Source: Owenia fusiformis
Lineage: Eukaryota > Annelida > Polychaeta > Sabellida > Oweniidae
Assembly: GCA_903813345.2 (NCBI GenBank)
Contig: CAIIXF020000010.1
Span: 23,169,740 to 23,233,739 of the forward strand
Reading direction: 5' to 3'
Length of the DNA stretch: 64,000 bases
Shown here: positions 1 through 64,000 of the stretch, in pieces
Numbering within the stretch: the first letter of the stretch is position 1
Layout of the letters: each line of letters starts with the position of its first letter
Position numbers and translations under genes: made by a program
Notes under the pieces: model-generated
The model's database searches: none
What the model was told of the DNA's origin: nothing
The model's input: only the letters and a program-made list of their open reading frames with translations

Positions 1-109
1 GAAATTATCTTACTGAAAAAATTGTCAAGACGAGTCGTAGTGACCATAAATCAGCTAACGATCACCGATTACATCTGATCTGGGTCTCTCGGATGGGGAT
101 TCTGCCTAA

Positions 110-1815
110 TTAAGGCTTGTTTCCTGTGTTGCTTAGTATTGCATCTGCAGTGGACCGTGTTGCCCTCTTCAATTATTTTCTTACATCTGAAATGCCCTGT
201 GTTGCCCTCTCCCATTTTATCTTGAATCTATCGCGTCTCCATATTGCCTTATTTCTTGCATCTATAGTGTTTCTGTGTTGCCCTCTACTAGTATGCGCTT
301 GGATTTATTCGTATAGTGTTCCTGTATTGTCCTGTTCTGTTATGGTTTTGCATCTATTGTGTTCCTGTATTGCCCTTTACTGTTATGTTCTTGCATTTTT
401 AGTGTTCCTGTATTGTCCTCTACTGTTATGTTCTTGCATCTATTGTGTTCCTGTATTGTCCTCTACTGTTATATTCTTGCATTTTTAGTGTTCCCGTATT
501 GCCCTCTACTGTTATATTCTTGCATTTTAAGTGTTCCTGTGTTGTCCTGTTCTGTTATGTTCTTGCATTTTAAGTGTTCCTGTATTGCCCTTTACTGTTA
601 TGTCCTTGCATGTATTGTGTTTCTGTATTGCCCTCTACTGTTATGTTCTTGCATTTTTAGTGTTCCTGTATTGCCCTCCACTGTTGTATTCTTGCATTTT
701 AAGTGTTCCTGTGTTGTCCTGTTCTGTTATGTTCTTGCATTTATTGTGTTCCTGTATTGCCCGCTACTGTTATTTTCTTGCATCTATTGTGTTCCTCTGT
801 TGTCCTGTTCTGTTATGTTCTTGAATCTATTGTGTTCCTGTATTGCCCTTTACTGTTATGTTCGTGCATCTATAGTGCTTCTGTAATGCCCTCTACTGTT
901 ATATTCTTGCATTTTAGTGTTCCTGTATTGCCCACTACTGTTATGTTCTTGCATTTTCAGTGTTCCTGTATTGCCCTTTACTGTTATGTTCTTGCATCTA
1001 TAGTGTTCCTGTACTGCCCTCTACTGTTATGTTCTTGCATTTTCAGTGTTCCTGTATTGCCCTTTACTGTTATATTCTTGCATTTTAAGTGTTCCTGTGT
1101 TGTCCTCTGCATATTTTGTGTTCCTGCATTACACTCTACTGTAATGTTTCATTTTAAGTGTTCCTATATTGCCATCTTCTGTTATGTTTTTGGTTCTATT
1201 GTGTTTCTATATTACACTCTACTGTTATGTTGCATCCTAAGTGTTCCTGTGTTGTCCTCTTCTGTTATGTTTTGTATATATTGTCTTCCTGTATTGTCCT
1301 TAACTGTTATGTTCTTGCATTTCTAGTGTTCCTATATTGCCCGCTACTGTTATGTTCTTGCATCTTCAGTGTTCCTGTGTTGTCCTGTTCTGTTATGTTC
1401 TTGCATCAATTGTGTTCCTGTATTGCCCTCTACTGTTATGTTCTTGCATCTATAGTGTTCCTGTATTGCCCTCTACTGTTATGTTCGTGCATCTATAGTG
1501 CTCCTGTATTGCTCTTTACTGTTATGTTCTTGCATCTATAGTGTTCCTGTATTGCCCTCTACTGTTATGTTCTTGCATTTTAAATGTTCCTGCATTGCCA
1601 TCTTCTGTTATGTTCTTGCATTTTAAGTGTTCCTGTGTTGTCCTGTTCTGTTATGTTCTTGCATTTTTAGTGTTCCTGTATTGTCCTTTACTGTTATGTT
1701 CTTGCATTTTAAGTGTTCCTGTGTTGTCCTTTACTGTTATGTTCTTGCATCTATGGTGTTCCTGTATCGCCCTCTACTGTCATGTTCTTGCACTTTTAGT
1801 GTTCCTATATTGAAC
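110..1815. repeat. 43-bp minisatellite array
   Basis: A degenerate tandem array with a 43-bp period (for example successive GTTCCTGTATTG starts at 361 and 404), roughly 35-40 copies. The first copies (to about 300) and the last are the most diverged. Each unit contains TGCCCTCTACTGTTATG followed by TTCTTGCAT. The + strand is strongly T/C-biased, so long open frames appear in all three + frames, encoding Cys/Val/Leu-rich repeats. Because 43 is not a multiple of three, every copy is read in a shifted frame, which argues against coding. Confidence 0.95.
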
Positions 1816-3839
1816 TTGACAGTGGTGTTATTGCCCGGACGCACTAACGGTTGGATGACTTTGCTAAATCCCTACCGTACTTTGCTCAATGGGAAAACAA
1901 ACACAATTTATCTTGGAATCGAACTACATTTTTTTGGGCAACACTGGCAAGATTTTGACAAGAGGGTCATTGACTTGAATAGTAAAATATTGTTTTTATA
2001 TTTAAGGAATGTTTGGAGTTTTAGCCTGATTATTTTTAACAGCAACTGCAAGACCTGTTGGACACCTGCTGAGCTTCAGTAACACGTGGCCGGATATATT
2101 TTTCTGGAAATATTGAAAGTTACTTCTATTTGGTTTGTAGTGCTTTACTTGAATCAGATTTGAATTTACAACAAAACCCAAATCAATCTGTTTCTTATAT
2201 TGATAGATGTGATGAAAGACTGTTTCCTGTTCTGTATAGCTTTTTGCACACAAAAACTTCCTGACAAGTAGGAAGCCTCAGGTTGTATTCAAGTAGGTGT
2301 ATGATCATTAATTAATAAACAAGTGTTTAATATGTCTAATATGTCCATATGTGCATAATGTCAGATATTTGACACCTATGAAATACCGGAACCAATAAGT
2401 CAAGATGTTTCGAAACAAAACATTAATATTATGAATGAGCATGCAGATTTTTATAACTTACAACACTTCTGTTGTATACGAAAAACTTTAAGGAAATGCT
2501 CATGAAATAAGGGCTAATAAGTTGGGCAATTGACTCTTACCTAAAATAACAAAATGTGCACGCAAATAAAAAAAAAAAAAAACGTTTGTCGATTGTATGA
2601 AAATCCCATAAAATTATTTTATTCCTCTTGGCGGTTTAAATAATGCTTTATTCTAAATTTTTGATGATAGTTTTAAATCCTAGCCCCTCTTTAAGATTTT
2701 GACATATTTTTCATAAAAACTGTAAATACTGAGTTTTCAACCTGAACACAGGGTGAAGGGGAAAAGGAGAGCAAAACTACTTTGAATAACTTCTTGTTTT
2801 AACCAATATAGCTGATTCCATGAAAATGCAGTTCCTCGGGAAATTCAGATGTCATGGTTATCCAAGGAAAGGTTACATAATTAAGTGGGTTAGAAAGTTG
2901 GTGAAAACTATGGTGGGAACAATCTAGGATGAATCAAAAACAACTCTGGACTCTTGTACTGCGTGGATTATTTGACATTTTCAATCCAGACTCTAATCTA
3001 ACGTTGAGTTGCTTGCTTTGGTTGCATAGGTTTGTTGTACTCGGATGACAATCATGGATCGCCGGAAGATCTTGTAAATCAGAATGATCATGGATATTTC
3101 TATACTCCGGACACTTATCAGACACTAAACAATAATTGTTACCGCTGAACTGTTGGCATGTCAATCTGGAAGCAACAGATGTCACAACATCAAATTGGGC
3201 TTCTAGGTTTTCGTTATTAATAATCGGTATTTGCATCTGTTTAGGGACAACATACTGGTCCTTTTCTTCTTCGCGTGGAAGTTTTGGGGGCCTGTTACCG
3301 ACACGTGTATCAACAATATGTAAGCAAATGTAAATACTTTCCGTGCCGCCATTAGTAATAACGTTAGTAGTCTAAAATTTACAATTAGACAAATATGTGA
3401 GCATTATGGCCAATGCCCCCGAAAAAACAAAACCTTGGAAAACCAAAGCAGCTAAATCGGGCGCAAGGGAAGAAACCCAAACATCCCAAAGAATAATATA
3501 TTGCATTTTAAAACAGTTTTGAATGACTTTTTATTCCCTGTCCGTAAAAGACCCCGGGTAAAAGATTTTCGACTTCTGAATCAGGACTAGTCATATTATC
3601 AAACACGTATACATTTTTGCTTGTTAAGGCTATGACGAAGTGGATTAGCTGCTTGGTTAAATGGTAGCCCCCAGGCAACTCGTCCTAATTAAATCTTGGG
3701 TTTCTTTTAATATCTCTATTTTGAATATTGATAAATTGCTGTCAGCTTGAAACTATGGCCTAGCATGGTGCACAAAGACGGCATCGTGTAAAAACATAGA
3801 CATGTGCGAATTTTCGCATGTTATCTATGGAATGTTTTC
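1816..3839. other. Intergenic, no gene recognised
   Basis: About 2 kb of AT-rich sequence with short open frames only. A 100-codon minus-strand frame at 2934..3236 has no motif I recognise and no clear splice context. A poly-A run lies near 2568-2582. I see nothing further to support a gene. Confidence 0.6.
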
Positions 3840-4791
3840 TGCTTCATTATTTGTATTTTACTATTTGTATTCGTAAATTGAACTTCTGTGCTTGTTAAAT
3901 GCACATTTATGTTCGTAACTTGAGTATTTTCATTCATTGTTTGCCTTTTCTGTTCGTTAATCTATTTTGTTTCGTTAAAACGTATATGTATGTGTTTAAT
4001 ACTGAAATACATTCAAAAGTCCTTAAACGCATTTGTTAGTGACGCATTGTTTATCCGTATACAAATAAAATGAGTTCATTTTGTACCTTTATCATTGTTT
4101 CTGTGAATATATTAATTTGATATCTAAGAACTGAAAGTCGAATTTATCAATGAATAAGTACTAGTCTTGGCATTTTTATTTTTCAATTGTCGAATTTATT
4201 TTCGTAACAAGGTAATATGTTTTCGTAAAAGTGCACATTTATTGTTCGTAAATATTGTCATTTGTGTTCGTAAATTGCACTTTTATATTCGTTTTTCATT
4301 GGTTTATTAAGATCACGTGATCATTCTCAATGACACATGGTCAATCCACGGTCAACGTCATCGCCCCCTCCCCCACACATGTCATGTCACGTGATCTCGA
4401 GACTTGCAGTTTATATTCGTTAATTCACATTTGTATTCGTAAACTCACATTTATATTCGTAAAGTTTCATTTTATCATTCGCTAATGTACGAATATTCCT
4501 TTGCTTTCTGCAACAATTCATGGGTAATATGCAAGATTATTATTGGTAAAAATCTTCGATAAAATAACAGGCAATTTGGGGGAAATTTACGAATTGTAAG
4601 CTGTAGTTGGCGAATAATAAATTGTTAGTTACAAATATTTCTAGTCCTTACAAACATAAATTGCACCCGAATTTAGTATCTGCTTGTTTATTTGATACAT
4701 CATATTCGTATTTGTAATTTGGAAATTTTATTTGTAAATGTTACATTAATATTCGTATAAGGGAATTTATTCCAAACGAATAATGAAGCAG
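3840..4791. mobile_element. MITE-like element full of ATTCGTAAA motifs
   Basis: The ends are inverted copies: CTGCTTCATTATTTG at 3840 and CGAATAATGAAGCAG ending at 4791. Between them the motif TATTCGTAAATT (with TTCGTTAA variants) recurs at irregular 20-40 bp spacing across nearly 900 bp, mostly in one orientation on the left and as TACGAAT near the right. It has no coding capacity. This looks like a non-autonomous DNA transposon whose body is made of degenerate subterminal repeats. I could not define a target duplication. Confidence 0.6.
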
Positions 4792-5220
4792 TTATGACGC
4801 TATAGTTATCTGCTGTAAATGGTGGCCAAATATAAATGCCTATCTCCGAATGTACAGCAACTGGACTTGACCCTAGTCACAGTGACAGACAGAGCTCATT
4901 TAAAGAGCAAAAGTGTCGGATATAGGCGATCAGCCTGGGGGGTTGGTCGGTACCAAATCAGGGGAATAATGGCCATGGTGATTTTTGGGAAGGTGTATAC
5001 CCCTAGAGTAAGAAAATATATGATAGTGATATTACAGAAGTGGTAGCTAAATGGGTGTTATCACCCATTTTTCAAAATTGCCGCCGGTGCGCTTGCTACC
5101 AAATAAAAGAAGTTATATCTAAGCATACTGAGCGGTAAAAACAGTGATTTTAGGGTCTTAATTCTGGGTTTTAGGGGTCACTGATTTGCTTTCTGCTTAA
5201 ATCCAAGTCATCAAAACATT

Positions 5221-5540
5221 AATTTTATGGAAATCCAAGATGGCCATCAAATTTGGTTTAAAAGCAAATATGTAACTTATGATACAAACTGAAAAACATT
5301 TCCAAATGATTTTGGAAAGTTTTAGAGGAGGTTTTAGAGTCTATAGATTTTATTCATATCTAAATCTACAGTATGTAATGAAAGGATTATTTTAAATGTA
5401 AATCCAAGATGGCCGCCACAATAAGTGCCAAAACGAATGTGTAACTACATGTATTGATATATGCTCAAAGAACAGATAAAAAGCAATTTAGTAGACCATG
5501 AAAGGGTTTAGGGGTCAATCATTTCATTTATGCCTCATTT
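5221..5540 (+). repeat. Subterminal ~170-bp repeat units, left arm
   Basis: Two adjacent units of the outer foldback element, with core ATCCAAGATGGCC at about 5231 and 5401, followed by a GCTCAAAGAACAGAT segment and AGGGGTCA. The series resumes at 13843 on the other side of a nested element (cores at 13867, 14014, 14250). Confidence 0.75.
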
Positions 5541-5851
5541 AAGTCTAAGACCCCTGTTACACAGGCCAGTTGAAATGCTTCGTTACGAAGCAATTTGACA
5601 AAAAGCTTCGTAACGAAGCCATTTTGGGCCAGTGTAACACCTCTGCCTTCGTTGGAAAAGCTTAGTTGATAACGAAGCTATTGAGTAGAAAATTCAACGA
5701 AGGTTAGCTCCCAACGAAGCTTTTTTGGCCTGTGTAACAGGTAGCTTCGTTAGAAAATGCTTAGTTGGCGGTTTGCGCATGCGCGTAATAAAGAGCACAT
5801 TCATCATTTTGTATTAAATGAGAGGAATCGCGAGGAAAGAACATGTTTTTA

Positions 5852-5856
5852 AGTAC
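5852..5856. repeat. Target-site duplication of LTR element (left)
   Basis: AGTAC directly precedes the TGTCACA terminus and recurs at 11029-11033 directly after the other LTR. Confidence 0.9.
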
Positions 5857-7018
5857 TGTCACAGGGTCGGGTTCTTTATACCTTAGCTGATGTTAATAAT
5901 ATGAAAACTTTGGTTGTTTTTGAATTAAAATTAAAAATCTATTTCAAAGTTAATAAACATATTTACAAATTTACAGTTTGCGATGGAATTTTCCAAATAA
6001 AATTCTACCTTTAACTTTCCTTATCTTAACACTAATCTAATTAACTTTTCTAATAACTAACTTAACTCACTTCCAATAAACAATAGTTTTCAAATTAAAT
6101 TTTAATATACTCAACAAGAAGTATATTTGCACTACTGTATATAATTGTAACCCCTCACTATTGTCATTAGTAAAGCCTGCTGTCGTCAATAAAATGTAAT
6201 TTTATGATAATTTAATTATATCACCATATTTTGAAGATCCACTGTTGTTATTGTACGAAACACCTGCAGTCTAATAAATCTGCACACTGGTCTGCATCAG
6301 CGATAATAATCTGGCACGTACACAATTATAGTTATAGTTACATTGTCATAGATGCACAAACACTCGCAGTTTGTAGCTCCTGCACACTGGTTCACACTAT
6401 CGATATATAAACGGATATGTACACGTCTTGTCTGTAGTTACGTCAAATGTTCATTTTACAGATACACAATTCTTACGGTACGAGTAGCTCCTGGATAATG
6501 TCATATTCACATCACAGATTTTAATCACACGTATAATTGTCCTCATCAGTAAGAACAATAGCACGTTAATATACACACTTGTTTCACTTTTCGTAACGAT
6601 TATTAGTTCTTAATCAGTTAGTAAAAGTTGACACTATTGTCACAATTTTCACAAGTTTCACTATCACTATGCAATCACATAAGTTCATAACTGTTGTAGA
6701 ATATCTCATATTCTAGTTAACTTTCATTTCACATATCTCAAATGATGCATAATTCACTTCATATATATGAAAAATATCACATTCCACATTTGTGCTTTTC
6801 TCACTCTCTAAAACTAGTTCACTTCTACTTTTTCCCTACATGTCTACTCTATATCACATATATATAGCTTGTTTCCAGTTCCTACACTTAAAATTACAGT
6901 GCTAATTTTGACCTAATTTGGTAATAAGTGAATGTAAGAATTTGTAGGAAAGGCCAGGGTAATTAAAAATTTGAGATATATTAGGCTAAACCAATTTAAT
7001 AAGGTAGTATTTGTGACA
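5857..7018 (-). repeat. 3' LTR (minus-strand element)
   Basis: 1,162 bp, TGTCACAGGG...TTTGTGACA on the + strand. It appears identical to the copy at 9867..11028. The internal side is bordered on the minus strand by a purine tract AAGGGGGTAA (about 7019-7028), the likely polypurine tract. Confidence 0.93.
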
Positions 7019-7145
7019 TTACCCCCTTGTTTGAGAATATAGTATATATTCTTTAAAATACAAGTACACAGTATGTAATTTATGTTAGTGTGAGTAATAC
7101 TATATGAGTATATGTAGTATGTAACTAAGTTCTTTTATGGTTATA

Positions 7146-7545
7146 TTAGACATTTCTACTCAGAAAATCTGCTCCAAAGTTATCTGCTCCTTTAATGACT
7201 TCAATTGTGTTATAATATTGCTGTAGAAATAAGGCCCATCTTGTTAATCTGGCATTTGTCAATTTAGCTTTTTCCAGATAAGCTAATGGTTGGTGATCTG
7301 TTTGTATTTTGAATTTGGTGCCATGTAAATATTCTTGAAATCTGTTGATTCCCCAAACTACTGCCATAAATTCACGTTCTACAGTCGAGTAATTTTGTTC
7401 ATGAGGTGAGAGTTTCTTGCTTGCTGTTGAGACAATGTGCAATAAATTATCATGCTCTTATAGTAATATTGCACCAATTCCCACATCAGAGGCATCTGTT
7501 CGCAGGACAAATTGTTTGTCGAAATCCGGTAGTTTCATGATTGTT
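7146..7545 (-). pseudogene. RNase H remnant of the retrotransposon pol
   Basis: The minus-strand frame shows the end-of-RT/RNase H signature: LRTDASDVGIGA, then KLSPHEQNYSTVEREFMAVV, DHQPLAYL, and finally the LSR motif just before the stop. A TAA at 7458-7460 (minus) interrupts the frame soon after the DAS motif, and the frame is offset by one from the gag-protease ORF that runs into it. No integrase follows: the stop at 7146 lies only about 120 bp from the LTR. Either integrase was upstream of RT in the parent element, or two deletions occurred. Confidence 0.85.
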
Positions 7546-9516
7546 GTTATTGTAGTTTCGAATTAGTACACCATTCTTCCACTTAAAGAAGTAGGAACAG
7601 TTGTTCTTGGTTGTTTTGACATCTTTTGAGTCAGCTAGCTTTCTCACCTTTTCTAAGGTTATATCATTTTTCTGCTGATCTTTAAATTCACCATTTGATA
7701 TTCCAGTTACAATGCATTTTGGTATTTTTAATTTTCTTTTGGGTTTACCTTCTTGTTTTGCTTGTTCTCTTGTCTGTACTGCAGCTAGTACAATTTCTTT
7801 GTCATCAACCTTTTGTGGCTTGATCTTGTTTGTTTCATTATTGTTGTGATTATTTTCCCCAACATTATTTGGTTCTTCTTTGATGATCATATTTTGGGTA
7901 TTTTGATCATTTACTTTGCTGGGTTTAATTTTCTCGTGTTCTTCTGCGTTTTCTTTATTAGTTGTACTGCTCAAGGTAGCACCAGGAATTTCACCAATGA
8001 TTAATTCACAAATTGGATTTTCAATACAAATGGCTTCTGTAGTTCCAGTGAAAAATGGAGTTTCTACATATATTTCGGCCACATCTGCTGTTCTCATGGT
8101 TCTATCAATCATGATATATTTCTTCTGCTTTCCTGTTAACTGTTTTTTTGTCACAAGGCTTGTTTTCACTACTACTCCGCTACATCCTGTGTCGCGAAGT
8201 ACATTCACTCTCTTATTTCCCATAAATCCGATTTCTATAGGAAGTTTGGATATCTTTCCTTGTTTATTATCGCAGCTGCAGGATGAACCAACGACTGCTA
8301 CATTACATCCACATGACAGTATTATACTTTTACCTGGCTTTATTTCACAGTTATGTTCTCTAATATGACAGGATGCAGTTGAAATACTATCATCATCACT
8401 GCACTCATTCTCAGATGAAGGGTTTTCATCTGATTCATATAAAAGCCCAGCTGCATTTGTTGGTTTCTTTATTCGGTTTTTAGAACAGTCTTTGGCCATA
8501 TGCCCTTCTTGAAAACATATATAGCATACTCTGCTGGTTCTTTCTTCTGTTTTCTTTTGGTCAGTTTGATCTTTTGTCTCGTTTTCTTTAGTGTGTTTCC
8601 AATTTTCTTTCAAATTGTTTTGGTATCTTTCAGATCTGAATTTATTTCCTGTGGAATAGTCATCTTTTAGTGAGTGTATACCTCTAGCTTTGGTGTATCT
8701 ATCTGCTTGTTCTGTGATGTCCCATCGTGTAGTTATGTTGTGTTCTCTAATAAAGGTAGATAACGGCTTTCCACATGAGTTTAAAAATTGCTCTCTAACA
8801 ATAAGGTCAGTGATGCCTTCTATGGTTTTGGGTACTTCTGCGAGTTCTATCCATCTATTAAAATAGTTCTCTATTCTCGCCATATACTGAATAGCGCTTT
8901 CTCCTTTTTCTGGCTCAGAAGAATAAAATCTCTTTTTGAACCCATATTCTGTCATTTCATAACGCTTTAAAAGGGCTATTTTCAGTGTTTGGTAACAGGA
9001 ACATGCAGTCTCTGGTAGTCTGGTATACACTTCAAGTGCTTTTCCTTTTAATAAGGCACTCAAATACATGGCATAATTTTCTTCCTTCCATTCTTGAGTT
9101 TTTGCGTATCTTTCAAATCTAAGTAGATAAGCATCAATATTGTCGGTTGTCTCATCAAAGAACGGTAACTTTGGAATTTTGGGTATTTGTTGACTCTCTC
9201 TGGTAGTGGTTGGTCTTTCTATATTACTTTGTTCTGGTCTGTTGATGCTTTCTAGTTTGATTTTTTCTAAATCTATTTGAAGCATCAGCTCTTCTTTTCT
9301 TTGAGCTCCTAATTCAATGTTTTTCTTGTGTTCTCTTTCATATATTCTATCTTGTCTTTCTTGACATTTTTCTAATCGATCGCGCTCGGCAAAAATGAAC
9401 TTTTCTAGTTTCTCGCCTGTATAGCCTAGCTTTTCTCCCAATTCCATACATTTCTCCAGGTCTGATTTTTCTGATACGTTATTGTCTGTCATATCCATTT
9501 CCTGTTTTTCTGCCAT
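7486..9516 (-). CDS. Gag-protease polyprotein of the LTR retrotransposon
   Basis: An intact 676-codon frame. Residues 1-100 are charged and likely coiled coil; 125-280 are a capsid-like region whose second half (IVREQFLNSCGKPLSTFIRE) resembles the SCAN-type fold known from Gmr1-like gag proteins. A CCHC zinc knuckle (CYICFQEGHMAKDC, residues 331-344) follows. The aspartic protease motif DTG is at residues 442-444, embedded in VLRDTGCSGVVV. Residues about 615-655 (LEKVRKLADS..FFKWKNGVLIR) resemble the segment just before the integrase zinc finger. The frame then crosses a deletion junction near 7540 and reads RNase H sequence out of frame to a stop. Start chosen at the first ATG after the 5' leader; the following residues fit gag. 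Confidence 0.88.
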   Translation of the reverse strand: MAEKQEMDMTDNNVSEKSDLEKCMELGEKLGYTGEKLEKFIFAERDRLEKCQERQDRIYEREHKKNIELGAQRKEELMLQIDLEKIKLESINRPEQSNIERPTTTRESQQIPKIPKLPFFDETTDNIDAYLLRFERYAKTQEWKEENYAMYLSALLKGKALEVYTRLPETACSCYQTLKIALLKRYEMTEYGFKKRFYSSEPEKGESAIQYMARIENYFNRWIELAEVPKTIEGITDLIVREQFLNSCGKPLSTFIREHNITTRWDITEQADRYTKARGIHSLKDDYSTGNKFRSERYQNNLKENWKHTKENETKDQTDQKKTEERTSRVCYICFQEGHMAKDCSKNRIKKPTNAAGLLYESDENPSSENECSDDDSISTASCHIREHNCEIKPGKSIILSCGCNVAVVGSSCSCDNKQGKISKLPIEIGFMGNKRVNVLRDTGCSGVVVKTSLVTKKQLTGKQKKYIMIDRTMRTADVAEIYVETPFFTGTTEAICIENPICELIIGEIPGATLSSTTNKENAEEHEKIKPSKVNDQNTQNMIIKEEPNNVGENNHNNNETNKIKPQKVDDKEIVLAAVQTREQAKQEGKPKRKLKIPKCIVTGISNGEFKDQQKNDITLEKVRKLADSKDVKTTKNNCSYFFKWKNGVLIRNYNNNNHETTGFRQTICPANRCL

Positions 9517-9852
9517 TTTTCAGTAGTAAGGAAGAAAGTTAAAATACGCGTAAATTTTTAAACATGTATAATGTATAACTTGCGCGATCGCGATGTAGGT
9601 GTAATTGTAGGTAGCGTGTACTGGATAAGAGATTTAATAAAAAGTATATTCAATTTTGTACTGATAAATTGATTTAATTTACTGTATTGGCAGTTTTTTG
9701 TTTTTTTTATAAATTGGCACTATCTACTTTATTTTATGTAACTTTCTAACTTAACTCTTAAGCTAATTTAACTTCTAACTATAAGCAATCTACTTTAACT
9801 TTATAACATGCTTATTTGAAATAAAGTAACATCTAAGTTAAGTAATGGCTAT

Positions 9853-9865
9853 GGACGAGCCCCCA
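9853..9865 (-). other. Primer-binding site, tRNA-Pro type
   Basis: One base inside the 5' LTR, the minus strand reads TGGGGGCTCGTCC, which matches 13 bases of the classical tRNA-Pro primer-binding site used by many retroelements. It then diverges. Confidence 0.8.
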
Positions 9866-9866
9866 T

Positions 9867-11028
9867 TGTCACAGGGTCGGGTTCTTTATACCTTAGCTGA
9901 TGTTAATAATATGAAAACTTTGGTTGTTTTTGAATTAAAATTAAAAATCTATTTCAAAGTTAATAAACATATTTACAAATTTACAGTTTGCGATGGAATT
10001 TTCCAAATAAAATTCTACCTTTAACTTTCCTTATCTTAACACTAATCTAATTAACTTTTCTAATAACTAACTTAACTCACTTCCAATAAACAATAGTTTT
10101 CAAATTAAATTTTAATATACTCAACAAGAAGTATATTTGCACTACTGTATATAATTGTAACCCCTCACTATTGTCATTAGTAAAGCCTGCTGTCGTCAAT
10201 AAAATGTAATTTTATGATAATTTAATTATATCACCATATTTTGAAGATCCACTGTTGTTATTGTACGAAACACCTGCAGTCTAATAAATCTGCACACTGG
10301 TCTGCATCAGCGATAATAATCTGGCACGTACACAATTATAGTTATAGTTACATTGTCATAGATGCACAAACACTCGCAGTTTGTAGCTCCTGCACACTGG
10401 TTCACACTATCGATATATAAACGGATATGTACACGTCTTGTCTGTAGTTACGTCAAATGTTCATTTTACAGATACACAATTCTTACGGTACGAGTAGCTC
10501 CTGGATAATGTCATATTCACATCACAGATTTTAATCACACGTATAATTGTCCTCATCAGTAAGAACAATAGCACGTTAATATACACACTTGTTTCACTTT
10601 TCGTAACGATTATTAGTTCTTAATCAGTTAGTAAAAGTTGACACTATTGTCACAATTTTCACAAGTTTCACTATCACTATGCAATCACATAAGTTCATAA
10701 CTGTTGTAGAATATCTCATATTCTAGTTAACTTTCATTTCACATATCTCAAATGATGCATAATTCACTTCATATATATGAAAAATATCACATTCCACATT
10801 TGTGCTTTTCTCACTCTCTAAAACTAGTTCACTTCTACTTTTTCCCTACATGTCTACTCTATATCACATATATATAGCTTGTTTCCAGTTCCTACACTTA
10901 AAATTACAGTGCTAATTTTGACCTAATTTGGTAATAAGTGAATGTAAGAATTTGTAGGAAAGGCCAGGGTAATTAAAAATTTGAGATATATTAGGCTAAA
11001 CCAATTTAATAAGGTAGTATTTGTGACA
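9867..11028 (-). repeat. 5' LTR (minus-strand element)
   Basis: 1,162 bp, apparently identical to 5857..7018, and followed by the target duplication AGTAC at 11029-11033. It should contain the promoter of the element on the minus strand; I did not identify a convincing TATA box. Confidence 0.93.
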
Positions 11029-11211
11029 AGTACGTATTATTATAATGCTACGTTTTGATTAAAATAATTACCTACTTGCGTCACTGATTGACGCTAACTC
11101 AAGCCCTAAACGCTACCACGTATAAATGTGATTTACCGTCTTTCGTAGCATTTCATTCGATTCCCTGCCTTTCCTCGCATTGATATGACAAAAAGTATTA
11201 AATCTAAAAAA

Positions 11212-12552
11212 CGCAGGTTTTACCGTATATGTATACGGTAGTTTTGAAACGTTTATCTGATCTATTAGAGAATAAACCTAGAATATTTAAAGTCCCCGTC
11301 TAAAGCTTGAAAATATTTTTTTATCATTCATTTACTATTTGTCAGGACTTAAAAAGTGATTTTAGTGAGTTTTGAACAAAAAAAAAATTTTGAACAAAAA
11401 AGTTGTGAGCATTTCATTTCTCAAAAATTCAAATTTCCCGCCATTTTTCAAAAAAAGATGAAATTTCTTAATCATCAAATATTTCTTAATGCATTTCAAA
11501 AAATATTATCTTTTTAACACCAATGCAAAGGTTGAACAAAGGACACACTATTTCAATAATAAAATGCCATATTTAATGGGCCATTTTAATGTTTTAGCAT
11601 ATCAAAAATATTTTGAAACATTAGTGATGTCACTAAGGTACCAAAAACTTTTGAAAAAAATTGAAATTTTTTTTTCGATGTCAATCTTTTCTAAATATGT
11701 TAGACTTTCATAAAAAACCAATGTTGATTGTCTAACCAGGTTAAAAGGAAAAATAAATTATGTTTTAGATATCATTGTACCATTGGTTTCAATGAGAACT
11801 AAAATTCTGAAATGCATTTTCCTCAGAACAATTTTCATGCACTGATAAGTTCATTTCTCGCTTATTTATGAACCGATTTTCTTAATTTTTTCGGCAAAAA
11901 ACACGGGAGGATGAATGCTATGCATTGGTATGAATTGTGGCTAATTAGAAGATATGAGTGACCTCTAAAAGTTGGTTTTAAATAAATTCACAAATTTTGG
12001 AACAAAAAGTCTATCAAAAACCACTTTTTGAAATTTAAAAAAAAAGTTTTACATATCACACTTTGATAACATTGGGTAACACTACAATTTAAGCCAAAGT
12101 GGTTTAAACTTTATATGGGGCCTTTAAATGTCCCTCTTTCAGAAAACTCCGTCTCAAGTGTGGAAGGGTAAACTTTTGAAATTACATGATAAGATATGCT
12201 TACTAAATAGAAACTTGTGGCATACATGTTTAATATTAATTTTTTCTTGCGCCTCGAATAATTATACTTTGAATGTAATTCTAAAGGTGTTAATACCATG
12301 ATACTGATACAATTGCTTCCCGGTGAATCATATCAGGGAATATAGCCGATTTGATTGATTCGAAAATGTCTCTCTTCAGAAATCGTATTCAACTGGCTAT
12401 CGCCCCATTGCAATACATGTACTTGTACTAGTCGTTCCATTATTTTATTCCTCGACGATTTTAAATTGTAATTGAATTTAAACTTCATGTTTAAATATGT
12501 TGAATTAATTACGTTTCAAAACTTCCGTATACAAATACGGTAAAACCCTGCG
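11212..12552. mobile_element. TIR element, ~1.34 kb, non-autonomous
   Basis: Termini of about 40 bp are inverted copies: CGCAGGTTTTACCGTATATG with GTATACGGTAGTTTTGAAACG at 11212-11253, and the inverse at about 12511-12552 (GTATACAAATACGG, TAAAACCCTGCG). The interior is AT-rich with no recognisable transposase; short frames at 11489 (+) and 12111 (-) lack motifs. I see no clear target duplication. It lies inside the 5550..13837 element, to the right of the LTR retrotransposon. Confidence 0.7.
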
Positions 12553-12826
12553 GACAAGGAACGGTGGCCAAAATTGTTTCTTGTCGACAGATATTTGCCA
12601 CAGAGAGGCTGCATGTATTAGGCCAGCCCCAAACACTATTGATGTGTCGTAAGACGATGCTTACAACTGATATTCAAGTTTCTTCCTATTTGCGCCATTT
12701 TCGAATTCAACGGACGGCTGATGGATTAACATATTAATTTATGTCAAACTCACTCAAATATGCATGGAATATTGGCGAGACGGGTAATATTCATATTAAA
12801 ATGAATTGGTCATGAAATAGTAGTTA

Positions 12827-13234
12827 CACGCGGTCCTAACTTCGACCGTTAATTTGAATTTTTGACCTACCGGATGTTTGAAAATCAAGGATTAAGAGTC
12901 TCATACTGCACCGTTTTTCTTCAAACTTGTTCCATTCAAAGCATGACAAAAATCGCTTTCTGATGGTACATTATTCTCTTAAACAGAGTCCCTACTTCCA
13001 GCGGGATTTTGGTCCCCAGCGGTAAGAAGGCCTTCTAACAGCTTGGGACCAAAACGCTGCTAGAACGAGGGACTCTTTACAATAAAGTAATGCACCGACA
13101 GAAAGGCAATTTTGTTTTGCTTTTAATGGTATAGGTTTGAAGAAAAACGTTGCAGTATGAGACTCGCAATCCTTGATTTTCAAGCATCTGGTAGGTCGAA
13201 AATTCAAATTAACGGTCGAAGTTAGGACCGCGTG
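12827..13234. mobile_element. Foldback MITE, 408 bp
   Basis: Almost the whole element is a palindrome. CACGCGGTCCTAACTTCGAC at 12827 pairs with the inverse ending at 13234, and the match continues inward through GACCTACC, AATCAAGGATT and GTCTCATACTG to a GGACCAAAAC/GGTCCC core near 13000-13050. AGTTA at 12822-12826 and 13235-13239 is the target duplication. It has no coding capacity; the minus frame 12992..13207 is a by-product. Confidence 0.88.
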
Positions 13235-14060
13235 AGTTAAACCACCAGCCGAACACCGAGATATTTTAGTAATGGCTACACTGTTTGAAATATAACTGAG
13301 AAGTCCATTTGGAAATTGAACGTTTTTATACGATATTACATACTAGTCGTCTGTATAAACCCCGAATCCAATTCCTCCTACTAATTAACATAGGCCTATT
13401 TTTATTCCATATGTTTTCCAAAGGAAATGATAGAAAATGAAAACAATACGTGTAATCGTATTGACAGCTGAAATATATAAAAATCGAAATGATCGGAAAA
13501 TGTATGGACATGTGTACGGAATGATCACATTCATCTTGTTTTATTTTCCCGAGAATTTTGAACTAGTCTTTTTCTGTGCTGATTTGTTAAAATAAAGATT
13601 AAAAATTAGATTTTTGAGTTTGATCAATGGTTTATATCAAAAGAATAAAAATATTAATCATAATAAGTGGGTGGGGGAGATGAGTAATGCGCACGCGCAA
13701 CGAAGCATTTTAAGTGCAGTGTAACACCAAATAATTGCTTCGTTAGGTTTGGATAAAGCCAGTGTGGACACAATTTTTTCGCTAACCTTCGTTACAAAAA
13801 TGCTTCGTTAGACTCAACCCAGCAGTGTAACAGGTACCTAAGTCATCAAATAATTATTTTATATGGAAATCCAAGATGGCCACCAAAATGGGTGCCAAAA
13901 TGAAAATGTAACTACTGATATGAGGTCAAAGAACAGATAAAAAGTAATTTTGTAGACCGTGAAAGGGTTCGATGATTTTATCGTCTTAGTCATCAAAGAA
14001 TAACTTGATATGGACATCCAAGATGGCTGCCAAAATGAATATGTTACTATAACATAAGCT

Positions 14061-14165
14061 CAAAGAGCAGTTACAAAGTGATTTTGGAGACCATGTCTAG
14101 GTTTCAATGGTCAAGAACTTAAGTCAATGTCTAGGTTTCAATGGTCAAGAACTTTAAGTCATCAA
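14061..14165. repeat. Short tandem duplication in foldback arm
   Basis: ATGTCTAGGTTTCAATGGTC followed by AAGAACTT occurs twice in tandem with about a 38-bp period, a local slippage duplication inside a left-arm unit. Confidence 0.7.
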
Positions 14166-15516
14166 ATAATTATTTATTTGGATATTCAGGAAGGCAACCA
14201 AAATAGCCAATTGAAAATAAATAAATAATTTTGGAACATACTTATTTGGATATCCAAGATGGCCCTGATGGGATGTACTATCTCAATTGTACTTTCTTCA
14301 CCACAATGATGACCTGGATTGTGAAAGCAGAAAAGTATAGATGTCTCAAAGGGAATGATTGACACAAGACATCCTTCTTGGCGAGCCTTTATGGACATCA
14401 TGAATGTTATGACCTAGTCATTCCCTGGAGCATAATGGATTTTAAGCTGCTTGGAGAAGATGAGATGGCCAATTGGGCATGTATTTAGTGCAATCCAAGG
14501 AATCTTCAGCTACGTGGTATGCAAAAGAAGCTAATGTGCAATTATTCATACTATTCATGATGAGAGAATTACTCTGATGCGGGTAGGTAGTTACCAGTTT
14601 CACCACCAGGTGGCTGATTCGGGTCAGATAGCATGGCAGGTATAGCAGAAAGTTCCCTTAACTTGAATTTTCAGCGGTGTCAGTGGTCTAATTTTCATAT
14701 GACCCTTATGTATCTGATAGTTATACAAATAAGAATATATCCAGTAAAAGAAAATATATTCTGTCTAATAAAAGAAAAGATATTTCACTTTTTGTGATTT
14801 TATGACATGGGGTCTATGGAGAATCTCCCCGAACTAGAAATCACATTTACAAAGAAAATTAAATTTTCAAAGTTGATAAACACTTTTTAAAACCACATTT
14901 CTAGATGTAATTTTACCTGTAGATTTCAAATATGATATCACTTTGACCGAATTTTGAATTCTTGATGATGTAAATCAAGATTATTTCTACTCGCATCTGG
15001 GTTATTGAATGTCTGAAGAAGAGGCTGAAGAGAGGAAGCAACATCAACAGTAAGCAGGGATGACTTGCAAAGGTTACCTGGGAGTAGATAGATATTGGCA
15101 ACATTGGTTCCAATATTGTATCTTGTTTACCAACATGAAGGTTTGCAATACCTCTTAGGTTTATCCGATATATATTGTAATTTATGTAATTAACCTAGGA
15201 GAAACCCCAGAAACCCCTCCTTGAAGGAGCCCTGTATTCTTTTATGTGTACTCATACATAGTCATACAAGTACACACCGCAGCCTTTTTACAAGTTATGG
15301 ACCACTCAATCAAATACCACTGAGCTATATGGGTGGATAATCTCAAATAAACACTCCAAGCAGGGAGATAAATAGACAAAAAAGTCGATAAGTAACTTGG
15401 TACACTGGGAATCAGCTCTGGACCAAGTTAAACTTTGGTGTATGAGTTCTAATTGACTAAGTGTCAACTCATTTTGAACCAAAACCTAAATCTTAGATGA
15501 ACTGAAGATTGCCAAA

Positions 15517-15720
15517 GTTGAAGACCTCATTGACAAAGTAAGGTGAAAAGGATGGAAGGTGAGACACTTTCCAGTAGAAGTAGGCTTTGGAGGCTTCCGC
15601 GTTTCTTATCTAAACATCATGTTGAGAGAACTAGGTCTGCAGCCTGTGAACTTCAAGATGGCAATAAAGGAAATAAGTTGGATGAATGTGGCAATGTTCA
15701 CTCAAATCAGGTATAATTCT
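15517..15720 (+). pseudogene. Fragment of a retrotransposon-like ORF C-terminus
   Basis: One + frame reads VEDLIDKVR, a stop, then KGWKVRHFPVEVGFGGFRVS, LRELGLQPVNFKMAIKEIS and a stop. The PVEVG-x-x-GF motif with a following L..LG and A.KEI pattern is one I associate with the C-terminal end of LINE/RT-type ORFs common in invertebrate genomes. It lies in the centre of the outer foldback element with an in-frame stop and no upstream RT, so it is a decayed fragment. Family assignment is tentative. Confidence 0.4.
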
Positions 15721-15849
15721 TAACACTCAGAAAACTTAGGAGGGTGAGGTACTGATGATGGACAAAGAACAACTGGAACAAACCTCGACCACTTGTCCTT
15801 GAAAGATACAATAATCACCGGCCAACATCCTTCATCAATGCTTATAGAT

Positions 15850-16560
15850 ATAGGAACATATATATATATTCATTTTGGCAGCCATTTTTGTGACTTGGAT
15901 ATTAATATGAGGAAAGGTTAAGATGACTTAGGTAAAGGCTAAATTGAAACCAATTTATCCTGAAACCTAGTCTCAGATATCTCTATAACATTAATATCCT
16001 AAGTTTTCTATGTGCATATAAATTCATTTTAGCAGCCATTTTGTTGACTATTTTGGCAGCCATTTTAGATTTCTATATAAAGGTATTCTTTAATCACTTC
16101 AATTTATACATGAATGAAATCCTAACCTCTAAAACCCTACCATGGTCTGCAAAAGCACTTTTAACTGTTCAAGTACATATACTTAGATAGTTACATATTC
16201 ATTTTGGTGGCCAAATTGGATTTCTATGTAAAGTAGTTCTTTGATTACTTAGATCTAGATACAAATAAAATCCCCAGGAATTAAAACCTATATATGGTCT
16301 CCAAAGTCACTTTGTATCTGTTCTTTGAGCTTTTTGAGCTTAATTGATCAATAGTGACATATTTATTTTAACACCCATTTTGGCGGCCATGTTGAATTTC
16401 CATATAAAGCAATTCTTTGATGACTTAGCTTTTGACTTAAATGAAATTATTGACCCCTAAAATCTAGAATTAGATCTCAAAAGCACCATTTTTGCCTCTC
16501 TGTATGCTTACATAAAACTTCTTTTATTTGGTAGCAAGCATACTGGCGGCCATTTTGAAA
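15850..16560 (-). repeat. Subterminal repeat units, right arm
   Basis: Inverted counterparts of the left-arm units. GGC(G/A)GCCATTTT cores lie near 15876, 16025-16045, 16205, 16380 and 16545, spaced about 150-175 bp. Read on the minus strand they carry the same AAATCCAA-ATGGCCGCCAAAATG core followed by AGAACAGATACAAAGTGA. Confidence 0.75.
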
Positions 16561-16859
16561 AATGGGTGATAACACCCATTTAGCTACCACTTCTGCAATG
16601 CTATCACATATTTTCTTACTCTGGGGGTATTTACCTTGCCAAAAATCACAATGAGGCTTATTCCCCTGACTTGGTACCGATAACCCAAATTTTGGGGTGA
16701 AGCTGATGGACTAATAGTCTTGTACTGTAAACTATGACTATGAACAATTATTTGAGATGATGTCTTTATCATCTGCGATGTGCCGTTATTCGTCAATTGA
16801 CATAAAGTACAGAATTGCATTGCAACAGTGCCTAATCAAGTTAGACTAAACATACAAGA

Positions 16860-18690
16860 CATTAACTCAACTGAAAACATAATGCCAATATGGTTCCTTC
16901 AAGTCCATAGTTACACGTTGAACAAATCGTAAATAATTAAAGTGCTCGGACTCATGAACATGTCAGTAAAGGCATCTTCAATTGTCAGATTGTCTATGAG
17001 AAAAATCAAAAATCAAACACGAGGTTGAAACGATAGAAGATGATAATATTAAATATTATAATATGAAAAAGACAATGTTGACAATGAAGAAGACTATGTT
17101 GATATTGAGAAGGTGGTGTTTAGCTTGATATTGAGATGGTATTGAAACATAATAAAGTGTGAAATTGTGAGTTTGATTTTTATCAATGTATAATTTCAAT
17201 TAAAAGTTCGATAATATCGTATATTGATGATTCATAAAACCCAATACCGTTTGCAACTATGAGAGTATAAAATGATGACCATGGACTTTGTATACTAGAT
17301 CTAGGGTTATGCTGACCTAGTAAATATGTTATATCCTCTTTGCTGATTCGCATGACAATCTTGGGAGCATCAATGATGCCAGCGTCGTGTAAATCCGCCA
17401 TTACCCATACACGCTTCACTTAGTCACATATAGAGTATAATAAAACCCGATCTACTAAAACAATTCGTTTCACGAGACCTCGGGGACCCCCTTTGCGGAT
17501 TAATGTCTAGAGTGGTTAGGTTGGCGGATTAATCTCTCGTGCTACGAACTTGATATCATCAAACAGATGATGTACAGATAATTTGTCTTTTTTGACAAAC
17601 GGTAATTCAGTTTGTGCACGAGTCTCTAATGATTATCTATTGTTTTCAATATGAGAGACTTCATTTTGGGCCACAGGGATGTCATAGCGAATGTTACGTC
17701 GTCCAGGGTACATGTGTGAGATAACATCTGGTAAGTAACTGGAGATGGGTCCGTGACAAAAGTGCCCCGCGGAATTTAAAGGAGTCACACCAACCCAAGA
17801 GGTGTACATTAGGCCTTACTATTCGATGGACTAAGTTGAACGTTTTCCATGTAACATTTTGACGCATTAAAGAGTATATAGACAAGGATTCACGAATAGC
17901 CAAAGCTTGTTTCCCGAAAATATCAACTATTCAATTGTTTTTCAAGTTTCATTATGAAAGACAAATAATAGGCAGAACCATGGACTTTCTATTGAAAGCC
18001 CATGGCAGAACCTCAAAACGGCCCCTCAGTTCCATGTTCACTTTTCACCAAATATATTTCAAGAGTTTAGAAAATCAGAAACAGAGACTAGCGAATAGAG
18101 ACAGAGGAGCGCTGAATACATAACAACATAATAACGTATCAGAATGACAACACAACATTTGAAAAATGTAATGATAATGCTAACGTTAACGTTTTGCATG
18201 AACCAGTGTTTTGTAATATCTAATTCTCAATAGAGAATATATTTGAAGTCTTTTCAATGATCAAGTAGGTGATTTTCGCATTGAATCGTCTGCTATCTTA
18301 CATTGCCATGAAATATTGTTTCATTCACGCACTTTTTAGATTAGGTTACATTGATCGCCTTAGAATCTCTGTATCTAACAATGACAGAAATAAACAATGA
18401 CCCTTATTGTACTTATCTTTATTGTACAGTAAATAAATCGGAGTTACTATAGAATTATTAATTAATTAGGCGATGCAGTATTTCCTTGGATCATCGGCCG
18501 GGGTCCCTACTATACGATGAAGTTATAGAAATGGAATATTTTCCACACCTCGTGGAATAATCACCGGCATTTTCTTTGCATATAATAGGATCACGAATAT
18601 ATCCGCGATTATCCAAGAGGGGATTTTTTAGATCAGCACCTCTTCCAAGCGGTGTGACATGACTATAAGTCAACGCTTAGATTACGAATA
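16860..18690. other. Region upstream of receptor exon 1 (duplicated block, copy A)
   Basis: No coding gene recognised. From about 17390 to 17720 it matches 22610-22960 with many substitutions (shared GAGTATAATAAAACCC, TTAATGTCTAG(A/C)GTGG, GTGGTTAGGTTGG, TAACATCTGG). It should include the receptor promoter and 5' UTR, but I find no convincing core promoter element. Confidence 0.5.
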
Positions 18691-18817
18691 ATGCGAACAT
18701 CGTGCTTGTTTCTCAGCTTGTTGGCTTGTTTTATTTCGTTTAGTTGCTTAGATGAGAATGGCACTTATCTTATGCCCATTGTCGCCCACGTTTTTCACAT
18801 GACTTATGATCAATACG
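18691..18817 (+). CDS. nAChR exon 1: signal peptide and N-terminus
   Basis: ATG at 18691 opens [19 protein letters not shown], a good signal peptide, then DENGTY (an N-glycosylation sequon) and MTYDQY. It ends in phase 1 at a strong donor (G|GTGAGT). Joined to exon 2 it gives ..[19 protein letters not shown], and the total coding length becomes divisible by three. The intron to exon 2 is about 18.6 kb, so a missed small exon cannot be excluded; the phase match and signal peptide are the support. Confidence 0.7.
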
Positions 18818-21800
18818 GTGAGTTACACCCTATCAAAATAGGGATTTGATGAATCCCTTTAGGTGTTGATTGTGTTTGTGTTGTGTTGATTGTACTCGTA
18901 TTATATTTAATCATTTTTATCCAAACTCATACTTATGAACAATGAATAAACTGGTCCAGCCAATACAAATATTAGGACAATGTTATGTGACAGCTATAAA
19001 AGTTTTATATATGATGCCTTGATATTCTTACTTATGTCATTTTTAAGTGCAGTGTTCTACGATGGCCTGTTATTCACATTTTAGACACCAGTCAAATAGA
19101 CTAGATCTAGATCTTATTCCTGATATTATTTTTGACTTTTGGATATACAGATTTGATTCGAAAAGGGTTGCATATATTTCGACGCACATCATTCGTCAAC
19201 GGATTTAACATGGTGCAGATCAACGTATAAGTAGTAGTATATAAAATGACAGTAACATCCCGTTCTGCCACCAGCGTAGCAGAGGAGGCTCAGATAACAA
19301 AAGATCAGATACTGTGAAGTTAACTAAGCCTAATAGTAGAATACCACAAGATATGGTTAAGCTTTCATGATGCATTGATCAGAGCATACTGAGACGTATC
19401 GGCAACAGGCCACCTGAAAAGACTCACCTGAAGATTTGTTATCAAACATATCCTTTGATTTCACGAAAATGCAGCTATCTTGCATTTAAATCTTTGAAAA
19501 TATGTAGACCGATAATTTACGAGTTTAATGACCTGTTTGCTAAGATTTTGTTATCGAGCAAATACTTTATAGAAATATTTGAAGATGTATATCAATTTTA
19601 TATTTGGTCATAATCGTGTATCTAGTTTTTTTTATCTGAATTTACAGCTTTCTTAAATTTTTTACTTAGCTTTACTAAGAAATATAAATCACAAGTTCTG
19701 AAGTTTCAAATTTTGCCACCTGACATGTTCAGGGATGTTGGAACTTTTGAAGATTTGCACCGAACTTTTAAGGTGGATCCGGGCTATACCATTTATGATT
19801 GAGAAATAGGGATCGAAACTAGCCATAGTTTTCTCTTAGCAACTATTGTTAGATATGGAATTTTAGTGAATTATGGCATCGGCTTTGCAGATGGATGTTT
19901 ATCCTTTGATAGGCCTATGGACTTCGAAATTATATTTGTCTGTCCCGCATCATTTGAGACTGAATGCTTTATCTTGGATGAATACTATAGTATCTATAAC
20001 TACTTTTGATGTTATGAGTATTGGTAAACAATTTAAATTTATTCTTCAACATGTACAGTTAAACCTGTCTTAGCGAAGCTTCCTAGTCAACTCGTACCCA
20101 AGACAACTCGTACCCAAGACAACTGGTACCCAAGACAACTCGTACCCAAGATTATTTTCAGCATTATGGGTGCATATTAGGGAAAAAATTGAGCTTGTAA
20201 TGCTTTCATGTTATAATGTGAATCAAATAAGCCTCAATATTTTTTTGAATTTAGAAGACATTTTTTCTCAATGGATCAGTAAAGCATTTTTTATTAAATA
20301 AAAGAAGTGCTTGAAGTGCTTGTTCTCAACATTTTTTTGTCAAACATATATATAAATAAATATAACTACAACATTAGATCTGACACTTGTTCCAAACACT
20401 CATAAACATACAATATTTTTAAAAATGATTATGAATATGTGGAATAAACATATGTCTCTTCACTCGAACATCCTGAATCTGTGACCAATATAAAATAATA
20501 GTCAGGTTATATAAATTGACACTATCCAGCTCAAAATGTCACAAAATTAAATCAATTTCTTCCGAAAATTCTTCTTCAAACTTTAAACTATTCTGAACAG
20601 TATGTTACAATTATAATATGTATATCTATTCACATTCCCAGTCCAATGCTTGATTCAAAACAAAATATATACTTGGGTACGAGTTGTCTTGGGTACGAGT
20701 TGTCTTGGGTACGAGTTGACCAGTTACCTTAGCGAACACCCCTCTTTTGTGAACACCTATAGCTGTCCCTAGTGTACACCCTTGCTCAGCACATTCTCAA
20801 CTGAATTATGGATACACTGCCCTGTTTGGCTCTGTTTAGTGAGCAACTACCAATACTGAACGTTTTTTACTCTGCAAAAATGATCAATATACACAGGTTT
20901 TGCTGTATTGTAATAACTTCAGCATGATTATGAAATATCCATTGGTGTCGTTGCCTCAGATTGTGTCGTATTATGCTTCTTGAATGGTAGTCACGTTAGA
21001 TCATAGTTTAGGATAATAGGAGTTTGTTTTTCTTATGACTGGTGTACTCGTTGGTGTTTTCTTTTTGTCGCTGTGTTCTGTAATAATTTTTGGTACTTTC
21101 CCTTTGGTACACGTGCATACATATTTACATCAAAGTGGATATATTATTGCCAGCTGTGTAATTTACTTTGCCTTATTTTATAATTAAGTATCAATGTCAT
21201 CAATAAACGAATTTCTGTTAACCTCTTAATTCTACAGTCGCTTTTAAGATTGTTCAAGAATAGAAATTATTTTTTGTTCATAAATTTGATCAGGGGAAGA
21301 AGATATCAAATCACATAAAGCCTATTAAAAATGCTTCAAATATGAAATCGACAACCAAGATGAAATTGTATTTACAGATTTACAGATTTCCAAAACAACT
21401 GCTTATTGGGAGCCGACCTTGGAATTGGAAAGGAATTCAAATCTTGAATCGGGGGAATTTTGTCATGCATGTTGATTATGTTTTTCATCTAAAAACATCA
21501 ATACACTTTAATAAAACATTTCATTGACTATAAGATTGCACCATATAATCCCAAAAATATTTTTTATTTTCAAGCATTATCTTTGGATTAACACCCAGGT
21601 AATTTCATTTTTCAAACTTCAGAGGGCTATTCAAAAGCGTTGATTATGAATGATTCCCAGCCCTCTGAAGTTTGAAAAATGAAAATACCCGGGTGTTAAA
21701 TTGTTAATACACAGATAATCCTTGAAAATGAGAAATATTTTTTGGGGATTATATAGCGCAATCTTATAGTCAATAAAATGTTTTAAAGTGTATTGATGTT

Positions 21801-24800
21801 TTTCAGATGAAAAACATAAACGAAATGCATGAAAAAAACTCCCCTGATTCATTCTACAAACAACTCGCGATCCTTTGGTCATACCTAAAACCTGATTTGA
21901 AAGTGGCGCACAACCAAATCCCATTTTTTGAGCCGACCTTTGAGACGGGATGATGGATCCTGAATCTGCCAGTATCCATTGTGCGCACAACACACGGTTT
22001 GTTTAAAATTAAATTTATATGCACGTCATTTGTACAAAATACAAATTCGCTAGAAAACTATCATTGCCAAAATTCCAAAGATTTTATCGCGATAGATTTA
22101 CATGTGACAGCAGTTGGGCCTAGCACATAGAAAATATGTGACATCGGAAATGGTTCTCAGTTAATTCCGGAAATAATAGTGAATGGCTATGCCGACATCG
22201 TTTGAGAAGCAAACTCCTATTATCCTATAAACTATGATCTAACGTGACTACCATTCAAGTATTTGTTTTATTATGCACCTTCTCAATCGATCTTTTGATT
22301 GTGCTACGATGTACTTACATTTTTAGAACGTTTGATTTTTCTTAAAACTCGAACAACTTCTGTCTACCTACGAAAACCAAGAACCTAAGATGTCCAAACT
22401 TAAAACCAAGAAATGAAATGGAAAGAAATCTTTGAAATTAAGATAATGAAATGGTTATTACACACATTGGATGCAATTTATTGCAGCTGATAACCAATTA
22501 TATAAGATGTCGAAATTGAAAAACAGTGAACAATGTATGATGTTGAAACTGAAAACCCAGATGATAAAACAGAAAAGGAAAAAATTGTAATCCTAAGAAC
22601 CGTGCAATAGTGCAAATCCACCATTACTCACACGATTCACTTATTCAAATACAGAGTATAATAAAACCCTGTATACTTAACCAATTCGTTTCATGATACT
22701 TTGGGGAGACCCTTGGAGGATTTAATGTCTAGCGTGGTTAGGTTGGTGGAATACTCTCTCATGCTACAAACTTAAGCTTGATATTATCAAATAATCTATC
22801 ATTTTTGACAAACTGTAATCTAATTTGTACACTTTAGGCTATTGTTTTCAATTTGATAAGAGCAATATTGTCGGTCTTAAATGCAACATTTCCTAAAAAG
22901 TTATGTTGTCCGAATTTATCATTTGTGGTGCAGAAATGTCATTACATTATGTGTTATAACATCTGGCGAATAATAGCTCTGTCATTTAGGCCAATGAACC
23001 AATGGGAATGGGGCAAACCAAACCTTAAGCTTTTTGGAGAGTACATAGGCTCCTGTAGCATGTAACCAAATACATGGTACTTGGTCGCCAAAATATCCTC
23101 ATTTTTATCGTGAGTTTCCATTGTTTCATCATGAAAGACAATTCACACATAGCGTGTGTCCGATTCCAGTCAATCCGAAAACGCTATTTTATATAACTGC
23201 ATTGGATTATATAACCAACAATCAACCCAATACACTAGAGCTTAACTCCTTAAATGATGCACAGGCACGGCGTATCTAAGAACGTACCCCTCAGTCACAT
23301 CAATAACGCAAGAATTAAAAACTCAGAAACGGAGCCCTGCTATACTAAGTCTAAACAACACCTAAATAGTATGATACGGAGGCGGATATGATGCATGTGG
23401 CAGAGTATCTTGAGCAATAGATGATATAGTTGAAGTGCTTTCTCCAATCAAATTGGAACTTATATCTGCATTAAATGTTATATTGTAATCACCATCTCTT
23501 CAGTTTTACATGGAATATTGTTTTCGTACAAACTCTTTTAGGTAAGATTAGGCTGACATCACCATATATCAACCATCTGGTTACGTAACTGCAAAAATGG
23601 TGCGTATCGGGACTTGTGACCCGTATTCTGATACTCATTACATCTTTCTGTTCTCACCTCGCAATGCACCTTCTAGAAAGGAACTGATTTCTCACGATGA
23701 GAGTTGCTTGTCGCATTGTGTTTTAGATGAACGATGACTTTCAATCAATAGCAAGTCACATTACATTCTCTCAAAATGGAATCAGAGGCATCCAAGCCTG
23801 TGTAGCTGTGTAGATAACGTCAGTGTGTACATTCAGTCCACTGGCGGTGATTGACGGATCAATTTTATGTTCATGTACAAGCCTGATATTCAGGTCTGTA
23901 CCGTTAGTAATAATGCAATAAGAACTTTTGAAAGATGTTAATCGTTTCAGATATCTTTAAAATAAAGTCGCATTATCTTTTCATAATCTCAAAACAATCA
24001 TTAATTTTTGACGAGAGTACATGATGCTTATTGCGAATATAAAAAGAAGGAACAGTCCTGTTTTGATAGAAGCAAGTGAATCAAACATTTTACAATGGAC
24101 ATCCATTGTGTTTGTTATAGAACATTTGAAGCAACTGAACCCTTGTGAATCATAATGAAGTGTTGACCAGACAGTGAGATTTTATATTTTTTCCGTGTCC
24201 CACATGGGTGTTAATGAGGCCATCACTCTAAACAATATAGTATACTCTAACAGTAAATCTAGACATTTGGAGAATTGATTCCCCGAGAGTAGATTAGAGT
24301 TGTCCCCTATAACGCTTGTTAAAGTGATATACTGGAACAGTCAAGCATGGCTGATTACAGGAACTGCTCTATTAATAACTCAATTACACGTTACTCCCCA
24401 TATGCTTTATTAACTTTCGTAGAGTTCCTAAAGTGCCCTTAAATAACTTCATATTTTGAACAAAATTTGTTTCTAGCTTCAGGGAGGGGCCTTTTATTCC
24501 CAGCCAAAACGAACTTACACTCTTAGACAACAGTGACTTATGATACCTCGGATTAGAACTTTTAGTCCTTCTAGTAGGCACATTTTAAACACCAGAGCAT
24601 TAACTTACTACCAAATGTAAAACTTCCACCATATTAAGTTTGAGAATATTTATCACGGGCTTTCAAGAGAAATGGGTCATAATTTGAAAAATATTGAAGT
24701 AATGTGGTGCGATAGAAACTATCAATACTAGAACATTTAGAGGGTTATTCAAATGTTGTTTTACTACAGAATACGCTCATTCTCGTACTCACTTATATAT

Positions 24801-27800
24801 AGTATAAATATGGAGAACGAAGTATAATCTTTAGAACATGTTATGCGACAGCAAGATTCCTGTTATGGATGAGAAATAATAGCCGAGGGCCTTGGCCCGA
24901 GGTTATTAGTTCTCATAAGATCCAGTACAAATGGTTTATCAAATTTGATTTCTTTTGTATTGACTATGAGGTTAGTGTATTGAGAAGTGATGGGTGTCAT
25001 AACTTCAGCTTCAGTGCACTGCATGGCCAGGTACAGTTTAAAATTTGATTTCTTTTGTGTTTCCTATTTAATGAGTGAATAGGGTATATTAGTACACTGC
25101 ATTTGACAGTCAATTGTCAATTCTTTAAAAACAATAGAAAAAGAATGCACTCATCTTTTTACACCTGTATATTCTTTAAAATAAACAACATTGCATTCTA
25201 TTGTGCTGCTGCCAAAGTGGATTTAACTCAAAATAAAATAAATCTCACATCGAGAAGTTATATCATATGGTAATGGCATACAGCCAAAATAAAATACTTT
25301 TATCATATCATACACTGCTGTTGGCATATTTATTTAGTACTGCCAAAATCAGATCTAGTATGGAGCGTCTCCTATCCAACATAATGCTTCGTCAACGGTA
25401 ATTCAAGTAATGAAGTAACTTAGGGAAAATTGAGTTATCTTATTTGTGTTTGAACTTAATCAGTATGACTGACAGTCAATTATGCCTCCCGACATAACTG
25501 TCACTCGCATACGGGGTATGAGATGCGTGACCATAAGTGCAGAGTTCTACGATGGCCGATAATCCACAATTTAGACACCTGTCAACTGGATTAAATCCTG
25601 GACAAATTACTATTTTATAATTCTTAGCTTTTATGACGTGTGGATATAATTTAGCGTTAATCTGTAAATTTTCGTGGGTTATGCCCAGGCTAGCATGACT
25701 TTTAATTTGAATTAAGAATATTATACATTTCCCGCGCGCGGACTAATATGTTAATTTCCCAAAGTTACCACAAATGAAACCTGGCGATGATGACATTCTA
25801 ATCGTACTAAACTGGCAACAAATCTTTTTTGCATTTCAGTGTATATTTTGATAAACGTGTTGTCCACCGTCATGTATAACACTGTAGCATACATTACTAT
25901 TAGAAGCAACTGAAGCAACTGAAGTGGTTTGAGGTTCGACAATATAGCATTTTTATCAATATATGCTAATCATCCGTCAAATGTCGGATGTAACTCAATA
26001 GTCTTATATGTTGTTTAAGTCGTTCGCTATACCGTTTAAACAAATCCGTTTGTGATTAAGACATCCATTGCGTTTTGCGATAGTCCATTAGAATTCGCTA
26101 TAGAGACATATTTCAGAGATTATTATCTTGACTATTCATTAGCTCAGATCAGCGGATAATCGCAACCAGCAAACAGCATATGAGCATATATGTTTGTTTT
26201 CTGAGATTGCATCGTTGACTTGAGCTTCTGTTTAAGTCCCAAGGAGCATCAAAGCAATTCTATACGACTTGTATTATTTAACGTTGTCTATTTCCAAAAT
26301 CTATTCGCATGGAAGACCGTAATTCTTATGCATGATTTTGATTGAAATTGAAAGAAGCAACAGACGCAGCCAGAGCGCTCACTTTGGAGGCTAACATCTC
26401 TAGAAAGAGTCAGTGTACAGTTGAATAGTTTCAAAGATATTACTCCAAGCTTCCAATGTGGCCATTTTTGCTGTGTTTATGCAAAACCTTTGAAAGTGTA
26501 ATACAGCTTCGTACCGGGGCTTCGTATAGAAGTAGTAGTGTATAAAATGACAGTTCCAACCCCGTTCTCTACAGGGTAATGTGAGGGGGATATAAAATAC
26601 TATGAAGGTAACTGGATCTCATAACAGAAAACGTGATATGGTTAGATTCTCAATATGCATTGGAGAGTTCAACGAGACATATCTGCAACAGGCCACCTGG
26701 AGATTTTTAATCAAATATATCGACATTTGATTTCACGATCGTAACCTCCTTAGTCTGTTGTACTATAGCGCTTTTTATCGTTGTGCAATGCACACGATTT
26801 ATTTCAAGAGTATTGTAGGGTCTTATTTCAAAGCCCCTTTTGCTCGGAAAAATGCAGCTATCTTGCTCTAAATCTATGAAAATATGTAGGCTGATATTTT
26901 GCGAAACGCATTTGCTTCGAGATTTTGGTATCGAACATATGCTTTTCGAATTTGATGGATACATTTGTAAATACATCAGTCAATCATCATATTGCTTTAA
27001 GAAGCCTTATTGATCGTCATGTCACTGTTAAACATCATTCTCGGTTTACAGCTTTTCATATTTAATAAAATACTTATTCTAAAATACACGATTAAATTGG
27101 TCCCCAGACTAACAAACATTATATTGACCACATTTGGCAATTTCAGATTAAAATCAATTATAGTCAGAAATTGGTGAGTGGACCAGTTTATGTTTTGTCT
27201 TATTTTGCTGACTAAATAGCTTACTTTTGAGGTATCCATATCATCAGTGAATTATGTGGATTATCAGGCCTATTGAATTGGTGAAATTCAATGAGGGAAA
27301 GGTCCACAGACGTTCATAGACATCTGTTTATAACATATCCATGAAAGTAACAGTCAATCATAAGGCGAATAAATCAAATTGTTCTTTAATTGTAAATTCC
27401 AAAGGAAGAAAGGCTAATCAAATAGACAATAACCATAAAAATAGTATTCACAGGCTAATCAAATCGACAATCACCATAAAACTAGTATTCACAGACTGGC
27501 ATACAGCTCCAATAAAACGTAACTGTTTAAATTAATGGAATGGTTTCCCCGGGTTGATTAAGTATTGCTTGGGATGGGGCTAAATTGATTCAAAATATAT
27601 TACATTGTATAATATACATGTTAAAACAACGTATACATAACCAGTAAAGAATTACAACTCCACTCTTTCAATACCAAGATGCCAATTGTCAGTTTTTTCA
27701 AAGTAACACTAAAAATTAAGATTTATACGTTCGGATGTACTTTTGACATGACGTAAACAAGACAGCGTTAATGTTTAACGACTAAGAACAATTTTCATGC

Positions 27801-30800
27801 GAATAAATATCATCATAATTGTGATTTATTGTCTGCAATTGTTAAAAGCAATTATTTCAGGTATTCAGAAAGAATTTTGGGCATCGGAAATGGTAACTAA
27901 TTAATTATGGAAGCAATTTAAAAGTACAATAGTAAAAGTGATAATTTAGACCCGAGCGTTGGTAAAGACGATGATATAGGATTCTTTAATAATCTACTGG
28001 GTGTCAAGAAAGTCATTGAATGTAGTACTTAATTGTCAATTTTAACAAATTCTATATATGTCACCTTTACAGGTGATTGGGGTGTGACCTCGAAACAAAC
28101 GTTTACGCTACAAGGAACTTCATTGCTATAATGCGTTGTTCACATTTGCTTCGATTTTCACTACGGCGCCCGGCCGATTGAGTATTTTGTTCAAAAATAA
28201 ACACTCAATCGGCCGGGCGCCGGCCGATGGATCGGATCAAATGTGACCCAGGCATAAGCGAAAGCCATGACACACCTTGGAACTGAGAACAAATTCACTA
28301 TAACACAGAAACAATTATAAACTGAAATATATGGTACATTACCACGTCTCATGCCAAAATAGTACATTGAAAAAATGTTTTCAGAATCAATATTTTATTT
28401 TAGGATCGGACGGAGCTCAACAGTTGTGTCATTAGGTTCTGTGTATCTTATCTTCTTAGAAAGTTTTGAAAATTGAGTGCAAAAATACTGAACGCTGGTT
28501 ATTGAACGTGTCGTGAATGGGAATTCATATGGTGTCAGACTAGACTCTCCCTCCGAGGATGTTCTCAATTTTTAATTAGACTCCAGATTGAAAATCTGGA
28601 GTCTATTGCTTTTGCCTGTTTTCTTATTCTTATTATTATTATTCTTCCTCTACCCACGTTTTCTCGCTAACTAGAAGAGCTTACTTTAATCTGCCTACAT
28701 GGCTAACATAGCTCAGTAACCTAGTTTCTCGGAAATTAGGTCAAATTTTTATCTATGTCAAAGGTCAAGAACTAGGTCACGTCCTACATTTTCAACATTC
28801 TGACATTTATCTTCCTACATCTTTCATCTAACTCCTTCATCTTACTTTCATCATGTAGCTCAGAAAAAGCCCTTTCATAAGTGTGCCATCAGATTTTTGA
28901 TTACTCTTACCGATTTTGAGATATGGCGTCCGGAAAGTAGGTCAGAACAAAAAGTTCTCTAAATTCAACATGTGAGTTATGAAATAAGTGTAGAATGATC
29001 TCAGGAATCCAAATCTGCAAACCAAATTTCAATCCGACTTCCGGTTCGGAAGTTATGGCGTTTTGAAAGCTCAAAAATCGCTAAATTTGGTGCCTATGTT
29101 AAGTCAATGGGAAAAAAGACTTTTTCGAAGTGTAAAATACAAGATATAGACTGAGTACAGCTTAACATAATGAATGCTTATAAAAGAAGGGGACCTCAAA
29201 AGCTACATAGCTTCAAAATTTGGACACCAAAATGCCTAGGTCAAAATCTAGGTCAAATTCATAGTTTTTCCTTATTTCTACGATTCTGACACTACACTTT
29301 AATAATTTACTTCAAAATTTTGTATACAGGTAGCAAAGAGTGTGCTTATAGTGTTAGCCTTTTGCCGTCAGAAAATATTTTGACCCACTTTTGAGATATG
29401 GTGTCCGAAAAGTAGGTCGAAATAAACAGTTCTCCAAATTTAACATATGAGCTATGAATTAAGGGTAGAATTTTCCCAGGAATCCGAATCTGCAAACCAA
29501 ATTTCAATCCGACTTTCGGTTCGGAAGTTATGGCGTTTTGAAAGCTCAAAAATCGCTAAATTTGGTGCCCCATGCATGTTATGTCAATGAGAAAAAAGAT
29601 TTTGTTGAAGTGTAAAATACCAGATATAAACTGAGTACAGCTTAACATTCTGAAAGCCTATAAAAGAAGGGGACCTCGAAGGCTATCTAGCTTTAAAATT
29701 TGGACACCAAAATGCCTAGGTCAAAATCTAGGTCAAATTCATAGTTTTTCCTTATTTTTGCGATTCTGACATTACACTTTAATGATTTGCTTCGAAATTT
29801 TGTATTCAGGTAGCAAAGAGTGTGCTTATAGTGTTGGCGTTCTGCCGTTAGAAAGTATTTTGACCCACTTTTGAGATATGGTGTCTGAAAAGTAGGTCAA
29901 AATAAAAAGTTCTCCAAATTTAACGTATGAGTTATGAATTAAGGGTAGATTTTTCTCAGGAATCAGAATCTTTAAACCAAATTTCGATCCAACTTCTGAT
30001 TGGATAGTTATAGCGGTTTGAAGTTTTGAAAAGTCGATATGATGATATCCCCATGTTAAGCCAATGGATTTGAAGATAACATTCTTAAGAGTTGTCTAAA
30101 CGTCTATATTCTAGCTGACTCAGCTTATTCTGAATGACTCAGCTTACAAGTATTTGGATGACTCAGCTTAAAAAAAGTCTGAAATCTGGAGTCTTAAATT
30201 GAACTTGTTCAATTTACATGTCTAGTTATTAATAAGTTTATTGGTCTCTTGAACATGTAATGTACATCGAGATATAAGTCCAATAAAACAAATAACAAAT
30301 AAAACATTCATGTACATGCATGGCAAAACAATACTTACAATCTAATTTTAACAATCACTAAGTACTTTACTAAATAGCATAAAATGATTTCACATCAGTT
30401 TTGTTAACAACTCTTTGGTAATATTGTGAACTCTTGTAAAATATTCACCAATTATTTCATTAATTGCATCATCGTGCGCTAACAGGGAGTATAAAAATAG
30501 ACTACTTTTATTAAAATGAGAAAAACTATTGTTTATACTTTTTATTTTACTGAGATATTGAGATCGAGCTAGTTTTAGTTCTGATTGAGAACAACAAGTT
30601 TTTTTACTTCGCCCTCGTTCAATTGGGAAGTTATGCATCGATAATTATTTAATAATTGATATTATTGCTGGAATATTTGGATGGGTCGACCGAGTGATGA
30701 AAAGGTACGGTACCAGGTAGTATTGTAAGAATGGTCTGGCAATGGAATGCACATTTTTACACCAGAGTATACCTCTAGTCATATGTAATACCTGGTTGGT

Positions 30801-33800
30801 TTAAAATATAAGCATGGGCGCCTGTAGGTTATCATGTTCTCTGTCAGTGATACTAAGTAATCCATTTCATCATTCTGGCCTGTCGTTTGTGAATTATATC
30901 GCTTCTAGCGGTGTCAATTATGTCTAATGAGCTTTGAGTTATGTTCGGAACATTGTCAATAACTTTCACTTTTCTCTCTACAGAATGAGAAGTGAAACAA
31001 TATATTTTAATTTATTTATGAACTATTTGGAAATTAACATGGGGCCATAACATTTGTAAATATCTTGATACTTTGAACCAGATTAGATTGCATGCACAGC
31101 ACCTTCAGTGAATACCACGCCAAGGTATCATCCCGAGTGTACCGATCATAGCAAGATGAAGGATTATGATGAAAAGGAAATATAGCTTTCCTATTTGGCC
31201 AAACAACTTTCAAAGTAGAAGCTTCTATTAATGTACAAATTCAATTTTCTGTTCCATATGATTCAGTAGTCCATTGAGTGTTTCTAATTTGATATGACCA
31301 TTGGTTTTTACTTAGAAGTATCAAAAATAGTTTTGTATGTCGTCACCTCAAATACACATTGGAAAATAATTGACATCCGTCATGTCCACATAAGCCAAGA
31401 TATTGATTAACACTTTATAACAGCATCAAATGACAAATTTTATTTATTGCCATTCAAAATTGAATGCCAATAGTATGAACAGTGATTCCTGAGTATCATT
31501 AAATGGAAGTTATGGATAAGATTCAATTTTAATCTTGATGTATTTTTGCATGCAATGTGGATACGCATATAATATAGAATTATTCCAGTAAAGTTCAAAA
31601 TACCCTAGACAACGTTTGTTGTGAGTAATTTTTTATCATATCGTCCGACTACATATAATATCATCAACAAACCGACATTCTCAATATAAGAGTCGGAAAC
31701 TGGCAGTTGGCATATAGGTAAATAAACACGAACGATACCTCCCAATGTAAAAAATATCAAGGTGTGCCAATACTGTCTCTTCTAACCGAAAATCATCCTC
31801 GATCACTCGGCTCCCGTTTGGAACAGTGGAGACCGAACGTGTGAAAATGATCTACAGTGCCTCTTAAACGTTTTTGATGTGTTGTTTTGCTAAACATGTT
31901 GAATAGATGGGAGGCATGCGATGTTATTCAAACAAACGGAATTTGATTTGTTTAATAACGCTGAGAGGTAATAGGCTTAAAGAATGCCCATTTGTACAGC
32001 AGATATTGTATATTTAGAAGGTTGTGTAGACCTCATGAGTTAAGACATCTTAGAGCTAAGAATGTTGTATGATGCTATAAAAATTATGTTAAATACTGAG
32101 TCTAAGTATAGGAAGAACTTCCAGACTGTCAAATATACTGTGTTTGTTAAAATCTTTATAGAGTATGTTTTGCAGTAAGCTAGTAAATTTATATTAAAAG
32201 TAAGCCAATAATTTGGAAAGGAGATGGCAATTTCTGTTTTTAATATGTACACTTTTTGTCTCTCCAAAAGGATCAATGATAAACCCCAAGTACAGATTCA
32301 TTGCAAAACAGTTACTTTTATCAATTATGATTCATGAACATCTCTTTAATGAAATTAGGTCATTGGGATTAAAAGGTCATTCAGTAGGTTTAAGTTTCAC
32401 TATGCAAATCATTCTAAATATCATTTAGGGGTTAGTTCACTCAAGACTATTTTAGTATGTTGTTGACAATATTATTAATCAATACATCAAAATATCATGA
32501 CTTGACAAAATTGATACAGAAAATCTACATAGTAGTGCTCATATGTTATGTTGCATATTTCTCTTGAAATTGATTATTTGTGATATCATGGATGATCTTA
32601 GAATGTGTCCAATTTTCGGAAAATCAACATTGAGACAAAATCATTTCTTGAGGTTTTATGAGAAATTCAGAAGGAAATTCCAAAGAAGACACGAAATGAA
32701 AGTCTCATTTAATATTTCAATTGAATAATGAAGAATAGGCAATGGTATAACACCTAGTAAAAGATCAAATGACTGAAATTCCTGGCCTCTGAGCAAGAAC
32801 ACCTCAACGCTCATCCATTGGATAAATTCTCAAGAAATCATCATGACAGCAGAATGATCAGTCAAGACCATTGCATGACATGTGATTTCAAAGTCAAATG
32901 TTAGATAATGAGTTGGAAGAGGAAGAAAAGAGAACTGCTAAACACTTGAATGGAGAAAATGATCAGCTTACACCTATCTAGGGAGGTTTCTAAGAATGGG
33001 GTAATGAGAACACCTGAAAGCACTGTGTGTGATTGCATTGAACGCAGTTCCAAAATATCGCTCAGAAGGTGCAACCACACCTAGAGATAACTTAAAGGTT
33101 GCTGGAAGACTTCCTCATTAATGATCTTACCCTCTATACTCACAAAATGCAGCTTAACAAGAAGCTAAAAGAATGTGATGGGTTTAAACAAACGATGTGT
33201 AACCTTTTGGTTGATATAAAAATCTTTCATTTTATTTTCTTTCAAAAGTGGGCACATTTTTAAAATGGCTATAACAAGAAGAATATTGAATGTAACCATG
33301 GGCTCTATCAGATGGTAGAGCCCATGATGTAACGTAACAAATTTGCCCTCACATCATCCATAGATTGTAGTTTCTGTACATGAAAAATGAAGCTGATTAC
33401 ATATGTATTAAAGAATTTGTTTCATTTTTGGAGGTTTCTGTTTTTTTGGTCACCCTGTTACCTGCAGATGTTACGTAATGTAATATCAAATGCTTTTTAA
33501 TGATATCGTTTTTATCAACGAGAATAAGAGTGTTGATATTGATTGCAACACAAGGAAACGGAAACGATATGAAGAAGATAGCGAGCTATTCGGTTTATCC
33601 CACGATTTTTCAGATTTCATCATTTCTTATCTTCAGGTGTACGCATTTGAAAACACATACATTTCTTGCTTTCAACTCCATCAATGTATAAATTTTGTCA
33701 TTGATATTAACGCTGTTATTTCACTAATAATATGGTTATGTTTTCTCTATTAGGACTATTGATTGATCATACATGTTAAGTTTTAAGTTACAATGTTGCA

Positions 33801-36800
33801 TTAATAGTAAGTGATGTAGAACCTCCAGTTTGAGTGTCATGGGATAAAGTGATACATGTGTGATTGTTGAAATTACAATATTGGCAAAATTGATGAGGGT
33901 AGCCACTGTCCGAATAATGACTCCATTGGTATGCATGAATCTGGAATGTTTATTGAAGCTTCAACACCGACTACCCGTTAATTCAATAGGAAGCAATAAT
34001 CGCCTTAAGCAAAGGTCCCTATAATGTTAACACATTTTTTCCATTATCTGTCCACGGCGATGGTCCATTTAAGAATTGTCTTTACTTATCTTTTATCGCG
34101 TTCCTTATTCACGCCTAACCATCAACAATGTACAGTGGCAAAATATACGGGTGTACAGTTAAGCTGTACGTTATCATATACAGTATTGACGATTTGAAGC
34201 AAAAAATGTGATGTAGGTTTTAAAAACAATATCTAAAAAAGATGATGAAGTATTTCATGTTTGATTTCATGTGCATACTCTTGGCAATATTTTTAGCTTT
34301 CTAATTACGTTAACAGATTCTCGAGCAGTGGTCGAGTTTTTTCAAGGAAATTCCACCTACATAATTGACCGATTGGAAAATGTTGATTATATTCAAATTG
34401 TAATTAATCATGCATTTTCCCTTAGCGTCTGAGAGTGTCACAAATTAGGACGGATTGAGATTTAATAAATATTCACGTTTTGGCTACAATTAGAAAATCA
34501 GAATTGTACGTTGTCAACTCGAGTGTACGTTGTCTATTTAAATGAAATGGCTTGAACAATTATAGTGTTATCTTATTTCGAATTTTGAAATAAAATTATA
34601 GCATTGTTTAAGATTACATTTCATAAATTTCATTAAATAGACAACACTCGAGTTGACAATGTACAATTCTGATTTCTTTAATTATAGCCAAAACGCGAAT
34701 ATCTATTTAAACGTGAATAGTTATTAAACCATCCTTCCTAAATTGTGTAGTTTATAAAGCACATTCTTATAAAAAAAATTAACACTCTCAGACTGTGGTG
34801 GAAAAATGATTAATGAAAATGTAAATATAACCAATATTTTTCAATCGGTCAATTGTGTAGGTGGAGTTACCGAGACAAAAACCCAAGCATTGCTCGAGAA
34901 TTTGCTAACGTAATTAGACAGTTAAAAGTCTTGCCAAGAGCTTGCGCATGAAGTTAAACAAGAAATACTATTCATGATACTCCTCAAATAAATTTTTAAA
35001 TTCGACATCAAAGTTTTTGCTTCAAATCGTTAATACATGACAACGTACAGCCGAACTGTGCACCAGTATATTTTGTCAAGCTGTACTTTGTCGATGGTTA
35101 GGCGTGATTGCTAGCTATTTTGCGTGGCATTTAGGAAGAGCCTCGTGGTAAATACGATAATTTCTCATTGTTAGAAAGTGTTTCATTTCTTAGCTATTAA
35201 CACAAAATCGTTTGCTTGATTTTAAACCTACATTTAGCAAGACAACAGCTCAGTGATATAATCACCTCAGGGTTATGTCAGTATAAAGTCATTATATAGG
35301 ATACTGGGTGCCCTCTTCAATGGTTATCTGTCCCATTCAAAAAAGCTATTACTAGGCTCTGGGCCCATTTGGGAATACTGGGAGGCTCGTACATAGCATT
35401 AAAGTATTAAGATTATGAACGATTGTAACATCATTTGATAAGAGCTTTCCTGGTTAATAATATGACTTTTCTTGGCTGCACTGAACGATTTGCACGATTT
35501 CATCTTGTCGGATGCAATGATGTGTGATTAATTAGGATTCTATCCCGACCTTTCTTATCGCAAATCCTCTACTTGAAATTGGTACATGGTCAAATCATTT
35601 GGGAAATTAATAGCCGATGTTTAGTTAAAGATTTCGTGTAACTTATGTCAAATATGAGTATAACTTTAGTGGAAATTAGACTAACATATTCGTTTACAAC
35701 GGTATCAATGCTCAGTTTTGAATCTAGAACTACGACTGATTTTCATAACAACAGAGATGGTAGAGATGGTAAAAATGAATTAGACAACCTATCAATTATG
35801 TCACTTCTCCTTGGCCGGCGATCAACACATATCTTTGACAAGAGCGATCCACAAGAGCGCATTTTAGTACGTGAGTAGTGTAGAAAACGTGGCTATCATC
35901 GTTAAGAAGGGAGGCTGGCTATCACTGGTGATCCACTCGATTACGCTGGTTACCAAAACGACTCGTTTTGGTAACAAAATGTCGGAACGTCGAAGGTACG
36001 ATTTTTCTCTTTTCCTCATTTAACGCCTTGTAGGCAGAATTCCCAAGACATTTTTTAACACAAACGTGTATCAGTATCATATGTTTAAGAAAATGTACAT
36101 ATTTGCGAACAAATAGTTCAGAAGACAACAGAATTGTCGATTTAATTCCTCACTTAAGTTACATAAACGGTTTTTCGGAAAACAGTTAAGATCTGCACTT
36201 TTAACCCAAACCGTTTATGTAACTTAAGTGAGGAATTAAATCGACGATTCTGTCTTTTGAGCTATTTTTTCGCAATCATGTACATTTTCTAAAACATATG
36301 ATACTGATACAAGTTTGTGAGAAAAAACGTCGTGGGGATTCTGCGTACAACGCGTGAAAAAAGGAAAAAAGAAAAATCGCACCTTCGACGTTCCGACATT
36401 TTGTTATCAAAACGAACCGTTTCGGTAACCATCGTAATCGAGTGGATCACCAGTGGCTATGGAGAAATGAGCGTATTATTGGTGTCTTATGACGGGCGCT
36501 TTAATATCTTGAATCATGTGAGATGAAAAGAACGAGGATGTTTTCAAATGTTCCATTTAGTGTATTTGTAAAGTATCGAATGCGAACTTATCTTGATGAT
36601 GCTTTACAACAGCTGGTAGCTAGATATTAGTATATGTGATTGAAATAAAGTTATCATTTGTGTCATTTATTAATCATAATTCATCCTAAGAAGTTATCAT
36701 ATCTTTCATTTAATAGCCACATAATAAATCGCGAACATTTTCACCAAATAAACCAACTGCATCGGCAAAAACACATTTATCAGTACGTTTGTAGAAATGT

Positions 36801-39800
36801 TAAATTCTCTTTTGCACTTTTCTTATTCCAAACCAACATGGTGCACTTAGAGTAGTAACAGAATAGAATTTCCTAATTATCAATGTAAGAGATTTTATTT
36901 AGTTTTATAAAGGATAAGATTTCCGGCGCTATCGGTGCTTATGGCTCTAGAAAAGATAGATGCAGGGATAATCCCGTGTAAAATATTGATTGACATATCA
37001 AATAGATTTCACATCTTCATTTTAGAACCGTCTATATGTTCCTGGTATATTCAAAGTGTATACACGGTTGGGAAAAGTTCCAGTTGCTCGGATCGATTTC
37101 TCACATAATATTTGGGTCTTCAACACAAATAACTTTATTATCGATTGATCAATTGAATTGAATAAGCTCAAAAAGGCTACAAGCACCACAATTATAATTT
37201 GAAGCATGAATCTTATACTAGAAGTATAACCCAATTAAATAAATGTATATATTCACAATCACAATAATTCCCAGCATATATAGCCGATTGCTATTTACAA
37301 AGGATAACTGATAAGCATTAGAAAGATTAAGGAAAGTAACATCACAGAACACAAATTCCTTCAAATTATCAAAAATGTTCAAAACAATATTATCTTTTTT
37401 CAGAGTCAGAACAGGGCCGTCATGAAAGAAACCTTATAAATGATCTTTTCAAAGAATACAACTACCTGGAAAGACCCGTAGAACAGGAATCAGATGCCCT
37501 TAAACTAGAATTCAGCCTTGCTCTCCAGCAAATCATAGATGTAGTAAGTAAATATTATATGAATTATATTTACGATATTTTGACTTCGCCCTCTTTACCC
37601 GGGATTAGCGCTCAATCAATTTACTGAAGCTGTTTATATGATCAAAGCTTTTGAATGGACTGGAATTCGAAGTGTTAAAAATGTGTGTTTTTCTGATTTG
37701 TATTCCTTTCTAGTAAATTGGTAGAGAAGAACACTGATGGGATACTGTAACTTTTAATTTAAGTTTTATTACACTAATGTTTCAAATTGTTTTGTTAAAT
37801 GTATATTTCTGAGGAAGTATCGACCAGTTTCAAAATGAAATCAATTCTGATTACAGTATGTGTCATTTTTTAACTCAATTATATGTTATAAACATAGCCT
37901 ATAATTTTCTGTGTTAGAATGAAAAAACAGAGGCACTAACATCAAGCACATGGTGGACAATGGTAGGTTACAGAAGTATTAATAATAGATGGTGAAAGCC
38001 ATGCTGCGAAATATCAAATGTAACAGCTCGAGTGATATATCTTTAACAATATATTTTGAAAAGCATGAATATTTTATTGAAATCGTCATTCTGATATATC
38101 ATGTGAATCATACCTCCCTGAGTGAAAATATTGTGGTAGATATACGCTGTGCTTTTAAATTTGGTGATTTTATTTCTAGAGGTTCTTGGGACACGTGTAC
38201 CTATTCTATAAATGTGTCACATGTTTATTGTAGAAAAGCACAAACCAAGTTACAACGTTTGCTTCACACGTTAGCTTTATCACAAACACAAAAAATTGTG
38301 CCTCCTTGTAATTATTGCAATTTCCTTGATATAAACAATTCAGCTACGATCGGAGATGATAAATCACGTTTGATACATTAGTTTATATTTGTGGCTCAAC
38401 GAGCTCAGTTTATGAAGAAATCTTCTCGGTAGAATCAATGATTGTGGAACCTTGGTATTAGGTGATTGCACACAATGGCGATATTCATTATCAGCTATTA
38501 GGGAGTTTAAGCTTGCAATGTTTTTCACAACCTAAACGTGAACGGAAAATATTTAAGCGATGCATTTGTATGAGCGATTGGCCAAACGTATAGGTTGGCG
38601 TTTCGATTTAATATGCAAGCTTAAACTCCCTATCCACTTCCACCAAACCATTGTCTTGCATCAAATCTCTAGAGCCCTTCTCACTTGTGAAGGTGAGACC
38701 TATGCGGTATCAGAGGCGCCTGAGGCAAGACGATTCTATTTTCGGGGCTACTTTGCTTGATCTAGGAGTGCTAGTCCTGAATTTCGACGAGTGGCCCATT
38801 TATTTGGAGATTAAACGTGCACAACATAATGGACAGTGATTCATCATTTTGTGCTCATTTTAATATATCTTTAATTAAGGTAGATTTATTCTTATACTGT
38901 AGATGTTGTTTTTGTTTAGGATGAAAAGAATCAGTATCTCACCACAAGTATCTGGTTAACTTATGTAAGTATACAAGCACTTAATGTCTAGAAACAGTGA
39001 AACCCCACAGGAGCAACATATCTGAAAACAAACTAACACTTACTATAAATCATTCATTAAACTTAGATGCCTATAGAATTACATATATTACTGCTAAACA
39101 TCTGCATGACAGGCAATGTAGTAATCATAATGATTTACTGATCATTCCCGTCCTATCCGTTTTGCGTCATTTTATATTTGGCTCTTGGTGTCTTGTTTAT
39201 TGAATTTGCTTTATTCGATTATCTCATCATTTACAAGATCATACTTATTTCTACCACTTGTTTTTCTTTATATTATTTCTTATTTTTTGTCATTTTATCT
39301 CATTTTTGCACGCTGTCGGTGTTCTTTTTATCAGTTTATAGTTCTTTTATAGCCAGCGCCTATGTAGAAAATGAGTCAACTTTATCCTAGAGAAGCAGTA
39401 TTAATACAGAAGTAAAACTTTAATGTGTTGATTATGTTTTCACTGTTTATAATAAATGTTGTCTGAAACACGGGTCAAACCAACTGATAATGTTTTATTA
39501 AAAACCAATTTTACTTTGAACATACTCCTTGTCAGTCACACCCTGTTGAAGCTCTATCTGATGTAGTACCACCTGGTGGATTGGAATGTAATAAGGCGAG
39601 ATATAAAGTAGCAATTGGACATACCGTGTCCACCTCCGAGCGGTATACATCTGATTAATCTTCTAACATCAAATAAAACAACCATATTGCTAGATAACCA
39701 GAAAGCTTGTATTTCTTTATTTAGAACATAAAAAGAAGTGTTTGTATAATTTGAGTTGGTGAAGATGCTACTTTATGATGTTCTCCAGGCCTGGACTGAT

Positions 39801-42800
39801 TACAATTTGAAATGGAATTCGTCAGAATACGGTGGTGTCCAGAGTATTCGACTTCCTGCCAAAAAGGTTTGGACTCCAGATGTTCTCATGTATAACAGGT
39901 AATCTTTCCCAATGTCTGATGTTAAGTAACGGAAAATTAGACCATTCTATCTTTTGATTCCAATACGTCCAATCAAGTTCTTCAGCGTATCTTTAAATTC
40001 CGAATTGCAATCCCAGATCTACTACTCCTTAATGGGATTTCTAACAATGCTAGCGTCAGAATTAACATTAATAAATTGTTTCTAGAATGTCAGGCTAATA
40101 ACAAAGGTATAAATTGTTGTCGTTCGTTCTGATTATATAACCAGGTCATATTTTACACTGCCACTGTCACCCAAATCTATTTCAGATTGAAAAACATTTA
40201 ACATCCTTTTCAGTGCGGACGAAGACATAGACAGTAAATTCCCTACTAATGTAGTGGTGTACTCAAGTGGGCTGTGTAACTGGATACCACCGGGTATATT
40301 GAAATTTTTGATAATACGATATAATCTCTCTCAAAATATAAGTTTAGTGGAACACAATTTACATCAGTCATTATGTTTTACACAAGTACGTGTCTAAAGT
40401 ACATATTTAAGAATCACTCAATAAATACTCATAGAAACAATTTATTAGAGTAAAAGCTTCATCGCCTTTTACAGTCACGTATTGATATTTTTATCATTTT
40501 GTTTTAGGTATCTATATAAGCTCATGTAAAATCAACATTCGCTGGTTTCCATTTGATGACCAGTTGTGCACAATGAAGTTTGGCTCATGGACGTACGATG
40601 GGAGCAAAATTAACCTTACTTTGCTTGGGACAGCCGGTAATACAGGGGAAGGTGACATCAGCACATATCAGCCCAGTGGCGAATGGGACCTCATAGGTAT
40701 TAGTGGCATATATATCATTGTAAAACCCAACCCCATTTCCCCCAAAACAATAACAAAATCTTAAAGCTGGAAACTACAATCTCGATTTATTATGATAAAA
40801 ATTGAATATATTATTTTATAAAAACATCAACTTTGATAGAATTACTTTTGCTCATAACGATTTATTGTGTTCGCCGTTTTTGTCCCACCAAGAATACGCA
40901 ATCAAAACGGAAATAGATTCAGCTTCTGCTGGGCAAGCATTTTTAAGGTTTATAGAAAATAACATCTAAATCGAAGTTTGTGGATGCTAATTGTTGTTGA
41001 GTGTTTTTGGTATTTTAGGATTAACGTAAGAGGTTTTTTATTTCAGGTTGGGCAGCATTACAAAAATGATAAAAAGTGAATAAAAAGAAAATTTATCAAG
41101 GTTGTCCATATAAAGTTCACAATAGTTTGCAGATGTTTCTACCAAGAACAACATGAATTTAAATAAAATATTTTTGACACGTGCATTTTCCTTAATCTTC
41201 ATATATACAGGGAAATAGAACACCGTTGCTCATTGAAATTGGTCACTTCACGAAAAAAAAGTTAAAAACATAAGTTAGTTGTAACATCTACAATATTTAA
41301 ACGAACGTGTCTGTACAAGAAGAGTACAGGGGTTGAACTAGGATGTGCTAAGGTGAGAAAGTCTCTAAAAATGAACTGAAAAATATGGTCCTTCGGAATA
41401 ATGTAGGGATGTTCAGATCTCGAGTTCAGATGTGTCTGGTTGATTAATTTCTGTGGAACGAATTATATGGTTAACTTGATAATTGTTGAGCCGATTGTTC
41501 TTGAAAATGTAAAAAAGTAGAATAGTTCCATTCATTGAAATTTCAGAGCACATTGAAATCTGTCGAATCAATGTTTTTACAAACATTCCATAATTGTGAG
41601 CAACGGTATGCTATCAACACATTCAATTATTTTACTATTGACAATTTAAAGTGACATTGAATATTGCATGATCTTGGAAACCTCCAATTAATGATGCTTA
41701 ATCGAACACACTTACAGACTTAGGTTGCAAGTATTTTAGCATTTTAGGAGATGGTGCCACCAGACTTGGGGTATTTGTAGGAAGGGATTGTTTAATGCAG
41801 ATCATCAAATGACACTTAAAATGCCAGCAAGGATATCAATTGGAATCAAATAGATGGAAAGGTGTTATGTTGGATGAAATGAGTCTGTTTCACTTCATTT
41901 CCACTTCCATTCAAATCAATCAGCCATGACTTGTTTTCTCTGAGATGCATGTTTTGAACGTATGTCTTGTTTAATTATCTCATTAATAGCTTTATCAGTT
42001 TCTCCCAACAGACTTTTTGCTGCCATCTCGCCGCTTGTACGTTGATTGAAGCAAGCTGTATTGTGTAAGATTGAATTGTGTATTAAGCAATTTCATTTAA
42101 TTTCATTGTTGATCTCAAAAAGTTTTTACAAGAACAGCGTTTTAGTTCATCCCGACATGACATGCCAGTATTGTTATTGCGCAATTTCACGTTGAGTATA
42201 TACTGGAATAGTAACTGCTACCATGAGTTCAAAATTTCATTTGATCCAATATATAAACAAATTTCAAATAGATTTATGTAAATGCTATTAGATAAAATGA
42301 GGTATGATGAATTCAAAGAAAAATATTTCTCCCAACTCCTAGAAATTCTTACAAATATCTCAAAACCTAACTATATTTTTCAATTAATGTTGACATAGTT
42401 AATATATAAAATATACCCTCCCCGCCAAACATTTAGCAACCGGAAGTTGACATTTGAACCACGTGTTAAAGACTATTAAATATTGTAATGTGTTGGTAAT
42501 TTCAACAAATTTATCAAAATCACCCAGTAATTCGAACATAAATGATAAATAACACGCTAACATGGCAACTTCCTGTTACTGGACATATGGAGTCGTGTAG
42601 TTAGCTCATTTTGCGACTTTTGTTTCAGTCAATTATTACCCAGTATGCCTTTCTTTCATAAAAAATGTTAAGTTAAGATGATTATTTTTAATACATTTCA
42701 GGTGTCTCTGGTATACGAAATGTAGAAAAATATGACTGCTGTCCGGATCCCTACCTGGATATCACATATACAATTAATATTCGACGCAGGAAATTATACT

Positions 42801-45800
42801 ACATATTCAACTTGGCCATTCCATGCTTCCTGCTTTCAAGCCTTACATTACTTTGTTTCTATCTTCCACCGGACAGTGGCGAGAAACTAACATTTGGTAG
42901 GTCATGAATAGTGAAATGTAGTACATTACATGTTACCCATCTTGTCGTTTTCTTTTGTATTTGTATAGGTGTGACTGCTATACGGAATATAGAAAAGTAT
43001 GAATGCTGCCCGGAACCGTATATTGATATAACTTTTACAGTCCATATTCGCCGACGTGTCCTCTACTACGCGTTCAATCTCATTATCCCCTGTGCCCTAC
43101 TGTCTTCCATGGCACTTCTCACATTCTCCTTGCCGCCCGACTCTGGCGAAAAAATCTCTCTAGGTAGGTGTGGGGCTTTTATTACATGACTTGATCTAGA
43201 TGTGTGGGTGATCGAGCTGCATTGGTGATGGCTGCTGGCTACTATATTGGTCTTTGACTTTGATAGAATAGTTCATACCTCGGTCTGGGAATGTAACGAG
43301 GTTGCACAGTCTGAAAGTAATTGCACATTTTGACTAGAGCTCCGGATGGTAGTTCTGGGTGTGGTAAAGGTACGAATGGCTTATGGGCAGTAATGTCGCA
43401 TGCTGCTTATGTTGTCATCATAATGTCTTACTTGGAACCGAAGTCCTTGTGATGTTGTAAAATCTTGTGAAATGTGTGATAACTGCTTACTTTGACTTTT
43501 TAGGGACTAAGCGTTACTACTAGTATATACTTGATTGATATACATGTACAGTTCCCTAGCGAAGTAGACAGTGAATGTTGCGTGACTTATAGAAATAGCA
43601 GGCACTTACATCTGTTATTTATGTAACGATAGAATAGAACAATTATATTTTCCTCTTCACCCACGTCGGTAATAAACTGCCAAACGCATCAGCACATCAA
43701 TGAACGCCCAACTATGACGTAATTGTGTCAGTAAGTGGCTAGGGGTAAAGGGAAGCAGTCTGACCTTAATTTGCTTGATACAATAGCAGGTTAGGTTGGT
43801 TTTTGGCTTACTTTTAAAGATACCTGAAAATCAAGTTTATTTAAGGGTCGGAAGTGTGTTGTCAAAACAAATTAACTTCATGCTTTAGCTTTCATTCTGT
43901 GTTGATGTTTTGACAAATACGTACTAATGTTCTTTTCGATTATAACTAAACCAATATAATTAACCTGCAACCTTGCCTGTTGTTTAGTCATTAATAATGT
44001 ATATGTAGTTCGTACTAACAACACGACAATTGAAATTATAAGGTTACGCTAAATAAGCAATCAACAGTGCCATTATAAACAGAAAAATACAAATCTTTTG
44101 TATATTTCGAGATAGTCAGTTTAATGTGCAGCAAAGATGTGACCTAATTATGAAAGTTATTAATTTTGATGTCATACTTCAAAACTAACCTGGCACAAAA
44201 GTATAAACACGTGCTTAAGCCATACATTCGTTAGCTAAATCGAAAAATGTCGAACTGCTTTTTGACAGCAATAGATAAGCCAAAATCTTTGAAAATCTAA
44301 ATTGAGGAACATTAGGGCATTCTGAGCACGTGTTACAAATATGAACGAGATCGGCCACATATTCTGCGAGTATTGTCAAAAAAACAGTATGCCAAAATAT
44401 CCAATGGAAAAAATGGAAAAGTCACTTATTTCGGTCTAAACGAAGCTGTTTCCAAGTAGACAGATACTTTCGATTCTTTTTTCATCCATCCTTTCTCGTT
44501 CAAACAGTTTTCGATAAATTACTTACCACTACAACTCAAAAGTATCATTAATCCTTCCAAACTGAAATTTCGAACAGAACGGATTTGGATACAGAGAACA
44601 ATGAAACAAGCCTATGGACCTGACACACAAACAAGCGTTTTTGATCTCCTGGAAAGCTGGCACAGACGCTATGGATGTCTCATTGCGCAAGTCTGATGTT
44701 GGAATTTTTGTCATGCATTTGTCAATAGTCAAATAAGATTTAACCGATATCTTTTATATTTGTTCCTATTGCTTAATGATACCCTTAAGCTACTTTTACG
44801 AAAATTTTACAATAATAGATATTTTCAAAATCAGTTGTTCTGCTAAAGCCTGTGTCGTATATGTATGTGTTGATACCAGCGACATTTGATGTGCGCTAAG
44901 TCATCACAACTAGTTATAATAATGATGCGATGTATGAAAATATTGCTTATTATTTCTCAAAAACAGCTTAAATGATGATTTTTGGGTAAAAAAAAACAAC
45001 GTTTTAATTTGTTTGTGCTAATATAATTATATTAACATTGATTGCAGCACATACAGAGCATCGATTGCGTTGATATTTTTCAAACTACATAAAAAATATG
45101 TTTGACACCAGCCCTTAAAAGGGCGATGCTACATCTGTAGATATGTGTTACCCATGCAATGAAATTCTTTTTCTATGCATATAACATTTGTCTTATATTT
45201 TGTATCCTCCACCACACTGGTTAAATTAACATTGCCGATGCATCATTTGTTTAAGATTTCGCCAAAAAGTCCCCTTAAGGTTACCTTTTAAATGTCAGAC
45301 AATGAAAACATAATGTTATTATACAAAATAATGTTATTTTTGTGTTGGATTTAGGTTTTGCTGTCCAATGTTTTGTATCCTCCAAACATTAAGATTTCAG
45401 CAATGCCCATAATTGATTTCAAAGAATTATTTCCAGAAATGAGACTAATGCAATGTAGTATTTTTAAATGATTGTTATAGTTTATTAGTAAATTGAATAT
45501 GTTGAGCATGTGTTGGAGGATACAAAACATATGGACATTATAAAACCTGTTATTTTTTAATGAGTATGACATGCCAAACAACCCCTTTTGAGAGCTGGTC
45601 GGAAACATAATTTATTAATCAGTTAGAAATTATCGACGGACTTGATGCTTAATTAGTTATGTTGTCCGAGTTTCCATTGCAAAATTAGATTTTTGTCCAA
45701 AAATCACCATTAAAGCTGTTTTTAAGAAATAATAAGCAATCTTTTCAATATATATCGCATGGTTATTCTAAACATTTATGTCGGCATCACGATAGCACAT

Positions 45801-48800
45801 ATAATGTCCTTGATATCAATACACATGGCGCAGGGTGTAGTAGAATAGCAGAATTCGTGGAATTTAAAAAATATTAATTATCGTAAATTCGCCCTTATAT
45901 AAATTTTTCAATAAATTCGATTATTTTCTCAGCAGTCTTAATGCTGAGACGTAAATGCTTGTGGAAATGCGGATCATTTTTTGGGTCACCCAATATAACG
46001 TTTGGTCTCTGATATGTGTTTGTGTACTTTAAGAGCTATACTACCTTTGATTGATTGATTGATTGCAACATTTAGAAAGAATACGTCATAACCTTGTGAT
46101 TTCAACTGCAAAATACAAATAAATCTAATCGAGCATTTAAATTAATAGAGCATTCAAAATGTATAACTATAAAAGAAACTCAATATAAAGGGTAACACAA
46201 TAATGCAACCATCTAACTTCAGGATAACATAATTTATCAGTCATGATTTTTTGTGAAAATAGAGTGTTGGATGCATGGATCAGTGGTGTACATTAATATC
46301 ATCACAGACTTAGAGAACAGTGGGTACATATATGATATAATACGATATAATTGATTATAAGTACGAATACTGGCAAAGGTAGTTTTTGCAATTTGTAATA
46401 AAATAATTTTTTGAACGGATTTTGACGATTCCATACAAGAACATGGTCGATCATATGGAAACAATATTTTTCTATAAGTTGCAAAGTCTTTGATGACATA
46501 CAGTACATTTATATTGTATACTGCTGTTTCACACATTCAACATTCTATACAAACCCATTCAAGAAGCTTATGTCATACTAGTATTGAGAGTAATTCCAAA
46601 ATTACAGGTTTACATTTTTGAGTCACCCTGTAGTATTCAGAATATGCAATATTTAGAACCCCAAATAGTTCAAATAAGTTATTCCTTATTATTATGAAAT
46701 GATGAAATGCGTAAATAAAAATGCTTAATATTAAGAGAATTATAAAGGAATGGAAATCCATTATGAGTCATTGAATGTTGTTTCACGCAATTTTGAGATC
46801 TAGAGTAGTAGGAGTTTTGTTGTGGTTTGTTTTCAGGTGTCACTATATTGTTGTCTCTGACAGTCTTCCTCATGATAGTAGCTGAGACAATGCCAGCAAC
46901 GTCCGATGCAGTCCCACTAATTGGTAAGCATAAGTGCATTTTGCCTGTATACTCCTTGTGTTACTTTGAAATGATCACTTGTATTTTCACGTTCCAACTA
47001 CATTTGATGCATTTCCTTTACAGTATTCCCTTAATCCTTTGCATTTCGTTCTTATAGATAGTTTGAATTATCTAAATACGTCTTTACTAAAGTGTCAATA
47101 GAAAGTATTATGTACATGTAAGTACATGCTGTACATGACAGATGAAGTTGCATTCAGATAGCCATTAGGTAATATTTTTGAATTGTTGAATACTAGTATT
47201 ATATTTCTAAAATATGTATGTCAGCAGAAGTATTACACTGTTGGTATTCATTGGATATGTATTTATTTTGAATTGCCATTTAAAAAGGAGGATTGTGTTT
47301 TCAGGGATATATTTTGCGTGTATTATGATGGTGTGTTCATTGTCAGTTGTGTTTACTGTACTAGTTCTCAACTACCACCACCGCAATCCAGAAACGCATA
47401 ATATGCCAAAGGCTGTAAGTATTATGCAGATAAAGTTATGCATGTTACGCTTAACCCTATAATGCAAGCTGACTCCTCAAATAATATCATGAATTTAACA
47501 AACAAAAATCAAGGCTGATGTGCTTTAATTCATGATTTGCTCATGTGTTTTGTCAGTGATGGAGTATAAATGTTGACCCTTGTGATTTTTGTAACCTTTC
47601 TAGACCGGCAGTATACTTCAACGTTTTAATCATCTTCAGGCCTTGTGTAATTTAAAAAACGTTTGTACGTTTTATTTCATTACTTTGAAAATCTCTATTT
47701 TCACTACCCTTAAATCGTGATGGTTAACCCCACTTTGTTGAAAAACTAGATTTTGAGAAGTCAATTTGTAACCATCGAATGTTTTCCCAATGTACTTGTA
47801 TCGGGGGCGTGATTAGCATATTGGCAGATGGGGAAGTATTAAAAAATGTTGACAGACGAAAAAAATAAAACTACAATTACCTATTTTTAAATAACATGGC
47901 GGTTTTTGTAATGTATCTCCTGTGTACTCTACGCGTTTCCCCCTGATATTAGGGAGTTTAAGCTTGCAATGTTTTTCGTAACCCACTGGCGGATCCGGGG
48001 GGGGGGCTGCCCCCCCCCCCTTGGGTGGGCCCAGAAAAAAATAATTGGTCCCAAAAAACTTTTGGGCCAAATAAGGCCTTATGGCCTCAAAAAGTGAGCC
48101 TTTTTGGTCATAAATGGACCTTTTAAGGCCATATTTTTCAATTTTAGGCCAAATTTTAAAGAAAATGGGCCTCAAAATTTCAAAGATTGGGCCTACTTTG
48201 GGATTTTAGGGGCCCAAAATTTTTTTCCGAACGTTTTTTTTCTCTGACAGCGAATTTGGGCCCCCCTCCCCCTTTGTTGGTTCCCAGATCCGCCCCTGTA
48301 ACCTAATCGTGAACGGAAAATATCTAAGCGATACATTTGTATGGGCGATTGGTCATACATATAGGTTGGCGTTTCGATTTTAAATGCAAGCTTAAACTCC
48401 CTATTATCAAAAGGAGAAATAGATGTCATTGAAAAAGTCAAGAACTTTTCTTTCGAATCAAGGGACTTTGATCACATCTGTATGATTTCAGGTGAGGGTG
48501 ATAATATGTAAGTGGTTGGCGTGGATGCTTCGCATGGAGAGACCAGGCCATGATATAACAATAAGAAAAATAGTGCACGATGCAAGAATTGCCAAATTAA
48601 AGGAGGTTGAACTGCGACAAAAATCCTCCAGAAGTTTACTCGCGAATGTGCTAGACTTAGACGATGATCTTTGTAAGATTGATCGAATGGACAGGATGAA
48701 TTCAGTGCCAAATTACGCGTCCATAAAAATAGAGGAGAACGGCACCCATATCGGATACACACCTCTGGCAAACTCACCCACGGGAGGTCACTGTCTACAT

Positions 48801-49001
48801 AAAAGTGAGCTTAACGCAATTCTGCGAGAACTTAAAGTTATGAATAGGAAAACAAAGGAGAATGATAAATACACTTCAGAGGCGAACGATTGGAAATTTG
48901 CAGCTAGGGTCATAGACCGATTATGCATCTGGATATTTTCAATATTCACTTTGGGGTCAACTCTCGGAATTTTTCTCTCTGCACCTAATCTATTTTCATG
49001 A
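18691..49001 (+). CDS. Nicotinic acetylcholine receptor alpha subunit (alpha7-like), whole gene
   Basis: A ligand-gated cation channel subunit of the Cys-loop family, acting in the plasma membrane as part of a pentamer. Ten coding exon positions (18691-18817, 37404-37543, 3a/3b, 39789-39898, 40214-40293, 40508-40696, 7a/7b, 46837-46923, 47305-47414, 48492-49001) join in frame into 1,593 nt, 530 residues. Seen: signal peptide, Cys-loop with 13 residues between cysteines, loop A WTPD..MYN, loop B GSWTY, loop C CysCys (hence alpha type), GEK before TM2, MPATSD after TM2, and a TM4 ending in LSAP. Exon sizes follow the vertebrate alpha7 plan as I remember it. Exons 3 and 7 each occur twice. Introns total about 28.5 kb and hold many MITEs. 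Exact subtype (alpha7, alpha9/10 or invertebrate-specific) is not decided. Confidence 0.93.
20056..20905. mobile_element. pogo/Tigger-like MITE carrying a nested element
   Basis: Termini CAGTTAAACCTGTCTTAGCG (20056) and, inverted, CAGCAAAACCTGTGTATA (ending 20905) have the pogo-type look and are flanked by TA (20054-55; 20906-07). Only about 215 bp belong to this element; the rest is the nested 20086..20720 insertion. No transposase. Confidence 0.7.
20086..20720. mobile_element. Nested element with TIRs of 16-bp tandem repeats
   Basis: The left end is four tandem copies of ACAACTCGTACCCAAG (first copy begins GTCAACTCG), and the right end is three inverted copies ending CGAGTTGAC. The interior is AT-rich and non-coding. 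It interrupts the pogo-like MITE. Terminal repeats built from short tandem units recall foldback elements. Confidence 0.75.
20979..22259. mobile_element. Foldback element, 1.28 kb
   Basis: Outer inverted repeats are CTTGAATGGTAGTCACGTTA plus GATCATAGTTTA...GGATAATAGGAGTTTG at 20979-21030, with the inverse at 22209-22259. A central palindrome around 21645 has arms of about 200-300 bp (CCTCTGAAGTTTGAAAAATG, GACTATAAGATTG, TGATGTTTTT). Flanking portions of the two arms have diverged. No intact coding frame; the minus frame 21631..21993 lies in the palindrome. Confidence 0.75.
22610..26970. repeat. Duplicated block, copy B of the nAChR 5' region
   Basis: Three collinear segments match the region around exon 1: 22610-22960 with 17390-17720; 25536-25660 with 19040-19150 (AAGTGCAG.GTTCTACGATGG); and 26525-26970 with 19220-19560 (AGTAGTAGT.TATAAAATGACAGT, CAACAGGCCACCTG, AAATGCAGCTATCTTGC). 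Copy B is longer, with added sequence between 23.8 and 25.5 kb. I could not recognise an intact second copy of exon 1 in it. Confidence 0.65.
27412..27493. repeat. 41-bp tandem duplication
   Basis: AGGCTAATCAAAT(A/C)GACAAT..CCATAAAA.TAGTATTCAC occurs twice head to tail, a simple local duplication in intron 1. Confidence 0.85.
28141..28244. repeat. GC-rich perfect hairpin
   Basis: A 20-bp perfect stem: CGGCGCCCGGCCGATTGAGT (28164-28183) pairs with 28203-28222, around a 19-nt loop that itself can pair (ATTTTGTTCAAAAT). An outer stem (CACATTTG..CGAT / ATCG..CAAATGTG) extends the palindrome to about 104 bp. Its GC-rich stem stands out from the AT-rich surroundings. It is probably a tiny foldback element. 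Confidence 0.85.
28579..30195. repeat. Three ~480-bp tandem units with hairpin border
   Basis: The left border is a palindrome (GACTCCAGATT/AATCTGGAGTC, 28579-28603) and the right border repeats AAATCTGGAGTC at about 30182. Inside, three units share TTTTGAGATATGG.GTC.G (28915, 29391, 29871; spacing 476 and 480 bp), AACCAAATTTC.ATCC.ACTTC and AAATTTGGACACCAAAATG. Internal coding is absent. It may be a repeat-bearing transposon (Helitron-like borders are possible but not shown). Confidence 0.75.
30196..34109. other. Intronic sequence with no recognised feature
   Basis: Within nAChR intron 1. A small hairpin ATGGGCTCTA / TAGAGCCCAT lies at about 33299-33325. A stretch at 32800-33200 looks faintly like decayed coiled-coil coding sequence ([12 protein letters not shown]) with many stops, too weak to call. 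Confidence 0.5.
34110..35106. mobile_element. Long palindromic foldback, 997 bp
   Basis: CACGCCTAACCATC at 34110 is inverted at 35093-35106, flanked by ATT on both sides (34107-34109; 35107-35109). The arms continue nearly to the centre (about 34590): GTACAG..AAGCTGTACGTT, ATTTGAAGCAAAAA, AATTGACCGATTG, CTCTCAGA, GTTGTCAACTCGAGTGTACG. Each arm is about 480 bp with moderate divergence. No coding. Transcribed as nAChR pre-mRNA it could form a long hairpin. Confidence 0.9.
35924..36454. mobile_element. Palindromic foldback, 531 bp
   Basis: ACTGGTGATCCACTCGATTA at 35924 is inverted ending at 36454. Flanks GGCTATC (35917-35923) and GGCTATG (36455-36461) are the probable target duplication. The arms share GTTCCGACATTTTG/CAAAATGTCGGAAC, AAATGTACAT, ATCAGTATCATATG and GTTACATAAACGGTTT, meeting near 36190. 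No coding. Confidence 0.9.
37404..37543 (+). CDS. nAChR exon 2
   Basis: 140 bp, acceptor TTTTTTCAG, donor GTA|GTAAGT, phase 1 to 0. Encodes [30 protein letters not shown] and [13 protein letters not shown]: the conserved N-terminal helix and first strands of a Cys-loop receptor. Vertebrate alpha7 exon 2 is also 140 bp, from memory. Confidence 0.95.
37918..37962 (+). CDS. nAChR exon 3a (alternative, loop D)
   Basis: 45 bp, phase 0 to 0, encoding [15 protein letters not shown] between a TGTGTTAG acceptor (weak pyrimidine tract) and a GTAGGT donor. It aligns residue for residue with exon 3b, keeping E-K, L-T, S, W and T (7 of 15 identical). The retained Trp is the loop D Trp of the complementary binding face; the next residue is Trp here and Leu in 3b. 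Inclusion of both exons would keep frame but insert 15 residues in a fixed-length strand, so mutual exclusion is expected. Confidence 0.85.
38501..38630. mobile_element. 130-bp MITE with TA target duplication
   Basis: GGGAGTTTAAGCTTGCAATG at 38501 is inverted at the right end (ATGCAAGCTTAAACTCCC, ending 38630), flanked by TA on both sides. It lies in the intron between exons 3a and 3b. A second copy is at 47952..48401. The Tc1/mariner superfamily is likely from the TA duplication. Confidence 0.9.
38920..38964 (+). CDS. nAChR exon 3b (alternative, loop D)
   Basis: 45 bp, phase 0 to 0, encoding [15 protein letters not shown]. Acceptor TTTTTGTTTAG and donor GTAAGT are both strong. It is the closer match to the family consensus (DEKNQ.LTT..WL), so it is probably the ancestral-like form. 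It lies 957 bp downstream of 3a. Confidence 0.92.
39789..39898 (+). CDS. nAChR exon 4
   Basis: 110 bp (phase 0 to 2), from TTCTCCAG to CAG|GTAATC. Encodes [20 protein letters not shown] followed by [16 protein letters not shown], including loop A with its Tyr. The size equals the conserved 110-bp exon of alpha7-type genes. Confidence 0.97.
40214..40293 (+). CDS. nAChR exon 5
   Basis: 80 bp (phase 2 to 1). Encodes [20 protein letters not shown] then LCNWIPPG, which includes loop E (complementary face; the Cys in GLC sits where alpha7 has its Cys). Acceptor TTTTCAG, donor G|GTATAT. Confidence 0.95.
40508..40696 (+). CDS. nAChR exon 6: Cys-loop, loops B and F
   Basis: 189 bp (phase 1 to 1). 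Encodes the Cys-loop [15 protein letters not shown], loop B FGSWTYDG, and a long loop F segment ([20 protein letters not shown]) ending GEWDLIG. From memory the alpha7 exon is 168 bp; the extra seven codons fall in loop F and include an NLT sequon and a Gly-rich stretch. Confidence 0.95.
40697..42701 (+). other. nAChR intron 6
   Basis: 2.0 kb, AT-rich, with no second exon-like motif or transposon end that I recognise. Confidence 0.6.
42702..42896 (+). CDS. nAChR exon 7a (alternative: loop C and TM1)
   Basis: 195 bp, phase 1 to 1, acceptor ATTTCAG, donor GTAGGT. Encodes loop [17 protein letters not shown] (vicinal Cys pair of alpha subunits), the RRRKLYY pre-M1 region, TM1 ([20 protein letters not shown]) and [11 protein letters not shown] at the TM2 entrance. 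Same length and phases as 7b, with about 46 of 66 residues identical by hand count; TM1 and loop C residues differ. Confidence 0.95.
42897..42968 (+). other. 72-bp spacer between exons 7a and 7b
   Basis: Begins GTAGGT and ends in a T-rich acceptor TTTGTATTTGTATAG. It is short compared with all other introns of the gene (310 bp to 18.6 kb), close to the smallest spliceable size in many animals, which may help prevent 7a-to-7b splicing. Confidence 0.85.
42969..43163 (+). CDS. nAChR exon 7b (alternative: loop C and TM1)
   Basis: 195 bp, phase 1 to 1, donor GTAGGT. Encodes [25 protein letters not shown]1 ([20 protein letters not shown]) and [11 protein letters not shown]. The last segment and loop C are closer to the alpha7 consensus than those of 7a. 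Splicing 7b instead of 7a changes loop C acidic side chains, the pre-M1 charge (K to V) and many TM1 side chains while leaving the frame intact. Confidence 0.95.
43164..46836 (+). other. nAChR intron 7
   Basis: 3.7 kb. Contains a foldback-like element at about 44875-45812 and a repeat near 44097-44145 (TTTGTATATTTC..AGATAGT, ATGTGCAGCAAAG.TGTG) that recurs at 62778-62820. A mariner-type end, GTCACCCTGTA, lies at 46622-46632. I found no alternative TM2 exon by eye. Confidence 0.5.
44875..45812. mobile_element. Foldback-like element in intron 7
   Basis: ATTGCTTATTATTTCTCAAA plus AACAGCTTAAATG.TGATTTTTGG at 44941-44990 is inverted at about 45690-45742, and weaker pairing extends outward (GACATTTGATGTGCGCTA near 44880, inverse near 45795). 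The interior carries the motif TTTGTATCCTCCA twice direct (about 45197, 45372) and once inverted (about 45512). Ends approximate. Confidence 0.55.
46837..46923 (+). CDS. nAChR exon 8: TM2 pore helix
   Basis: 87 bp (phase 1 to 1). Encodes [20 protein letters not shown] then [10 protein letters not shown], the pore-lining TM2 with Leu at the gate and a Glu at its outer end, typical of cation-selective alpha7-like subunits. Confidence 0.97.
47305..47414 (+). CDS. nAChR exon 9: TM3
   Basis: 110 bp (phase 1 to 0). Encodes [20 protein letters not shown] then [17 protein letters not shown], i.e. TM3 and the start of the cytoplasmic loop (the [10 protein letters not shown] motif). Acceptor TTTTCAG, donor GCT|GTAAGT. 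Confidence 0.97.
47952..48401. mobile_element. Second copy of the TA-flanked MITE, interrupted
   Basis: The same termini as 38501..38630 (GGGAGTTTAAGCTTGCAATG and CTTAAACTCCC), TA on both sides, and closely matching interior (CGTGAACGGAAAATAT, GGTTGGCGTTTCGATTT). It is split by an element at 47984..48298. It lies in nAChR intron 9. Confidence 0.9.
47984..48298. mobile_element. Nested 315-bp element with GGCGGATC ends
   Basis: Starts CACTGGCGGATCCGGGGGGG and ends, inverted, as CAGGGGCGGATCTGGGAACC. TAACC is duplicated on both sides (47979-47983, 48299-48303). The CAGGGGCGGATC-type terminus is common in hAT-like MITEs, but a 5-bp duplication does not fit the usual 8 bp. The interior repeats AAGGCC and TTTTGGGCC motifs; no coding. 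Confidence 0.8.
48492..49001 (+). CDS. nAChR exon 10: cytoplasmic loop and TM4
   Basis: 510 bp including TGA at 48999-49001. Encodes the intracellular loop (starts [20 protein letters not shown]), an amphipathic segment before TM4 ([18 protein letters not shown]) and TM4 ([17 protein letters not shown]), ending PNLFS. Compared with alpha7 the loop is of ordinary length. Confidence 0.97.
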
Positions 49002-50160
49002 CAGATTTGGTTGCTACGCCTGGTTGAATGTTTACTTGTTCGTACTAGTGATTACGAATTTAAGGCAGAATCTTAACACAATATCTTGCATCTTGGATAG
49101 TGTGATACATAGACATGTAACTCTAACTTAGCAATGCAGAGACAGGTATTACCGCACTACTGATTAAAAAACGACGTATAGTAGAGTCTTGTGTAATAAT
49201 CAATCAACGCGTAAACTGAATGAGAGATGCAGTCATATCAAGATATTAAAAATGAATCCATCATTGAACGAATGGAACACATCGTTGACACCATGGGATC
49301 AGTTTCCTAAAATTACATCAGATGAGTCTGGATTCGGAGCCAATGTAAGAGTCGCTGCCATGAGACTCGGAGTCTTATATATATTACGTCTTTTTAAAGG
49401 AAGCAAATTCGAACTATCGCAAGTGGTTTCTTGCTAGCAAAGCACTGAATGAACAAGCTTAAAATGTATATTACTTTCGCAAGTTTCATTTGTTTAAGGA
49501 AACCATGGATCGTAAATCGGGTCGTTCTGATTGTGCTCATTACATCAACTCAATATAAATGTAAGGGCTGTGATATATTGCTTTGTTGTGGATATTTTAA
49601 TGTGCTTTGTGATTCCATTAGCCTAATTATAATGAAATATGCTTATTTAAGTGTTTATAACGTGTTTTAAGTTCGTTTTAAGTGTTTCATGTTTCCGGTG
49701 TTTCTCAAAAGATCTCAGAGAACGATATGAGGAATTGTTAAGGATTTTCGCTGGTGAGATGAAAATGATGAAGTTTCAGAAGTACCAGGACTAGGTGTCA
49801 GTGTGAGTTTTCAGAAAATGTTAATAACTCGAAGTGTGCTTCAGGGGAAATCTCAATTTTCAATGCAAAAATGGCACACCCATCATTTTACTTATCCACT
49901 AACGGATATTATTATGTCAGATGTCGATCAGCAACTCATTGAAGAAATTTGACGATATTTACGACCATGCAGCGATTGTCCTTAATATAATCCGAAATTG
50001 ATTAGTGAAATATTATGTTTGTTTGAAAATCCAGTTATGTTCTATATCAATGCAGTATTCATATATATGTATATGTACATATTCATTTGTTTAATCCCAC
50101 AAGACGACGTGCATTATGAAAATGAATCATGTTGAGTCTAAATAAAAAATATCGTTTTAT
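49002..50160 (+). other. nAChR 3' flank / probable 3' UTR
   Basis: No recognisable gene; a short frame around 49252-49437 lacks motifs. AATAAA at 50141-50146 is a candidate poly(A) signal. The transcript end is not established. Confidence 0.45.
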
Positions 50161-50575
50161 TAGTAAAAAACTTTATTGTTGTCAATGCATCACCTATTGA
50201 TGATGAAAACTCTTTACACTTTTATTCATTGTATGCATGGATGAAAAAAAGCCTTCAAATCGCAAAATAAAAATAATTCCTTGCATGACCTAAACACTGA
50301 TTGCATAGCAACTACAACTTTTGACCAATCGAATTAATGATTGCTCATTTTAATCCCTGAATCTATAAATGTGTTGTTCATAGTTGAAATATCAATCAAG
50401 GGCGTCAAAAACAATGGCATGCCCCTCTACTACTTATACTAATACTACTTTATTGTTGATAATGAATTTATATTGATTTATATGGACTATAGATTGAAAG
50501 AGTAAGGTTATCACACCAACGGCTATCAGCATCCAAAGCATCGCGAGCACAGTCCTGTTTATTTGCATTACCCTA

Positions 50576-51373
50576 CTATCACACCAAACTAGTTCTCACT
50601 GCGTTCTCGAAAACGGGCTTCAACTGTATACGAACGGACTGGACCTACTAAGAACCGTTTGGGATCTATTTACAAACTTCATCGAACGTACTCGAACGGG
50701 TGGGTCCTCTAGAACTTAGACAATGCTCAAAATTTTCTCGTGGTCGTCACGTTCTACAATTAGAACGAGTGACAACGTACTAACGACGAGCTGGACGTAC
50801 TACGAACGGAACCGTCGCACTTCAATCCTACTAGGGACGTTTTAATAACGAGTTGAACTGTCTGAGGACGTGTTGAGAACGAGGTAGAACTAATTGCAAA
50901 CGGGTTTAAACTAATTAAGAACGTATTTAACACTGCTTATGAACGAGTTAGCAAAAATATAGCTATCACACCAAACAAGTTGCCACTGCGTTCTTCAAAA
51001 CTGGTTTTAAACTGTGTGCGATCGGATTGAACGTAGCTGCAACTTTCTAAGGTCTATTTACGAACTTTATGAACGTTCTCAGACGGGAATGTGATTTTAG
51101 AATTTTGAATCGATTCAAAATTCGATGGCGACCATACCGTTCTGTTATCAGGTCATGTTGACCTTCTAGACTAAGAGACGCGTTCTACGACGTTGCACAC
51201 CGACGTGGTGCGACCTGAACGAACTGCGAACGAGATGGACGTATTGAAGACTGTTTAAGAACGAAGAAGCTAATTATTTCAGACATATTTCCCGACCACA
51301 GCCAGATTGAGCCCGTTTTACGACGTTTTCGTAGGACTGGCAAGAACGGGTAAGAACTAGTTTGGTGTGATAG
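50576..51373. mobile_element. MITE with GAACG-rich body
   Basis: CTATCACACCAAACTAGTTC at 50576 is inverted at the right end (GAACTAGTTTGGTGTGATAG, ending 51373). A second internal copy of the left end starts at 50965 (CTATCACACCAAACAAGTT) and its next ~150 bp repeat the first (ACTGCGTTCT, GATCTATTTAC../GGTCTATTTACGAAC). GAACG or CGAAC recurs every 15-30 bp throughout. No coding. Confidence 0.8.
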
Positions 51374-52039
51374 GGGGGTTACTGGACCAAAAGGATGAAA
51401 ATATATATTACCGTTCTTCGATACTCCAGCAAAACTTTGAAAACAGATATATTTGACAAACAATGACATGAAAAATTATTCTTTTTCACTGGCATGGAAG
51501 AAAGGGCGTCAACATACACGTTTGCATAATTTACTGTTATATATACATATACTGTATATTACTTTTATCGTTAAAATAAAGGCAATAAATACGATTTACA
51601 TACATGTACTCCATAATACATATTGGATCAATATAGTCTGGCTTGATTAAAGTTACTGTACAATAACGCCTGCCATGGAGGTCGAAGTACATCACTCAAG
51701 GTGTTCCAGTGACCCCGCTGAAAAATGAGGAGGCCCCGCTGAAAACATGAGGAGGCCCCGCTTCGATCGCGAGGAAAACTTCACCATCATTCCATGAAGA
51801 TATTGAGCTTCTTTATATGTTTGTACACGAACGTGCAAATCACATAGCATATCATTCTTTGGCAACTTTGCAAATATTTCTTCTACAACTTCACGCAGTT
51901 TGATCCATCTGTCAGCGTCGTCATAAAATTCTTAAATGTGTAAATAGACTTTGTACATTTCGGAGTTAGATGTAAATTCTACATAGTTCAATGTTCCAAG
52001 GAGTATACTTCCGAGGACACATATATTTCATTGGCTCGT

Positions 52040-52420
52040 TTGTTCTTCCGACCGTTCATCCGTGCGTGCATTCGTCCGATCGTTCGTTCGTACCTGCTTG
52101 CGTTCGTCCGACCGTCCGTTCGTGCGTGCGTTCGTCCTATCTTCCGTTCATTTGTGAATGCGTTCGTACGAAATTTGTTCGTTCACGCGTGCGTTCATCT
52201 GACTGTTTGTTCGTTTGTGGGTGCGTGCATTAGTCCGATCTTTGTCCGTTCATGCGTTCGTCAAACCGTCCGTTCGTGGCAGCGTTCGTCCGACCGTCAA
52301 TTCGTTCATTCGTTCGTTCGATCGTCCGTTCGTCCTACCGGCTGTTCGTTCATGCGTGCTTGCATTCGTTCGACCGTCCGTTCGTTCGTTCGTGCGTACA
52401 TGCATTCGCTTTAAAGTAAG
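52040..52420. repeat. Degenerate TTCG/TCCG tandem array
   Basis: About 380 bp of GTTCGT, GTCCGACCGTCCG and GTGCGTGCG words, an imperfect 4-bp-based repeat. It is much richer in CpG than its surroundings. All + frames are largely open (Arg/Ser/Val-rich), which is a composition effect. Confidence 0.85.
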
Positions 52421-52890
52421 GACCGTTCAGATTGGTTGCTTTTCGTTCATGAAGTTGTGAAAATATGAATTAACATAGTTGTGACTCTTTGGACGTCATG
52501 AGATATTTTTCAAGAAACGCTTGTATTGAATTATCTTTACAGATGATATAATCATAGCCGACACATGCTGATTGCTTAGGAGGAGTGACGTTATTTGTAG
52601 CAAATGGGCAATAGTGTACACAAGATAAACTACACCAATCAAGCAAATTGCACTTTATTGATTGAACAAATATTAAAATGCGTTTTACACTTTAATAGTA
52701 ATACATATCTAATGAAAAAAGTTAATGGGAACTAATGAGAAAAATAGACAATGAATTTTGTTAGTATGTACAAAGACAGGTATTTACTTTACTAGAATAG
52801 TGCAAGTGATCGTTATAAAATCGACACTAAAAACATTAATGACGCAATCTAATTATTCCATGCTTTATCCTAAGTGCGATTCAAAAGAAT

Positions 52891-53570
52891 AGTACAATAA
52901 CGTCATTTCTAAGGGCGATATAGTGAAATATTGGACCGAGGGCCGAAGGCCCAATGTCCAATATTTCACTATATTGCTCGCAGAAATGACGTTATTAGTA
53001 TTATTACCACCGTTAACGACCAGGACTGAAACAGCAAGAAAATCTTACGCATTGAACGATGTCTAATTTCCCGGGGAAAATTGCCGGTCCAGAATATATT
53101 CTAGACCGGTCCATATGGACCACCACTATGACGTCACACATTTCTCAGGTCGATATAGTAAAATAAACGCCTTCTAAACTAGCACTAAAACCCCTAGAAC
53201 TGGCCCGCCAAGGTGGTAATAATAGTACAATAACGTAATTTCTAAGGGCAATATAGTGAAATATTGGACCGAGGGCCAAAGGCCCAAGGTCCAAGATTTC
53301 ACTATATTGCTCGCAGAAATGACGTTATTAGTATTATTACCACCGTTAACGACCAGGGCTGAAATAGCAAGAAAATCTTACGCAATGAACGATATCTAAT
53401 TTCCCGGGGAAAAATTGCTTGTCCAGAATATATTCTAGACCGGTCCATAAACTCCATATGGACCACCACTATGACGTCACACATTTTTCAGGTCGATATA
53501 GTAAAATGAACGCCTTCTAAACTAGCACTAAAACCCCTAGAACTGGCCCGGCAAGGTGGTAATAATATAT
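52891..53570. repeat. Two tandem ~335-bp units with hairpins
   Basis: Units start at 52891 and 53223 (AGTACAATAACGT) and end in AAGGTGGTAATAATA. Each has a long hairpin (AGTGAAATATTGGACC.. pairing with ..GGTCCAATATTTCACT), a TCTAGACCGG segment, and TATTACCACC in the middle inverted to GGTGGTAATA at the end. It is probably two adjacent or partly duplicated MITEs. Confidence 0.8.
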
Positions 53571-53832
53571 GGAGATGGTTTTAAAAATGGATTGAACCTT
53601 TTCCAATTGCAAGTGATGTAAGAACAAAACTAAAAATCAAGGCGAGTCAAGATAGCAATATTGCAAAAGAGCCTATGCTTTGCCTTTTCTTTGATTCTTC
53701 CTCGAACAAAGACATATCAGGTAAAACTATAAATAACTCATTTTCTTTAAATTCAAAGGACCCTTGTTGATTAAAGTCATAGAAATAACATCGACAGGCT
53801 AGGGGTAAATTTGTCATTTTTAAAGTACAATA

Positions 53833-54541
53833 CAGGGTGACACAAAAAAATGACACCCACCTTACGTTGCATAACATGTTTGTCTATAAACATATAGACT
53901 TGTCCTTTAGCACATTTAAAGTAGACATAATGCGAAAGCACCTCCAGAAATTTCAGATGTGTAGCTCTAGTGGGTCAAATTTTATTAGCGTTACATTTGC
54001 TCTAAATGTCGTCCATTCCTTTGCAGACACATATGGATCTACAAAAAAATCCACCAATGTTTTGTAACATAACATTGTAAATACTAATGATTTTGGCTTG
54101 TACTTTCAGGGAAATAAAGTCCATTTTATTAAACACAAAATAGTGTAGTTGTCGTTGATAAAATCATTATAACTTATTTCCAAAATTACGTTACAAAATG
54201 TAGGCGTCATTTTTTTGTAAGATCCAGTTGTGCCAGCAAAGGAATAGACGACACCTTTTGTAATGCTCATAAATGTGCATCTGGGTGAGCTAGTCATCTG
54301 AAACTTCTTGTGGAGTTGGAAAATGGAGTGTATGTATTTCTAAAGTGCGAAAAAACAAGTCAGATTTTTTTGAGACAAATGAAACAAGTTATGAAACATT
54401 ATGTGGGTGAGTGTAATTTTTGTTTCATACCTGGACGGAAAACATAATATCTCTAAATGATATCTCTAAAATCAAGATTTTTTAATCATTGAGAAAGTTA
54501 TTCCAAAAGTTGAGGGAGGCGTTTTTGTGTCTCCGACCCTG
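53833..54541. mobile_element. Foldback MITE with mariner-like ends, 709 bp
   Basis: CAGGGTGACACAAAAAAATG at 53833 and the inverse CGTTTTTGTGTCTCCGACCCTG ending 54541 (imperfect) are flanked by TA. The arms continue inward (GTCGTCCATTCCTTTGC / GCAAAGGAATAGACGAC, AAACAT..TTTTGTAAC) to a centre near 54130. TA plus CAGGGTG-ACAAAAA suggests Tc1/mariner. No transposase. Confidence 0.85.
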
Positions 54542-55311
54542 TATATGATAGGTATGGTATGTGTGAAGTGCTACAACATAGAATTTACCCTGACCTATTC
54601 ATTAATCAGATATATTAAAATCTTAGTTAAATAGTGTTATCAAATGCCTACAATGTCAAATGGAGCACGTATCGAACATTTCGAAAGGGGATGTGCCATT
54701 ACAAATCATAAATATTTTTAGCTCAACAATGGTAATAATTACCATTTAAATTTAAATGTCTAGATGAACAGGATATATATCGTTGTAATTTATAAATGGC
54801 TATATTTGTTGATTGAACGAGTTCAGAAAGTAATTTCAATTGTTTTAATAATTTTACCTGTTTAAAACAGGGTAAAATTGCAATAAAAGATGTTGAAAAA
54901 AACATAAGTTAGAGATGGAAGGAGCCTGGGAAATTGTTTGCTGTTATTGTTTATCTGAAGTCGTCTCAACATTTATTTATTTAACTAGTTATTTAAACTG
55001 GAACTGAAGCATACAATTCTTTAAACCGTTTCACAAAAGTGATCACACTTAACTTTTTATGATTCAAATGTCAAGTTCAACTTTTTGAAGAACTATTTTT
55101 AACAAGTTATGAAAGATTTATAATGATTTAAGATGAAACCTTCTTGACATTCCTCTTTAACAGCCACTTATACTGGAGTACCCTTAAAACATATTCCTCA
55201 CGAAATTACACATCTGTTTATGGTTGTGAAAGCTTTGTCATGTGTGTTCTTTGATTATTATTAAGTCAGTTTACATCTATTCTAGAGTGACGTTATTTGA
55301 CTGTATGAACG

Positions 55312-55364
55312 TGTGTATGTTTGTTTGTATGCTTGTTTGTTTGTTTGTTTGTTTGTTTGTTTGG
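55312..55364. repeat. TTTG microsatellite
   Basis: A run of TTTG repeats (seven perfect in the core) with flanking imperfect TGTATG copies. Confidence 0.95.
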
Positions 55365-55899
55365 GCATCTGTTAAGTGTACGTCTAGTTCATAATGCAAC
55401 AAATGTTTTATTTGTAGACGAGCGCTTATTATCATACACTGTCGATATAATATTGTCAATTAATGTCATTGTTCCTACCCCCACAATTGTGAAATTAATA
55501 GAAGATAAAGTCATATCTCCAACACTTTAACTTTGGCGCTCTAGATGGAGCACCTCAACACTTTTTTATTGATCATTCCTACTTCCTTGTGAAAAATAAG
55601 GTTCTATCATGAAATATATCATTTTTCCTAGGAAAATCTACTTCTTGGATTCTAAGAACGTCTTAGATAAATCGCCTTCAATCAACAACTTAACCCCTTT
55701 CGAGACTACGCATACAAAAGTAACACCACCCCCACCTCTCATGGGATGACCCCTATGTATCATGCAATTACTTGTGTATACGTAGGTGTGTAGCAAACAT
55801 ACTTCACTGTTCTACAGTTCACAGGAACCCGCCTCATCTCAATTTGAAATTTACATTGAATAGGTAAGTCTTCTTGTTTTTTCGAGAACTTTATTTGAA

Positions 55900-56905
55900 A
55901 AAAACAACTTGTTTTTTGTAGCTCTTTGGAAGGGATATGTTAAGTATAAACGAGCAATACTATTTGTTTTATTGTGTAGCTCTGTGAAAGAAATATTTTG
56001 AGTATTAACAATACTACTTGTTTTATTGTGTAGCTTTGTGGAAGGAATGTGTTTAAATATAAAATATTAGCAATACTATTTGTTTTATTGAGCAGCCCTG
56101 TGGAAGAAATGTGTTGAATATTAGCAATACTATTCGTCTTATTGTGTAGCTCTGTGAAAGAAATGTGTTGAATATTAGCAATACTATTTGTTTTATTGTG
56201 TAGCCCTAGTGAGGAAGGAATGTGTTGAATATTAGCAATACTACTTGTTTCATTATGTAGCTCTGTAGAAGGAATGTGTTGAATATTAGCAATACTATTT
56301 GTTTTATTGTGTAGCTCTGTAGAAGGAATGTGTTGAATATTAGCAATACTATTTGTTTTATTGTGTAGCTCTAGTGTGGAAGGAATGTGTTGAGTATTAG
56401 CAATACTATTTGTTTTATTGTGCAGCTCTGGGGAAGAAATGTGTTGAATATTAGCAATAATATTTGTTTTATTGAGCAGCCCTGTGGAAGAAATGTGTTG
56501 AATATTAGCAATACTATTTGTTTTATTGAGCAGACCTGTGGAAGAAATGTGTTGAATATTAGCAATACTACTTGTTTAATTGTGTAGTTCTAGTGTGGAA
56601 GGAATGAGTTGAATATTAGCAATACTATTTGTTTTCTTGTGTAGCTCTGTAGAAGGAATGTGTTGAGTATTAGCAATACTTTTTGTTTTATTGTGTAGCT
56701 CTGTGGCAGAAATGTGTTGAGTATTAACAATACTACTTGTTTTATTGTGTAGCTCTAGTGTGGAAGAAATGTGTTGAGTATTAGCAATACTATTTGTTTT
56801 CTTGTGTAGCTCTGTAGAAGGAATGTGTTGAGTATTAGCAATACTATTTGGTTTATTGTGTAGCTATGTGGCAGAAATGTGTTGAGTATTAACAAGTCAT
56901 AATTA
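55900..56905. repeat. 54-bp minisatellite array
   Basis: About 18 copies with a 54-bp period (for example TGTGTTGAATATTAGCAATA at 56221 and 56275). The unit also contains TTTGTTTTATTGTGTAGCTC. Since 54 is a multiple of three, open frames persist on both strands, but stops occur in several copies and there is no gene context. Confidence 0.95.
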
Positions 56906-56979
56906 TGGTTTTGGTTGACTGGTGCCGGTGTCGTTTTTAATATAAAAAGAAGCATTGAGGCAAGACATGACTTATTCCT

Positions 56980-57403
56980 TTAAGGCCAGGATGCATGTTC
57001 GGAATATTTCTGCATTCCTCAATTCAGTTCAGTCAGATGTTATTTTTCAACCAGGAATCACCCCTTCCAGACATTGTCCACATCTTCCGGTTTTTCACAA
57101 AGAGTGCACGTATGTGCCTAGAAAAGACTGGTGAGAAGATTTGCTTTGTAAAATGTATAAAAACGAGAAAATTCAGTGAAACATTTTTCTGAAAATTGTC
57201 AGAATTTTTTCACTGAATTTTCTTGTTTTTTATACATTTATCAAAACATTCTTCTTTGCATTCTTTTCTAAGTACATTAGTGCACTCGTTGTGCAAAAGT
57301 GATAGATGTAGACACTGTGGGGAAGGAGTGATTGGAATTTGTAAAATAACATGTGACCCTCTTGAGGGTTGCAGCAAAATTCCGAACATGCACCCTGACC
57401 TTA
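56980..57403. mobile_element. Foldback MITE, 424 bp
   Basis: TTAAGGCCAGGATGCATGTT at about 56980 is inverted at the right end (AACATGCACCCTGACCTTAA). The arms match along their length (ATGTTATTTT.CAA, TCACTCCTTCC, GAGTGCAC, AGAAAAGA) to a tight centre (AAAATTCAGTGAAA / TTTCACTGAATTTT) near 57196. Confidence 0.88.
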
Positions 57404-58377
57404 ACTTTACATGCTCAATTGGGCAAGTGAATACTACGAAAGGAAGACTACTCGGAAGAGCATAACTTTATTACCACACTGTAGTGTATAAAATATGTTC
57501 CTTCTCAAGCAAAATGTGATGGATATTCAAACAATCACAATCAAAATTATCAATCAACCATTGATTCATGCACAACGCAGAATAAGTATTTGAGTAAATT
57601 ATTAAAAGTGGGTCTACATATGGGTAAAATTATATTCACAACAGATGTAGACCACAGAGGGAAATACAGTGGTAATTGGTGTGGTTGATTCTTTACATAT
57701 GACAAACCTACGTGAAATATGATTGGTACATCTATCGCAGTAACGCCTGTACGTGATGAGTGGGGATTGTTTAAGAGCACTAATAACCTTAATAAATTTG
57801 ATAACACCACTTCAGTTGAGATTCCTATCGGTCATATAATATACGAGCATTCTCTCTATTTTTAGTCTGTGTTCTTAAAATTTGCCTCTTGTACATTTTG
57901 AATATTATTTCGTGAGCATAGTCAAACTTCATTTGGAATCTTTATTCGGAAACGAATGTACATTTGTAAATACAGGGACATCATTTTCGAAACATGATTC
58001 ACAGTTAAGTGCATCAGAACATGCACACAACATTCAGTTACAACATCGGGTGATGTTAGTCATTGACAATGATACTGATGTTCAATGTACACACATGTAG
58101 TACAGCAAAATGTGATAAAACTGATAGATACCTGGGATATACTTGGCATAAACAAACACAATCGCAGATGCATACAGATAATCAAAAATTCCAATATGAT
58201 TATTGAATCGTACGAATCAGTCAAATTTTTATCATGTTGACAACACATCTACATATTAGTAAATCAGTTCGAACTTTATTTATCATTGACTAAGGTCCAA
58301 GTTTCGTGTGCTAACACTTCAGATAATCGAGTGTCCATTTGGGATCGACCACATTAATGTAGTGATGTTCCTGTCAG
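57404..58377. other. Intergenic, no feature recognised
   Basis: About 1 kb of AT-rich sequence. No motif-bearing frame, transposon end or RNA gene identified. Confidence 0.55.
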
Positions 58378-59160
58378 GGTTGTGATTTGTCCCCTTATTT
58401 GTGATTGTCCATTTGCCTATATTTATTTGCGGTTGTCCATTTGCCTTTCTTTATTTGTGATTGTTCATTTGCCTTTCTCTATTTGTGATTGTTCATTTGC
58501 CTTTCTCTATTTGTGATTTGTCCCCTTATTTGTGATTGTCCATTTGCCTATATTTATTTGCGGTTGTCCATTTGCCTTTCTTTATTTGTGATTGTTCATT
58601 TGCCTATCCTTATTTGTGATTGTCCATTTGCCTTTCTCTATTTGTGATTGTTCATTTGCCTATTCTTATTTGCGGTTGTCCATTTGCCTTTCTTTATTTG
58701 TGATTGTCCATTTGCCTATCTTTATTTGCGGTTGTCCATTTGCCTATCTTTATTTGTGGTTGTTCATTTGCCTATCCTTATTTGCGGTTGTCCATTTGCC
58801 TTTCTTTATTTGTGATTATCCATTTGCATATCTTTATTCGCGGTTGTCTATTTGCCTTTCTTTATTTGTGATTGTCCATTTGCCTATTCTTATATGTGGC
58901 AGTCCATTTGCCTATCCTCAATTTTGGCTGTCCATTTGCCTATCTTTATTTGCGGTTGTCCATTTGCCTTTCTTTATTTGTGGCTGTCCATTCGCCTAAC
59001 TTTATTTGCGGTTGTCCATTTGCCTATCTTTATTTGTGGTTGTTCATTTGCCTATCCTTATTTGCGGTTGTCCATTTACCTATCTTTAGTTGTGGTTGTT
59101 CATTTGCCTATCTTTATTTGCCCTTGTCCATTTGCCTAACTTTAGTTGTGGTTGTTCCTC
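58378..59160. repeat. 28-bp minisatellite array
   Basis: About 28 copies of TGTCCATTTGCCTTTCTTTA plus TTTGTGAT with a 28-bp period and a few diverged copies. T-rich on +, hence open in all three + frames (Leu/Phe/Cys-rich). Not a codon multiple; treated as non-coding. Confidence 0.95.
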
Positions 59161-59643
59161 TCATTACTTGGAATTGTCGTTGTCATTGATTAACTAGAGC
59201 CTGCGTAAGAAGCTGGGGTTGTTGGAGATTTAGGATGGATTCCTTAAAGAATTATTACGACTGGGTTATCCACGGTTGGGAATTGATTTGCGATTGCCTT
59301 GTGGCTTTGCCATGATTTGGGTAAGTTGATGAGTGTAGCCGTAGTAACCAACGTTGATATTCTCTTCAACACGGTTGGCATTTGATTTCATTTTGGGTCA
59401 CTGTTATTCTATCACTTGGGTTTATCTCTGTCAATATTAATAATTGTAGGTGTTCGTATTTTAGAGCTAGATTGATGTCCCTAATGTCTTAGGTTGTGTC
59501 GTTAACATTTATGTCCAGGTGCACTATTCGGAGTTATTCAAGATTTGGATAAATCTCGAACGAGGGGTAAAACGATATTTGGTTGTCTTAGATTCGATTA
59601 GGAGAGTCAACTTCTATTCATATTTAATTGTATATTTCAGAAA

Positions 59644-59833
59644 ATGGCAAAATATTTCAAAATCCAGAGCCGGTTGAACGGCATGTGCTTGGACGTCCCA
59701 GGAGGTTCCCAGGATCCCGGTACTCGGGTGTGCTTGTGGTCCGAGAACGACGGCGACAATCAGCTTTGGTATGAAGACAAATTCAGACACACAATTAGAT
59801 CCAAGTGTAACGGATTCGCACTGGACTTCGACG
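59644..59833 (+). CDS. Lectin exon 1, domain 1 first half
   Basis: 63 codons plus one base (phase 1 donor GAC G|GTAAGT). It carries the first QxW motif (DNQLWYE) and a Cys-rich start (NGMCLD). Confidence 0.88.
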
Positions 59834-62091
59834 GTAAGTCACAAACACCACCATTTACTCCAAGAGGATTTACAGATTCAGATGCTGAATGAAGACATTC
59901 AAATGCAATGTATGAAGACATTACACATCTTTTATTCCCAGGTGAACGCTTGACTGTCAATCCCTCAGACTCAGACAACCCACTGCAGGGATGGTGTATC
60001 GATGGAGATAAAATCGTCACTTTTATTGACCCTGGTCGATGCATAGATGTCGCTGATTGTTGCACAGATGAGGGTGCTCAGCTCACAATCTGGGATTTCA
60101 ACGGGGGCGATAATCAATTATTTGACTTCCCATCCAAGTAAGTTTTCTCAAAAATGTTTTCTTTAGCTTATTATGATATACAATAGGCTCCTCTCTCTCG
60201 CAATGGAAATGCTAATAGCATTCTCTTTTGACAAAAAGTAATATATCTTGATGCAAATTAAAGGGGGGATGTCGCCTAGGTTTCTCCCCCAGACAATCAG
60301 TGATCTCCCACTATAATTGCTCATACAATATCTCATCTACTTAAGATATATCTTGAGAACATATTGAGGGCACAGAATCGCCGATATATTGAGAAAATCA
60401 AAAGAGCAACCATCAGAACAACCACCTGTCGGATAAAACACAATTAGTCGAAAGTAACATACAACTGTTTTGTCTATATTATGAAATCCTTGAAAGTATT
60501 AAATACTAAGTGTTAAGACGAAAGATAAAAAGAAATGTGTATTGGTTCAAAATTGAAAAAAAATGTTTTTCAAATTCATTTTGACTTTATTACTAGCCAG
60601 TAGAAATAAGTAATTTCTACGAACAATAATCATATTGATCGCGTTACGAATTATAAATTAGTTTAATTAAGCCTCAAAGTTGGTAAGTAGATAGACCAAC
60701 TTCTTATACATCTTTTAGAGCCAATACATCAGGGAGTTACTAGTACTCTAATTGTGCTTTTATCAGACATTGCACCCTTAATTTTCAGCGGAGATGATTG
60801 GTTCTTCATAAAATCTCGCCTCAGTGGTTTGGTGTTAGACATAGATGGCGGTAACACTGACCCTGGAGCTAAAGTTATCCAATGGGACCAGAAGGACAAC
60901 CCAGGCAGCAGAGACAACCAACTGTGGAGGTACGACTGGGAGACAAACTGTATCAGAACTAAAATGAATGACTTCTGCTTAGATATTGATGGTAATTACG
61001 ATATCTTCCAATATTGTTAGATAGTAATGCAAGCACAATTATTTCCGTCATTGAAGTATCACATAACTGATGATTCAATGAATTAATTACTTTGGTTGAC
61101 GTATCTCTTGGCTTACCAGCGTTAACGTTGGCGACAGTGGTTCCCGCAGTGGTTTGAAATAAGACTTGTAGCCCCACTGTAGCAGTCTCTCACAAAGTGT
61201 TGAGCATTAATAATACATTAATTAATAAACATAAAATGTAATAATATGATTTTAGGGGATGATATTATCTTGAATCCCTTCGACGGTTCACCAAGCCAGA
61301 TTTGGGTGCCTTCAGATGACAGAATCACCAACTTGGAGACTGGCAAAGACTTGGACCTCGCTGACTGCTGTAGAGACGCCGGGGGTAAAATCTGTTGTTG
61401 GGACTACAATGGAGGAGATAACCAGAAATGGGATTTCGAGTTTGTGTACGTATTTGTGATTGATCTTACAATGTTTTGATCATATGTCACTTGCTGGAAT
61501 TACACCAGAAAAAACGTTAAACGCGCCATCCTGATTACACCAACATTTCTAAAGCGCCTTACGAATTTTATTTTGGAATTACACCTGTCATTTCTAGAAC
61601 GCCTTTCGTGCACTTTTAACGATGTAGATATTGGAGAATATTCAGCAGATGTGTACATCTACTACAATAAATGTATTCTTTTAGCATCTAAGAGAAAATG
61701 TAACCGAGACTTTTGCCAGTGGTGTGAACTTACTTTCAATTTTTCGATATAATTTAATGACCTACATGTATTGCATTTTTGGGTTATATCTATCATTTCC
61801 TGTATTTTTGCGGTGGCCCAAATGTGAAGGTAACGAAATGACATAATTTATCAGTTGTTTCAATGTTCAAAGTCACCCATGAAGCCATTCTCCTATAGAA
61901 AATTACACAAGAGATTCGAGTCTTGATCAACTCCAGACATCATTCACCAATCATCCTATCTATGTTGGTAAGGAAGGCGGAAACTATGGATTATGATAAA
62001 TAAAGATATATGCTTTAACGACATGTGTGAATCTTTTCATAGATACCTTCCAATATTAACATGTGATTACTTGCATTTCAGTGATGAATAG
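59644..62091 (+). CDS. Two-domain R-type (ricin-B-like) lectin
   Basis: Exons 59644-59833, 59942-60137, 60789-60991, 61256-61445 and 62082-62091 join into 262 codons plus stop. Two tandem beta-trefoil domains of about 128 residues each are visible. Each has the carbohydrate-binding signatures of R-type lectins (CBM13): KIQSRLNGMCLDVPGG / DNQLWYE and DNQLFDF in domain 1, and FFIKSRLSGLVLDIDGG / DNQLWRY and DNQKWDF in domain 2. No signal peptide: it starts MAKYFKIQSR, so it is cytosolic or exported without a leader. There is no enzymatic A-chain-like domain. An acceptor AG just before the ATG (59639-59640) implies an upstream 5' UTR exon. A poly(A) signal AATAAA lies at 62106 or 62337. Role inferred: sugar binding, often innate defence. 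Confidence 0.88.
59942..60137 (+). CDS. Lectin exon 2, domain 1 second half
   Basis: Starts in phase 1 after TTATTCCCAG, encodes GERLTVNPSDSDNPLQGWCI and DNQLFDF (QxF in place of QxW), and ends in phase 2 at AA|GTAAGT. Confidence 0.85.
60789..60991 (+). CDS. Lectin exon 3, domain 2 first half
   Basis: Acceptor TTTTCAG. Encodes GDDWFFIKSRLSGLVLDIDG through DNQLWRY to FCLDID and ends in phase 1 at GAT G|GTAATT, at the same domain position as the exon 1 donor. Confidence 0.88.
61256..61445 (+). CDS. Lectin exon 4, domain 2 second half
   Basis: Encodes GDDIILNPFDGSPSQIWVPS, DLADCCRDAG and DNQKWDFEF. The donor is taken at GT|GTACGT (phase 2); an alternative donor at TTT|GTGTAC would end the protein a few residues earlier. 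Confidence 0.85.
62082..62091 (+). CDS. Lectin exon 5, last residues
   Basis: After TTGCATTTCAG, completes Val, then Asp, Glu and TAG (62089-62091). Only ten coding bases; supported by acceptor quality and frame only. Confidence 0.6.
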
Positions 62092-62597
62092 ATGGATTCC
62101 ACGACAATAAACTGAGATACTCGACCAACAATATATTGCCCAGTAGTGATATGCCAGTAAAGCTTTATTCATGACCTACTAAAATGTACTGACTACACCA
62201 TTATTCAATCCAGAATGATGTCACTAAAATGGACTAATGGGATATGATATGCATATTTTGGACATTATTGTTTAGTCAAATCACTAACATATTCAGTATT
62301 CATTATTATAATTACAGGGTTTAATTATATTTTTCAATAAATACCCTAGTTATGTACAATATAATTACAATATATACATTTTTACAAGAATGAAATAAAT
62401 GTATGCCATGTTTCATGAAAAAAGTGAGATAGATACTAAAAAGTAAAAAAAGGTTTGGCTATTCACACAAGCCAGCCTACTCTTTACAGTAAAACTATGC
62501 ATGGCATAGGAAAGTCAAATTTTGGTACAGTGCTACTGATATACATTCAGGATAGTCCAAATACACAAAAATTGAATTTCAAATGTATAAGTCATAC

Positions 62598-62652
62598 ATG
62601 CATAACATACTGTAACATTAATCCTCATTTAATACTGTGATAACAAAAGGTT
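62598..62652. repeat. Direct repeat, copy 1 of 2
   Basis: GCATAACATACTGTAACATT followed by AATCCTCATTTAATA(C/A)TGTGATAACAAAA occurs here and at 63508-63561, flanking the palindromic region between. Confidence 0.9.
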
Positions 62653-62654
62653 CT

Positions 62655-63060
62655 TAAATATACTGCAGTAAAATTTTAAATGATTGGAACTACTTTGAAT
62701 TTGAAAAATAAGCAATCAAATGACTATATTGCAACAGTATATGAAAAAATGGAAACATATGAACAAGTTCTAACTTTTGTATATTTCAGATAGTTATCTA
62801 TAATGTGCAGCAAAGTTGTGGCCTTTTGTAACTTAGGGAGTTTCAGCCATGTTAATTTTTTCGAAAATAACATGGCAGAGGAGCATTAAAATATAAGATA
62901 GATATGATATGATAGCTAAACTACAAAACAAACTAAAATAAACAAAAGTTATAAATGTTTCTATTTCTACATATTCTGTTTCAATATGGTCCTTTAATTG
63001 CTTATTTTTTAGATTCAAAGTAGTTCCAAACATTTAAAATTTTACTGTATGTATGCTCCT
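62655..63060. mobile_element. Foldback element, ~0.4 kb
   Basis: AGTAAAATTTTAAATGATTG plus GAACTACTTTGAAT..AAAAAATAAGCAAT at 62665-62720 is inverted at about 62992-63048. Inner pairing includes AACTTTTGT.TATTT and a small GCCATGTTA / TAACATGGC hairpin near 62848-62876. A sub-segment resembles 44097-44145 in the nAChR intron. Confidence 0.75.
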
Positions 63061-63507
63061 GCAACTTACAAAAATTAGACGTTCTCACCACATGAAAACA
63101 TCAGTTATGAAAAATTCTATATTCCGTAAGATTCCTTTTTTGATTTTGAAAAAGAAACACAAAAATGTTCCAATTTATCCAACACTTCATAAAAACAATC
63201 TAAAATGTTAAGTTGGATCAACAGCAGATTGCTTCAAAGTTTTGGATGCAAAATTCTGACATTAAATAATGATTGTTCAACCCTTTTACAGAAGCAGACC
63301 TAGAAAGGTTTGAATGAAATTCCTGAACTAAACAAAGTTTGCTTTTTAAGTCTATCTTCACTTTGACTTCTGAAAATTTTTTGAGGCCCATTTTCCAAAT
63401 AAGGCAGAAGTAGATCCCACTATCTAGTATCCTAGTAGTTTATGGCCAGAGATGATTGATTAAGAATAGAGGATAAACAATGATTATTGTCCAACCTACC
63501 GCAACCA

Positions 63508-63561
63508 ACATAACATACTGTAACATTAATCCTCATTTAATAATGTGATAACAAAAAGGTT
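63508..63561. repeat. Direct repeat, copy 2 of 2
   Basis: Second copy of the 62598-62652 sequence, same orientation, few differences. Confidence 0.9.
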
Positions 63562-63635
63562 GTTGACCATCTATACTCTGATGTCCAATTGCATTTTTTC
63601 ATCCTCATTCTAAACTGGGGTTGAAATATACAGAC

Positions 63636-63641
63636 TTTATT
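63636..63641 (-). promoter_or_regulatory. Candidate poly(A) signal of the TM2-domain gene
   Basis: AATAAA on the minus strand, 36 bases past the stop of the TM2D3-like exon. Confidence 0.55.
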
Positions 63642-63676
63642 TCTGTGTCATATAGAACGTGTACCAGAGTGAAAGC

Positions 63677-63845
63677 CTAATAGATGTACAATGTTCCATC
63701 ATGTGGTCCAACATATCCCACTGCAACCAGGATAACATCAACTAATGTCCATACGCCAAGACCACCAAAACTGAATAGCTTCCCTATTCCTTCTCTCCAT
63801 TGGCCAAGATAGAAACGATCCGCTCCAAATCCTCCAAGAGTTACA
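63677..63845 (-). CDS. TM2D3: TM2 domain-containing protein 3-like, last exon
   Basis: Minus-strand terminal exon after acceptor TTTTCAG (63846-63852 on +). Encodes VTLGGFGADRFYLGQWREG, GKLFSFGGLGVWTLVDVILV, then AVGYVGPHDGTLYIY and stop. This is the C-terminal part of a TM2 domain: the end of the first transmembrane helix, the DRF motif in the short loop, and the second helix. The GLG.WTL.DV and GYVGP.DG.LYI ending fits TM2D3 (Drosophila almondex, linked to Notch signalling) better than TM2D1/2. The earlier exons lie beyond the right edge. Confidence 0.85.
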
Positions 63846-64000
63846 CTGAAAACAATGCTACATATTATTACTATCATTGTCAGGGTCATTAGTGAGCTCT
63901 TTTAAGTCTGGCTTACTTACTAATTCATTAATGTTCTCAATAATCCACAAGTATTATCTAACAATTAGATTAAGGCTCCATGATTAATTCTTATTTTCAT

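What the first reader, a model, noticed from the sequence alone, without database searches (positions are those of the whole stretch)
42702..43163. Duplicated exon 7a/7b: alternative loop C plus TM1 in a nicotinic receptor
Seen: two adjacent 195-bp exons, both phase 1 to 1, both with intact splice sites, each with the vicinal Cys pair (YDCCPDPY and YECCPEPY), pre-M1 region, TM1 and GEK. A 72-bp spacer separates them. Including both would add a second loop C and TM1 and destroy topology, so they must be used one at a time. The swap changes the principal face of the ligand site and the whole first membrane helix at once. I do not know of a described mutually exclusive pair at exactly this exon; insect alpha6 alternatives, as I recall, are at exon 3 and near TM2.
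Basis: partly seen in the sequence, partly recalled or inferred. Interest (0 to 1): 0.9.

Follow-up and report, generated by a model that had tools for sequence, protein, structure and literature searches.

The report
Swappable exon in worm nicotinic receptor
A marine worm's nicotinic receptor gene carries two versions of one exon, so alternative splicing could swap part of the acetylcholine-binding site, a membrane helix and the first pore residues in one step; similar doubled exons turn up in protein models of another worm, of insects and of crustaceans.

Summary
Window 42702-42896 (7a) and 42969-43163 (7b) are two intact 195-bp phase 1/1 exons of one alpha7-like nicotinic receptor gene of the annelid Owenia fusiformis. 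They share 45/65 residues, with second codon positions 85% and third 40% identical, so both copies were kept by selection. The exon encodes loop C, pre-M1, TM1 and M2 positions 1'-3', all three of which differ. The gene has a second pair, 3a/3b (loop D). Of 68 exon-7b-like matches in the genome, no other two lie within 1 kb. Of 185 related proteins listed by two capped searches, 16 hold two such units 65 residues apart: Owenia, Capitella, several insects, two decapods, a barnacle. Two barnacles have models with either unit alone. One origin or several is unresolved. Mutual exclusion is likely but not shown: one deposited Owenia protein holds both exons, another 7b alone; 7a alone was not seen. 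Papers I looked into describe alternative exons 3, 4 and 8 of nicotinic genes, none at this exon. Verdict: a new variant of a known kind.

The parts
35708..35870 (+). first exon as used in deposited protein P0001 (no obvious signal peptide by eye); tblastn did not find the P0002 first exon in this window
   Evidence: tblastn of the P0001 and P0002 N-termini; donor GTGAGT read by eye
37404..37543 (+). exon 2
   Evidence: AG / GTAAGT
37918..37962 (+). exon 3a (45 bp, loop [16 protein letters not shown])
   Evidence: AG / GTAGGT
38920..38964 (+). exon 3b (45 bp, loop [16 protein letters not shown]); the one used in P0001 and P0002
   Evidence: AG / GTAAGT
39789..39898 (+). exon 4
40214..40293 (+). 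exon 5
40508..40696 (+). exon 6 (Cys-loop, loop B)
42702..42896 (+). exon 7a: loop C, pre-M1, TM1, M1-M2 loop, M2 1'-3' (LTF)
42897..42968 (+). 72-nt spacer; UnAy branch-point candidates at +32 and +39 (a third match at +8)
42969..43163 (+). exon 7b: the same module with M2 1'-3' ISL
46837..46923 (+). exon 8 (TM2), single copy
47305..47414 (+). exon 9 (TM3)
48492..49001 (+). exon 10 (intracellular loop, TM4, stop)

Best explanation
This is one alpha7-like nicotinic receptor subunit gene whose seventh exon was tandemly duplicated, and whose third exon was duplicated too. The spliceosome joins exon 6 to either 7a or 7b and then to exon 8. Each transcript thus gets one loop C, one pre-M1 stretch, one TM1 and one set of the first three M2 residues. 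Choosing between the copies retunes agonist affinity, gating coupling and the pore entrance together. With exon 3 there are up to four receptor isoforms. Shown: two intact, selected, frame-neutral alternative exons in one gene. Inferred: one-at-a-time use and the functional difference. Proposed enforcer: the 72-nt spacer, whose likelier branch points lie only 32-39 nt from the 7a donor, disfavours 7a-to-7b splicing by steric hindrance. A double product is in frame and could be made at a low level, but would probably be non-functional.
For: Intact matching exons with third-position divergence and second-position conservation, pS 0.75 against pN 0.24. Flanking exons are single copies. All four spliced isoforms read open to the stop. 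The 3a/7a isoform carries both receptor domains, PF02931 and PF02932. P0002 shows exon 6-7b-8. Among 10 listed barnacle models, 7 hold unit 1 alone (P0128, P0130, P0134, P0135, P0138, P0156, P0171), 2 hold unit 2 alone (P0123, P0131) and 1 holds both (P0011); P0134 and P0171 lie on other contigs than P0011 and may be other gene copies. The spacer is the shortest of the ten gaps between neighbouring exons; the others are 214-3673 nt. In a model of the double protein the 7a stretch has 10-residue pLDDT means of about 24-40 and 7b about 37-72, against about 67-80 for exon 7 in the 7b-only control; both models are weak.
Against: No RNA evidence was available here. P0001 contains both exons. No 7a-only protein was seen; the cluster of P0002 has 4 members, of which only the representative could be read. 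A search with the exon-7a stretch scored 27 candidates and gave 1 hit, P0001. Outside the barnacles, every listed arthropod protein with unit 2 also holds unit 1. The steric argument rests on distances recalled from other systems, and short introns are spliced in many animals (recalled). Inverted repeats that might regulate the choice were not convincing.
Confidence: 0.82

Rival explanations
1. Both exons are often included together, giving a receptor-like protein with two loop C/TM1 modules that acts as a regulator or dominant-negative subunit.
For: P0001 contains both. Sixteen listed proteins from several lineages contain both, and outside the barnacles unit 2 was seen in arthropods only in such double models. 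Inclusion of both keeps the frame. Tandem inclusion of alpha6 exons 3a and 3b is reported in Bombyx (PMC2045683 passages).
Against: Double models may be artefacts or minor forms: by my motif count, 39 of 185 listed proteins hold two or more TM2 exons, Drosophila alpha6 P0089 among them, although Drosophila alpha6 exon 8 is listed as mutually exclusive (PMC8505678). The Owenia annotation used Capitella protein hints. An extra TM helix would invert what follows (inference). The structure model does not place 7a.
Confidence: 0.08
2. Exon 7a is a silent or decaying copy; only 7b is used.
For: 7a has a longer branch than 7b. No 7a-only protein was seen. The polypyrimidine tract of 7a looks weaker than that of 7b (by eye).
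Against: Open frame, intact sites, loop C Tyr and Cys residues and GEK kept, near-saturated synonymous change with pN 0.24. Random-change simulation keeps an open frame in 5.4% of runs and at most 21/65 residues.
Confidence: 0.1

Closest known systems
Insect alpha6 nicotinic subunit, mutually exclusive exons 3a/3b and 8a/8b/8c (PMC1919356, PMC2064938, PMC6393475 passages; PMC8505678 section 6)
   Same: Alpha7-group gene with tandem in-frame alternative exons; the exon 3 pair is at the same place (15 residues, loop D).
   Different: In insect alpha6 the second set is exon 8 (TM2). Here exon 8 is single and exon 7 (loop C to M2 3') is double.
Insect alpha4 exon 4/4' (PMC2045683, PMC2064938 passages)
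   Same: Alternative exons within a ligand-binding-domain module.
   Different: Loop E / Cys-loop region, another gene.
Capitella protein P0003 and insect and crustacean alpha7-type proteins with two exon-7 units (P0004-P0008, P0010-P0013, P0019, P0026, P0043, P0049, P0055)
   Same: The same exon is double, units exactly 65 residues apart, and one copy has Ser and the other Thr at M2 2' in each of the 16 proteins, Owenia P0001 included.
   Different: Which copy has Ser is reversed (annelids Thr/Ser, arthropods Ser/Thr). Homology of the pairs is unresolved. They are database models; I saw no description in print in the listings or in the papers opened.
Human CHRNA7 (alpha7)
   Same: Alpha7 chains are the best 13 solved-structure matches of the 7a piece and of the exon 6-7b-8 piece; exon 7 is also 195 bp (recalled).
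   Different: No duplicated exon 7 (recalled).

Membership tests
alpha7-like nicotinic receptor alpha subunit | Neur_chan_LBD and Neur_chan_memb domains | tested here: met
   PF02931 227 bits, PF02932 186.2 bits on the 3a/7a isoform without its first exon
alpha7-like nicotinic receptor alpha subunit | Cys-loop with 13 residues between the cysteines; vicinal Cys pair in loop C | tested here: met
   [19 protein letters not shown] / YECC
alpha7-like nicotinic receptor alpha subunit | closer to alpha7 than to other subunits | tested here: met
   the best 13 solved-structure matches are alpha7 chains for the 7a piece and for the exon 6-7b-8 piece; many listed protein hits are named alpha-7, alpha6 or acr-16
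alpha7-like nicotinic receptor alpha subunit | signal peptide | tested here: inconclusive
   first exon of P0001 shows none by eye; the first exon of P0002 was not found in the window, and its genome search did not complete
mutually exclusive exon pair | adjacent homologous exons, same length and phase, own splice sites | tested here: met
mutually exclusive exon pair | both copies under protein-level selection | tested here: met
   codon-position pattern and pS/pN
mutually exclusive exon pair | transcripts with each exon alone | tested here: inconclusive
   7b alone in P0002; 7a alone not seen; no reads available
mutually exclusive exon pair | no transcript with both | tested here: inconclusive
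   P0001 has both, possibly hint-driven
insect alpha6-type splicing system | exon 3 pair (45 bp, loop D) | tested here: met
   3a and 3b
insect alpha6-type splicing system | exon 8 (TM2) cluster | tested here: not met
   one exon 8 found in this gene; two in an Owenia paralogue

The most novel reading that the evidence does not exclude
Exon 7 has been an alternative module in alpha7-type receptor genes since early protostomes: one ancient pair, kept in annelids and in many arthropods, that switches loop C, TM1 and the Ser/Thr residue at M2 2' as one unit.
Probability: 0.25. Interest if true: 0.8.

Novelty: new variant of a known kind. Interest (0 to 1): 0.6.

Why it matters
The alternative exons of nicotinic receptors described in the papers I opened change one side of the binding site (loop D), loop E / Cys-loop, or the pore helix (TM2). 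This exon would change the principal binding face, the coupling region, TM1 and the pore entrance in one splice. It gives natural chimeras of an alpha7-type receptor, made by evolution, for separating binding from gating. The same exon is double in models of insects and crustaceans, so work on a single cloned alpha7-type form there may describe only one splice form (inference). Whether the pair is one ancient feature or arose repeatedly can be tested with existing genomes.

Tried and rejected
Assembly artefact or two genes: judged unlikely; exons 2, 4-6 and 8-10 are single and no other gene parts were found between the copies.

Hidden extra copies of exon 7 or 8 in the window: nothing convincing. 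The exon 7 hits were the two exons and then short weak matches (whose output was cut in the middle of the exon 7a list; one search scanned every ungapped frame for exon 7b).

Common origin of the Owenia and Capitella pairs: first thought likely, because 7a groups with Capitella unit 1 (83/85, 74/86, not strong). Trees without exons 3 and 7 then placed the Owenia gene with Ridgeia and two unnamed sequences (100/98) and, when added, with its own C1 paralogues too (100/98), and rejected Owenia plus Capitella as one clade (p 0.0013; I chose this test). Held-together tests on exon 7: an Owenia-only pair is not rejected (p 0.371, 0.365), nor a Capitella-only pair (p 0.171), nor all first units as one clade (p 0.32), nor annelid 7a with arthropod unit 2 (p 0.449), nor all arthropod second units as one clade (p 0.387). 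Annelid 7b copies with arthropod unit 2 were rejected (p 0.004). Owenia 7b with the C1/Ridgeia-type units gave p 0.041, and 7a plus 7b with them p 0.065, which sits badly with the gene tree. Informative sites in the four-copy comparison split 3, 1 and 2. I left it open.

RNA pairing that could enforce the choice: inverted repeats in 40697-46836 gave nothing specific; 25 of 38 pairs were shown.

Counting exon 3 copies by a motif failed (the pattern matched nothing), so exon 3 counts come only. A script failed and was corrected. An earlier count gave approximate exon borders; those and later replace them.

Genome-wide counts of exon 4 and exon 8 clusters, and the place of the P0002 first exon, could not be obtained.
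Full report
What is there. The window comes from Owenia fusiformis. The spliced 3b/7b protein of the window is identical over its full 487 residues to P0002, a deposited Owenia protein. The genome held here has 498 Mb in 525 contigs, with the window on C10; the published assembly has 505.8 Mb and 12 chromosome-scale scaffolds (PMC9977687 passages). On the plus strand lies an alpha7-like nicotinic receptor gene with exons 2 to 10 at 37404-49001. Exon 7 is present twice, 42702-42896 and 42969-43163, both 195 bp, phase 1 to 1, with AG and GT sites and a 72-nt gap. Exon 3 is also present twice, 37918-37962 and 38920-38964, both 45 bp. All four combinations read open to the stop.

Real, not chance. 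The two exon 7 copies share 45 of 65 residues; the next best ungapped 65-residue frame in the window shares 14 with 7b. Identity is 43/65, 55/65 and 26/65 at first, second and third codon positions. pS is 0.75, near saturation, and pN 0.24. In 5000 simulated copies with 60% of bases changed at random, 5.4% kept an open frame and none kept more than 21 of 65 residues. Both copies have therefore been held as protein.

What the swap changes. Of 20 differences, 9 fall in the 27 extracellular residues around loop C, 1 in the 4 pre-M1 residues, 7 in the 24 of TM1, 0 in the 7 of the M1-M2 loop, and 3 in the 3 residues of M2 positions 1' to 3'. The loop C tyrosines, the vicinal cysteines and GEK are kept in both. 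The region borders are my own cuts, made by alignment to human alpha7. The prime numbering and the idea that 2' lines the narrow part of the pore are recalled.

How common in this genome. A genome search with exon 7b gave 68 matches at E up to 0.001 among 77 candidates scored. Reading the list, only 7a and 7b lie within 1 kb of each other.

Relatives. Two protein searches listed the best 120 of 2671 and of 2626 hits, together 185 different proteins. The second search used a profile of four two-unit proteins and so favours such proteins. Sixteen of 185 have two loop C/TM1 units, each time 65 residues apart: Owenia P0001, Capitella P0003, two termites (P0004, P0005, P0013), Anabrus, Rhodnius, Schistocerca (P0008, P0026), Macrobrachium, Amphibalanus, Panulirus, Nilaparvata and Timema (P0043, P0049, P0055). 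In each of the 16, one copy has Ser and the other Thr at M2 2'; the order is Thr/Ser in the two annelids and Ser/Thr in the 14 arthropod proteins. These are not independent: at least two lineages, at most a handful. Of 10 listed barnacle models (Amphibalanus 5, Pollicipes 5), 7 hold unit 1 alone, 2 unit 2 alone and 1 both; two of the 7 lie on other contigs and may be other gene copies. Outside barnacles, unit 2 was seen in arthropods only together with unit 1. The alpha7-type models of Cryptotermes and of Schistocerca also differ in exon 3, and Macrobrachium, Rhodnius P0133 and Capitella hold two exon 3 units in tandem. The listed chelicerate, myriapod, nemertean, brachiopod, Helobdella and Ridgeia rows have one exon 7 unit. 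Only cluster representatives are seen, so absence there is weak.

One origin or several. In a tree of exon 7 units, Owenia 7a groups with Capitella unit 1 (83/85; 74/86), as if the duplication were older than the split between Oweniida and all other annelids (that branching is stated in PMC9977687, passages). But trees built without exons 3 and 7 group the window gene with Ridgeia, two unnamed sequences and, where included, its Owenia C1 paralogues (100/98), and a window-gene plus Capitella clade is rejected (p 0.0013; a test chosen). So the Owenia and Capitella genes are not simple orthologues. Either the pair is older than that gene split and was lost several times, or the exon was doubled more than once. 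Tests on 64 or 65 columns do not decide: an Owenia-only pair is not rejected (p 0.37), nor a Capitella-only pair (p 0.17), while 7b with the units of its gene-tree neighbours gets p 0.041.

Are the copies exclusive? Indirect evidence only. P0002 has 7b alone; P0001 has 7a and 7b in tandem. The Owenia annotation merged RNA-seq with Augustus predictions guided by Capitella proteins, and states RNA-seq support for 99.29% of transcripts as a whole (PMC9977687 section 18). A Capitella protein is itself double, so P0001 may be an artefact or a real minor form. Double models also occur for the TM2 exons: 39 of 185 listed proteins have two or more by my motif, Drosophila alpha6 P0089 among them, although Drosophila alpha6 exon 8 is listed as mutually exclusive (PMC8505678 section 6). 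A structure prediction of P0001 left the 7a stretch without confident structure (pLDDT block means about 24-40) and 7b at about 37-72, while exon 7 in the P0002 control had about 67-80. Both models are poor overall (mean pLDDT 59.0 and 66.0, 36 sequences). The 72-nt spacer puts likelier branch points 32-39 nt from the 7a donor. Steric hindrance at such distances is recalled from vertebrate genes.

What is known in print. A review table lists for Drosophila splicing: alpha4 exons 2 and 4, alpha5 exons 5 and 9-11, alpha6 exons 3 and 8, intron retention in beta1, and 'Not Reported' for alpha7 and beta2 (PMC8505678 section 6). Passages in PMC2045683, PMC2064938, PMC1919356, PMC6393475, PMC3644170 and PMC5111602 agree on exons 3 and 8 of alpha6, and PMC2045683 adds Bombyx alpha8 exon 7, which there means TM2 and TM3. 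The cockroach alpha7 paper and the salmon louse paper hold neither 'exon' nor 'splic' in their main text (PMC7221154, PMC7419010; term counts). The lophotrochozoan survey holds 'splic' once, in its reference list, and its passages shown describe no alternative exons (PMC6896357, 12 of 20 places shown). The tick paper passages describe a tripled exon in Rdl only (PMC9219234). Nine searches of the held open library on receptor exons (a tenth was for the Owenia annotation) were seen as listings, several of them capped; I saw no sign of alternative copies of the loop C/TM1 exon there. Most subscription papers and all bioRxiv preprints were out of reach, so it may be in print elsewhere.

Second finding in the family. 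One C1 paralogue, at C1:13780814-13791085 on the minus strand, has exon 2 twice, exon 4 three times and exon 8 twice, in order and with AG and GT at each of these copies (read by eye), while its tandem neighbour shows one of each. A gene on C9 has exon 8 twice. Tandem exon doubling is thus recurrent in Owenia nicotinic genes, in ligand-binding-domain and pore modules.

Verdict. It is a new variant of a known kind. What is missing is RNA evidence and a clear history.

Noticed in passing
L014 and L024 (G000 C1:13780814-13791085, minus strand): Paralogous Owenia nicotinic gene with tandem exon copies: exon 2 x2, exon 4 x3, exon 8 (TM2) x2, with AG/GT sites at these copies by eye. Up to 12 combinations on paper. 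The neighbouring gene (L015, L025) shows single copies.
   Followed up: partly
L016 4714-4800 and 5479-5568 (G000 C9): Another Owenia nicotinic gene with two TM2 exons, 17/30 alike, both with AG/GT sites.
   Followed up: partly
window 37918-37962 and 38920-38964: Exon 3 pair; 3a is unusual (STWWTM instead of the common NxWLxL). Its sites are intact, but P0001 and P0002 both use 3b.
   Followed up: yes
window 5857-6156 and 9867-10166: Identical direct repeats 4010 bp apart around minus-strand gag/pol-like open frames (7146-9519, by eye): looks like a young LTR retrotransposon.
   Followed up: no
window 216-1955: Tandem array with a 43-bp period (29 overlapping matches of a 300-nt reference), open in frame over long stretches.
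   Followed up: no
window 59602-61479: Open frames with ricin-B-type beta-trefoil lectin matches, plus strand: 59602-59889 and 60691-61017 tested; 61222-61479 looks alike by eye.
   Followed up: no
window 63677-63901, minus strand: Open frame with a TM2-domain match (PF05154).
   Followed up: no
the 16 two-unit proteins: One exon 7 copy has Ser and the other Thr at M2 2', in opposite order in annelids and arthropods.
   Followed up: partly
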